DNA from: an uncultured Lentisphaeria bacterium
GTDB taxonomy: Bacteria; Verrucomicrobiota; Lentisphaeria; Victivallales; UBA1829
Assembly (NCBI GenBank): GCA_949282305.1
Contig: CASDPB010000108.1
Span: 1 to 42,052 of the forward strand
Direction: 5' to 3'
Length of the DNA stretch: 42,052 nt
Below are positions 1-42,052 of the stretch, one piece after another; position 1 is the first letter of the stretch, and each line of letters starts with the position of its first letter. The position numbers and the translations under genes were made by a program. Below the pieces are notes generated by a model that worked only from the letters and a program-made list of their open reading frames with translations, ran no database searches and was not told the origin of the DNA.

Positions 1-4
1 ACGA

Positions 5-829
5 ATGAAAGGGAACTCTCCGGGAGATTGCAGGTCGGCAGTCCGCTTTCCGGAGACAGGAGGAAACGGGACACGCGCCATCTGCCGCATCTCCCGTTCC
101 GGCAGGAGACTTGCAGGTTTTACACTGATCGAGCTCCTGGTCGTAATTGCGATCATTGCCATTCTTGCGGCAATGCTGCTGCCCGCCCTTTCCAAAGCAC
201 GCGCGTCCGCGCAGGTGATCCGATGCGTAAGCAATCAGAAGCAGTTAGGAGGGGGAATTGCATCGTATTCCAGTGATTTTTCGGAATATATGCCGCTATC
301 CACCCCATACGGCTGGTATGATGATGCCAACGGCACAGCACCCTGCTGGCTTAATCAATTGCATCCTTACATCACCAACGGGAATAACTGGGACGGCGGC
401 AAGGAAAAGACTTCGGCAGTCTTGTTCTGCGGTTCCGATAAGCGGGAAGCCGATTCTCAAGGCCGCAGACCCAGCAGTTATTTTTATGCCAGGCGCCTGG
501 GACAGGTATGGCTGGTGGAAGCCGGAGAAACGGAATATCGTCCGCGGAAAGTGACCGGCGCGACCATTCCGAGCAAGCTGGTCTGCATAATAGACGGGGA
601 ATCGACAGAAGCTGAAGTCGCAGCCGGCACCGTGGTTGACATGAATCAGTTCGACATCGGCAATTCCGGGAATCATCCGTATGTGTCATTGCGGCATGGA
701 TTCAGAAACAACAACCTGTTCGCCGACGGTCATTCCGCCTCGGTTGACATGTATCACATGGGTCCTGTTGACGTCATGATGAGTTATTGTTTTCTCAGCC
801 CGGACTTTTCAACCAAATACTGGAAATAA
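5..829 (+). CDS. Pseudopilin with H-X9-DG C-terminus (prepilin-type N-methylation domain)
   Basis: Type IV pilin-like protein, expected to be cut by prepilin peptidase and assembled in or on the inner membrane. A basic leader (SRSGRRLAG) precedes [20 protein letters not shown], so the cut would fall between Gly38 and Phe39, followed by the hydrophobic helix with the conserved Glu at +5. The C-terminus carries the H-X9-DG signature (RHG...FADGHS) of the DUF1559-like families common in Planctomycetes and Lentisphaerota. The 38-residue leader is long, and no ribosome binding site can be seen because the ATG lies 4 bases from the window edge; the true start may lie outside. It is 26 bases upstream of the DUF4838 gene in the same direction, so it is probably the first gene of a glycan-degradation operon. 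The pseudopilin class is firm; its specific role is unknown. Confidence 0.85.
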
Positions 830-855
830 CATAGCAACGGAAAAAGGATTTTCTC

Positions 856-3135
856 ATGGCTGAAAAAAGAATGATGGCGGTCCTCGCGGGACTGCTGATG
901 TCGCTGTATTCAGGAACAGTGATGGCTCAAATTGAGCTTGTACGGGATGGAAAGAGTGATCGGACCATTGTCATCGCGGAAAATGCCGGTCCTGTGGAGC
1001 GGTATGCTGCCGGCGAACTGCAGAAATATCTGAAAGCGGCGACGGGCTGCAGTCTGCCGGTGAAGGAATCCGCCGCCCCCGGCGCACGACGCATCGTGGT
1101 CGGCGCGCCGGATGCCGTGCGCCGCCTGGTGCCCGCCCTGGCATTGCCCGGGAAATTTCGTCCTGACGAGGTGTTTTGCGCGGTCGAAGGCGATACCCTG
1201 GTTTTTACGGGCGCCGTTCCCCGCGGTGTGCTGTATGCCGTATATGAGTTTCTGGAACGGGAACTCGGGATACGGTTTTTCACTCCGACCTGTGAGAAAA
1301 TTCCGCAGCATTCCCGGATCGTGCTTCCGGATCATTTTTCCATTCGCTATGCGCCGGTATTTCATGGACGGGAAGCGTTGTACCGCAGTGTTCTTTCCGT
1401 TCCCGAATTTGCGGCAAAGATGCGCAACAATGGACATTTTCCCGCATTGGGCCCTGAACTGGGGGGACATAATCAGATTCTGGGGTGGTGTCACACATTC
1501 GGACAGATCATGCCGGGCGCGGAGCTGCAGAAAACCCATCCGAAGTGGCTTGCAGAAGTTAACGGGAAACGGGATCCCGGCGGTCTATGTCTGGCCAATC
1601 AGGAAATGCGTGAAGAATTTCTGAAACGGGTTCGGCAGCGTTTGCAGCAGGCGCCGGATACTGTTCTGATTTCCATTTCACAGAACGACAATGATTCCTA
1701 CTGCCGCTGCCGGGAATGCCGGTCTCTCGATGAAAAAGAGGGAACACCGGCTGCGTCCGTGATCCGGTTTGTCAACTTCATCGCAGCGGAACTGGAAGCA
1801 GATTATCCGAACCTCACAGTGGAGACTTTGGCTTATCTGTATTCCAGAAAGGCTCCGAAGACGCTTGCCCCCCGTTCCAATGTCATAGTCAGGCTGTGCA
1901 CAATGGAAGAAGATTTTTCCCGTCCGCTGGCTAAACCGGAAGCCGGTTCCTATGGCGGTTTTGCCACCAATCTGGAGGCTTGGAGCAAACTTGCGCCGCA
2001 ACTGATGATCTGGAATTACGTTGCCAATTTCCGCAATTACCTGATACCGCATCCGAACTGGCGATACCTGGGAGAGGATTTGCGTTATTTTGCGGAACAC
2101 CGGGTGGTGAATGTTTTGGAACAGGGAGACTGCGGCAGTGTTGATCTCGGAGATTTCGTCGAAATGCGAACCTGGCTGCTGTCAAGACTGCTCTGGAATC
2201 CGGAGCAGGATCAGACGGCATTGATGAAAGAGTTCCTGAATGGTTACTATGGAGAAAAAGCCGCACCGGAATTGCTGCAGGTGATTGAACTGCTGACAAA
2301 GGAAATCGAAAACTCCGGTGTTCCGCTGCATTGTTTCAATCGTAACCATGTCAACGACTGGCTTTCCGCTGAAACCTTGCAGGCCGCCCTGAAATGTTTT
2401 GACCGTGCATTGGCGGCGGCAGCCGGAAATCCGGTTCAAAAAGAGCGCGTCCGCAGAGCCCGGCTGCCCCTGGATCTGGTGCGCATGTGGAATTACCGCC
2501 ATGGAACGGGCACTGAAGCCGAACAGAAGGAGATGGAAAAGCTGCTTGAGGAGTTGAAGGGCATGGCGGCGGTTTCCGCTCCGCTGGGATGGCATGAAAA
2601 CGAGGCTTTCCCGCCTCTGCTGGAACGACTGGAGAACAATATCCGCGGTACCGGCATTGTCGGCGCCGCTCCGGTTCCGGAGTTCTGCCGCGATCTACCC
2701 CGGAAAAGCTGGCACGAATTTCTCGGAAACGATTTTACGATTTTCGATCTTTCCTGCGCCGGGAAAAAATCTGATCTGCACGGAGTCAACGGGTCTGTCC
2801 TGTGCCTGCAGGCGTCGCCGAACCGCGCATGGGGAGCCCAGTATCTTCTTCCGGAAAAGCTGCGGAACAAGCGCTTCCGGGTGATGGCGGCATTACGGCG
2901 TGCACCGGAAGCCGCCGGCTCGGTCACGATAGGCGTTTATGCTCCGAAAACGGGAAAACAATATCGGAAAGAATTTCAAATCAATGAAATTCCCGTCGAC
3001 CGCTATCGTTTTTTCCCTGTGACGGAACATTACACCATGAGTCCGGAAGATTATCTGTTTGTCGCACCGGTACCGGATACGAAGGAAATCTATCTGGACC
3101 GCATTGTTCTGCTGGAGGAAAAACAGGAAATCTAA
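856..3135 (+). CDS. Secreted DUF4838 family protein (glucuronidase-like N-terminal domain)
   Basis: A 759-residue exported protein. Residues 1-24 form a signal peptide ending TVMA. Residues about 26-150 resemble the alpha-glucuronidase N-terminal-like domain: ENAGPVERYAAGELQKYL, then VVGAP and the VLYAVYEFLERELGIRFFTP stretch. The body matches the DUF4838 pattern, with SQNDND, a Cys-rich CRCREC segment around residue 278, and a TIM-barrel-like region. DUF4838 proteins recur in polysaccharide-utilisation clusters of gut bacteria; their reaction is not established to my knowledge. The ATG at 856 has AAGGA seven bases upstream; ATGs at residues 6 and 7 are alternatives. It sits between a pseudopilin and a GH95-like gene, and is the only enzyme of this block with a clear export signal. 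I infer that it acts first on the extracellular glycan. Confidence 0.82.
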   Translation: MAEKRMMAVLAGLLMSLYSGTVMAQIELVRDGKSDRTIVIAENAGPVERYAAGELQKYLKAATGCSLPVKESAAPGARRIVVGAPDAVRRLVPALALPGKFRPDEVFCAVEGDTLVFTGAVPRGVLYAVYEFLERELGIRFFTPTCEKIPQHSRIVLPDHFSIRYAPVFHGREALYRSVLSVPEFAAKMRNNGHFPALGPELGGHNQILGWCHTFGQIMPGAELQKTHPKWLAEVNGKRDPGGLCLANQEMREEFLKRVRQRLQQAPDTVLISISQNDNDSYCRCRECRSLDEKEGTPAASVIRFVNFIAAELEADYPNLTVETLAYLYSRKAPKTLAPRSNVIVRLCTMEEDFSRPLAKPEAGSYGGFATNLEAWSKLAPQLMIWNYVANFRNYLIPHPNWRYLGEDLRYFAEHRVVNVLEQGDCGSVDLGDFVEMRTWLLSRLLWNPEQDQTALMKEFLNGYYGEKAAPELLQVIELLTKEIENSGVPLHCFNRNHVNDWLSAETLQAALKCFDRALAAAAGNPVQKERVRRARLPLDLVRMWNYRHGTGTEAEQKEMEKLLEELKGMAAVSAPLGWHENEAFPPLLERLENNIRGTGIVGAAPVPEFCRDLPRKSWHEFLGNDFTIFDLSCAGKKSDLHGVNGSVLCLQASPNRAWGAQYLLPEKLRNKRFRVMAALRRAPEAAGSVTIGVYAPKTGKQYRKEFQINEIPVDRYRFFPVTEHYTMSPEDYLFVAPVPDTKEIYLDRIVLLEEKQEI

Positions 3136-3150
3136 AGGCTGTGATGAAAA

Positions 3151-3192
3151 GGATTTGAGCTCGGCATCGATTTCCGTGCCGAGCTCAAATCC
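3151..3192. repeat. Perfect 16-bp stem-loop inside the glycosidase operon
   Basis: The arms 3151-3166 (GGATTTGAGCTCGGCA) and 3177-3192 are exact reverse complements around a 10-base loop. It lies in the 79-base gap between the DUF4838 gene and the GH95-like gene. No T-run follows on either strand, so it is not a classical intrinsic terminator. It could stabilise the upstream mRNA or be a processing site that sets unequal expression. Confidence 0.75.
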
Positions 3193-3214
3193 GGAACAGA
3201 TGAAGGAATAAAAC

Positions 3215-5794
3215 ATGGAAACCGCTTTTGATTTCCAGAAATTGCAATGGTCATTACCGTTTCCCGAACGTGTGGAACAGTATAATGTAGTTTATCTGAC
3301 TCCTCCGGGAGATCCGCTGGACGGAATGCCGTTAGGCAATGGGCGTCTGGGGGCGCTGATCTGGTTTGAAAACAGTTGTGTCCGCTGGCAGTTGAACCGC
3401 TGTGATCTTTTTTCCGAAATTCCGCGCGCGGTCTTCCATAATTGGCAGCAGGATGAGGAAGAATTCGTCACCTCGCTGCGTCATGCCGGACAGGGGGAAC
3501 TTGATTTCAGTCTGCCGGTATTCGACCCGTTCTATCTGGAGGAATGCCGGGGCGAACTGGATATTGCCCACGGGCTTGCCAGGATGAGAACCAAAACCCC
3601 GTTCGGCATGGTGGCGTTGGAGTTCGTTCTGGATTATGAGTCTGACCGGCTGCTGTTTCGTGTTCAGACCGATTTTTCCGATGCCGTTGCCCCGGAATTC
3701 ATACTGGAACGTTACGGAAGCCGGACTTATTCCCATTGGTATCGGCAGGTCAGGCGCGATCCCTCGCTTGGACTGTTCACGACCGAAAGTCATGTCTGCG
3801 GCGAAAACTATGATCTGACAGTTCATCTGAACAATGCCCTGGAGTTTGCCGTGGGAGGAACCTTGCCGGGAATCCGGCTGATCCGGCAGATCGGCAGGTT
3901 CAGACAGACAGCCGTCTGGCCGGAAGCCGCAAAGCAGGAATTCTGCGGCAGTGTCGGGTGCACGCCTCCGGTGAAGGGAAAAGCCCGTGAACTTCTGCAT
4001 CGGGAAAATCCGGACTTCAAAACTGTCTGTCGGCGGACAGCTGCCGGATGGAAACACTTCTGGTCAACTTTCCTGATGGATTACGGCGATGAATACCTGA
4101 ATCAGCTTTACCATCTGGCGCTTTATTATCTGAACGCTTCTCAGCGCGGGGAATATCCGGGGCGCTTCATCAACGGACTATGGGGCTGGAATCGGGACGT
4201 CCAGAACTGGAATTTCTACTTTCATTGGAATCAGCAGCAGTTGTACTGGGGAATTTACGCTTCCGGGCACTCCGAACTTGCGCTCAGTTACCTCAATCTG
4301 CGGTGGCATGGCATGGAGTCGGGAATGCGGGATGCTGAAACATTTTTCCAGGTGCCGGACGCAGTTGTGGTTTCTGACGTCACCGATAAAGACGGCGCCA
4401 ACTCCGCCAGCGAATTCGCAAATCATACTCCGGCAGGGCAGATTGCATTGGATTTTTACCGTTATTTTCTTTATACGGATGATCTGGAGTTTCTACGAAA
4501 GCGGGCATATCCGTATATGAAAGCGGCTGCGCAGTTTTTAGAAAGCCGCCTGGTTCCGGGTCCCGACGGGAAAATGCACACCGGGCCGGGAAGTGCCTAC
4601 GAAGGCTGGATCATGCTCACTGACACGATCAGTGAAATCAGCACTCTGGAGGCATTGCTGGATGCGCTGCTGGATGCCGGGGCTCTGCTGAACGAAAATC
4701 CGGCGGAACAATTGCGAAGACGGCAGTTGCGGGCGAATCTGGCAGCCTATCCGGAGGCGTCAGCGGCAGATTACCTGGATATTCAGAACAAATTGAAATA
4801 CGGCAGTTATCGCGGAAAACCCGCATTGGGGAACCGGTTGCTGGCTGCAGGAATCAATGCGGACGGAACTCCGCAACTGTCGCTGATTCCCGCGCCTGTG
4901 CCGGAGACCAGAGAGCCGGAAACCGCCGCGGCCGTGCTGCAGCGTCTGCAGCACGGAACAGTTGTATCAGAACCGATCAGCAATGGCATGAGAGTGAATG
5001 ACGGAATTTTCCCCTGGGTCGAATTATGCCCGGTATTTCCGGCGGGGATCATCGGCATTGCACAGAAAGGAAGCGCGCTTTATCAGAAAGCTGTTGATAC
5101 GTTCAGGACTATGACTCCGGCTTCCATGGGCTGGTGTCCTCTGCCGATTGCCGCCGCCCGCCTGGGACTGGCGGAGGAAACTGCCAGGGAACTGCGGGAA
5201 TTTTCTGAAACCTGGCAATGGTTCCGGAACGGCTTTTTCCATTACGGTCCATCGTATTCGAGCTATCCGGAAAACACGCTGTATTTCCTGGAACGGGATA
5301 TCCGCGACTGCGACGGGACGCTGGAGGATACGTTCCCCGGGCGGTTATGGGCATTCCGGCATATGGGAATGGAGGCTATGGGCATATTGACCGCGACAAT
5401 GAACGAGGCGCTGCTTCAGTGTCATGAAGGAGTTGTCAGAGTCTTTCCTGCCTGTGATCACGACGCCTCTTTTTCTCTCTATGCGTATCATCGGGTGCGG
5501 GTCGATGCGGAAAAGCGGGACGGAAAAATTCAGTTTGTCGCATTGTCGCATTCTGGGGCACTCAGGGTAAAGATTGTGAACCCATGGCATGAAGCTGTAG
5601 TCTGGCCCGGGGGAAACAGCACCCGGGACAAACTGCTGGAGCTGGATTTTGCGGATTGCGGAACATGGATTCTACTTCCTCCGGGAATCTCTCCGGAAAC
5701 GGTTCGGCCCGCAGCTCCGGTTCTGCAGAAGAATCACCGTCCGCGTTATTCCTTCAGACGCCGTGCAATCATCGGAACGGAGCGGATGTTTTAA
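3215..5794 (+). CDS. GH95-like glycoside hydrolase (alpha-L-fucosidase/galactosidase type fold)
   Basis: An 859-residue protein without signal peptide, so probably cytoplasmic. The N-terminus has GMPLGNGRLGALIW, the glycine-rich signature of GH95 and related N-terminal beta domains. The (alpha/alpha)6-barrel half begins near residue 290. HWNQQQLYWG, about residues 330-340, parallels the N-x-Q-x-N-Y-W motif of GH95, and GPGSAYEGW plus DTISEISTL follows where the family places its acid residue. GH95 enzymes usually remove alpha-1,2-fucose or alpha-galactose. Divergence is large and DUF5703-type relatives are possible, so the substrate is not assignable. AAGGA lies seven bases before the ATG. 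The hairpin at 3151-3192 separates it from the preceding gene. Together with the next two genes it would form a cytoplasmic set processing imported oligosaccharides. Confidence 0.68.
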   Translation: METAFDFQKLQWSLPFPERVEQYNVVYLTPPGDPLDGMPLGNGRLGALIWFENSCVRWQLNRCDLFSEIPRAVFHNWQQDEEEFVTSLRHAGQGELDFSLPVFDPFYLEECRGELDIAHGLARMRTKTPFGMVALEFVLDYESDRLLFRVQTDFSDAVAPEFILERYGSRTYSHWYRQVRRDPSLGLFTTESHVCGENYDLTVHLNNALEFAVGGTLPGIRLIRQIGRFRQTAVWPEAAKQEFCGSVGCTPPVKGKARELLHRENPDFKTVCRRTAAGWKHFWSTFLMDYGDEYLNQLYHLALYYLNASQRGEYPGRFINGLWGWNRDVQNWNFYFHWNQQQLYWGIYASGHSELALSYLNLRWHGMESGMRDAETFFQVPDAVVVSDVTDKDGANSASEFANHTPAGQIALDFYRYFLYTDDLEFLRKRAYPYMKAAAQFLESRLVPGPDGKMHTGPGSAYEGWIMLTDTISEISTLEALLDALLDAGALLNENPAEQLRRRQLRANLAAYPEASAADYLDIQNKLKYGSYRGKPALGNRLLAAGINADGTPQLSLIPAPVPETREPETAAAVLQRLQHGTVVSEPISNGMRVNDGIFPWVELCPVFPAGIIGIAQKGSALYQKAVDTFRTMTPASMGWCPLPIAAARLGLAEETARELREFSETWQWFRNGFFHYGPSYSSYPENTLYFLERDIRDCDGTLEDTFPGRLWAFRHMGMEAMGILTATMNEALLQCHEGVVRVFPACDHDASFSLYAYHRVRVDAEKRDGKIQFVALSHSGALRVKIVNPWHEAVVWPGGNSTRDKLLELDFADCGTWILLPPGISPETVRPAAPVLQKNHRPRYSFRRRAIIGTERMF

Positions 5795-5825
5795 CGTGCA
5801 AAACCAAACACAATGGTGTAGTGAC

Positions 5826-6725
5826 ATGTGGAAAAAACCAAAATTACTGGATCATCAAATTGTTGGAATAACGAGTTTTGAAGCCACTCCATTTGTATTT
5901 CATGACAGGATTTATCTGCTGGAAAATTTTCATCGCAGTGCGATGTTTCCGCAGCAGCCTCCTCAATACCGTTTTCATGAAGACGGATGTCTGATCCGGG
6001 ATTTGGAGACAGACACAATTCTCGCATATCCGTGGCTCAATCACTATTTTTCCACGGTGACAGTTCACGAAAACGAGATATGGCTGTTTGGCGGGGATTA
6101 TGGCTGGAATCAGCCATGGTGGGAAATACGGGAGCTGCAGGTGATCCGGTCCCGCAATCTGACCAGCTGGAGTGAACCGGAAGTGGTATTGCGTGCCGGA
6201 GAGGGAGAACATTTATTCAACAACGCCGTCGTTTACAATGGACACAGCTTTATCATGCTGTATGAAACGGATGATCTGCGCTGGCCGAAATTTACTTTCC
6301 GTTTCGCTGAATCACATGATTTGATTCACTGGGAAAAACTGCCGGAGAATGCGATATACGGGCAGGACAAATATGTCGGGGGACCAGCGCTATATTTTGT
6401 CGACGGATTCTATTATGTGCTCTACCTGGCCGCGTTGGGAAATGGCTGCTGGGAGACACGGATTACCCGCAGTCGAAACCTGATTGACTGGGAGGATGCG
6501 CCGCCGGATCGTCCTTTTCTGACGTTCGATCCCTCGCGTGAAACAGACCCTGCCGGTCATCCGGGAGTGATGGAGTGCAATGCCTCGGACGCGGAATTGA
6601 TTGTCTGGCATGACGAAGTTCACATTTGGTGGAATGGCGGAGATCAGCTTTGCTGCGGAGACTTGCAGCGGGCACGTTTCCCGGGAACATTGAAACAACT
6701 TCTGGAGGCGTATTTTGAAAAATAA
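5826..6725 (+). CDS. GH43/GH130-like five-bladed beta-propeller protein
   Basis: About 299 residues with recurring propeller-blade motifs: ESHDLIHWEKL, SRNLTSWSEP and SRNLIDWEDAP mark successive blades, and GGPALYFVDGFYYVLY is the usual inner-strand pattern of the GH43/GH32/GH130 folds. These families hydrolyse or phosphorolyse furanosides and mannosides; I cannot choose between them because the catalytic acids are not securely placed. No signal peptide. The open frame runs back into the GH95-like gene as far as a TTG at 5649, but homology-like sequence begins only after the stop at 5794. I chose ATG 5826; GTG 5796 is the alternative. It overlaps the next gene by 11 bases, so the two are translationally coupled. 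Confidence 0.66.
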   Translation: MWKKPKLLDHQIVGITSFEATPFVFHDRIYLLENFHRSAMFPQQPPQYRFHEDGCLIRDLETDTILAYPWLNHYFSTVTVHENEIWLFGGDYGWNQPWWEIRELQVIRSRNLTSWSEPEVVLRAGEGEHLFNNAVVYNGHSFIMLYETDDLRWPKFTFRFAESHDLIHWEKLPENAIYGQDKYVGGPALYFVDGFYYVLYLAALGNGCWETRITRSRNLIDWEDAPPDRPFLTFDPSRETDPAGHPGVMECNASDAELIVWHDEVHIWWNGGDQLCCGDLQRARFPGTLKQLLEAYFEK

Positions 6726-8748
6726 AACAAGAAAGGAAGCGGTTTCCAGAGCGCATATTTCTTATAGAATTCCGACATTTCAGTGGATGACGGATGCCTG
6801 CTTTGAAGATTTGCTTGTGACGCTGGACCGAAATCGGGAAGGCGTTGACGATGTCGCTCTTTTCACCGCCATGGTGCATTCGCCTCTGAAGCTGCCGGAA
6901 CTTGAACGCCGCAATGAAATATTGTGCCGGCGTTATGCTCAATTGCGGAAATATGGTTTCAGTGTCGGAGTAAATGTGCTTTGCACTGTCGGTCATCATG
7001 AAGAAAATGTGGAGTGCGCTCCTTCGGGCTGCACGCCCTTTACTGATATTTTCGGCAATACCGAAGCAGGAACATGCTGTCCGAATGATCCGGAATTCCG
7101 CAGTGGTTTTTTGAAGCCGATGTACAGAATGCTGGCGGAGGCCGGCCCCGACTTCATCTGGCTGGATGATGATATCCGCTGGTGCTGGCACGGAAAACTG
7201 ATGTTTGTATGCTTTTGCGATCATTGCATGGCACAGTTTAATCGTCTGTACGGTACGGATTTTACTCGCGAAACACTGCACCGGGCGTTTAATTCCGGTC
7301 CTCTTCCGGAACGGCTCAGTATGCGGAAGCGGCATCTGGCGTCGTCCGGCCGCTCAATTCGGGAATTGTTTCGTTGCATCGCGTCTTCCGTGTATGCGGT
7401 CGATCCCCGAATTGAACTGGGGGTAATGGACAGTGGAATGCGTTGGGGGGATAATGCCGATTTCGATGAGCTGTGTCAGGCTCTGATGAAATCGGGTGAA
7501 AAAGTCCCCCGGTGGCGCCCCGGCGGAGGTGCATACAACGACTCGCGTCCGGATGATTTTTTAGATAAAGCCGCGGCATTGGGGGCGGAGGCGGCGTCGC
7601 TGCCTGACTCCGTAGTCAGGATCCAGTCCGAAATAGAATGTTTTAATTATCAGCGTCTGCGCAAGTCTGCACATGCCGTGGCAATGGAAGCCGCGATTTA
7701 CCATGCAGCCGGACTGACTGGTGCTGCATGGAACATCATGGACGTGGAAGCTGATCCGTTGTGCGCCTATGAGCCTTTGATTTCAACGCTCTGCCGCTTT
7801 CGTCCATTTTTTGACCGGCAGGTGGTTTCCAATCAGTGTTCGCGCCCAATCGGTGTATACAACGGATGGACGCAGGGCTATATTGCAGGCAGAAATCTGG
7901 CTGCGGGAGACTGGTGCGGACGAGAAGAGGTGAATCCCTGGAACAATCCGCATGCCTCCGAATTGTTTGCCGCCGGCATACCTCCGGCATACAGAATGGA
8001 GGAGGCTCAGGTCACAATGTTAAATCAGTACATCGCCTGGACACTGCCGCAGGAGGTGCTGATCAGAATTCTTCACGGCGGACTGTATTGTGATGTGGAT
8101 ACTCTGGCAATTCTGGAAGAGCGCGGATTAGGCCGCTATACGGGTTTTCAGGCGGGACGGAAAATCAGCCGGAATGCCAGAGAACGTTTGAAAAAGCACC
8201 CGTTGTGCACGGATTTCAGTGGATTCATTCGGGATTGTCGTCAGTCGTTTCCCTGGGGACATGAAGATGCCTGGGAACTGCTTCCGGCAGATGATAAAGG
8301 GGAAAGTCTGGCGGAACTGGTAGATTATCAGGGCACAATCCTGGCTGAGTGTTCTTTGGGAATTTATGAGAATGAATGGGGCGGACGGGTCGCGGTTGCC
8401 GGATATTATCCATTGCGCGACCAGCTGTTTTTATCAAGACTGACCTTGATGAAGCGGTTGTTTTCCTGGTTGAGTCACGATCAGCTGATCGGCTGGATTT
8501 CCAGTTACCATAGGATCGCATTATGGGCAAGGCAGTCGGAGGAACGGCTCTCCTTCAGTTTGCTCAATGCGTCGCAGGACAAAGCGGATCATGCGAAACT
8601 CATGGCAAAGACAAACCATGCTTGCGGATTTATCTGGGGAATGGACGGACTGAACTGCAATATGGAAGGAAACAGGGGAAAGGACGGCTATGTGGAATTT
8701 ACATTGCCGCAGCTGGCTCCGTGGACTGTATATCAGATTGAAATCTGA
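6715..8748 (+). CDS. Putative GH-A clan (GH42-like) TIM-barrel protein, uncharacterised
   Basis: A 677-residue protein with no signal peptide. The start is TTG 6715: GGAGG at 6704-6708 sits six bases upstream, inside the preceding gene. The N-terminal half reads as a TIM barrel: GVNVLCTV, then PDFIWLDDDIRW, followed by a Cys-rich VCFCDHC, and RIQSEIECFNYQ as a possible acid-containing strand. The middle (MLNQYIAWTLPQEVLIRILHGG...YCDVDTLAILEERG) resembles the Rossmann-like beta-galactosidase trimerisation domain of GH42-type enzymes, and the C-terminus looks like a beta-sandwich ending APWTVYQIEI. I do not recognise a characterised relative. Its position as the last gene of the block, coupled to the propeller gene, suggests a role on the same glycan. 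Confidence 0.55.
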   Translation: MKNKTRKEAVSRAHISYRIPTFQWMTDACFEDLLVTLDRNREGVDDVALFTAMVHSPLKLPELERRNEILCRRYAQLRKYGFSVGVNVLCTVGHHEENVECAPSGCTPFTDIFGNTEAGTCCPNDPEFRSGFLKPMYRMLAEAGPDFIWLDDDIRWCWHGKLMFVCFCDHCMAQFNRLYGTDFTRETLHRAFNSGPLPERLSMRKRHLASSGRSIRELFRCIASSVYAVDPRIELGVMDSGMRWGDNADFDELCQALMKSGEKVPRWRPGGGAYNDSRPDDFLDKAAALGAEAASLPDSVVRIQSEIECFNYQRLRKSAHAVAMEAAIYHAAGLTGAAWNIMDVEADPLCAYEPLISTLCRFRPFFDRQVVSNQCSRPIGVYNGWTQGYIAGRNLAAGDWCGREEVNPWNNPHASELFAAGIPPAYRMEEAQVTMLNQYIAWTLPQEVLIRILHGGLYCDVDTLAILEERGLGRYTGFQAGRKISRNARERLKKHPLCTDFSGFIRDCRQSFPWGHEDAWELLPADDKGESLAELVDYQGTILAECSLGIYENEWGGRVAVAGYYPLRDQLFLSRLTLMKRLFSWLSHDQLIGWISSYHRIALWARQSEERLSFSLLNASQDKADHAKLMAKTNHACGFIWGMDGLNCNMEGNRGKDGYVEFTLPQLAPWTVYQIEI

Positions 8749-8867
8749 TTTTCCGGAAAGTCCTGAGTCTTGAAAAATGCTTCCGCGGCATATCGGGAAA
8801 AGCCGCTCACCTACGGAAAGTGGAGAACGGCAGGAATGCACAGGACTGCAGGACTGAATTCCCTGTT

Positions 8868-9293
8868 TTAACTGTGATAATATAAGAGCAATCTTCTGGC
8901 TTTTGAAGTCTTTGGAATATTCGTTTCCAAAGCAGAATAAACATCATTCACATTCCGTAATAGCCATTTAGCTGGAAGTGGACAGCACCTCATGAAATCA
9001 TTGGTATTCACAGAATATGCGAAAAGAACCCAATAAATACTGGTAATTTCCTCCCATTTCAGAAAATACTCCATGACATAACATATCCGACAATAAATTC
9101 CTTGCTCTCTTATCTCAATATAACAGAAGGAATTGAAAAAAGGAAGTATAATTAGAAAAAAACAGATCATAAGCAGCAATCCGAAATACGATCCGGACAT
9201 CATTTCACCGGAAACAATGTACATAACTGCAGAGATAAACATTCCAATCAGCAGCAGCCTGTCTATGCGGTATTTCACTCTTGTCTTTTTCAT
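8868..9293 (-). CDS. Small two-helix membrane protein with PH-like tail
   Basis: A 141-residue protein on the strand opposite to both neighbouring operons. Two hydrophobic segments at about residues 13-29 and 36-54 are followed by a soluble part (IEIREQGIYCRICYVMEYFLKWEEITSIYW) with the pattern of bacterial PH-like or DUF5673-type membrane proteins, in which a WxxI turn follows a beta-strand. Base composition is visibly AT-richer than the flanking genes, which suggests a different origin. The ATG at 9293 has a run of G only two bases upstream, a poor ribosome binding site. The ORF is consistent with a real protein but its function is unknown. Confidence 0.5.
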   Translation of the reverse strand: MKKTRVKYRIDRLLLIGMFISAVMYIVSGEMMSGSYFGLLLMICFFLIILPFFNSFCYIEIREQGIYCRICYVMEYFLKWEEITSIYWVLFAYSVNTNDFMRCCPLPAKWLLRNVNDVYSALETNIPKTSKARRLLLYYHS

Positions 9294-9513
9294 AACCCCC
9301 GGATAATGTAAAAGCTATGCGCCTCTCCCTGAAATGGACAGCCTTTATTGAAACGGTGTAAAAGCCTTTGGATTACTGTATTCCCATTGCCTGCCGATTG
9401 CAAGTATCGAAACAGATTTCGTCCGGCATCTGATCGTGTTTTCCCCCTTTGCTTCAAAGAGTTTGAATTGACACGAGGGCAATATCATCATCGGAAAATC
9501 CATTTATCAGTGA

Positions 9514-9714
9514 AAAGAGGGACTGTGTTTCAACGGTGTTCCGTTTGAGGAACTTCTCTTGGAAAACGCGGATGTTTGCGGCACATGGAAGGAACGGGAC
9601 AAGCTGAACGTATTTGAATTTTTCCGCACCTCTCCGGACTTTTCCCGCAGTCTTCCGCTTGCGGAAAATCTGGTTGCGGAGAGCACAAAATATCAATTAA
9701 TTTACACAAAATGA
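9514..9714 (+). pseudogene. Coding-like C-terminal fragment without a start
   Basis: The frame from 9514 to the TGA at 9712 reads 66 codons with the codon habits of nearby genes (GVPFEELLLENADVC, then KERDKLNVFEFFRTSPDF). It is blocked upstream by a TGA at 9511 and has no acceptable start codon with a binding site before its protein-like part. It looks like the 3' remnant of a gene whose 5' part was lost, lying directly before the AraC regulator. I do not recognise the family. The surrounding stretch 9294-9769 shows no other gene. Confidence 0.35.
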
Positions 9715-9772
9715 CGTGGAAAACGCATTTTCACAGAATAAATTATCCGCATAAACAGCATTGGGGAGTATG

Positions 9773-10759
9773 ATGAAGCGGTTTGCAGATTTCGGACTTG
9801 ACGATTATATCAACGCACTGCGGGATTTTTGCGGGCAGGATCTCTGCCTCTATGACATCAGGGACTTTTCCGCCTCATACAAACTTCATCTGTCCAAAAA
9901 GCAGCGGATTCACGGATGTCCCTACTGCATGGCGGTGAAAAAATCTCCCGCAGCCCTTGCAGAATGTATCCGGGAGGAACATGCGATGCTTCAGGATATT
10001 CCGGAAAACACGCCGTTCCGCATTCGCCGATGTCATGCGGGAATTGTGCAGATGATTCTCCCGCTGCGTCTGGACGGGGATCTGCTCGGCGGCATCTTCT
10101 GGGGAATGCGTTTTCTGAAAGGCAGACGCCCGAACCAGAAATTCCTGCGCGCCTTTGCAAGACGTTACGACCTGGACATCGCGGAACTGACCCGGTGCAC
10201 ATGCCGGACGCCGGAAACTACGCTCAAGGCTCTCCGCGATTCCAGCACGCTGCTTTTCCTTCTGCGCGACCATATTCTTTCGTGTTCCCGCAACAAGCTG
10301 CTGGAACAGAATCTTGCCCGTTCGTTTGCCAGACCATCCGAAATTTCCGCCGCGGGGAGCGGAACCGTTCCCACGCCACGAATTCTCCGGCACAGTCTTT
10401 CCCCGGAAATCAGGAGTGCTCTTGAACTGGTCGAAAAAAACTACAAAGACGGTGTCTCGCGCGAGGAAATTGCCGAAAAGGTCGGATTGAATCCCTCCCA
10501 TTTCAGCCGGAGATTCAAGCATGAGACCGGAATCAGTTTCCGCTCCTATCTTCAGGAATGCCGGATCTGCGCGGCGGCTTATATGATCAAACACAGCAAA
10601 CTGAGGGTGGAAAATATCGCGATGAAACTGGGTTTTTCCTCCAGCGCCGCCTTCAACCGCTCTTTTCGTGCTCTGACAGGATTTTCCCCGCGCCGTTTCA
10701 TGTTCAGCAACGCGGAATATCCCTGGAGTGAAAAAACGCGCGGGGACGAACCATTCTGA
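9773..10759 (+). CDS. AraC family regulator with PocR-type sensory domain
   Basis: About 328 residues. The N-terminal half carries a PocR-like ligand domain: DLCLYDIRDFS, then HGCPYCMAVKKSPAALAEC, in which paired cysteines follow a His, and IVQMILPLRLDGDLLGGIFWG. The C-terminal 100 residues are a double helix-turn-helix of AraC type (SREEIAEKVGLNPSHFSRRFKHETG, then VENIAMKLGFSSSAAFNRSFRALTGFSPRRF). GGGGAG at 9763-9768 favours the second of two adjacent ATGs (9773) over 9770; a TTG at 9761 is less likely. The next gene starts 48 bases downstream in the same direction, so the regulator probably controls the LamG glycosidase-pseudopilin pair and may autoregulate. PocR domains bind small organic or sugar-derived ligands; this one is unknown. 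Confidence 0.88.
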   Translation: MKRFADFGLDDYINALRDFCGQDLCLYDIRDFSASYKLHLSKKQRIHGCPYCMAVKKSPAALAECIREEHAMLQDIPENTPFRIRRCHAGIVQMILPLRLDGDLLGGIFWGMRFLKGRRPNQKFLRAFARRYDLDIAELTRCTCRTPETTLKALRDSSTLLFLLRDHILSCSRNKLLEQNLARSFARPSEISAAGSGTVPTPRILRHSLSPEIRSALELVEKNYKDGVSREEIAEKVGLNPSHFSRRFKHETGISFRSYLQECRICAAAYMIKHSKLRVENIAMKLGFSSSAAFNRSFRALTGFSPRRFMFSNAEYPWSEKTRGDEPF

Positions 10760-10807
10760 CAGGTGCATGGAATTTCAAAATTCTGTATAAGAAAACAGGA
10801 AGGAAAC

Positions 10808-13800
10808 ATGATGAAGCATCCAATCAAGATCGGGGCGGTGAGCATACTGCTGGGCTGTGTCTGGAGCCTTTGCGGCGGCGTTTATCTGCCGGACGTCGGC
10901 GAGGGAGACAATTTGACAGTAAAAGACCGTGCGGGCATCAGGAATGCGTATCTGGGCAGCCGGAACGCACAGGGAAAGGCTCTTCCTGTGCGTGTTGCGG
11001 AAAGCCGTTTCGGCGGGGAAAACCGCTGTGCGCTGCGTTTCCGCGGGATGGGTTCCTATGGCACCGAAGTCATGAGTATTCCTGTCGAAAAGAAAGGCGC
11101 CCCCTTCTCCGTGACGATTGAAGCATGGTTTCGACCGGAAAAGACGCCGGAGAATTTCACGCGCCTGATCTGTGCCGGCGATTCCCCGGAAAAGACAAAC
11201 GGCAGTTTCCGGCTTTATACCAAAAAAGGAGGCGGAACGGTTCGAGTGATCTGGGCTCTGAACCTGAACGGAAAGACCTGTGAACTCGGCACGCCGCAGA
11301 ACCTGGCGGTTTTCATCCCCGGAAAGTGGGTGCATATCGCAGCGACATACCAGAAGGAAAACGGCGTAGCAAAGATTTTCATTGACGGAAAAACCGTTGC
11401 GACGGCATCATTTCCGAAAGGCGGCATCACACCGACGGATCATGAAATCACCGTTGGAAACAGAGACCAGGCAGACCGCGGATTCATCGGCTTGATTGAT
11501 GAAATCCGGATCGAACCGGAAGCGCTGGATATTCCGATGCTTGGATTTTCCCGTCCGCTCAGCGCACAGCATACGGAGTCTTCCGCAAAGACTTTCGAGT
11601 GGGAGGGCTCGCGCTGCGGCATTACCGATCAGGTGCCCGCGCCCTGGAAACCTGTGACTGTTTCCCGGAAAGCGGATGGCCGCCTGACCGTCACCGCCGC
11701 GGAAAAGGAATTTTACTTCAACAAGGGAATTCTGCCGGACCGGATCCTCCTGCGCGGCAATGTCGAACTGCTTGCTTCTCCGCTCCGCGCAGAATGGGAC
11801 GGCAAAGCGCTGGAAGCCGTGCCGGGAACACTGCGCATCCTGTCCGAATCTCCACGCGAGGTTCGTCTTGCGGGCGAACTGCGTTATGGAGCACGGAACT
11901 TCCGCGGCGAGGTCTCGATCGAGTTCGACGGTCTCTCGGGTGTGACGCTTGCACCGCTGGATCAGGCTGCCGGAGCGAAAGTAAATTCGTTCCGGATGAA
12001 GATCGAACTGCCCCGGACAAACACGCCGCTTGCCAAAGTCGGCGCTTATTCCGGCTTCCTGACAAAAAAACTTTCCAAGGCCTGGTCGTTTCCGATGTGG
12101 GCGGGCGGGGAAACGTGCGGCATGACGCTCTATGCAGAAAGCGACCAGTGGTGGGTCAATCCAAAACCGCAGGATGCGTTCGTTCTGGAACCTTTTGAAA
12201 AAACAGCGGTTCTGACGGTCAACTTCATCAGTGCTGCGACCGTGTTCAAGCCCGACAGTTCCTTCACGTTCTTTTTTCAGCCGACGCCTGTCCGGGATTT
12301 CCCGAAGTCCCGCCCGGAGATGGGTTTCTTCCACGGCGCGTTCTACGATATGGAGAAAATTCCCGGCGCAGTCAATCTTGTCTATGACGCAGCGAATCTT
12401 CTGAACCGGGAAAAGGGAACGCTGGACATTCTGCTTGAAGCCGCGTTCAATCCCGACGCGAAAATGGAACGCCGGCTTGGACGGGAACCTTACATCCGGG
12501 AAATCTTTTCCGTTGTGACGCTCGGGCAGGAACATTTCCGGCTCTGCTACAGCATTCCGCACGGCGGAATCATCGCTGACGAAGGCATTCAGCCATCCTC
12601 GGAAGCAATCTGGGACGGGACTCGGAAAACCCTTTTCACCGGCGGCTTCAAACCGAAAAAAAATCGTCTGTTCCGCCTCACGCTCTGCTGGGGAGAGGGA
12701 AAACTGCGCTGTTTTGCGGACGGCAGACTGATCGGAGAATGCGAAAGGCAGACGCTTTTCAGCGGCAGAATTCTTCCCGAAACAGACGGCACGACGCAGA
12801 TCCGTTTCGGAGAGAGCATTTTCAATTTTCTGACGCCACGTTTCGGCTCCGGATTCCGGATCGCGGCACTGCGGCTCCTTGACCGTGCGCTTCCTCCGGA
12901 AAAAGAGGATGCCGGCACACTGCATCCTCTTGAAGGGACGGTGCTTCTGGAACGTTTCCGGAATGTGACAGCTCTGCCGGACGGCGAGCTTTTGAGCCGT
13001 CCGGAGAAGGGACCTGCCGGACGTGTCTCGCGGGGTGGAACACTTGCGGATGGCAAACTGTGCCTCTATCAGAATCCCGCGACGATGAAGACAAGCTGTC
13101 TGGACCGGGTTGCGGAAACCGGCACGACTGCTATGATCTTCCATCAGGGGTGGTCCTCCATCCAGAGCCATTACCGCACCGAGGAACCGGAAAAACTCCA
13201 TCAGCTGATTGAGGCATGTCACAAAAAAGGAATGAAGCTTCTGCTCTATTTCGGATTTGAACTTTCGGAGAAGGCGCCGGAATTTGCGAAATGGCATCGC
13301 GAGGTGCTCCGGCTCCATCCGGATCGTCCCACTCCGCCGCTTTCCCTGGTCCGCCACGATCAGAAATCCGGAAAGGTCTGTTACGGAAGCCGCTGGCAGG
13401 ATTTCATCACGTTTGCCATCGAAAAAACCTGGAAGGAGTTTCATTTCGACGGCGTATTCATCGACGCGGCAATGGTTCCTTATCCCTGTCCCAATGAACT
13501 TCACGGCTGCGGATGGCGCGATTCCGCCGGAAAGCTGCATGCCACAATGCCTGTGCACCGCTATCTGGAAATGATCCGCCGGATTCACAATATCGTCAAA
13601 AGCCGGGGCGGACTGATTACCGGAAACCAGGCATCCGGCCCGCTCTGGGGCTACCCGGATTCGGTCTGGGTCGGCGAGGGGTATAAATACAAGGAACTTG
13701 CGGCAAATCCAGGAAAGGCCATTCCCCTGCCGGAGTGGAGGACGAATTTCGCAGGCCGCACCATCGGTACGCCGGGCGAGCTCCTTCTGTATGAATATCC

Positions 13801-14254
13801 GCCGTTCTGGCGCAGGGACGCGGGATGGGCGCTCGCCGGACTCCACGGGATGTTCCTCCGTCCGGAAAACTGGTGGAAGGGAAGCTATCTGGAAAAACTT
13901 GCACGGATGCGCCGCGTCTTCCGGGAATTCGGAATGGAACAGGCGGAATACATCGCCTACTACGATCCTTCCCTTCCTGTTAAAAGCGCTGCAAAGGATG
14001 TTGCCGTCAGTCTCTACCGCACACCGCGGGCGCTGCTGCTCTGGGTTGCCAATCTTTCCGCGGAGGAAAAAGTTGTGCCGCTTTCGTTCGACTTCTGTCC
14101 GGAGCTTCCTTCGTGCGCGCGTGCTGTAGATCCCCTGACCGGCGCGGTCTGTCCTGTGAAGGGGAATTCCATCATGGTCCGCGTATATCCCTATAACTGG
14201 AGAATGCTCAGTATTGACCTGACCGGACACAAAGGAAAGGAGTTGGCAAAATGA
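10808..14254 (+). CDS. Large secreted LamG-domain protein with putative glycosidase barrel
   Basis: A 1148-residue exported protein. The start is ATG 10808 with AGGAAGGAAAC just upstream; the frame extends back to a GTG at 10763 without a binding site. A signal peptide covers residues 1 to about 24 (IGAVSILLGCVWSLCGG). Residues about 85-240 form a laminin-G/concanavalin-like domain (FSVTIEAWF, GKWVHIAATY, FIGLIDEIRI). A second LamG-like segment lies near 545-690. The region between resembles the N-terminal part of GH123-like/DUF6067 proteins. The C-terminal third is a TIM barrel (MKLLLYFGFELSEKAPEF, FHFDGVFIDAA, GGLITGNQASG), with Asp residues where retaining glycosidases place them. Binding modules and export imply action on an extracellular polymer. 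It overlaps the following pseudopilin gene by 4 bases. Confidence 0.78.
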   Translation: MMKHPIKIGAVSILLGCVWSLCGGVYLPDVGEGDNLTVKDRAGIRNAYLGSRNAQGKALPVRVAESRFGGENRCALRFRGMGSYGTEVMSIPVEKKGAPFSVTIEAWFRPEKTPENFTRLICAGDSPEKTNGSFRLYTKKGGGTVRVIWALNLNGKTCELGTPQNLAVFIPGKWVHIAATYQKENGVAKIFIDGKTVATASFPKGGITPTDHEITVGNRDQADRGFIGLIDEIRIEPEALDIPMLGFSRPLSAQHTESSAKTFEWEGSRCGITDQVPAPWKPVTVSRKADGRLTVTAAEKEFYFNKGILPDRILLRGNVELLASPLRAEWDGKALEAVPGTLRILSESPREVRLAGELRYGARNFRGEVSIEFDGLSGVTLAPLDQAAGAKVNSFRMKIELPRTNTPLAKVGAYSGFLTKKLSKAWSFPMWAGGETCGMTLYAESDQWWVNPKPQDAFVLEPFEKTAVLTVNFISAATVFKPDSSFTFFFQPTPVRDFPKSRPEMGFFHGAFYDMEKIPGAVNLVYDAANLLNREKGTLDILLEAAFNPDAKMERRLGREPYIREIFSVVTLGQEHFRLCYSIPHGGIIADEGIQPSSEAIWDGTRKTLFTGGFKPKKNRLFRLTLCWGEGKLRCFADGRLIGECERQTLFSGRILPETDGTTQIRFGESIFNFLTPRFGSGFRIAALRLLDRALPPEKEDAGTLHPLEGTVLLERFRNVTALPDGELLSRPEKGPAGRVSRGGTLADGKLCLYQNPATMKTSCLDRVAETGTTAMIFHQGWSSIQSHYRTEEPEKLHQLIEACHKKGMKLLLYFGFELSEKAPEFAKWHREVLRLHPDRPTPPLSLVRHDQKSGKVCYGSRWQDFITFAIEKTWKEFHFDGVFIDAAMVPYPCPNELHGCGWRDSAGKLHATMPVHRYLEMIRRIHNIVKSRGGLITGNQASGPLWGYPDSVWVGEGYKYKELAANPGKAIPLPEWRTNFAGRTIGTPGELLLYEYPPFWRRDAGWALAGLHGMFLRPENWWKGSYLEKLARMRRVFREFGMEQAEYIAYYDPSLPVKSAAKDVAVSLYRTPRALLLWVANLSAEEKVVPLSFDFCPELPSCARAVDPLTGAVCPVKGNSIMVRVYPYNWRMLSIDLTGHKGKELAK

Positions 14255-14940
14255 GTATACGGCGTCTTTTCTCCCTGATCGAGCTCCTCGTCGTTCTTGC
14301 GGTCATCGCGGTTCTCGCAAGCCTGCTTCTGCCTGCGCTGAGCATGGCAAAGGAGAAGGCGAAACAGTCTGCCTGCATCGGGCAGATGAAGCAGCTCGGT
14401 TATGCTTCGCAGCTTTATGCGGACGACTACAAGGAATATATTGTCTCCAATACGAAAAATTACGGATTCGACTATGAACTGAGAGCCTATCTCGGTCATC
14501 CGAATGATCCGCTCTATGTGAGCAAGGGTGCGCGACGGCTCCAGATCATGCACTGTCCTTCCGCCGGTCCGAGGGGCGGAACACGTTCCTATGCGATTGC
14601 GCATAAGGACCCCGGCTGGGCTCCGGAGGGTTCCTACGGAGCGGAGGGAAAGCGTCTGGGTGAAATTTCCAAGCCGGAAGCGACGATCCTCTTCTGCGAA
14701 AACTGGGCACCGGGAAACAGCGTCGGAAACTCCACGGAAGGCGCGATCTGCTATCCAAAGGACGACATCCACAGCGTCGGCGGATTGATTGCGAGACTGC
14801 ACCGCAAAGTGAACAAGTCGAATTACACATTCGTGGACAGCCATTGCGAGTATCTGGATTACCGAAGGACGACCACTCTCTACTACCCGGCGGCAGGAAA
14901 CCGCTGGGGCGGCATGTGGACCATCAACCCGAATGACTGA
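14251..14940 (+). CDS. Pseudopilin coupled to the LamG protein
   Basis: A 229-residue pilin-like protein with an 8-residue leader (MSIRRLFS) running into LIELLVVLAVIAVLASLLLP, then the KAKQSACIGQMKQLG segment typical of these families. The residue before the Phe is Leu instead of the usual Gly, and Thr is replaced by Ser, so prepilin peptidase cleavage is uncertain. The C-terminal H-X9-DG motif is degenerate: DSH replaces DGH and the His spacing is longer. The ATG overlaps the stop of the LamG gene (ATGA), which shows translational coupling and fixed co-production of enzyme and pseudopilin. Cysteines at C46 and C97 could form a disulphide. Confidence 0.85.
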   Translation: MSIRRLFSLIELLVVLAVIAVLASLLLPALSMAKEKAKQSACIGQMKQLGYASQLYADDYKEYIVSNTKNYGFDYELRAYLGHPNDPLYVSKGARRLQIMHCPSAGPRGGTRSYAIAHKDPGWAPEGSYGAEGKRLGEISKPEATILFCENWAPGNSVGNSTEGAICYPKDDIHSVGGLIARLHRKVNKSNYTFVDSHCEYLDYRRTTTLYYPAAGNRWGGMWTINPND

Positions 14941-15309
14941 TCGCAGGCGGAAAGGCTGAAGTCACAACATCATCTGACAATCTATCTGTCCGGCATGTCT
15001 TTGCAGTCGTCAAACGCCCTGCATATGACCGGAATATCCAATTGTCATGTGCGGGAATCAATAAAGGTTTTTGCGCAGGTCGGACTGTCTCCGATGCAGA
15101 CATCGAAAAAATTGTGCCCGTCCCCGCACGTCCGCCTTGCGGGCGGGCGCAAAATTCAGGGGACAGGCATAACGATGCACGCACCGGGAAACTTGCATCA
15201 ATCGGAAAGATGTATCACGCAGAACGGTTCGCATTCACATTCTCACGACGGTGCACTCTGAGAGTGCACCTCATGGGAAAGTCCGGCAACTTCAGTACCG
15301 GAAGCGAAG
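14941..15309. other. Non-coding stretch between convergent blocks
   Basis: No convincing gene: short open frames here lack binding sites and protein-like composition. It holds a CCCGCA/TGCGGG hairpin near 15125-15145 and the exact palindrome at 15250-15270. It separates the end of the + strand pseudopilin from the end of the - strand GH5 gene, so it is where both transcripts should stop, although no hairpin followed by a T-run is visible. Confidence 0.6.
15250..15270. repeat. 21-bp perfect palindrome in a convergent intergenic region
   Basis: GGTGCACTCT - G - AGAGTGCACC: ten-base arms around one central base. With a one-base centre it suits a dimeric DNA-binding protein better than an RNA hairpin, yet it lies between two gene ends and not in front of a gene. 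No T-run follows. Confidence 0.7.
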
Positions 15310-17106
15310 TTACGGCTGCGGAAACGGGGAGGCAGTAATCCGGGCTGCGGGAATCCACAGATCACTGTAAGCGCAGGAGTCCATCGAACGCGGCGGGCCG
15401 AAGCCGACCTTGTCGACTTCATTGTAAGGATTGCGGGGCTGATCGGTGAGCTTGCCCAGTGCCCAGATCATCCAGCCGACCCGTTCGCGGGCGCAAAGCG
15501 TCAGCATTCCGGCCTGAAACTCGCGGCAGACCGTTTCTCCTTTGTCCCAATGGGTTGCGCCGAATTCGGTGCACATCACCGGAACCTGATGGGAGTCACG
15601 GAATTTCACGATGTGCTTCTGCACAAGCCACGGATGATTGTCCAGCGGATAGTCGTGGAAAGCGAAGACGAGGTTGTTGTAGGGCGCGTCCGCGGTAGAT
15701 GCCGCCGGTCCCCAGGTCCGTTCAAGGGAACGGCTGTGCGACCAGTCGGCGGAACCGACGAGGATAATGTGCCTGGTGTCGACCTTGCGGATTTCACGGA
15801 TGGCGCGCATATACCACTCGCGTGCCTGCTCGGGGCGGATGTCGTGCGGTTCGTTCATCAGTTCATAGCCGAGCACGTGCGGTTCGTTTTTATAGCGTTC
15901 GGCGACCCTGCGCCAGCGGCTGACCCACTCGGTCACTCCGGCTTCGTCCCACAGCGCGACAGCCTGTTTGCTGCGGGCTTTGGCTTCGTCAATCTTTTCG
16001 CTGAAATACCCGTGGTCGTCGAGAATCACATACATGTCATGCCGTTTCGCTGCCTGAATCACGGGATCAATGAAGTCGCTCATGTGGGCGGTGAGGTCGA
16101 TCGGCTCCTTGACGTTATTGTTGAAGTAGCGGGTGTAGAAAGGCAGACGGATGGTGTTGAGACCGCGCTTCTTGGCATACTCCATGACCGCATCGTCCAG
16201 GTTGCTGATGATAACGTCGCGGGCGTAGCCGATTCCGGCGGGCAGGAACTCCTTACCGTCGGCGGTGACGATCTGCGGACCCTTCACCTTGAGCCAGGCA
16301 AAATCATAATTGGGGCGATAACCGAAAACCGCAAGCGGCAGCGATTCGCCAATTCCAGCGGCGGAGACGGTGACGGAGTTGTATTTCTGGATGGAAAGGG
16401 GCGGATTTTTCCAGACATATTCAAACCTGCCGTTCCGGACGGGAACTTTCCGGGCGGTCTTTTTGCCGGAGGCGTTACTGAGCTTGAGCGTCACTTCGGA
16501 GCTGCTGCCGACGACCCGCCCCCGCAGATGCAGTTCCGTAGCCGCCTTTTCCGGCTTGTCCGCAAATTCAACGGAGAGTTTGCGGGCTTCGCCGAGCTGA
16601 ATCTCGGCAACATCGAAATCGGCAATCCGGTTCAGACGGAACGCCAGCATCCGTGCCTTGCTGCCGCTCGGACGGCGCGACACCGGGAACTCCAGCGTCT
16701 GCCACTCCGAACCGCCCTTGAAAGTGACCATCTGCCCCATTGAGCCGCGGGGATCACTGAGATACCAGTAGGCTTCCAGTTGATATTCCTGGCCGGGTTC
16801 GCCGCCGCGCAACCGGATTCTCAGCGGCGCCGCTTCCGGAAACTCCGCAAGATTGAGCTGCGGCTTGAACTGGAAGTTCCAGCGGATTCCCGGCTGTCGG
16901 GTCAGCTCGCGGCGCCGGATCGTCAGAACGCCGTCCCGGACAACGGTCTCCGCTCCCTGTTCTCCTTTGCAGACAATTTGCGGTTTGTCGCCGGACTTTG
17001 CCGGAAAGATGGACAATTCCCGTTCAGGCGAAGCCATTTCGGCGAAGAGCGATGTTGCGGAGACAAGCGTCATCACGCAGACTGCGGACAGAGTCTTTCG
17101 TTTCAT
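15310..17106 (-). CDS. Secreted GH5-family glycoside hydrolase, copy 1
   Basis: A 598-residue exported enzyme. ATG 17106 (minus) has GAAAGG eight bases upstream; a TTG at 17121 is less likely. The signal peptide ends near SATSLFA. The N-terminal half (about 30-260) is a beta-sandwich with a big-like linker. The C-terminal half is a GH5 barrel: GLNTIRLPFY, MYVILDDHGYF, YELMNEPHD with acid/base Glu419, and VMCTEFGAT with nucleophile Glu514, plus MIWAL. GH5 enzymes cut beta-1,4-glucans, mannans and related polymers; the substrate cannot be read from the sequence. It starts 21 bases after the pseudopilin stop, so the two form an operon. The barrel is strongly similar to the second copy at 20002-21768 while the N-terminal sandwich has diverged, as expected if the paralogues target different polymers. 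Confidence 0.88.
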   Translation of the reverse strand: MKRKTLSAVCVMTLVSATSLFAEMASPERELSIFPAKSGDKPQIVCKGEQGAETVVRDGVLTIRRRELTRQPGIRWNFQFKPQLNLAEFPEAAPLRIRLRGGEPGQEYQLEAYWYLSDPRGSMGQMVTFKGGSEWQTLEFPVSRRPSGSKARMLAFRLNRIADFDVAEIQLGEARKLSVEFADKPEKAATELHLRGRVVGSSSEVTLKLSNASGKKTARKVPVRNGRFEYVWKNPPLSIQKYNSVTVSAAGIGESLPLAVFGYRPNYDFAWLKVKGPQIVTADGKEFLPAGIGYARDVIISNLDDAVMEYAKKRGLNTIRLPFYTRYFNNNVKEPIDLTAHMSDFIDPVIQAAKRHDMYVILDDHGYFSEKIDEAKARSKQAVALWDEAGVTEWVSRWRRVAERYKNEPHVLGYELMNEPHDIRPEQAREWYMRAIREIRKVDTRHIILVGSADWSHSRSLERTWGPAASTADAPYNNLVFAFHDYPLDNHPWLVQKHIVKFRDSHQVPVMCTEFGATHWDKGETVCREFQAGMLTLCARERVGWMIWALGKLTDQPRNPYNEVDKVGFGPPRSMDSCAYSDLWIPAARITASPFPQP

Positions 17107-17127
17107 CAGTGAACCTTTCAATTGAAA

Positions 17128-17922
17128 TCAGTGAGCTTTGAAATACCAGTTCGGGATATCATTTTTACCGCTGTTCATTTCCACAAGCGATCTCCATTCG
17201 GCATGTCCGTCCGCCCAGAGGTAGTTGCCGCCCTTGCTGTGCCTGGAGGCGATTCGGGTGGGCAGACCGTCATTTGCACGGGCAATGGTCACGTAATTAT
17301 CCTGGGCACCGGTATGAATCGTTCCATCCGGCACATCCCCGACGAGAGCCGTTTCCGTGGGGCGCTGTTTGAAATAGGTGATTTTCTGAGGTCCATCGCT
17401 TCCGTTGGAAGACAGCTCCGGATTGTAGCAGAGCCAGCGATTCCAGCCTAACCCGGCATAGACTCCCGGTTCTCCAGTTTGCCAGTTGGAATTTGCAGGG
17501 GGCACACCTGCCCATGTGGGACAACCGAAAATGCTCGGCTGTCCAAATCCTTTCAGGTCTTTTACCATATTGCTCCAAGTGACCTGCGCACGCCCCGTGT
17601 AAGGAGCCAGCTGCAGTTTCCAATAGGCGGGCGTGCCGCCTTTTTCAGTGGCTGTGGGGAGCCAGCTGTCGTAATCGTTCGTATACATCAGCAACGCAGA
17701 GCCAAGCTGTTTGCAATTGGCGAGACATTTCATGCCGTTCGCCTTGTTCCGCGCCTGACTCAGCGCCGGCAGAAGCATCCCTGCCAGAATCGCGATGATC
17801 GCAACAACCACGAGCAGCTCAATGAGGGTAAAATCTCGGCGGGCGGCGCCGGACATGTTGACGTGTTTCACTCCTTCACGTGTTTTCCATTCCAACTGTT
17901 TATTCCTTACGATGTTATCCAT
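17128..17922 (-). CDS. Pseudopilin, copy 1, upstream of GH5
   Basis: A 264-residue pilin-like protein. ATG 17922 has GGAGG seven bases upstream; the frame opens at TTG 17973. The leader [20 protein letters not shown]...RRD is 30 residues, followed by [20 protein letters not shown]. The residue before Phe is Asp, not Gly. An internal ATG at 17856 would give the short leader MSGAARRD but has a poorly spaced binding site. The C-terminus has an intact H-X9-DG (RHSKGGNYLWADGHAEW). Leader, helix and following 40 residues are nearly identical to those of copy 2, whereas the C-terminal domain diverges. It is the first gene of a promoter-pseudopilin-GH5 unit. Confidence 0.88.
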   Translation of the reverse strand: MDNIVRNKQLEWKTREGVKHVNMSGAARRDFTLIELLVVVAIIAILAGMLLPALSQARNKANGMKCLANCKQLGSALLMYTNDYDSWLPTATEKGGTPAYWKLQLAPYTGRAQVTWSNMVKDLKGFGQPSIFGCPTWAGVPPANSNWQTGEPGVYAGLGWNRWLCYNPELSSNGSDGPQKITYFKQRPTETALVGDVPDGTIHTGAQDNYVTIARANDGLPTRIASRHSKGGNYLWADGHAEWRSLVEMNSGKNDIPNWYFKAH

Positions 17923-18106
17923 TTCAATACCTCCGTTATCAGTCCGTCGGGCTTCTTCCGAAAGCCGTTGCAACTAACAGACCGCAGCTATGTTTATTAG
18001 TTCACTCCAATGCCGTTCGCTGTCAATTTTTTTGGATAAAATAAGCTACATCATGCTCCGTCACCTTCCATTTTTTGCGTCCTGACTGTAATATTCCTTT
18101 ATTAAT

Positions 18107-18134
18107 ATTATATATTATACGGGGGGAATGTCAA
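18107..18134 (-). promoter_or_regulatory. Consensus sigma-70 promoter for pseudopilin-GH5 copy 1
   Basis: On the minus strand TTGACA (18134-18129) is followed after 16 bases by TATAAT (18112-18107). Transcription would begin near 18100, giving a 5' leader of roughly 178 bases before ATG 17922. The arrangement is conserved in the second copy. Confidence 0.7.
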
Positions 18135-18176
18135 TAGACGATCACACAAAAAGAAGAGATTTTTGTTAGTTTTACA

Positions 18177-18190
18177 ATACAAAATTGTAT
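18177..18190. promoter_or_regulatory. Candidate operator ATACAA-N2-TTGTAT, copy 1
   Basis: The inverted repeat ATACAA-AA-TTGTAT lies about 43 bases upstream of the -35 box. The 14 bases and their flanks (TTTACAATACAAAATTGTAT, 18171-18190) are identical at 22881-22900 although the surrounding DNA has diverged. Half-sites of TTGTAT type suit a GntR-family winged helix; the only such regulator in the window is at 25703-26794. Confidence 0.55.
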
Positions 18191-18522
18191 GATTTCAATA
18201 TAAAATATCATTACTCCCGTGCTCAGGCAATCCGGTATCTTGGTGAGGCAAATTCAAAAACGACTCTGTTCGGCGGAAGGGAAAAAAAGAGAGAAAAAGT
18301 GCTGCCCGACTCCGGTCAGACAAACCGGAGGGAAAATGACCGGTCTGCCCGAATTCCGCCTGTGATGCGGAGGAAATCAGGACCGCTTCGGGAAAGACGG
18401 GACACGTTTCAATCATTGCTCCCGATCTCCGGCGAAGCGGAACGATTGGACTTCCTCCGGCTCGGCAAGTTCGCCGCGGGGAACGCTCAGCGGTCGGGGG
18501 GCGGCTCGGACTTGAAAGACAG
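18191..18522. other. Non-coding stretch behind the esterase gene
   Basis: No gene is supported. Bases 18191-18240 are the decayed counterpart of the divergent GH38 promoter region. The rest shows neither a GH38-like frame nor anything else recognisable, so the duplication apparently ended near 18260 or the downstream part was lost. Confidence 0.5.
18284..18330 (-). terminator. Possible terminator of the GH5-esterase operon
   Basis: CTCCGGT (18310-18316) and ACCGGAG (18324-18330) form a 7-bp stem. On the minus strand it is followed after some 12 bases by a T-rich tract (18284-18300). The distance to the T tract and to the esterase stop (about 190 bases) makes this only a candidate. Confidence 0.3.
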
Positions 18523-19983
18523 TTATGGCTGCGGAACAGGCTTCTGACCGCTTTTTCCGGAGGAAAGAAACTCCGGCGCCACCCGCTTGACTTTGCCACG
18601 GGGAATCACAACCGGATAATAGCCGCGCTCCCGTGACCATGCCGTTTTCGCCGGATAGGGATAAAGCGGCACGGTGTATGCCAAATTTCCGCCCTCGTAC
18701 CGTTTGGCTTCAAGCGATTCGGGGGCACGCCCCTTTTCACACCAGTCGGTCATGACGGCAACCCAGTCCGGCAGCGCATTGATGCCGGGGCCGGAACCGT
18801 GATGCGCCATGCCGGGGATCAGAAAATAGCGGAAGAAACTCTGCGTTTCCTCAAGAGAGCCGACCTGCTCGATGACTTTTTCATAATAGTCCAGCGTTGC
18901 CTGGAAAGGCACCACCGAATCGGCGGTGCCGGAGGTCATCAGCAGCTTGCCGCCGCGCTTGCGGAAAGCCGCAAGGTCGGGGTTTTCCGCAGTCAGGTCT
19001 GTCGCCAGCGCCGCGGTGTAGCGGTCGAAATCCTTGCCGAAGTCAAGCGCCAGATAATCGGCGTCTTTGCCGAACACCCAGTTGAAGAGGTAGAGATTTC
19101 CCGCCGCCGGCCAGAAATTGGAGCCGGGAGGGATTCCGTCGAAGATCCGTTTTCCCGAAACTGCGTGGCGGGGTCCGTCAAACAGCAGACGGAGCCCTTC
19201 GCGCTGATCGGGCGTGAGCGAAGGCTCGGCGGCGATGAGCATTTCAAGTTCAGCCTCGGAAAAACGCGGATCAGAGATGCACTTCCCCGCGAAAGGCGGA
19301 ATCTCCGAAGGCGCCTTGATCCGGTTTGCGGCGGCAATAATCGCTTTTTCCTGAGCGGAAGTGAAGTTGCAGCGTTTCAATATCTGATACGTCCAGAGAA
19401 AATAGGCATGCAGCGGCGTCCGGCAATGTGCCGGGAGAGTGGCGACGATACCGTCGTAATCCTCCGGATAAAGCTGCGCCTCCCGGATTGCCTGCTGGCC
19501 GCCGGTGGAATGACCGTGAAAATAGGAGTAGTCGGGGCGTCTGCCGTAGTAATCCTCGATGATCTCCTTGGCGGCGACGGTCATCAGATGGGTGGCGCGG
19601 TAGCCGAAATCCTTCCAGACTTCGGGATTGCCGATCCCCGCGTCCGGCGCGGGATTGGTGCCGAGATCGGTGGTTGCGACCGCAAAACCGCGCTGGAAGT
19701 AAGGGATGTATTTCGCTTCATCAATGCTGCCCGCCATGCCGCTGTTGCCGAGAGAGAAGAGCCTGCCGTTCCACTCCTTCCGTTCCGGCAGCCAGACCGC
19801 GACCCGGATGTTGGAGCCGGGCGCGGGATTCAGCAGGAGCCGCACCGCGGTTCCGCCGAGCGGCAGGGCTTCGACGGCGGTGACTTTCGCGCAGTCCAGC
19901 TTCAGAGAGGGCGTCCAGCCGTCTCTGCCGATGGCGGTACCGGCACACAGCAACGATGCCAATGCAACGGAAGCGAGTTTCAT
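18523..19983 (-). CDS. Secreted tannase/feruloyl esterase family protein
   Basis: A 486-residue exported alpha/beta hydrolase of the tannase family. The signal peptide ends near GTAIG. Catalytic elements are visible: FHGHSTGGQQ (Ser159), GTADSVVPF (Asp355) and GMAHHG (His394 or 395). The family usually has Cys directly before the Ser and after the His, joined by a disulphide (CS-D-HC); both are absent here (His158 and His395). The family releases gallate or ferulate esters, which would strip acyl groups from plant hemicellulose or phenolic glycans. Its start lies 18 bases after the GH5 copy 2 stop, so it is probably the third gene of that operon; no equivalent follows GH5 copy 1. Confidence 0.85.
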   Translation of the reverse strand: MKLASVALASLLCAGTAIGRDGWTPSLKLDCAKVTAVEALPLGGTAVRLLLNPAPGSNIRVAVWLPERKEWNGRLFSLGNSGMAGSIDEAKYIPYFQRGFAVATTDLGTNPAPDAGIGNPEVWKDFGYRATHLMTVAAKEIIEDYYGRRPDYSYFHGHSTGGQQAIREAQLYPEDYDGIVATLPAHCRTPLHAYFLWTYQILKRCNFTSAQEKAIIAAANRIKAPSEIPPFAGKCISDPRFSEAELEMLIAAEPSLTPDQREGLRLLFDGPRHAVSGKRIFDGIPPGSNFWPAAGNLYLFNWVFGKDADYLALDFGKDFDRYTAALATDLTAENPDLAAFRKRGGKLLMTSGTADSVVPFQATLDYYEKVIEQVGSLEETQSFFRYFLIPGMAHHGSGPGINALPDWVAVMTDWCEKGRAPESLEAKRYEGGNLAYTVPLYPYPAKTAWSRERGYYPVVIPRGKVKRVAPEFLSSGKSGQKPVPQP

Positions 19984-20001
19984 GGCAAGGCGTGCTCCCT
20001 G

Positions 20002-21768
20002 TTATTTGGCTTTCGGGAAAGGAGTGGCCATGATTCTCGCCGCCGGGAAGCACAGGTCGCTGTAAGCGCAGGAATCATAACGCAGGGGATTTATTCCGAC
20101 TTTGTCGACTTTATTGTAGGTGCAGCGCGGGTTGTCCTCCAGACGCTTCAGTGCCCAGATCATCCAGCCGATGTCCTCTTTGGCGCAAAGCGTCAGCATA
20201 CCGGCGATGAAACTGCGGCAGACCGTTTCGCTCTTTGCCCACGTGGTTGCGCCGAATTCAGTGCAGAGCACCGGGACGTTGTGCTTGTCCCGGAAGGCGG
20301 TGACATAACCTGCAACCTGCCATGGGTGATTGTCTTCCGGGTAATCGTGGAAGATGAAAACGACATTGTTGTACGGCGCATCAACGGTTGAAGCGGTCGG
20401 TCCCCAGGTTTTTTCCATGGCGCGGGCGTGCGACCAGTCGGCGTTGCCGAGCAGAATGATGTGGCGCTGGTCAACCTTGCGGATCGCCTTGAGACAGCGG
20501 GTGTACCATTCCCGGGTGGTTTCCGGTTTGATGTCGTGAGGCTCGTTGAGCAGTTCGTAGCCGAGGACGGTGGGTTCATCCTTGAAGTATTCGGCGACCT
20601 TGACCCAGCATTCAATCCATTTGGCAACACCGGCTTCGTTCCAGCGGTCTACGGACTGTTTCTGGCGCGCTTTGGCTTCGTCAATCTTGGCGCTGAAATA
20701 ACCGTGGTCGTCAAGGATCACATAGAGATTGTGCCGCTTGGCAGCCAGCACGACAGGAAGCACGAAATCGCGGATATGCTCTTCGATATTGAGCGGAACG
20801 GATTCATCGTTGTTGAAGAAGCGGACGTAGAAAGGCAGCCGGATCGTATTCATGCCGCGCGCCTTGCAGAATTTCATGACTTCTTCGTCCTGCGCCGGGA
20901 TGATGACGTCGCGGCAGTAGCCGACGCCGACCGGAATAAAGCGTTTCTCACCGTCTTTTGCCAGAGGCGAAGTGACAATCTCCTTGCCTTTCACCCGAAG
21001 CCAGGTGTGGGAGTCATCGGCGCGGTAGCCGAAAAGCGGCAGCTGAATCGAGGTGTCGGCGGTTTCCTTTCCGCCGTTGACCGTAGCGTAAAGGGTGTTC
21101 CAGAGACCGATGTTGACCGGCGGACGCTTCCACTTGAGTTCATAGACGCCGTTCCGGCTTTTGACGGTCCGGGTTTTGACTTCGCCGCGCGAATTGCGCA
21201 GATGGACGGTGACTTCGGCATTCGGAACGGAGGTCGTGCCGCGCACCGTCAGCTCCGACTGAACCTTGGCGACGTTTCCGGTGATGGAAAGCGTGACCCG
21301 ACGGGGCTTCTCAATGGCGATTTTCCGGATGACGACGTTTTTCGGGTCCGGCTGAAATTCAAGCTGAAGCATTTGAAATTTCTTGCCCGGCGCCACCGGC
21401 AGCGGGACCACGATCTCCTGAAAATCGGAGCTGGCGCGGACCGGCATTTCGATTCCGTCCACAACCGTCCTGTCGGCTTTGCGCCAGCGGGTGCGCATCA
21501 CGGTATCCTTGGCGCTCCTGAGCTCGACAACCAGCGCATCGTCAGCCTCGAAATCGGAGGATATTTTTTCCTTGAAATTGATCGCGCCGCGCAGGAACAC
21601 CTGAATTCCGGGGGTATCCCGGTTCAGCGTCAGTATGCCTTTTTCCTCCTTGAACGAGGAACCGTCCGACCCTCCTATGGTGATTTTATCTTTGACCGGC
21701 ATCAGCGACGCGGCGTTGAGAGAGAGTGCCCCGAGTGCGGCAACGCAAAACATCAGTGATTGTTTCAT
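20002..21768 (-). CDS. Secreted GH5-family glycoside hydrolase, copy 2
   Basis: A 588-residue paralogue of the enzyme at 15310-17106. ATG 21768 has GGAG six bases upstream; an earlier ATG at 21798 in the same frame lacks one. The signal peptide is MKQSLMFCVAALGALSLNA. The N-terminal beta-sandwich is poorly conserved with copy 1, but from about residue 255 the barrel aligns nearly without gaps: GMNTIRLPFY, YVILDDHGYFS, YELLNEPHD (acid/base Glu409), VLCTEFGAT (nucleophile Glu504), MIWAL. It lies between a pseudopilin gene, now frameshifted, and the esterase, all on the minus strand. Confidence 0.88.
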   Translation of the reverse strand: MKQSLMFCVAALGALSLNAASLMPVKDKITIGGSDGSSFKEEKGILTLNRDTPGIQVFLRGAINFKEKISSDFEADDALVVELRSAKDTVMRTRWRKADRTVVDGIEMPVRASSDFQEIVVPLPVAPGKKFQMLQLEFQPDPKNVVIRKIAIEKPRRVTLSITGNVAKVQSELTVRGTTSVPNAEVTVHLRNSRGEVKTRTVKSRNGVYELKWKRPPVNIGLWNTLYATVNGGKETADTSIQLPLFGYRADDSHTWLRVKGKEIVTSPLAKDGEKRFIPVGVGYCRDVIIPAQDEEVMKFCKARGMNTIRLPFYVRFFNNDESVPLNIEEHIRDFVLPVVLAAKRHNLYVILDDHGYFSAKIDEAKARQKQSVDRWNEAGVAKWIECWVKVAEYFKDEPTVLGYELLNEPHDIKPETTREWYTRCLKAIRKVDQRHIILLGNADWSHARAMEKTWGPTASTVDAPYNNVVFIFHDYPEDNHPWQVAGYVTAFRDKHNVPVLCTEFGATTWAKSETVCRSFIAGMLTLCAKEDIGWMIWALKRLEDNPRCTYNKVDKVGINPLRYDSCAYSDLCFPAARIMATPFPKAK

Positions 21769-21801
21769 AACAGTCTCCAGAATTACTTTATTGTTCATTG
21801 T

Positions 21802-21973
21802 TTAATGGTTAATGGTGTAGTACCAGGCATAATTGCCGTTTTTGCCCCGTGCGATTTCCGCCTGGCTGATCCAGCCCGCATGACCGTCCGCCCAGGTGAT
21901 GTTCAGTCCGCCGGAATGACGGCGGCTGACTCGTTCATGGCGGCGGTTCATCGAATCGTGGCATCCCGGATAT
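21802..21973 (-). pseudogene. Out-of-frame C-terminal tail of pseudopilin copy 2
   Basis: This frame reads [16 protein letters not shown], then LNITWADGHAGW, an exact H-X9-DG motif, and ends 33 bases before the GH5 start. It belongs to the pseudopilin whose main frame stops at 21948. The tail is intact and shows no further damage, which suggests a recent event or a sequencing error. Confidence 0.75.
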
Positions 21974-22616
21974 GGTGCAGGATGCAGTAGTGACCGTATT
22001 CCGTGTAAATCCACTGGGAGGCATCGACAGTGTCGCCGACAAGGGCGGTTTCGGAAAGCAGCCGTTTGAATTTAGAGATTTTGATCTGAGTCGAAGTCGC
22101 CGGATTGCTTGACGAATAATTTCCGCTGACGTTGTCGTTCCAGCCAAGTCCGCCGGTCTGACCGGGATACGTCTTGAATTCAGAGGCGAATTTACTGCCG
22201 ACACCGCTGAAATTGGGACAGCTGAATACACTGCCGACGCCAAACCGCTTGTCTTTGATTACATCCCCTCTGGTGGTCCGGTCGGTTATGCCGACATAAG
22301 GAGCAAGCTGATATTTCCACATGCTGGAATTGCCGTCGAGCTTGCCGGAGGGCAGCCAGTCCTCATAGTCGGCGGTATACTGGACGATGGCGGAACCGAT
22401 CTGCTTGCAGTTGCCGAGGCATTTGATAGCGTTCGCCTTGTCCCGCGCCTGCTTCAGCGCCGGCAGAAGCATCCCTGCCAGAATTGCGATGATCGCCACA
22501 ACGACGAGCAGCTCAATAAGGGTAAAATCCCGGCGGGCGGCGCCGGACATGTTGATGTGTTTCATTCCTTCACGTGTTTTCCATTCCAACTGTTTATTCT
22601 TTACGATGTTATCCAT
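21948..22616 (-). CDS. Pseudopilin, copy 2, prematurely ended by a frameshift
   Basis: ATG 22616 (GGAG nine bases upstream) opens a frame that matches copy 1 through leader, [20 protein letters not shown] helix and globular domain up to [19 protein letters not shown]. It then stops at TGA 21948 after 222 residues, before the H-X9-DG motif. The missing tail is present in another frame (21802-21973). A single-base deletion around 21955-21975 explains this. As in copy 1, the residue before Phe is Asp, and an internal ATG at 22550 would give the leader MSGAARRD. It is either a recent mutation or a sequencing error; the gene heads the GH5-esterase operon. Confidence 0.78.
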
Positions 22617-22815
22617 TTTCAATATCTCCGTTATCAGTCCGTTGGGCTTCTTCCAGAAGCCGTCGCAACTGACAGACAACAGCTATGTCTGTTCGTTCAC
22701 ACAATGCCGTTCGCTGTCAATCTCCTTTGTGAATAAAATAAGCTACATCATAACTCCGTCACCTTCCAATTTTTTGCGTCCTTATGAGATCACTGTCATT
22801 ATGTCTTCGCCGTTA

Positions 22816-22844
22816 ATTATATATTATGCAGGGGAGAATGTCAA
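22816..22844 (-). promoter_or_regulatory. Perfect-consensus promoter for pseudopilin-GH5-esterase operon
   Basis: On the minus strand TTGACA (22844-22839), 17 bases, TATAAT (22821-22816): an exact sigma-70 consensus with ideal spacing. Initiation near 22809 leaves a leader of about 190 bases before ATG 22616. Such a strong core promoter implies control by a repressor or within the leader. Confidence 0.78.
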
Positions 22845-22886
22845 TAGGCAATCATGCAAAAAGAAAAGAATTTTACGAAATTTACA

Positions 22887-22900
22887 ATACAAAATTGTAT
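22887..22900. promoter_or_regulatory. Candidate operator ATACAA-N2-TTGTAT in the divergent promoter region
   Basis: Same palindrome as at 18177-18190, here between the minus-strand operon promoter and the plus-strand GH38 promoter, about 43 bases from each -35 box. A single bound regulator could control both directions. Confidence 0.58.
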
Positions 22901-22942
22901 GATCAAAATATAAAATATCATTCTTTTTTGTTCAGACAATCC

Positions 22943-22971
22943 TTGCTTTTGCTCAAGTAGTTCGGTATATT
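22943..22971 (+). promoter_or_regulatory. Candidate promoter of the GH38-regulator operon
   Basis: TTGCTT (22943-22948), 17 bases, TATATT (22966-22971), about 42 bases before ATG 23013. Reasonable match to the sigma-70 consensus and correctly placed for the alpha-mannosidase gene. Confidence 0.5.
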
Positions 22972-23012
22972 AGTGATAAGAGCAAGTCAACAACATAAGA
23001 AAGGTGTCAGAA

Positions 23013-25703
23013 ATGAAGCAGTTTCATGTGATTTCACATACGCACTGGGACCGTGAGTGGTATCAGCCGTTCGAGGTATTCCGTCATCGTCTGGTCGATC
23101 TGATCGACCATCTGCTGGAGATTTATCAGGAGTATCCGGAATATGTGTTCGAGCTGGATGCACAGACCGTTTGTCTGGAGGATTATCTGGAAGTCCGCCC
23201 ATACCGCCGCGCGGAACTGGAACGCTGCATACGTTCCGGCAATCTGAAAGTCGGACCGTGGTATGTGCAGAACGACTTCTTCCTGACCGGCGGCGAAGCC
23301 ACCGTGCGAAATCTTCTGATGGGAACCTCGCTGGCGGAGAAGTTCGGAGCGTGCGCCCGGTGCGGCTACACGCCCGATCAGTTCGGATTGATCGGACAAC
23401 TGCCGCAGGTTTTCCGCGGCTTCGACATCGACAACTGCGTATTCGGGCGCGGCTACCGGCGGGAGGGGGAAACGCTGCCCAACGAATTTGAATGGCGTTC
23501 GCCGGACGGTTCGGCGGTGCTTGCCTCCTTTATGAGCCGCTGGTACAACAACGCCCAGCGGTTTCCGGCTGATCCGGAGCTGGCGCTGCTCTTTTTCCGC
23601 GAAGTGGAGGCGGCGCAGGAGACTGAGGCGGTCACACCGCACCGGCTGCTGATGAACGGCGTCGATCATCTGGAGGCGCAGGAGAATCTGCTGCCGATAC
23701 TGAAGGAGCTGAACCGCCGGATCGCGCCGGACATGATTTTCCAGTCCACACTCTGCGGTTATCTGGAAGCTGTGCGGAAGTTCGTGAAGGAACATGGCGT
23801 CGCGCTGCACAGCGAAACAGGAGAACTGCGCTACGGCGCATCCGGCAACGTTCTGCAGGGAACACTGTCGGCACGGCTGCCCCTGAAGCGGGAGAACGAT
23901 CATTTCGAGGCGCTGATCGAACTGCGGCTGGAACCGCTGTACATCCTGCTGGAACAGCTCTGCGGCGACGAACTGTATGACCGCGACTATTTCCGTTATC
24001 TGTGGAAATCTCTGCTGCGCAACCAGCCGCACGATTCCATCTGCGGATGCAGCACTGACCGGGTTCATCAGGACAATGCCAATCGTTTCGCCCGGCTCGG
24101 CGACCTGGTGAAAGATCTGACTGACCGCGGCGTCCGGCACTTCTGGGCGCGGCTCGATCGTCGGGACATGAATCCGGCGGACTACCTGCTTGTGCTGTTC
24201 AATCCCCTGCCCCGCACCCGCTCGGAGGTCGTGGCAGCGGAGGTGTTCCTGCCGCTGGACGAGAACCCGGAGACAATCCGGCTTACCGATCCCGCAGGCA
24301 AACCGGTGCAGTTTGCGGTCCGTTCGGTGGAACGCCGGTTCCAGACCAACTACTCGGCGATCAACCTGCCCGGACAGATTCCGTGTCTGCGGGTCGAGCT
24401 TGACATTGCCGCCGAAGCGCTTCCGCCGTGCGGATTCCGGGTTCTGCGGTTGAGTTACGGCGGAAACACGCCGCTGACGGTGGCCGACGCCGAAGCCGGA
24501 ACCGTGCTGGAAAATGCTTTCGTTCGTTTTACGGTCGATGCTTCGGGACGGTGCGAACTCCTCGACAAAGATTCCGGCGAAACATTCCCCGATCTGATTT
24601 CGTTCACTGACGAGGGGGACGCCGGTCACTCCTACAACTTCCTGCCGGTCGAAAACGGAAGCATCCGGGAGCTGGGCGCGATCTCGCGCATACAGGTCAA
24701 CGGCTTCCGGCGGGGACTGCGGCAGGGTGTGCGGGTCGAATACGAATTCGACCTGCCGCGCGATTACGATTTTGATCTGTGCCGTCCGACGGAAGAAACG
24801 GTTTTGAACCGGCTGACCGTCGAATACACTCTTGATGAGTTTTCCCGCCATGTCGCGGTCGAAACCAGGATCGGAAACCGTTCCGGCTCCCACCGGCTGC
24901 GGGCGGTGTTTCGTCACGGAATCGCATCTCCCGTCACGCTGGCATCCGTGCCGTTCGGTTTCGAACAGCGCACCCGTGACGAACTGCTCCGGCAGGAGGG
25001 ACGCCATAACGCGGACCAGCCCGATTCCGGCGTAATCACGATCCGGGAAGGAAAGCGGCAGTTCAGCTGTCTGAACGAGGGACTGCATGAGTACGAGCAT
25101 CTGGCAGACGGCAGAATCGCGCTGACGCTGCTGCGTTCGACCGGCAATGTGAATGCGGTCCGTTACGATGAAAACGGTCAGTGCATTCGTTCCGGCGCAG
25201 AGTGGTGCGCGCCCGAAGGAAAATTGATCGGAGATCACACCTTCCGGTTCGCTCTGCGTCCCGGCGCGGCGACTCCGGCGGAGCTGGAACAGGAACATCA
25301 GGCTTATCTCGCACCGGCTTTCGCCGCCTTCGATTCGGTCGATCCGCATAAATTGACCGGCGGACGCCCGTGCGACCAGTGCAGCGCGGTGCGGGAACTG
25401 TTCTTCCGCGACCTGCCGCTGGAGAAACAGCGGCTGCCGCTTCAGGCTTCCGGCATCGAATTAAGCGGAGAGGCGGTGTTTTCCGCTCTCAAAAAGGCGG
25501 AGGACGGCGACGGCGACATTCTGCGTATCTACAATCCGGAGCGGCAGACAGCCGAAGTTTCGGTGCTGCTGCCGCCGGGTCTGCGGGCATGTCCGGCGCG
25601 GCTTGACGAAACCCCCGAAGGGGAACCGCTGAACGGCAGCCCGCTCCGATTGACATTGTCTGCAGCGACAATCCGGACGCTGCGCATAAAAAGGGAGGAA
25701 TAA
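23013..25703 (+). CDS. GH38 alpha-mannosidase
   Basis: An 896-residue enzyme with no signal peptide, so cytoplasmic. The N-terminus carries the zinc-binding HTHWDREW, then GYTPDQFGLIGQLPQ, in which the Asp is the expected nucleophile, and LMNGVDHLE with the second metal-site His. The length and layout (catalytic barrel, three-helix bundle starting with LRNQPHDSICGCSTD, C-terminal beta-sandwiches) fit bacterial GH38 proteins of the MngB type. It removes alpha-mannosyl residues, possibly from acylated or phosphorylated disaccharides; the substrate is unknown. AGAAAGG lies eight bases before ATG 23013; a GTG at 23004 is in frame but sits inside that binding site. It is divergent from the GH5-esterase operon and its stop overlaps the regulator start. 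Confidence 0.93.
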   Translation: MKQFHVISHTHWDREWYQPFEVFRHRLVDLIDHLLEIYQEYPEYVFELDAQTVCLEDYLEVRPYRRAELERCIRSGNLKVGPWYVQNDFFLTGGEATVRNLLMGTSLAEKFGACARCGYTPDQFGLIGQLPQVFRGFDIDNCVFGRGYRREGETLPNEFEWRSPDGSAVLASFMSRWYNNAQRFPADPELALLFFREVEAAQETEAVTPHRLLMNGVDHLEAQENLLPILKELNRRIAPDMIFQSTLCGYLEAVRKFVKEHGVALHSETGELRYGASGNVLQGTLSARLPLKRENDHFEALIELRLEPLYILLEQLCGDELYDRDYFRYLWKSLLRNQPHDSICGCSTDRVHQDNANRFARLGDLVKDLTDRGVRHFWARLDRRDMNPADYLLVLFNPLPRTRSEVVAAEVFLPLDENPETIRLTDPAGKPVQFAVRSVERRFQTNYSAINLPGQIPCLRVELDIAAEALPPCGFRVLRLSYGGNTPLTVADAEAGTVLENAFVRFTVDASGRCELLDKDSGETFPDLISFTDEGDAGHSYNFLPVENGSIRELGAISRIQVNGFRRGLRQGVRVEYEFDLPRDYDFDLCRPTEETVLNRLTVEYTLDEFSRHVAVETRIGNRSGSHRLRAVFRHGIASPVTLASVPFGFEQRTRDELLRQEGRHNADQPDSGVITIREGKRQFSCLNEGLHEYEHLADGRIALTLLRSTGNVNAVRYDENGQCIRSGAEWCAPEGKLIGDHTFRFALRPGAATPAELEQEHQAYLAPAFAAFDSVDPHKLTGGRPCDQCSAVRELFFRDLPLEKQRLPLQASGIELSGEAVFSALKKAEDGDGDILRIYNPERQTAEVSVLLPPGLRACPARLDETPEGEPLNGSPLRLTLSAATIRTLRIKREE

Positions 25704-26794
25704 TGGCACCTTTGCGACGGCAACAAGCGATTAAAACGATCCGCCGCCGGATTGAAACCGGCGAATGGCTTCCGGGCGTGCGGATTCCGACGGAACTGGA
25801 GTTGACCCATCTTTTCGGCGTGTCGCGCTGCACGGTGCGCAGTGCGCTCGAAGAACTGGTCCGCACCGGTGAAATTGAACGGCGCGCCAATGTCGGGTGC
25901 TTCGTGACCGCCGGGCCGGGCAGCGACTCTTTCCGCAGCGGTCTGATTGCATACCTCGAATCAAACACCTCCGGCAATTTGTCCGGGAACTTGCTGCTTC
26001 GCGGCGCCGAACTGCAGGCGTTTGAATATGGCATTGACCTGATCTACTGCAATTTGAACGGTCACACGGAGAAGGCAGCTGAGTTCATCGAACGGTTGTG
26101 TCGCCGCGGCTGCCACAACGTGCTGTTCGCACCCGAAATCTGCCGGAACTATCATGAGGTCAACAATCCGGTGCTGGATGCGTTTGAAGCGGCGGGGCTG
26201 AACTGGGTGGTGATCGGCAGTCCGCTGCTGCGCGACGGGATGATCCGGGGGAATTTCATCGGCAGCGACAACTACGGCGCGATGCGCAGCGTGGTGCGGC
26301 AGCTGGTGCGGGGAGGACACCGCCGCATCGGCAGCATCCGGGTGTTCGACGGCGTGTTTTCATCAGATCAGCGCCTGGCGGGAATCCTTGATCAATTGCG
26401 GCTGGAAGGGCTGGCGCCGGAACTGGAATACCATCTGACCATCCGGGATGTGCCGCTGGATGAGCAGGGACGCGAGCAGCTCCGGCAGCTGATGAAACTT
26501 CCCGAGCCGCCGACCGCGATCATCTGCATCCACGACGCGATTGCCGCGAACGCGATCGACGAACTGCGCAAACTCGGGAAACTGGTGCCGCGTGATGTAT
26601 CGGTGTTCAGCTTCGACGACTCCTTCATAGCACGGACCCTTCTGCTTTCCTCGGTGCGGCAGCCATGCACCGAAATCGGCAAGCGCGCGGTTCGGCTGCT
26701 GTATGAGAAGCGGGCAGGCGGAGACTCTGTGCGCCACCAGCAGTTCCTCCCCTGCCAGATCGTGAACCGGAAGTCGGTTGCAAACTTATGCTGA
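25703..26794 (+). CDS. GntR-type regulator with LacI-like sugar-sensor domain
   Basis: A 363-residue transcription factor of AraR-like layout. Residues 1-70 are a GntR winged helix (IETGEWLPGVRIPTELELTHLFGVSRCTVRSALEEL). Residues about 78-360 are a periplasmic-binding-protein-like sensor of LacI/GalR type (NFIGSDNYGAMRSVVRQLVRGGHRRIG, AIICIHDAIAANAIDELRKLGKLVPRDVSVFSFDD). Binding of a sugar should change DNA affinity. Its ATG shares one base with the GH38 stop (TAATG) and GGAGG precedes it by four bases, so it is coupled to the mannosidase. The most likely targets are the palindromes at 18177-18190 and 22887-22900, which would tie both GH5 operons and its own operon into one regulon. Confidence 0.9.
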   Translation: MAPLRRQQAIKTIRRRIETGEWLPGVRIPTELELTHLFGVSRCTVRSALEELVRTGEIERRANVGCFVTAGPGSDSFRSGLIAYLESNTSGNLSGNLLLRGAELQAFEYGIDLIYCNLNGHTEKAAEFIERLCRRGCHNVLFAPEICRNYHEVNNPVLDAFEAAGLNWVVIGSPLLRDGMIRGNFIGSDNYGAMRSVVRQLVRGGHRRIGSIRVFDGVFSSDQRLAGILDQLRLEGLAPELEYHLTIRDVPLDEQGREQLRQLMKLPEPPTAIICIHDAIAANAIDELRKLGKLVPRDVSVFSFDDSFIARTLLLSSVRQPCTEIGKRAVRLLYEKRAGGDSVRHQQFLPCQIVNRKSVANLC

Positions 26795-26878
26795 CCAATT
26801 CGGAAAAGCCGGGACATGGTCCGGTCATTTAATCCCGGACGGGCAAGGAGGCATACGCGCAGAGACTTGAGTTTTTGC

Positions 26879-26898
26879 GACTTTTTGAGAAAAAAGTC
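26879..26898. repeat. Stem-loop after the regulator gene
   Basis: GACTTTTT and AAAAAGTC form an 8-bp stem with a 4-base loop, in the 206-base gap before the FAD enzyme gene. Another short stem (GTCCGG/CCGGAC, 26819-26840) precedes it. The pair may end the GH38 operon, though neither has a strong T-run. Confidence 0.4.
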
Positions 26899-27000
26899 AT
26901 CCTGGATGCGTCAAGACGGTCTTGAAGCCCAGGAAAAAGAGTGATTGACAGGAAAATCAACCATTTTGAAACTGACTCATTATAAAAAGGAAGGCATTTG

Positions 27001-28356
27001 ATGAAAGAAGTCACGATTCCGACGGAAAAACTGCCGGTGACGGCGGAAGCCGACATCTGCGTAATCGGGGGCGGCTGTACCGGGGTCTTTGCGGCAATCC
27101 GTGCCGCACGTCTCGGTGCCAGCGTCGTCATCCTTGAAAAACAGAACCGGTTCGGCGGATGTGCCACAAGCGGACTCGTCTGCATGTGGCATTCGCTGTT
27201 CGACATCACGAGGGAAAAACAGATCATCGGCGGGCTGACGCTCGAAACGCTGGAACGGCTCGGAAAGCGGAATGCCGCCAGCTCTTACCGCACGAAACAG
27301 CCGGGCATCAGTTTCAACTCGGAGGAACTCACCCTTGAGCTTGACGCCCTGGTTCTGGAACAGAAGAGAATACGCACCTTTTTCCATACGTTCTTCTCCC
27401 GTCCGATTCTCGATGAAGACGGAAGAATCACCGGAGTCGTCGCGGAAAACAAATCGGGGCGCTTCGTCGTCTCCGCCCGCGCCTTTGTCGACGCTTCCGG
27501 CGACGGTCTGCTCTGCCGGGCGGCGGGAGTCCCGATGTACCGCCCGAAAACGCCACAGCCGCCGACCGCCTGCGCGCACATTGAAAACTTCCGGAAAATG
27601 AAAGACCTGAAGTTCAAGGAACTGGTCGAGAAAAACAGATCCCGGATTCCGAATCTGCCCTGCGGATATTTCTGGGGCTGCGACATTCCGGGAAGCGAAA
27701 ACGTCTACATGCTTGCGGCAACCAGGGTCATGAACTGCAATTGCATGGATGCCGACGAAATAACGAATGCCGAATTTGAATCCCGCCGGCAGATCCGGGC
27801 AGTGATGGACCTGTTCCGGGATGCCTATCCGGAAATTCCGGTCTCTCTTCAGGCGCTTCCTTCCGAGATCGGAATCCGGGAAAGTGAACACATCACATCC
27901 ATCGGCCGATTGAAAGGCAATGAAATGCTCGCGGACACAAGATACCCGGACACCATTGCCGCCGGAACCTATCCCGTCGACATTCACGGAAACACCGATG
28001 ATTCCATTACGTTCAAACTTCTGACGGGAGTAAAGCAGACTTTCCGCTCCAACATCCTTCTCAAACAGGAACGCTGGCTTCCCGAAGGCAAAGTCCTGCC
28101 CTACTACCGGATTCCATTGAGCTGTCTGATTCCCGCGGGAACCAAAAACCTGATCGCTGCCGGGCGAATGCTCGACGCGGATGCGGAAGCATTCGGAGCT
28201 GCCCGGGTCATGGTCAACCTCAACCAGTGCGGAGAAGCCGCCGGGGTCGCGGCGTTCTGTTCGCTGAACGATCAAAAGGAGATGGCGGAAGTCGATGCGG
28301 CACAGGTCAGAAATCTCCTCAACAAGGGCGGCTCGCTCATTCCCTGCGATCTTTAA
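27001..28356 (+). CDS. FAD-dependent oxidoreductase (FAD_oxidored type)
   Basis: A 451-residue cytoplasmic flavoprotein. The N-terminus has the dinucleotide-binding fold VIGGGCTGVFAAIRAARLGASVVILEK, then RFGGCATSGLVCMWH. Later FVDASGDGLLCRAAG and the C-terminal LIAAGRMLDADAEAFGAARVMVNLNQCGEAAGVAA complete the FAD site, a pattern of the FAD-dependent oxidoreductases common in polysaccharide loci of Bacteroidetes and Lentisphaerota. The reaction is unknown; oxidation of a sugar or polyol is plausible. ATG 27001 has AAGGAAGG upstream; a TTG directly before it is in frame. It stands alone, with TTGACA at 26945-26950 but no good -10 box. Confidence 0.8.
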   Translation: MKEVTIPTEKLPVTAEADICVIGGGCTGVFAAIRAARLGASVVILEKQNRFGGCATSGLVCMWHSLFDITREKQIIGGLTLETLERLGKRNAASSYRTKQPGISFNSEELTLELDALVLEQKRIRTFFHTFFSRPILDEDGRITGVVAENKSGRFVVSARAFVDASGDGLLCRAAGVPMYRPKTPQPPTACAHIENFRKMKDLKFKELVEKNRSRIPNLPCGYFWGCDIPGSENVYMLAATRVMNCNCMDADEITNAEFESRRQIRAVMDLFRDAYPEIPVSLQALPSEIGIRESEHITSIGRLKGNEMLADTRYPDTIAAGTYPVDIHGNTDDSITFKLLTGVKQTFRSNILLKQERWLPEGKVLPYYRIPLSCLIPAGTKNLIAAGRMLDADAEAFGAARVMVNLNQCGEAAGVAAFCSLNDQKEMAEVDAAQVRNLLNKGGSLIPCDL

Positions 28357-28404
28357 TGCGGGGACTGCGGAATGCTGTCCTGACGGACAGACTCTGTAAT
28401 ATTG

Positions 28405-28435
28405 TGCGGTCTGAAATCCGGCATTCCGGACCGCA
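28405..28435. repeat. Nested hairpin between convergent genes
   Basis: TGCGGTC (28405-28411) pairs with GACCGCA (28429-28435), and TCCGG/CCGGA pairs inside. It lies just past the FAD enzyme gene and touches the end of the tape-measure ORF. It could act as a two-way terminator without T-runs. Confidence 0.35.
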
Positions 28436-28437
28436 TC

Positions 28438-28881
28438 TCAGGCGGTCTGCTCCTGATCCAGTCCCTTGAAGGATGCGACATCGATTCCACGTTCCGCCAC
28501 CTGCCGCGCCATTTCAAGGGATTTCGCCTGCTGGAAGCCGAAGCCGGTCAGCAGGTCGCCGATATTGGCAATCATGTTGGTCGCGGTCTGATTGGCAAGC
28601 CCGAAAGTGTCCCCCAGGTCTTTTGCCGCAAGTTTTGCGGATGCGCTGATCTCTGTATAGACGTATTTCAGCTTGTTCGCGCCCTCTTCCATTTTGGAAA
28701 ATTCCATGGAAGCGTCCTTGCCGAATGAAAAAAGCGCTCTCCCGGAAAGATAGGTTGCGGAATATGCCGCGACTTTCCGCATTGCGCTTTCCGCGGTTCC
28801 CGGCAGTGAATTCATCCCGTCGTTATAGGCTTGCGTATCAAGATCGACGGCTGCGTGCAGTGTTCCAAGATTCAATGACAT
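28438..28881 (-). CDS. Truncated phage tail tape-measure protein (N-terminal fragment)
   Basis: A 147-residue ORF whose whole length resembles the start of a phage tape-measure protein: MSLNLGTLHAAVDLDTQAYNDGMNSL, then MEFSKMEEGANKLKY and GLANQTATNMIANIGDLLTGFGF, up to ERGIDVASFKG. Tape-measure proteins are normally many hundreds of residues long; this one stops at about residue 147, before the long helical part. No other phage gene is in the window. Its apparent binding site, GGAG, is the 3' arm of the terminator at 28882-28911, so translation should be poor. It is best read as a prophage relic, or a small protein domesticated from one. Confidence 0.7.
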   Translation of the reverse strand: MSLNLGTLHAAVDLDTQAYNDGMNSLPGTAESAMRKVAAYSATYLSGRALFSFGKDASMEFSKMEEGANKLKYVYTEISASAKLAAKDLGDTFGLANQTATNMIANIGDLLTGFGFQQAKSLEMARQVAERGIDVASFKGLDQEQTA

Positions 28882-28911
28882 AAAAAAAACTCCTGTATTT
28901 TACCACAGGAG
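28882..28911 (-). terminator. Intrinsic terminator of the zinc-ribbon gene
   Basis: On the minus strand CTCCTGT (28911-28905), an 8-base loop, ACAGGAG (28896-28890), then eight T residues (28889-28882). Classic stem plus U-tract, 32 bases after the stop of the gene at 28944-29399. Confidence 0.85.
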
Positions 28912-28943
28912 CCGTTTGTCAATATGTCTTTTATATATTTACC

Positions 28944-29399
28944 TTATTGCGTTTTTTCATTAAAAGTAAGAAGTTCTGAAATTATCCATGACATATTTAC
29001 AATAATCAAAACAATCCCAATAGGAGGGTTTATATTAATAAATATGATGATTCCAAATGTAATAATAATTTTTACAATGCCTGGCTCAACTTTTTCATCA
29101 TAAAAATTATGAATTCCAAGACCACCAAAGAATAAAGCCAAACGCCAATAAATACCAAAATCCTTCGGTTTTTTTGCCGAGGTTTCGTTTGAGTCAAGAT
29201 ATTCACCGCAATGTTTGCATTTTTTGGCAACAGCGAGGATTTCTTCTCCGCACATGGGACATTTTTTAGTCGGAAGCATAACAACAGGAGAGGCATTTAC
29301 TGAAAACTCATTTCCGCAGTTCTGACACTGGACATTCTGCCCGGCATAACTCTCATCCACTTCATAGTTCTGCTGGCAATGCGGACACGATATCTTCAT
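28944..29399 (-). CDS. Double zinc-ribbon protein with TM2-like membrane domain
   Basis: A 151-residue protein. Two zinc ribbons come first: CPHCQQNYEVDESYAGQNVQCQNC in pieces CPHC and CQNC (residues 4-30), and CPMCGEE...CKHCGEY (about 48-67). Two hydrophobic segments follow (RLALFFGGLGIHNFYDEK, GIVKIIITFGIIIFININ, IGIVLIIVNMSWII) with the GGLGIHNFY pattern of TM2 domains. Such proteins are widespread and uncharacterised. GGGGAGAG stands seven bases before the ATG. DNA here is AT-richer than in the flanking housekeeping genes. It is the last of a group of three small minus-strand genes and ends in a strong terminator. Confidence 0.72.
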   Translation of the reverse strand: MKISCPHCQQNYEVDESYAGQNVQCQNCGNEFSVNASPVVMLPTKKCPMCGEEILAVAKKCKHCGEYLDSNETSAKKPKDFGIYWRLALFFGGLGIHNFYDEKVEPGIVKIIITFGIIIFININPPIGIVLIIVNMSWIISELLTFNEKTQ

Positions 29400-29402
29400 T
29401 TT

Positions 29403-29418
29403 TTTCTCTCCCCTGATT
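29403..29418 (-). repeat. 16-bp direct repeat carrying a ribosome binding site (first copy)
   Basis: AATCAGGGGAGAGAAA on the minus strand is identical to 29715-29700. It supplies the GGGGAG binding site of the zinc-ribbon gene. Confidence 0.6.
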
Positions 29419-29511
29419 TATTTGTATAGCTTCGGCAATTTAGATTGCTTGTTTGTCGTGCTTGAAACTGCCGCAAAAGCAAATACCCTTAATTGCCGAT
29501 ACAATAATTTG

Positions 29512-29697
29512 TCATAAAAGGCGGAACAGTTTCCGCAGCAACCCAAACAGCGAACCGATGGTAATCACGCCAAAAAACAGAAGAACGGGGTGAATCTGGA
29601 ACACTTCCCATAAAATCAGCATGGGTATGAAGACAATCACAGTCGCGATGAGAAGACTTATGGGCGTCCATTCGTTTTTATTCTTCATGTAGTTCAA
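29512..29697 (-). CDS. Small two-helix membrane protein
   Basis: A 61-residue protein, nearly all hydrophobic: ISLLIATVIVFIPMLILWEVF and LLFFGVITIGSLFGLL, ending RKLFRLL. The start is TTG 29697: it overlaps the upstream stop by four bases (TTGA) and has GGGGAG seven bases before it; ATG 29688 lacks a good site. It resembles small inner-membrane proteins with no known function. The gap to the zinc-ribbon gene is about 112 bases and shows nothing clear. Confidence 0.5.
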   Translation of the reverse strand: MNYMKNKNEWTPISLLIATVIVFIPMLILWEVFQIHPVLLFFGVITIGSLFGLLRKLFRLL

Positions 29698-29954
29698 GGT
29701 TTCTCTCCCCTGATTCTCCCCTTGCAGGTCTTGCAGTCTTTCAGATCGACTTGGAGAGGCTTCCCTTTTCTGTAAGATGACGGATCAGCGTTTCTGAAAT
29801 GGCGGCAAGTCCAGTTGTGGACTACCCCGGAACGCCAGTTGACGTAATACATGCCGTCGTAACGGTGCTTATAAGCATAAACCGCTCCGGCGACCATGAC
29901 GCCAATAATGACGATGATTCCCGCGACAATCCCTATGACCCGCAACCGTTTCAA
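29694..29954 (-). CDS. Membrane-anchored small Cys-motif (Ada-like) protein
   Basis: An 86-residue protein with one N-terminal membrane helix (VIGIVAGIIVIIGVMVAGAVYAY). The tail, WRSGVVHNWTCRHFRN...CKTCKG, has the H-N-x-x-C-R-x-F and C-x-x-C pattern of small zinc-binding domains resembling the Ada metal-binding fold, often found on secreted or membrane proteins. It starts at TTG (29954), with GGA six bases upstream; no ATG is available in the frame. Its last codons contain the second copy of the 16-bp repeat and overlap the next gene. Confidence 0.55.
   Translation of the reverse strand: MKRLRVIGIVAGIIVIIGVMVAGAVYAYKHRYDGMYYVNWRSGVVHNWTCRHFRNADPSSYRKGKPLQVDLKDCKTCKGRIRGEKP
29700..29715 (-). 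repeat. 16-bp direct repeat carrying a ribosome binding site (second copy)
   Basis: Identical to 29418-29403 on the minus strand. Here it lies inside the end of the Cys-motif gene, where it encodes IRGEK, and also serves as the binding site of the following TTG start. Confidence 0.6.
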
Positions 29955-30002
29955 TCTGATTCCATCCGTCAGATATATTCTCTATGATTACTATAAACTC
30001 CG

Positions 30003-30027
30003 GCAAACAACTTTTCAAGTTGTTTGC
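30003..30027. repeat. Perfect 11-bp stem with 3-base loop
   Basis: GCAAACAACTT and AAGTTGTTTGC are exact reverse complements around TTC. It lies 80 bases beyond the sfsA stop and before the small-protein cluster, so it may end the sfsA transcript, though no T-run adjoins it. Confidence 0.55.
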
Positions 30028-30106
30028 ATGGCAAAATCCCGGAATATAATGTCGAGCGTCAGAGAGTCATTCTTTACAAACAGCGCTCTTCCGGCGCTCC
30101 CCGGAC

Positions 30107-30808
30107 TCAGTACAGCTTCACGGGCACCTGCCGGGCAATCCCGATGAAATCCGCACCGACACGGCAGCTCACGGCAAGCAGTCTGACGCCATATTTTTCC
30201 GCTCTCCGGAGTGCATCCCCGAATGCGGAATGCATCGCATCATTCGGACGGAATTCCAAAACATCGTCCATTTGTATGACAAATAAAACATACGCTTCCA
30301 GTCCTTCCGAAATGCAGTCCGCCAGTTCACGGATATGCTTCACCCCCCGTTCCGTCGGCGCATCAGGAAACATGGCGATTCCGTTTTTCTCCAGGGTGAC
30401 GCCTTTCACCTCAAGAAATATCCTCCTGGCTCCGTCCTCAATGAAAAAATCGAAACGGGAATTACGATACCGCACCTCGCGCCGGATCACCGCGCCGCCC
30501 CGGCATAATCCGCTTTCCGGGAGCCACTCCGCCGCAACATCGTTCGGTATCTGAGAATCCACATTGACAAGCAGCGGCGTCTTCCCATTCCGCCGCTTCT
30601 CCACGCAAACCAGATCATACTTAGTCTTACGCCCTTTTTTACCGGAAACGGCAAGGAACACGCCGGCACCGGGAACCAGCAGTTCTTCGCATCGTCCGGT
30701 GTTTTTCACATGCGCGGCAACTTTTCCCTCCCCCGTCATCACTTCGGCAATAAAACGGTTCGGGCGGCTCAGGAATTCCGCCTCAACAACTTCCGGATAG
30801 AATATCAT
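30107..30808 (-). CDS. sfsA: SfsA family protein (sugar fermentation stimulation protein homologue)
   Basis: A 233-residue protein that matches SfsA through its length. FLSRPNRFIAEV and VAAHVKNTGRCEELLVPGAGVFLA form the N-terminal OB-like part, and FFIEDGARRIFLEVKGVTLE with MFPDAPTERGVKHIREL is the restriction-nuclease-like core. SfsA was named for stimulating maltose use in E. coli, and a nucleic-acid-related role is suspected from the fold. ATG 30808 has only a weak binding site (GGGAAAA). It follows tRNA-Leu on the same strand with 93 bases between and no terminator in that gap, so it may be read through from the RsbV-RsbW-tRNA transcript. Confidence 0.93.
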   Translation of the reverse strand: MIFYPEVVEAEFLSRPNRFIAEVMTGEGKVAAHVKNTGRCEELLVPGAGVFLAVSGKKGRKTKYDLVCVEKRRNGKTPLLVNVDSQIPNDVAAEWLPESGLCRGGAVIRREVRYRNSRFDFFIEDGARRIFLEVKGVTLEKNGIAMFPDAPTERGVKHIRELADCISEGLEAYVLFVIQMDDVLEFRPNDAMHSAFGDALRRAEKYGVRLLAVSCRVGADFIGIARQVPVKLY

Positions 30809-30901
30809 TCAAATTTTCCCGTTATTCTGATTTTCACAGGGCAACACAAGACAAGGAAACAACAAGAAAGATTTTCATCCATAACTTACTGGCAATCAAT
30901 A

Positions 30902-30985
30902 TGGTGCACAAGACAGGACTTGAACCTGCACTCCTTGCGGAACTGGAACCTAAATCCAGCGCGTCTGCCATTCCGCCACTTGTGC
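30902..30985 (-). tRNA. tRNA-Leu (anticodon UAG)
   Basis: Read on the minus strand it begins GCACAAG at 30985 and ends CTTGTGC plus an encoded CCA (30904-30902); the 7-bp acceptor stem is perfect. The anticodon arm CTGGA-TTTAGGT-TCCAG presents TAG. A long variable arm (TTCCGCAAGGAGT) and GGTTCAAGTCC in the T-arm are as expected for a class II leucine tRNA. It starts six bases after the stop of the anti-sigma kinase gene. Confidence 0.95.
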
Positions 30986-30990
30986 AATCT

Positions 30991-31398
30991 TTATATCTGA
31001 ACTCTGACAATGTTCCAGCCGTTTTCCCGGGAATAGTCCATGGAATGCACCATCTTCTTTACAAGGTGAAGCCCGACGCCGCCGACTTCGCACAGCGCCA
31101 GATCCGTCACCGGTTCCGGCGCCGGGGCATTCCGGGGATCAAACTCATGCCCGTCATCCCTCAGCGTCAGGAAAACGCCTTCCGCATTATTCTCCAGCGA
31201 CACTTTAATCCGATGTTCGGAAGCATCGTCGAAACCGTATTTCACGATATTGGTCGCAAGTTCCTCATAGGCAAGATTCAGGAGATATGCCTGGCGCTCC
31301 GAAAGCCCGGACTCCTCCGCAAAACGATGGACGAAAAGAAGGGAACCGGAAACCTCCCTGAGACAATTGCGCAGATTGAATTCCAGTCTACCGGACAT
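30991..31398 (-). CDS. RsbW-like anti-sigma factor / serine kinase (HATPase_c)
   Basis: A 135-residue GHKL ATPase of the anti-sigma kinase type. EELATNIVKYGFD is the N-box, LTLRDDGHEFDP the G1 box, and GGVGLHLVKKMVHSMDY the G2 box. In partner switching it binds a sigma factor or other target and phosphorylates its STAS antagonist. GGGAG lies five bases before ATG 31398. The STAS gene is 35 bases upstream, so they form an operon. No sigma factor or PP2C phosphatase is nearby, so the target is elsewhere. Confidence 0.88.
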   Translation of the reverse strand: MSGRLEFNLRNCLREVSGSLLFVHRFAEESGLSERQAYLLNLAYEELATNIVKYGFDDASEHRIKVSLENNAEGVFLTLRDDGHEFDPRNAPAPEPVTDLALCEVGGVGLHLVKKMVHSMDYSRENGWNIVRVQI

Positions 31399-31433
31399 GC
31401 CCTGCTCCCTTCCCCGCGGAAATCATCAACCGG

Positions 31434-31778
31434 TCAGACGTTCTTCAAAAGAGTCAATGCTTTTGAAAAATCGTTTTCTATCGGCATCACTGCGGCAAAG
31501 CCGGCAGTCTGAAGCGCTTCCAGCACGACAGGCTGCGGATTGTAAATGACAAGTTTCGCGCCGTTGGCACGCAATGCCTTCGCCGCGCTCAGCAGCATGC
31601 GCATCCCCAGCGAGGCGATAAAGCTGACTTCCGTCATATCCACAATCGCGGGTTTCCCCTTGGCGCTGACGACGTTCGTAAAATTCATCTCAACCGACGT
31701 CACTCCATCAATGTCAAGCCGTCCGCAGAGCGCCACATGCGTATAGTCGCCGTCCGCTTTTATTACTTTCAGTTCCAT
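31434..31778 (-). CDS. STAS-domain anti-sigma factor antagonist (RsbV/SpoIIAA-like)
   Basis: A 114-residue single STAS domain: VALCGRLDIDGV, AIVDMTEVSFIASLGMRMLLSAAKALRANGAKLVI, then TAGFAAVMPI. The Ser of IASLGMR is the expected phosphorylation site of the partner-switch cycle. ATG 31778 is chosen because GGAG lies nine bases before it; the TTG at 31793 forms part of that binding site. It is the first gene of the pair with the RsbW-like kinase. Confidence 0.88.
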   Translation of the reverse strand: MELKVIKADGDYTHVALCGRLDIDGVTSVEMNFTNVVSAKGKPAIVDMTEVSFIASLGMRMLLSAAKALRANGAKLVIYNPQPVVLEALQTAGFAAVMPIENDFSKALTLLKNV

Positions 31779-31894
31779 ACCGTTGTTCTCCAAAAAAGTT
31801 CCGGATTGAAAATATCAATCATAAATAAGCACTTTAATGTAACCTCGTCCGCGGCAAAATGCAAATCTGAGAATATTTTTCCGCGGAGAAAAGG

Positions 31895-33349
31895 TCAGCT
31901 GCAGCAGGAAAGATCCGGCTTTCTCGCCGCCGTTGTCTCGTCCAGACGCCTGACCGGCATTTTGATGGGAGACTCTTTCAATGATTCCGGAGACTCTTTC
32001 GCAAGTTCCGCAATCTCAATCATCGCACGGATGAATCCATCCATGTCCTCCCGCGATTCAGTCTCCGTGGGCTCAATCATCAGAGCCTCCGGCACAATCA
32101 GCGGAAAATAAATCGTCGGAGGATGAATTCCCCGGTCGATCAGCGCCTTTGCGACGTCCAGGGCATGCACTCCGCCCTCTTTCACCTGTCTTGAAGCGGA
32201 AAACACGCATTCGTGCATACAGACCCGGTCATACTTCCGGTCATAATAAGGCTTCAGCGCCGCCATGATGTAATTCGCGTTCAGAACCGCATTCTCGCTG
32301 ATCCGCAACAATCCCCTGCGCCCGAGAGTCAGCAGATAGGCGTAGGCTCGGAGGATCACACCGAAATTGCCGTAGAACGGAGCGATGTAGCCGATCGACT
32401 CGGGATGTTCGTATTCCAGCACGCACATGCCGTCCGACCGTCGCACGACACGTGAAACAGGCAGAAACGGAACCAGCTTCTCCGCCACGCCGACCGGGCC
32501 GGAACCGGGACCGCCTCCCCCGTGAGGCGTGGAGAAAGTCTTATGGATGTTGACGTGCATCACATCGAAGCCAATATCGCCGGGGCGCAGACGCCCGATA
32601 ATCGCATTGAAGTTCGCACCGTCGCAATAGCAGAGCCCGCCGACGCCATGAACCAGCGAACAGATTTCCTTCACGTTCGGGTCAAACAGTCCGAGCGTAT
32701 TCGGGCAGGTCAGCATGATGCCGGCGACTTCCGGGGAAAGCAGTCCCTTCAGCGCCTCCAGATCGACATTTCCGTTTTCATCGCTCGGCACCACTTTCGT
32801 CGTGAAACCGGCGACGGATGCGCTTGCGGGGTTCGTTCCGTGGGCGGCATCGGGAATCAGCATGATTTTCCGCGAGAAATCCCTGCGGGACTTATGATAT
32901 GCGGCAATCAGCATGACACCGGTCAGCTCGCCGTGCGCTCCCGCCATCGGCTGCATGGTGGTCTGCGAAAAACCGAGAATCTCGCTCAGCATGCGCTCCG
33001 TTTCATAAATCACCGTCAGCGCGCCCTGCGTCAGCATGCCGCCGTGGCGAAGCTGGGGCAGAAGCGGATGCAGTTCGGCAAAACCGGGCATCCGCACGAT
33101 CTTTTCATGAGATTTCGGATTGTATTTCATCGTGCAGGAACCGAGCGGATAAAAATTCGTATCCACGCTCATGTTCATGCGGCTGAGATTCGTAAAATGG
33201 CGCACAGTCTCCAGTTCGGACACTTCGGGGAGCCCGGCGGTTTCGGAGCGCCTGAGAGACGGCGGAACCGCGCATCCCTGCGGGACATCCAGAACGGGAA
33301 GAACGGAACCGGTGCGGCCGGGTCTGCCGGATTCATAAATCAGTTTCAC
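31895..33349 (-). CDS. gcvPB: Glycine dehydrogenase (decarboxylating) subunit 2, P-protein beta
   Basis: A 484-residue PLP enzyme subunit of the glycine cleavage system. SVDTNFYPLGSCTMKYNPK, TMQPMAGAHGELTG and HVNIHKTFSTPHGGGGPGSGP (PLP-binding Lys) are family hallmarks. The GTG start at 33349 overlaps the gcvPA stop by four bases (GTGA) and has GGAGG seven bases upstream; the open frame extends to 33517 without meaning. With GcvPA it decarboxylates glycine and transfers the aminomethyl group to GcvH. The C-terminus ends in an unusual SCCS. Confidence 0.95.
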   Translation of the reverse strand: MKLIYESGRPGRTGSVLPVLDVPQGCAVPPSLRRSETAGLPEVSELETVRHFTNLSRMNMSVDTNFYPLGSCTMKYNPKSHEKIVRMPGFAELHPLLPQLRHGGMLTQGALTVIYETERMLSEILGFSQTTMQPMAGAHGELTGVMLIAAYHKSRRDFSRKIMLIPDAAHGTNPASASVAGFTTKVVPSDENGNVDLEALKGLLSPEVAGIMLTCPNTLGLFDPNVKEICSLVHGVGGLCYCDGANFNAIIGRLRPGDIGFDVMHVNIHKTFSTPHGGGGPGSGPVGVAEKLVPFLPVSRVVRRSDGMCVLEYEHPESIGYIAPFYGNFGVILRAYAYLLTLGRRGLLRISENAVLNANYIMAALKPYYDRKYDRVCMHECVFSASRQVKEGGVHALDVAKALIDRGIHPPTIYFPLIVPEALMIEPTETESREDMDGFIRAMIEIAELAKESPESLKESPIKMPVRRLDETTAARKPDLSCCS

Positions 33350-34683
33350 AGTAATGCCTCCATTGCGTTTGCAAGAGCCTTGATCTCTTCTTTTGTACGT
33401 TTTTCCGTCACCGCGATCAGCAACTGGTCGCGCCGGTCCGCGTAATACCGTCCGAGCGGAAAGCCCGCGGCGAATCCCTTGTCGATGAGTCTGCCCGCCA
33501 GCTCCGAAGAATCGCACGGAACCTTGATGACGAACTCATTGAAAAAGACGCCGCTGCCGACCGGCTCCACGCCCCGGATTTTCAGGAGTTCGTTTCTTGC
33601 GAACACCGCTTTCGACATGCAGAGATTGCCGATATTCACAAATCCCTGCTTGCCGACGGCAGTCAGGTAAATCAGAGCGGAAAGCGCGCAGAGGCTTTCA
33701 TTGGAACAGATGTTGCTTGTGGCATGTTCCCGGCGGATGTGCTGCTCCCGGGTCTGAATCGTCAGCACAAAACCGTCTCTGCCGTCCAGATCTTTCGTGC
33801 GCCCGACGATGCGCCCGGGCATCTTGCGCATGTATTTGCTCCGGACGGTCATGAAGCCGAGATACGGTCCGCCGAAGCTCAATGGAATTCCGAGGCTCTG
33901 CCCCTCCCCCGTGACAATGTCAAATCCCATTTCGCCCGGAGTCTTCAGGACGCTCAGCGCAATCGGGTAAGTCGAACAGACAGCCAGCGCACCGTTCGCG
34001 TGAGCGGAGGCGACCACGCTGCTGAGATCCTCAATCTCCCCGAAGAAATTCGGATACTGGACGATCACACATGCCGTGTTTTCATTGACCGCACGCTTGA
34101 GATTCTCAAGATTGGAATCCGTTCCCGCCCCCGCCTCGACCTCGACACGTTCCACATCCAGGTTGCTGCAGTAGCATTCGATCATGCGGCGGAAAATCGG
34201 AGAGACCGCGCCGGAAATCACCACCTGTCTCCTGCCGGTAATCTTGACCGACATCATCATCGCTTCAAAAAGCGCCGTTCCGCCGTCGTAAAGGCTCGCG
34301 TTGGAAACCTCCATCCCGGTCAGGCGGCACATCGCGGTCTGATACTCATAGATTGCCTGAAGCGTTCCCTGGGAGGCTTCGGGCTGGTACGGGGTGTAGG
34401 CGGTATAGAACTCTCCGCGGGAAACGATGCTGTCGACGACGGATGGAATGACATGGTCATAATATCCGCCTCCGACGAAGTTAATCAGCTCCGTGGCGTT
34501 CATGCCCGCAAGATGTTCAAGATGCTTTACCACTTCATATTCGGATCTGCCTTCCGGAATTCCGTCCAGCGCCGGATACGGGAAATGAACACCCGCCTTC
34601 TCCCACATGTCCTCCAGGCTCGAAAAACCCGCGGCTTTCAGCATCTCCGCGCGGTCGCTTTCTGTATTCGCAATATACGGCAC
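33346..34683 (-). CDS. gcvPA: Glycine dehydrogenase (decarboxylating) subunit 1, P-protein alpha
   Basis: A 445-residue partner of GcvPB: YDHVIPSVVDSIVSRGEFYTAYTPYQPEASQGTLQ and GEGQSLGIPLSFGGPYLGF are characteristic segments. The GTG start at 34683 has GGGAG eight bases upstream; a longer frame to 34761 is not supported. Split alpha/beta P-proteins are usual in many bacteria. Neither gcvT nor gcvH is adjacent: upstream is an MFS gene, 120 bases away. Confidence 0.95.
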   Translation of the reverse strand: MPYIANTESDRAEMLKAAGFSSLEDMWEKAGVHFPYPALDGIPEGRSEYEVVKHLEHLAGMNATELINFVGGGYYDHVIPSVVDSIVSRGEFYTAYTPYQPEASQGTLQAIYEYQTAMCRLTGMEVSNASLYDGGTALFEAMMMSVKITGRRQVVISGAVSPIFRRMIECYCSNLDVERVEVEAGAGTDSNLENLKRAVNENTACVIVQYPNFFGEIEDLSSVVASAHANGALAVCSTYPIALSVLKTPGEMGFDIVTGEGQSLGIPLSFGGPYLGFMTVRSKYMRKMPGRIVGRTKDLDGRDGFVLTIQTREQHIRREHATSNICSNESLCALSALIYLTAVGKQGFVNIGNLCMSKAVFARNELLKIRGVEPVGSGVFFNEFVIKVPCDSSELAGRLIDKGFAAGFPLGRYYADRRDQLLIAVTEKRTKEEIKALANAMEALL

Positions 34684-34803
34684 GATAATTTCTCCCTTTT
34701 TAATTTCAGGCTGACATATTAAAATGCCACGGCTGCCGCTTTTTTCAAGGTTCGGAGACAAAATCGCACACTTTTCTTGCGGCAGCGGAAGCCCGCCGGG
34801 ATC

Positions 34804-35994
34804 TCATCCACTCCGTTTTCTCCAGCCGTCCACGCGGATCTGCAGGAAAAAAATCAGCAATGCGAACGCAATGACGATCCAGGGAAGCAGCAGGAAAGTG
34901 GAACGGCTTGCGACATACCCGAAAACTGCCGGAACCAGTGCCGTTCCCAGCATTCCGGCACCGCCCTGATAACCGATGACAGTGCAGGCTGTGGCATCGT
35001 CAAAACGTTCCGGCGCGGCGTGCATCATCGCCGGATAAAACGAGGCAAAGGAGAAGCCGATCAGCCCGAGCGCGGCAAACGGCAGACAGGGAACTCCCGG
35101 CACAGCAAGAAGAACGCCGCCGAGCAGTCCCCCCGCCATGCTGAAACGGATCTGCCGGACATTCCCAAGACGGTTGGCGAAAATCCCGACCAGAAAACGC
35201 CCCGCAGTCAGCATTCCCCAGTATCCGGCAACGGCATATCCCGCAATCTCCGCGGAAACTCCGCGGCAGACAGTCAGGAACATATAGCTCCACAGCCCCA
35301 TTGAAAACTCGATTCCGCAATACAGAAATACCATCAGGGGACAGCACCAGAAGCGGACATCATAGCGGACTTTTCCGGTGACGGCGGCTCCGGCGGCGTC
35401 TTCCGACGCTCCGTTCTCCCGCCAGAGACTCAGGGTAAGAAGGAAAACAAGCGCAAGAATAATCTGCGTGGAGGAAACGGCGGCATACCCCCAGCGCCAG
35501 CTCGCGCCGGAAGCCAGAATCGCGGTAATGATGCCGGGCCCGACGGTCGCCCCGATTCCCCAGCAGCAGTGAAGCCAGCTCATATCACGGCTGGTGTAGT
35601 GTTTCGCGACATAATAGTTCATGCCGGTATCCACCGCCCCCTGCCCGAACCCCAGCGGAATCGCGCAGAGCAGAATCACCCAGAAGGCAGGCGCCAGCGC
35701 ATACCCGAGCAGAGAAAAACCGGTGACAAATCCGCAGAGCATCAGGAGTCTGCCCGTTCCGACCCTCCGCAGGATCGCCCCGCTGAAAAAGGAGGAAACC
35801 GCGGAACAGACCGTCAGCAGGGTTGTGATGAAACCCGCGTAATAGACCGGCTGCTTCAGTTCAAGCCGCATGGAGTCCCAGGCAACTCCCAGAACGGTAT
35901 CCGGCAGTCCAAGACTGATGAAACCGATGTAAATAATCACCAGCAGGATCAGGGAACGCCTTCCGGGAGCCAGCGATGCAAACAAGGAATTCAT
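34804..35994 (-). CDS. MFS transporter
   Basis: A 396-residue inner-membrane protein with about 12 hydrophobic helices, beginning LILLVIIYIGFISLGLPDTVLGVAW. Two halves are separated by a polar loop (WRENGASEDAAG). The PLGFGQGAVDTGMNYYVAKHY segment and GLPDTVLG start resemble the FucP/YfkF-like group of sugar transporters. The substrate is unknown. Its ATG overlaps the stop of the acetyltransferase gene (ATGA), so the two are coupled; a detoxifying acetylate-and-export pair is a reasonable inference. Confidence 0.85.
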   Translation of the reverse strand: MNSLFASLAPGRRSLILLVIIYIGFISLGLPDTVLGVAWDSMRLELKQPVYYAGFITTLLTVCSAVSSFFSGAILRRVGTGRLLMLCGFVTGFSLLGYALAPAFWVILLCAIPLGFGQGAVDTGMNYYVAKHYTSRDMSWLHCCWGIGATVGPGIITAILASGASWRWGYAAVSSTQIILALVFLLTLSLWRENGASEDAAGAAVTGKVRYDVRFWCCPLMVFLYCGIEFSMGLWSYMFLTVCRGVSAEIAGYAVAGYWGMLTAGRFLVGIFANRLGNVRQIRFSMAGGLLGGVLLAVPGVPCLPFAALGLIGFSFASFYPAMMHAAPERFDDATACTVIGYQGGAGMLGTALVPAVFGYVASRSTFLLLPWIVIAFALLIFFLQIRVDGWRKRSG

Positions 35995-36596
35995 ATCCTG
36001 CCGTCGCCCCCGTAAAGTTTGTATTTTTTCCGGTCCGCCTCCGTGATGGGACGCAGGACACGGCAGGGATTTCCCGCGGCGAGCACGCCGGAAGGGACAT
36101 CCTTCGTGACAACGCTTCCGGCACCGATCACGACGTCATCGCCGATCGTCACGCCGGGAAGCACCACGACATTGCCGCCGATCCAGACGTTATTTCCCAC
36201 GGTGATCGGAAACGCATACTCCAGCCCGCTGTTGCGCTGCTCCACGTCGAAAGGATGCCCGGCGGTATAGAACCCGCAGTTCGGCGCAATGAACACGTTG
36301 TCTCCGAACTTCACCTTCGCATTGTCAAGAATCACGCAGTTGAAATTCGCATAGAAATTCTCCCCGATCTCGATATTGTAACCGAAACCGCAGTGGAAAG
36401 GCGGTTCAATATAGAATTTTCCGGGAGCCCTGCCGAACAGCGCGCGGAGAACCGCATGGCGTTTCTCCCTCATGCGCGGCGGCAGACTGTTCGCCTCATA
36501 ACAAAGCTCCATCGCTTTCAGATGATCCTCATCGATTTCCGCATTATGGTTGGCGTCATACAGAAATCCCGCCCGTGCTTTTTCTTTTTCCGTCAT
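35991..36596 (-). CDS. maa: Maltose/galactoside O-acetyltransferase-like hexapeptide transferase
   Basis: A 201-residue left-handed beta-helix acyltransferase. MTEKEKARAGFLYDANHN is the typical maltose acetyltransferase start, and FYTAGHPFD contains the catalytic His. The repeats (ITVGNNVWIGGNVVVLPGVTIGDDVVIGAGSVVTKDVPSGVLAAGNPCRVLR, read in pieces) form the coil. It transfers acetyl from acetyl-CoA to sugars such as maltose. ATG 36596 has AGGA seven bases upstream; a longer frame to 36638 is not supported. It is followed by the overlapping MFS gene. Confidence 0.9.
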   Translation of the reverse strand: MTEKEKARAGFLYDANHNAEIDEDHLKAMELCYEANSLPPRMREKRHAVLRALFGRAPGKFYIEPPFHCGFGYNIEIGENFYANFNCVILDNAKVKFGDNVFIAPNCGFYTAGHPFDVEQRNSGLEYAFPITVGNNVWIGGNVVVLPGVTIGDDVVIGAGSVVTKDVPSGVLAAGNPCRVLRPITEADRKKYKLYGGDGRI

Positions 36597-36783
36597 AGCT
36601 TCTTCCTCTCTTCCATCCAAAAAACGCAACCGGCACATCCAGGCGCATTGCCATTCGGTAAAACTGCCGACAATGTAATATATTCCGGTAAAAATACAAA
36701 TGAAAAAGGGATGAGGAAAAGAAAAAATAATATTTCAAGAAGCCGACGACGAAAATCCGGCGCGGAATGCGCAGGACATTGCG

Positions 36784-36821
36784 AAAAAACCTGAAAGACA
36801 GTGTTTCCGCCGTCTTTCAGG
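36784..36821 (-). terminator. Intrinsic terminator of the GIN-domain gene
   Basis: CCTGAAAGAC (36790-36799) and GTCTTTCAGG (36812-36821) make a perfect 10-bp stem. On the minus strand it is followed by TTTTTT (36789-36784). It lies 27 bases past the stop of the lipoprotein gene. Confidence 0.85.
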
Positions 36822-36847
36822 CTGTATCGGCAAGACGGCTTGCAATT

Positions 36848-37603
36848 TTATTGTCTGGCAACCGCCGCCGAACCAGATGTTCTGACCTGTGACAGTCCTT
36901 TTCCGCTGTAGGAGATCTGCGCCCGGTCGACTGCCTTTCCGGTCAATGCGCCGTCGAGTTTGCCGATCGTCAGCTTGCTGTAATCTTCCATGTCGACCTG
37001 TGCGGAACCGACTGCGTCCAGCACAGCCAGCGCCTTGTCGCTCAGGTTCAGAGTCGCGGCTGTGACACTGCCGCCGCGGAAAATCGTATTTTCCTCCGCA
37101 TCAAGTTTCAGGTCGGAAATGGATCCGTTGAAAAGTGCCGCGGCATTGCCTTCCATGTCGCAGTTGACAATGCTGATTGTCGAGTTGTCGCCCCGGAATC
37201 TGCAGAGATTTTCCATATCCAGCGTAAAAAGCCGGGCTTTGTTGTTGAATACGGAGGCGCTGACACTGCCTTTCAGTTCGGCTTTTGAAAGATTGCCGGT
37301 GGAATTGATCGTCAGTTTCAGCGGCAGTGTGAAGCTGACATCCTTGTCCAGAGCAAGCCGGAACTTCCGTCCGGTTCTGATTGTGACATACTTCCACAGA
37401 TTCTGCTCGACAGTCACGGTCACGGAATTCTCTTCTGCGCCGCAGTTCATCTCGACGGTCCACGGTCCCGCAATCTCAATTGCCTCGACCTGCATTCCCG
37501 TAAATGTCTTCTGCTCGGGAACTCCGTCTCCGACGGTGCGGCATCCGGCAAGCACGATTCCGATTGCGGCAACGGCGAGTGTGGTGATCAGTTGTGTTTT
37601 CAT
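36848..37603 (-). CDS. GIN-domain (DUF2807-like) lipoprotein
   Basis: A 251-residue exported protein. The signal peptide ends in a lipobox LAGC (Cys20), so it should be lipid-anchored. The mature part is a series of short repeated beta-strands (AELKGSVSASVFNN, LDMENLCRFRGDNSTISI, VDMEDYSKLTIGKLDG, RAQISYSGKGLSQVRTSGSAAV) typical of the GIN putative auto-transporter adhesin fold, also called DUF2807. The function of this family is unsettled; surface or envelope roles are supposed. GGGGG stands eight bases before the ATG. It is a single-gene unit with its own terminator, divergent from proA. Confidence 0.85.
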   Translation of the reverse strand: MKTQLITTLAVAAIGIVLAGCRTVGDGVPEQKTFTGMQVEAIEIAGPWTVEMNCGAEENSVTVTVEQNLWKYVTIRTGRKFRLALDKDVSFTLPLKLTINSTGNLSKAELKGSVSASVFNNKARLFTLDMENLCRFRGDNSTISIVNCDMEGNAAALFNGSISDLKLDAEENTIFRGGSVTAATLNLSDKALAVLDAVGSAQVDMEDYSKLTIGKLDGALTGKAVDRAQISYSGKGLSQVRTSGSAAVARQ

Positions 37604-37831
37604 GTCATTTTCCCCCTTTCCTGTAGTTGCTGGTTTCCGTTACCATAGATGCCTTTCCCGGAAAAGCAAACGGAAAAGAAACGGAAAACGGGATTTCCGC
37701 AATCCGCACTGCGGCTGAAACAGCGGAAATGCGTCTTTTTCCAACTTATCCGCAGCCGTCATTTGCAAAAGACTCCTCAGAATGTTATTTTATAATGTCA
37801 CTAAATTCAAATAGAGAGAAAAGGCTGTACG

Positions 37832-39118
37832 ATGACAACGAATGCAAACTCTGTAAGCGCCGATGAAATGAAAGCGCGACTCCTCGAAATGGGCGAATGC
37901 GCCCGGAATGCTTCACGCAAGATTGCCAATGCGTCGCCGGAACTCAAAAACAGCTGGCTTGCAGCAATGGCTGACGCTCTTGAAAAAGACGCGGAAAAGC
38001 TCATCGCCGCCAATGAAACCGATATGAAAAACGGGGCGGCAAAAGGACTCTCCGCAGCCATGCTCGACCGTCTGAAGCTGGATTCAAAACGCATCAGGGC
38101 AATGGCGGACGGACTCCGCCACGTTGTCACCCTGCCCGATCCTGCGGGCGAAATCCTCTCGACCACCACACGCCCCAACGGAATCCGGATCGACAAAGTT
38201 TCCGTTCCGCTCGGCGTAATCGGGTTCATCTACGAATCCCGCCCGAATGTGACCGTCGACGCCGCCGGACTCTGTCTCAAGGCGGGCAATGCCGTCATTC
38301 TGCGCGGCGGCTCGGAAGCAATTCATTCCAATCAGGCGCTTGCGGACTGCATCATCGCCGCCGGAAAAAGCAAAGGAATGCCCGACGGCGTCATCCAGCT
38401 TGTCCCGTTCACGGACCATGCGGCGGTTTCAATCCTGCTGAAAATGGATCAATACATCAATCTTGTGATCCCGCGCGGCGGCGAACGCCTGATCCGCGCC
38501 GTGGTGGAGCAGTCCACGATTCCGGTCATCAAACATTACAAGGGGGTCTGCCATCTTTACGTGGATGCGGACGCGGATCTGGAAATGGCGCTCAATATCC
38601 TCCGCAACGGAAAATGCCAGCGCCCCGGGGTCTGCAATGCCCTTGAAAAAGTATTGATCCACGAAAAGATCGCCCCTGAATTTGTGTTGCTTCTCGGCGG
38701 GATGTTCAAAAAAGAAGGGGTGCAGGTCATCGGCGACAGCGCCTACTGCAAACTCGACAACACTGCCGTACCCGCCGCGGAAGAGGACTGGTCGAAGGAA
38801 TACCTTGATCTGATTATTTCAGCGAAGATCGTCCCCTCCCTGGAAGCGGCGGTCGATCATATCAACCGTTACGGTTCGGGGCACAGCGACGCAATCATCA
38901 CGAAAAACGAAAGCAACGCGCGGTATTTCCTCGACAATGTCGATTCGGCAACCGTATACTGGAATGCTTCGACACGTTTCACGGACGGCGGCGAATTCGG
39001 CATGGGGGCGGAGATCGGCATCAGCACGGACAAACTTCATGCGCGCGGTCCGATGGGACTCCGCGAGCTGACTTCCTACAAATACAAAATCTACGGAGAC
39101 GGCCAGATCCGCTCATGA
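37832..39118 (+). CDS. proA: Glutamate-5-semialdehyde dehydrogenase (gamma-glutamyl phosphate reductase)
   Basis: A 428-residue NADPH-dependent enzyme of proline synthesis that reduces gamma-glutamyl phosphate. GVIGFIYESRPNVTVDAAGLCLKAGNAVILRGG is the cofactor region, and GKCQRPGVCNALEKVL contains the catalytic Cys268. HARGPMGLRELTSYKY near the end is typical. AAAGG lies eight bases before ATG 37832; a TATAAT at 37791-37796 may be its -10 box without an obvious -35. proB is not adjacent. Its stop overlaps the next gene (ATGA), so proline synthesis is here linked transcriptionally to biotin-type genes and a tRNA modifier. Confidence 0.96.
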   Translation: MTTNANSVSADEMKARLLEMGECARNASRKIANASPELKNSWLAAMADALEKDAEKLIAANETDMKNGAAKGLSAAMLDRLKLDSKRIRAMADGLRHVVTLPDPAGEILSTTTRPNGIRIDKVSVPLGVIGFIYESRPNVTVDAAGLCLKAGNAVILRGGSEAIHSNQALADCIIAAGKSKGMPDGVIQLVPFTDHAAVSILLKMDQYINLVIPRGGERLIRAVVEQSTIPVIKHYKGVCHLYVDADADLEMALNILRNGKCQRPGVCNALEKVLIHEKIAPEFVLLLGGMFKKEGVQVIGDSAYCKLDNTAVPAAEEDWSKEYLDLIISAKIVPSLEAAVDHINRYGSGHSDAIITKNESNARYFLDNVDSATVYWNASTRFTDGGEFGMGAEIGISTDKLHARGPMGLRELTSYKYKIYGDGQIRS

Positions 39119-39762
39119 ATATTCCTGAATTGATTCTGCCCGGCTGGGGCGTCGATCCGGCGCTCTACCGGTGCCTGTCTCCGGAAGCGGAGCTTTTCGA
39201 TTACGGTTTCTTTTCCCCGGACAATGCTCCGATGAAAGAACCCGCTCCCGGTTCCGCTTCCGGCAAACTGATTCTCGCCCACTCTCTGGGAACCGCATTC
39301 GCGCTTCGCTGCGCGGCGCAGGATCCGTCGGTCCGGGGCCTGATTCTGTTCAATCCGTTTGCACGCTTTGCCTATGCGGACGACTTCACATGCGGCTGGA
39401 AGCAGGAGGATATTGCCGCATTGAAAAACGGCATCGGGAAAAATGCAGCCGTCGCGCTGAAGCATTTTTACAGGAGCTGCGCATTCCCGGAAAAGCTGCG
39501 TGTCGACGTGCCGCAGCAGCGGAATGTCACGGCGCTGCTGGAGGGACTGGATTTCCTTGCGGCATTTGATTACCGCAGTCTGTCAGACTCAATTCAGTGT
39601 CCCGTCGCAGTTCTGACCGCTGCGGAAGACAGAATTGTCAACAGGGAAATGAGTTTCTCCCCGCCCCGCGCCTGCAGAAAAGAATATGAAGGCGGGCACT
39701 TCCTGCCGTTCAGCGGCAAAGTCTGTCTTGACTCTGTAAGAAAGGCTCTGGAGGTTCTCTGA
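39115..39762 (+). CDS. BioG/BioH-like pimeloyl-ACP methyl ester esterase candidate
   Basis: A 215-residue alpha/beta hydrolase without signal peptide. ELILPGWGVDPALY opens it, LILAHSLGTAFALR gives the nucleophile elbow (Ser57), and TAAEDRIV and GGHFLPF supply Asp and His. The short length and the start resemble BioG/BioH-type esterases that free pimeloyl-ACP from its methyl ester. The assignment rests mainly on the next gene being BioC-like, separated by two bases. It overlaps proA by four bases. Confidence 0.68.
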   Translation: MNIPELILPGWGVDPALYRCLSPEAELFDYGFFSPDNAPMKEPAPGSASGKLILAHSLGTAFALRCAAQDPSVRGLILFNPFARFAYADDFTCGWKQEDIAALKNGIGKNAAVALKHFYRSCAFPEKLRVDVPQQRNVTALLEGLDFLAAFDYRSLSDSIQCPVAVLTAAEDRIVNREMSFSPPRACRKEYEGGHFLPFSGKVCLDSVRKALEVL

Positions 39763-39764
39763 TC

Positions 39765-40547
39765 ATGTCCCGTTCCTCCGTGGTTGAGAAGAATTTTTCC
39801 GCCGCCGCCTCCACTTACGATTCGGCGGCGTCCTTTCAGCGCATTGCTGCCGGACAGTTTGCGGATTTCATCCGGCGCCATGAATCCGGGCGCGCGCCGG
39901 CGTCTTCGGTATTGGAGCTCGGCGCAGGAAGCGGACTCCTGACCGCCCATCTGCCGGCACTGTTTCCCGGCGCGGCGCTGACCGTCAGCGATCTGTCGGA
40001 TAAAATGCTGGAAGTCTGCCGCGCAAAATTTTCCGAGATGCCCCGGATGAGTTTTGAACGCGCCGATTTCAATCAGGAGTTGAAGTCTTTCCAACGCGGA
40101 TTCGATGCGGTTCTCTCCTCCATGGCAATGCACTGGGCGGAAGATTTCGACATCACGCTCCGGAATGTCGCGGCGACCCTGCGCAGCGAGAATTCCCGTT
40201 TTTACCTCTGCCTTCCGCTCGCGGAATCCACGGAAACGCTGAAAAAACTTTTTGAATCCGAATCATTGTCGTTTCCGGGGCTTGAACTTCCGGAACTAGA
40301 GAGTATTATACCACATTTGAGCGGGAACGTTTTTTCATTGTATACGCATGAGACGGCGGAATGCTCCGAAACCTACAATGGACTGGCAGAATTCCTGCGT
40401 TCGTTCCAGCTGACCGGAACCGGAAGAATTTCCGGCAGGGGAATGCGCCCGTCCGATCTGCGGAAACTGATCAGAAAAAATGAGAGAGTTATCGAAAACA
40501 AATACAAATTTGCATTCTTCTTATGTGAGGTTAAGAGAGAAAAATGA
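39765..40547 (+). CDS. bioC: Malonyl-ACP O-methyltransferase (BioC-like)
   Basis: A 260-residue SAM-dependent methyltransferase. The opening VEKNFSAAASTYDSAASFQ is characteristic of BioC, SVLELGAGSGLLTAHL is the SAM motif, and AVLSSMAMHWAEDF corresponds to the BioC post-motif with Trp. BioC methylates malonyl-ACP so that fatty acid synthesis can build the pimeloyl chain of biotin; the preceding esterase would remove the methyl group. GGAGG lies ten bases before the ATG. Its stop overlaps the mtaB start (ATGA). A general methyltransferase is the alternative. Confidence 0.82.
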   Translation: MSRSSVVEKNFSAAASTYDSAASFQRIAAGQFADFIRRHESGRAPASSVLELGAGSGLLTAHLPALFPGAALTVSDLSDKMLEVCRAKFSEMPRMSFERADFNQELKSFQRGFDAVLSSMAMHWAEDFDITLRNVAATLRSENSRFYLCLPLAESTETLKKLFESESLSFPGLELPELESIIPHLSGNVFSLYTHETAECSETYNGLAEFLRSFQLTGTGRISGRGMRPSDLRKLIRKNERVIENKYKFAFFLCEVKREK

Positions 40548-41848
40548 TTACCATTACAGCATCTGTTGTTACATTGGGATGCCGGTTGAATCAGGCGGAC
40601 AGTGCATTGTTGTGCGACAGGCTTCGCCGCTGCGGATTTCAGATAGTCGACGAAGACTACGAGGAGAGCCCGAATCTTGTCATTGTCAACTCCTGCACAG
40701 TCACGGCGACCGCCGCGCGGAAAACGCGCCAGCTCCTGGCCTCCATCCGTCACAAGCATCCGTATGCCTACATCATTCTCACCGGATGCGCGGCGGAAGT
40801 CGATGAAGAGCTGAAAGAAGATTCCGATTTCGATATTCTGCTCACAAAGGCGGAAAAGAAGAATCTGGAAGCCATTCTGGAACGCAGATTCAACATTCAG
40901 CACCATGAACACAAACCGTCCGAAACAACGGATGAGACGATCTTCAAGGAAGACGCCGTCGCCTATTTCCCGTTCAAGAGCCGTGCGAACCTGAAAGTCC
41001 AGGAAGGCTGCAATAATTTCTGTTCCTACTGCATCGTCCCCTACGCCCGCGGCCGGGAACGTTCCCGCGACGCGGAAGAGATCATGACGGATTTCCGCCA
41101 GCTCCTTGAGGCGGGATTCCATGAGATTGTAATCACGGGAGTCAATGTCTGCAACTACAAATGCGGGGATCTGGATCTGATCGGGCTTCTCGAAAAGCTG
41201 ATCGCGGTCGAAGGCGATTTCCGCATCCGGCTCGGCTCCACGGAACCGGGAGACATTCTTCCGCGTCTGATCGACCTGATGGCGTCCACACCTAAAATCT
41301 GCGATTTCCTCCATTTGCCGCTTCAGGCTGGCACCGATGAAATCCTGAAAGCAATGGGACGCAAATACACGCTTGAGGAATACAAGTCCGTGATTGATTA
41401 CGCCCGCGGCAAAATGCCTCATATCCACATCGGCACCGATCTGATTGTCGGGTTTCCCGGAGAAACGGCGGAGCTCTTTGAACAGTCCTGCGAATTTGTG
41501 AAGTCCATGCACTTCGCCAATCTTCACGTATTTCCGTTCTCTCCGAGAAAAGGCACGAAAGCGGAAAAACTTCCGGGACGCATTTCCGTCGATGAAATGG
41601 TTCGCCGCATTGAGGTAATGAAACCCGTCAAGGCGGCATGTGCCGCGGAGTTCGCAAAGTCCCTGATCGGGACGGAACTGTCCGTCCTCTTTGAACGCAC
41701 CCTCGCCAACAACGGTTACGAAGGCTGGTCTTCAAACTATGTCAAGGTACGCACACGATCGCCGAGAAACATCCTCAAGGAAATCCATGTCGTCAAAGTC
41801 AATGCGGGAAACGATGAAAGCATTCTTTCCGGAAAACTGATCCGGTAA
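40544..41848 (+). CDS. mtaB: tRNA t6A37 methylthiotransferase (MtaB)
   Basis: A 434-residue radical SAM enzyme that adds the 2-methylthio group to t6A37 of tRNA. The N-terminal MTTase domain holds the three cluster Cys (Cys13 in TLGCRLNQ, Cys51 in NSCTVT, Cys82 in TGCAAE). The radical SAM cluster is CNNFCSYC (Cys156, 160, 163). HLPLQAGTDEILKAMGRKY and DLIVGFPGET follow as usual. TLGCRLNQ, with Arg-Leu-Asn, is the MtaB-type variant and not the MiaB one. It is the last gene of the proA operon and is followed by a strong terminator. Confidence 0.93.
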   Translation: MITITASVVTLGCRLNQADSALLCDRLRRCGFQIVDEDYEESPNLVIVNSCTVTATAARKTRQLLASIRHKHPYAYIILTGCAAEVDEELKEDSDFDILLTKAEKKNLEAILERRFNIQHHEHKPSETTDETIFKEDAVAYFPFKSRANLKVQEGCNNFCSYCIVPYARGRERSRDAEEIMTDFRQLLEAGFHEIVITGVNVCNYKCGDLDLIGLLEKLIAVEGDFRIRLGSTEPGDILPRLIDLMASTPKICDFLHLPLQAGTDEILKAMGRKYTLEEYKSVIDYARGKMPHIHIGTDLIVGFPGETAELFEQSCEFVKSMHFANLHVFPFSPRKGTKAEKLPGRISVDEMVRRIEVMKPVKAACAAEFAKSLIGTELSVLFERTLANNGYEGWSSNYVKVRTRSPRNILKEIHVVKVNAGNDESILSGKLIR

Positions 41849-41865
41849 GCCGGTTTCGGATTCAG

Positions 41866-41903
41866 AAAAAGCGGTGGCGGAAGTTCCTTCTCCACCGCTT
41901 TTC
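41866..41903 (+). terminator. Terminator of the proA-mtaB operon
   Basis: AAAAGCGGTGG (41867-41877) pairs exactly with CCACCGCTTTT (41892-41902) around a 14-base loop. The T-run follows the stem directly (CTTTTCATTTT). It lies 18 bases after the mtaB stop. Confidence 0.85.
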
Positions 41904-41984
41904 ATTTTGCATCAGTATGCGCCCAGCGAGCCCCATGGTGAGGAGGAAGAGGGATTTTTTTGAGTGGGAATTTACCAAAAAGAT

Positions 41985-42022
41985 GAATGCCGTCGGGCTA
42001 TGATGACCGCCCGACGGCATTC
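41985..42022 (-). terminator. Hairpin, probable terminator of a minus-strand gene beyond the window
   Basis: GAATGCCGTCGGGC (41985-41998) and its exact complement (42009-42022) form a 14-bp stem. On the minus strand it is followed after a few bases by TTTTT (near 41977-41981). It would end a convergent gene coming from the right; none of that gene is in the window. Confidence 0.55.
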
Positions 42023-42052
42023 TCCTCTTCATAATAATAAGCCCGAGCTCAT

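Follow-up and report, generated by a model that had tools for sequence, protein, structure and literature searches.

A three-hydrolase gene cassette conserved across bacterial phyla and joined by a local DUF4838 gene in a Lentisphaeria bacterium

We report a cassette of three hydrolase genes that is conserved across phyla, which is the new result of this analysis. Its products are a GH95/GH139-like protein, a five-bladed propeller protein and a 677-aa TIM-barrel protein (hereafter P677). In the window considered here, a stretch of 42,052 nucleotides that constitutes one entire contig of an uncultured Lentisphaeria bacterium (genome of 4.36 Mb in 132 contigs), the cassette is preceded by a gene for a DUF4838 protein, which is a local, lineage-specific addition lying outside the conserved three-gene unit. 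The reading that we prefer, holding it with about even confidence, is that the conserved cassette and the secreted DUF4838 protein form one operon directed at one shared glycan carrying an L-fucose-type residue.

Table 1. Features of the four-gene block.
Feature	Position	Strand	Basis
DUF4838 (GH163-type) protein, 759 aa, putatively secreted	856-3135	+	PF16126, N-terminus by eye
GH95/GH139-like hydrolase, 859 aa, no signal seen	3215-5794	+	PF22124, profile vs PDB
Five-bladed propeller protein, no signal seen	5796-6725	+	start codons, model, Foldseek, VIA
P677, 677-aa GH42/GH151-like TIM-barrel protein, no signal seen	6715-8748	+	model, profiles
GGAGG, ribosome-binding-like, serving start 6715	6704-6708	+	sequence
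11-base overlap, propeller gene / P677 gene	6715-6725	+	ORF coordinates, sequence

The ORF tables bear out the block as the initial annotation had described it, with four real ORFs on the same strand (Table 1), which by their sequence look like one operon. The DUF4838 gene is separated from the GH95-like gene by 79 bases, and the latter from the propeller gene by 1 or 31 bases, depending on whether the propeller starts at GTG 5796 (309 aa) or at ATG 5826 (299 aa); both are likelier than the start at 5649 given in the ORF list, which would create an overlap of 146 bases with the GH95-like gene. The overlap between the propeller and P677 genes is credible, since GGAGG is situated six bases before the P677 start codon, TTG 6715. 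The DUF4838 protein is the sole one of the four with an N-terminus resembling an export signal, MAEKRMMAVLAGLLMSLYSGTVMAQ, as read by eye, which agrees with the annotation's assignment of a signal peptide to this protein only and not to the three hydrolase-like ones. The block was also said to contain neither a transporter nor a regulator, and this holds for 856-8748: a regulator of the PocR/AraC type according to Pfam is encoded by the next same-strand gene, 1 kb downstream (9761-10759), and either operon may be its target.

Upstream, the block is adjoined by a DUF1559 pilin-like gene (5-829). Such genes repeatedly adjoin sugar-enzyme genes in the window (5-829, 14251-14940, 17128-17973, 21948-22679), and similar-looking ones are found beside relatives (L100:13248-13916, L207:10703-11377, L262:8264-8929). 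A tannase/feruloyl-esterase gene (18523-19983) has on either side a GH5-type gene (15310-17121 and 20002-21798); the two are of similar size and both have a pilin-like gene upstream, so that the unit looks duplicated. A GH38 alpha-mannosidase gene (23004-25703) is followed directly by a gene for a GntR/LacI-type regulator (25703-26794), while 10763-14254 encodes a protein of 1163 aa with a LamG-type domain and weak matches to GH123_N and GHL6 (GH151-type).

The conservation of the cassette was assessed in loci picked by the P677 family alone, using a three-sequence alignment scan of genome contigs (120 relatives, 80 loci kept). Seventy-seven loci were counted; L172, L188 and L220 were left out, their P677 ORF being lost to an overlapping ORF, and the first of these does carry a GH95-like gene. 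A GH95-like gene and/or a propeller gene was observed within 3 kb on the same strand in 26 of the 77 loci, and a GH95-like gene so placed in 21; the propeller was present at any distance in 13, and both partners occurred in the locus in 8. Where at least 3 kb was available on both sides (n = 41), the GH95-like gene was found within 3 kb in 13 cases. In the other 51 of the 77 loci, no partner gene was observed on the same strand within 3 kb, and many of these loci lie on short contigs. According to the tree labels, the cassette occurs in seven named phyla (Bacillota, Bacteroidota, Acidobacteriota, Chloroflexota, Planctomycetota, Armatimonadota and Lentisphaerota), and genes repeatedly overlap by 1 to 8 bases (in L175, L180, L182, L196, L205, L214, L215 and L221). 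Because the three genes keep company in widely differing bacteria, their products probably break down a single shared glycan. By a hydropathy heuristic with uncertain starts, all three proteins look exported in Bacteroidota loci, whereas in Bacillota they mostly do not; the same export pattern for all three is as expected for enzymes meeting one substrate in one compartment.

For the reverse search, 387 genomes belonging to the window's phylum were scanned, and in each the top two or three candidates were scored. Among these candidates, GH95-like proteins at E<=1e-40 were observed in 4 of the 387 genomes, in at least five places, and P677 at E<=1e-60 in 18 of them. Four of the five GH95-like places adjoin a P677 relative or are situated within 3 kb of one: the window itself, G332:C178 (24 bases away), G380:C270 (66 bases) and G332:C208 (2.8 kb, with one 819-aa gene between); at the other place, G200:C15, no P677 relative is located nearby. 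A third GH95-like/P677 pair in G332, at C25, lies beyond the scored candidates. The control consisted of 14 loci of other P677 homologues (two close, twelve distant) from the window's family, and neither partner was found there at 1e-5. The distance matrices of the partners correlate (GH95-like, r = 0.71, n = 23; propeller, r = 0.73, n = 12; 0 of 5000 permutations in each case), a measure in which co-inheritance is not separable from shared species history.

The nearest P677 relatives of the window (L148, L149, L099; branch with SH-aLRT 100, in a quick tree without bootstrap) lack both partners, and most listed Planctomycetota loci lack the cassette; at least 14 changes are needed to place its presence on the tree, some of them owing to short contigs. 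Since the window's own branch is devoid of partners, the cassette has been lost or regained repeatedly. These partnerless closest relatives, together with a lineage full of DUF4838 proteins, could be taken to mean ordinary accumulation, in which four unrelated hydrolases became chance neighbours in a hydrolase-rich genome. On the other hand, the same-strand adjacency in seven phyla, the short overlaps in several loci, the reverse search and the correlated distances all argue against accumulation, which we consider very improbable as an account of the block: it is already contradicted for the three-gene part and viable for DUF4838 alone.

The DUF4838 protein contains a full PF16126 domain (E = 2e-91; 306.9 bits against the Pfam cut-off of 26.6). 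The annotation gave the activity of DUF4838 as unknown, which has to be amended, since such a protein is labelled GH163 in one table (PMC9870897), and the GH163 enzyme of B. thetaiotaomicron is described as endo-acting, cutting GlcNAc-beta-1,2-Man in complex N-glycans (PMC10154615). A profile of 16 DUF4838 relatives matched no solved catalytic domain in PDB; all that it matched was the N-terminal domain in entries for GH67, GH115 and hexosaminidases. We therefore set aside the GH67-type action, and with it the suggestion of uronic-acid glycans as substrates, because the resemblance is limited to an N-terminal-type domain, falls below the Pfam threshold and is again weak against PDB.

The window's own genome has 20 DUF4838 matches at E<=1e-5, and the domain is massively expanded in the window's family, with up to 160 first-look candidates in the relative G013. 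As DUF4838 is so abundant in the lineage, its neighbourhood says little. In L102, a propeller gene 42% identical to that of the window (247-1185) is followed on the same strand, after about 1.4 kb, by a DUF4838 gene (2539-5190); this genome (G014) has about 110 DUF4838 first-look candidates, so that the neighbourhood speaks neither for nor against a link. A DUF4838 relative was found in 0 of the 77 P677 loci, and its membership in the conserved unit was rejected on this ground. The shared pathway proposed in the initial annotation is backed by the cross-phylum conservation of the three inner genes; a place for DUF4838 in the conserved unit is not supported.

The same count bears on the possibility that the block is a cassette for N-glycan or mucin fragments, with the GH163-type enzyme freeing LacNAc-type oligosaccharides outside and the inner three proteins removing fucose, galactose and mannose-type residues. 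Besides the action of GH163 on complex N-glycans (PMC10154615), this possibility draws on several neighbouring genes: GH38 in the same window, in the operon of the 37%-identical P677 paralogue of the same genome (with a GH32/GH43-type propeller and GH42) and, by sequence clustering, in L149 and L165; GH92 in L160 and, by clustering, in L156 and L183; GH20 in L175; and a sialate-esterase-like gene near L099. However, in addition to the absence of DUF4838 from the conserved loci and its uninformative abundance in the lineage, many loci belong, to judge by their record titles, to groundwater, sediment and lake bacteria, for which host N-glycans are not obvious substrates, and we regard this explanation as unlikely. 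Other neighbours of P677 loci are GH36-type genes (L159, L261) and GH116-type and GH39 genes (L207), and with such varied neighbours (GH92, GH38, GH36, GH20, GH116-type, GH39) the substrate could vary. As for uptake, a SusD gene lies beside the cassette in L157, and genes for an ABC solute-binding protein and a permease in L195.

The GH95-like protein matches PF22124 partially (residues 292-497; 54.8 bits against a cut-off of 27; E = 9.6e-15), whereas the GH139-side profile DUF5703_N stays below its cut-off (19.9 against 26.7 bits). The profile of 21 homologues (A3) retrieved from PDB both the GH95 entry 8zbv (3.8e-32) and the GH139-type entry 9hmb (2e-24). GH139 is a family of inverting 2-O-methyl-fucosidases (RG-II) related to GH95, and the corresponding residues of AfcA are N421, N423 (the base), E566 (the acid) and D766 (PMC12282258). 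The alignments place N339 at N423 and E463 at E566, while E720 is assigned to the D766 position by motif spacing and the 9hmb alignment. Among the homologues, E463 and E720 are conserved in 21 of 21, whereas H337 and N339 are found in 20, the remaining one having a gap. The protein falls between GH95 and GH139, and the annotation's description of it as a divergent GH95-like enzyme is supported.

The propeller protein scores below the Pfam cut-offs for both GH43 (24.4 against 32.2) and GH130 (21.6 against 26). The model, folded with the trimmed profile A6 (pLDDT 89.3), is a five-bladed propeller of the GH43/GH130 type, in line with the small propeller protein of the annotation. Foldseek matched it to GH130 (7fip, 1.7e-10) and to many GH43 entries, and VIA placed BT_0996 first (5mt2; Z 23.6, rmsd 3.4, 270 aligned), tied with others. 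The PDB matches of another profile, A4, were set aside, being dominated by fused GH29 domains and uninformative on the propeller. E19, N132, E147 and D165 are present in 15 of 15 homologues, and D255 in 14 of 15, with one gap. The propeller homologue of L157 carries a fused GH29 fucosidase domain (PF01120, E = 1.7e-42); clustering and alignment indicate a GH29 fusion in L166 as well.

P677 and its 25 relatives (26 members) belong to no Pfam or NCBIfam family, the few listed hits being scattered, single and of unrelated kinds. Single-sequence searches of genome contigs and of PDB with P677 found nothing, and hence profiles were used instead. The own genome contains seven matching places including P677 itself, with two paralogues that are 48% and 37% identical along almost their full length, and four further places at 22-29%. 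At the profile level, the family is present in 98 of the 387 genomes of the phylum; its close branch spans eleven named phyla, including a Sigynarchaeum bin, and the nearest named relatives are Lentisphaerota, one of them labelled Victivallis. Kinship between P677 and the propeller was considered and rejected, as hhalign of the two profiles gave a probability of 1.4 and no relation was seen.

The AlphaFold2 model of P677, built from 26 sequences (pLDDT 87.1, pTM 0.90), is a TIM barrel with GH42-like further domains, as seen from the matches to 3tts and 5e9a; the annotation's GH42-like barrel without a family is thus upheld by both structure and the empty library searches. The best Foldseek matches in PDB are GH42 enzymes (3tts, E = 1.4e-17, TM 0.62); the fucosidase 6tvk is fourth (E = 1.5e-16, TM 0.63/0.65), and the GH164 beta-mannosidase 6t5o is lower (E = 2e-14, 11% identity) and missing from the profile-versus-PDB list at E<=1. 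VIA gave Z 22.7 for GH42 5e9a (rmsd 4.4, 575 aligned) and Z 20.1 for 6tvk (rmsd 4.0, 570 aligned). PgaB-type barrels had the top VIA score (Z 24.7, rmsd 3.3, 316 aligned) but were rejected, as they cover the barrel part of P677 only. At the sequence level, the family profile detected GH42 3tts in PDB at E = 2.9e-4, and hhalign against the three GHL6 proteins (GH151) of the own genome gave a probability of 97.6 over 364 columns. These GHL6 (PF14871) proteins are L228, L229 and L230; L228, of the GH151 type, matches 6tvk at 8e-179, and this kinship suggests that PF14871 covers GH151, the family to which 6tvk is assigned (PMC10154630).

Nine residues are invariant in 82 of 82 close P677 homologues: D151, D152, D153, E306, E308, C122, C166, C168 and C171. 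To judge from the model and the alignment, Asp-Asp-Asp follows strand 4, E306 is at strand 7, and strand 6, where W267-R268 is located, lacks an invariant acid. In GH151, the nucleophile D154 is on strand 4 and the acid/base E235 on strand 6 (PMC10154630). Since the strand-4/strand-7 pair of P677, as placed in the model, is of the GH42 type and not the strand-4/strand-6 pair of GH151, fucosidase action of P677 is not implied. As modelled and aligned, P677 resembles both GH42 and GH151 and, by the tests made, is neither.

Some loci offer hints on the sugar. Distant P677 homologues adjoin dehydrogenase genes (L104, L105, L108) and metallo-hydrolase genes (L101, L104), hinting at a link of the wider family to sugar oxidation. 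In L159 (Mariniphaga sediminis), the downstream genes encode a dehydrogenase, an HpaI-type aldolase, a metal-dependent hydrolase, a 2-hydroxyacid dehydrogenase and a RhaT-like permease, a set whose annotation suggests L-deoxysugar oxidation. The RhaT-like cluster, with L-rhamnose-type genes, was observed in 4 of 80 loci, and such genes point to an L-deoxysugar other than fucose. These permease, aldolase and dehydrogenase genes would also fit a cassette for plant or algal polysaccharides of the rhamnogalacturonan or fucan type, freeing methylated fucose, L-rhamnose or L-galactose, as would the kinship of the GH95-like protein to GH139, the first place of BT_0996 in VIA, and the window's other genes for GH5 and tannase/feruloyl-esterase proteins. 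Yet no pectinase or sulfatase was found among the annotated neighbours of the cassette, and by fold the propeller matches many GH43 and GH130 entries equally well; there is only a small chance, in our estimate, that this explanation is the right one.

The preferred reading, one operon acting on a glycan with an L-fucose-type residue, follows the lead to fucose for several reasons. Among proteins of solved structure, the closest to the GH95-like protein are those of GH95 and GH139; L157 has a propeller-GH29 fusion, and in L149 P677 is adjoined by a GH29 gene; the GH151 fucosidase family is detectable from the P677 profile; and the own genome encodes an L-fucose isomerase, on another contig. Proceeding from the operon-like layout, the predicted folds, the conserved residues and the cross-phylum co-occurrence, we infer the catalysis, the L-fucose-type substrate, the import and the order of cleavage as follows. 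The DUF4838 (GH163-type) enzyme would release an oligosaccharide outside the cytoplasm, and a transporter whose genes lie elsewhere would bring it in. Once in the cytoplasm, the oligosaccharide would lose an alpha-L-fucose-type residue to the GH95/GH139-like protein, an inverting enzyme in this view, with E463 as the putative acid and N339 as an Asn base assisted by E720. The neighbouring linkages would be cut by the propeller and by P677, for which E306 at strand 7 and the Asp cluster that follows strand 4 would serve.

A broader proposal, which we put forward tentatively and trust somewhat less than the preferred reading, is that P677 represents a new glycoside hydrolase family, kin to GH42 and GH151, with a putative Asp-Asp-Asp catalytic cluster, and that together with new GH95/GH139-like and propeller families it makes up a dedicated three-step pathway for one L-deoxysugar glycan, which seven or more phyla would share and which the libraries searched do not contain. 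Every protein can be placed in a known fold group but fits no known family cleanly, and novelty is claimed relative to Pfam and NCBIfam. With its unusual putative catalytic residues, the conserved gene set opens a direct and testable way to a new enzyme family as well as to its glycan, and named strains carrying P677 loci are Mariniphaga sediminis SY21 and Maribellus luteus XSD2.

In comparison with known systems, the likeness of the secreted protein to GH163 consists in its DUF4838 domain, the GH163-type activity being putative here. The GH95-like protein keeps the acid Glu and base Asn positions of GH95 and GH139, but differs from AfcA in having His337 at N421 and Glu720 at D766. For the propeller protein, the closest systems are five-bladed propellers of the GH43, GH130 and GH137 types, to which its model is linked by a confident fold match; the catalytic set of GH43 is Asp/Asp/Glu, whereas the invariant E19 and E147 and the near-invariant D255 of the propeller do not read as such. 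P677 shares with GH151 (6tvk) a distant profile match, the fold and an Asp after strand 4 ahead of the Cys motif, but in the model has no invariant Glu on strand 6, with a Glu on strand 7 instead, and the GH151 profile PF14871 matched none of the 26 members. None of them was matched by the GH42 profile PF02449 at E<=1 either, and identity to GH42 (3tts, 1kwg) is about 12%. GH42 has Asn-Glu after strand 4, as is also visible in the 3tts row of the P677 profile alignment, where P677 has Asp-Asp-Asp; what the two have in common is the whole-chain fold, the four-Cys motif and the Glu on strand 7.
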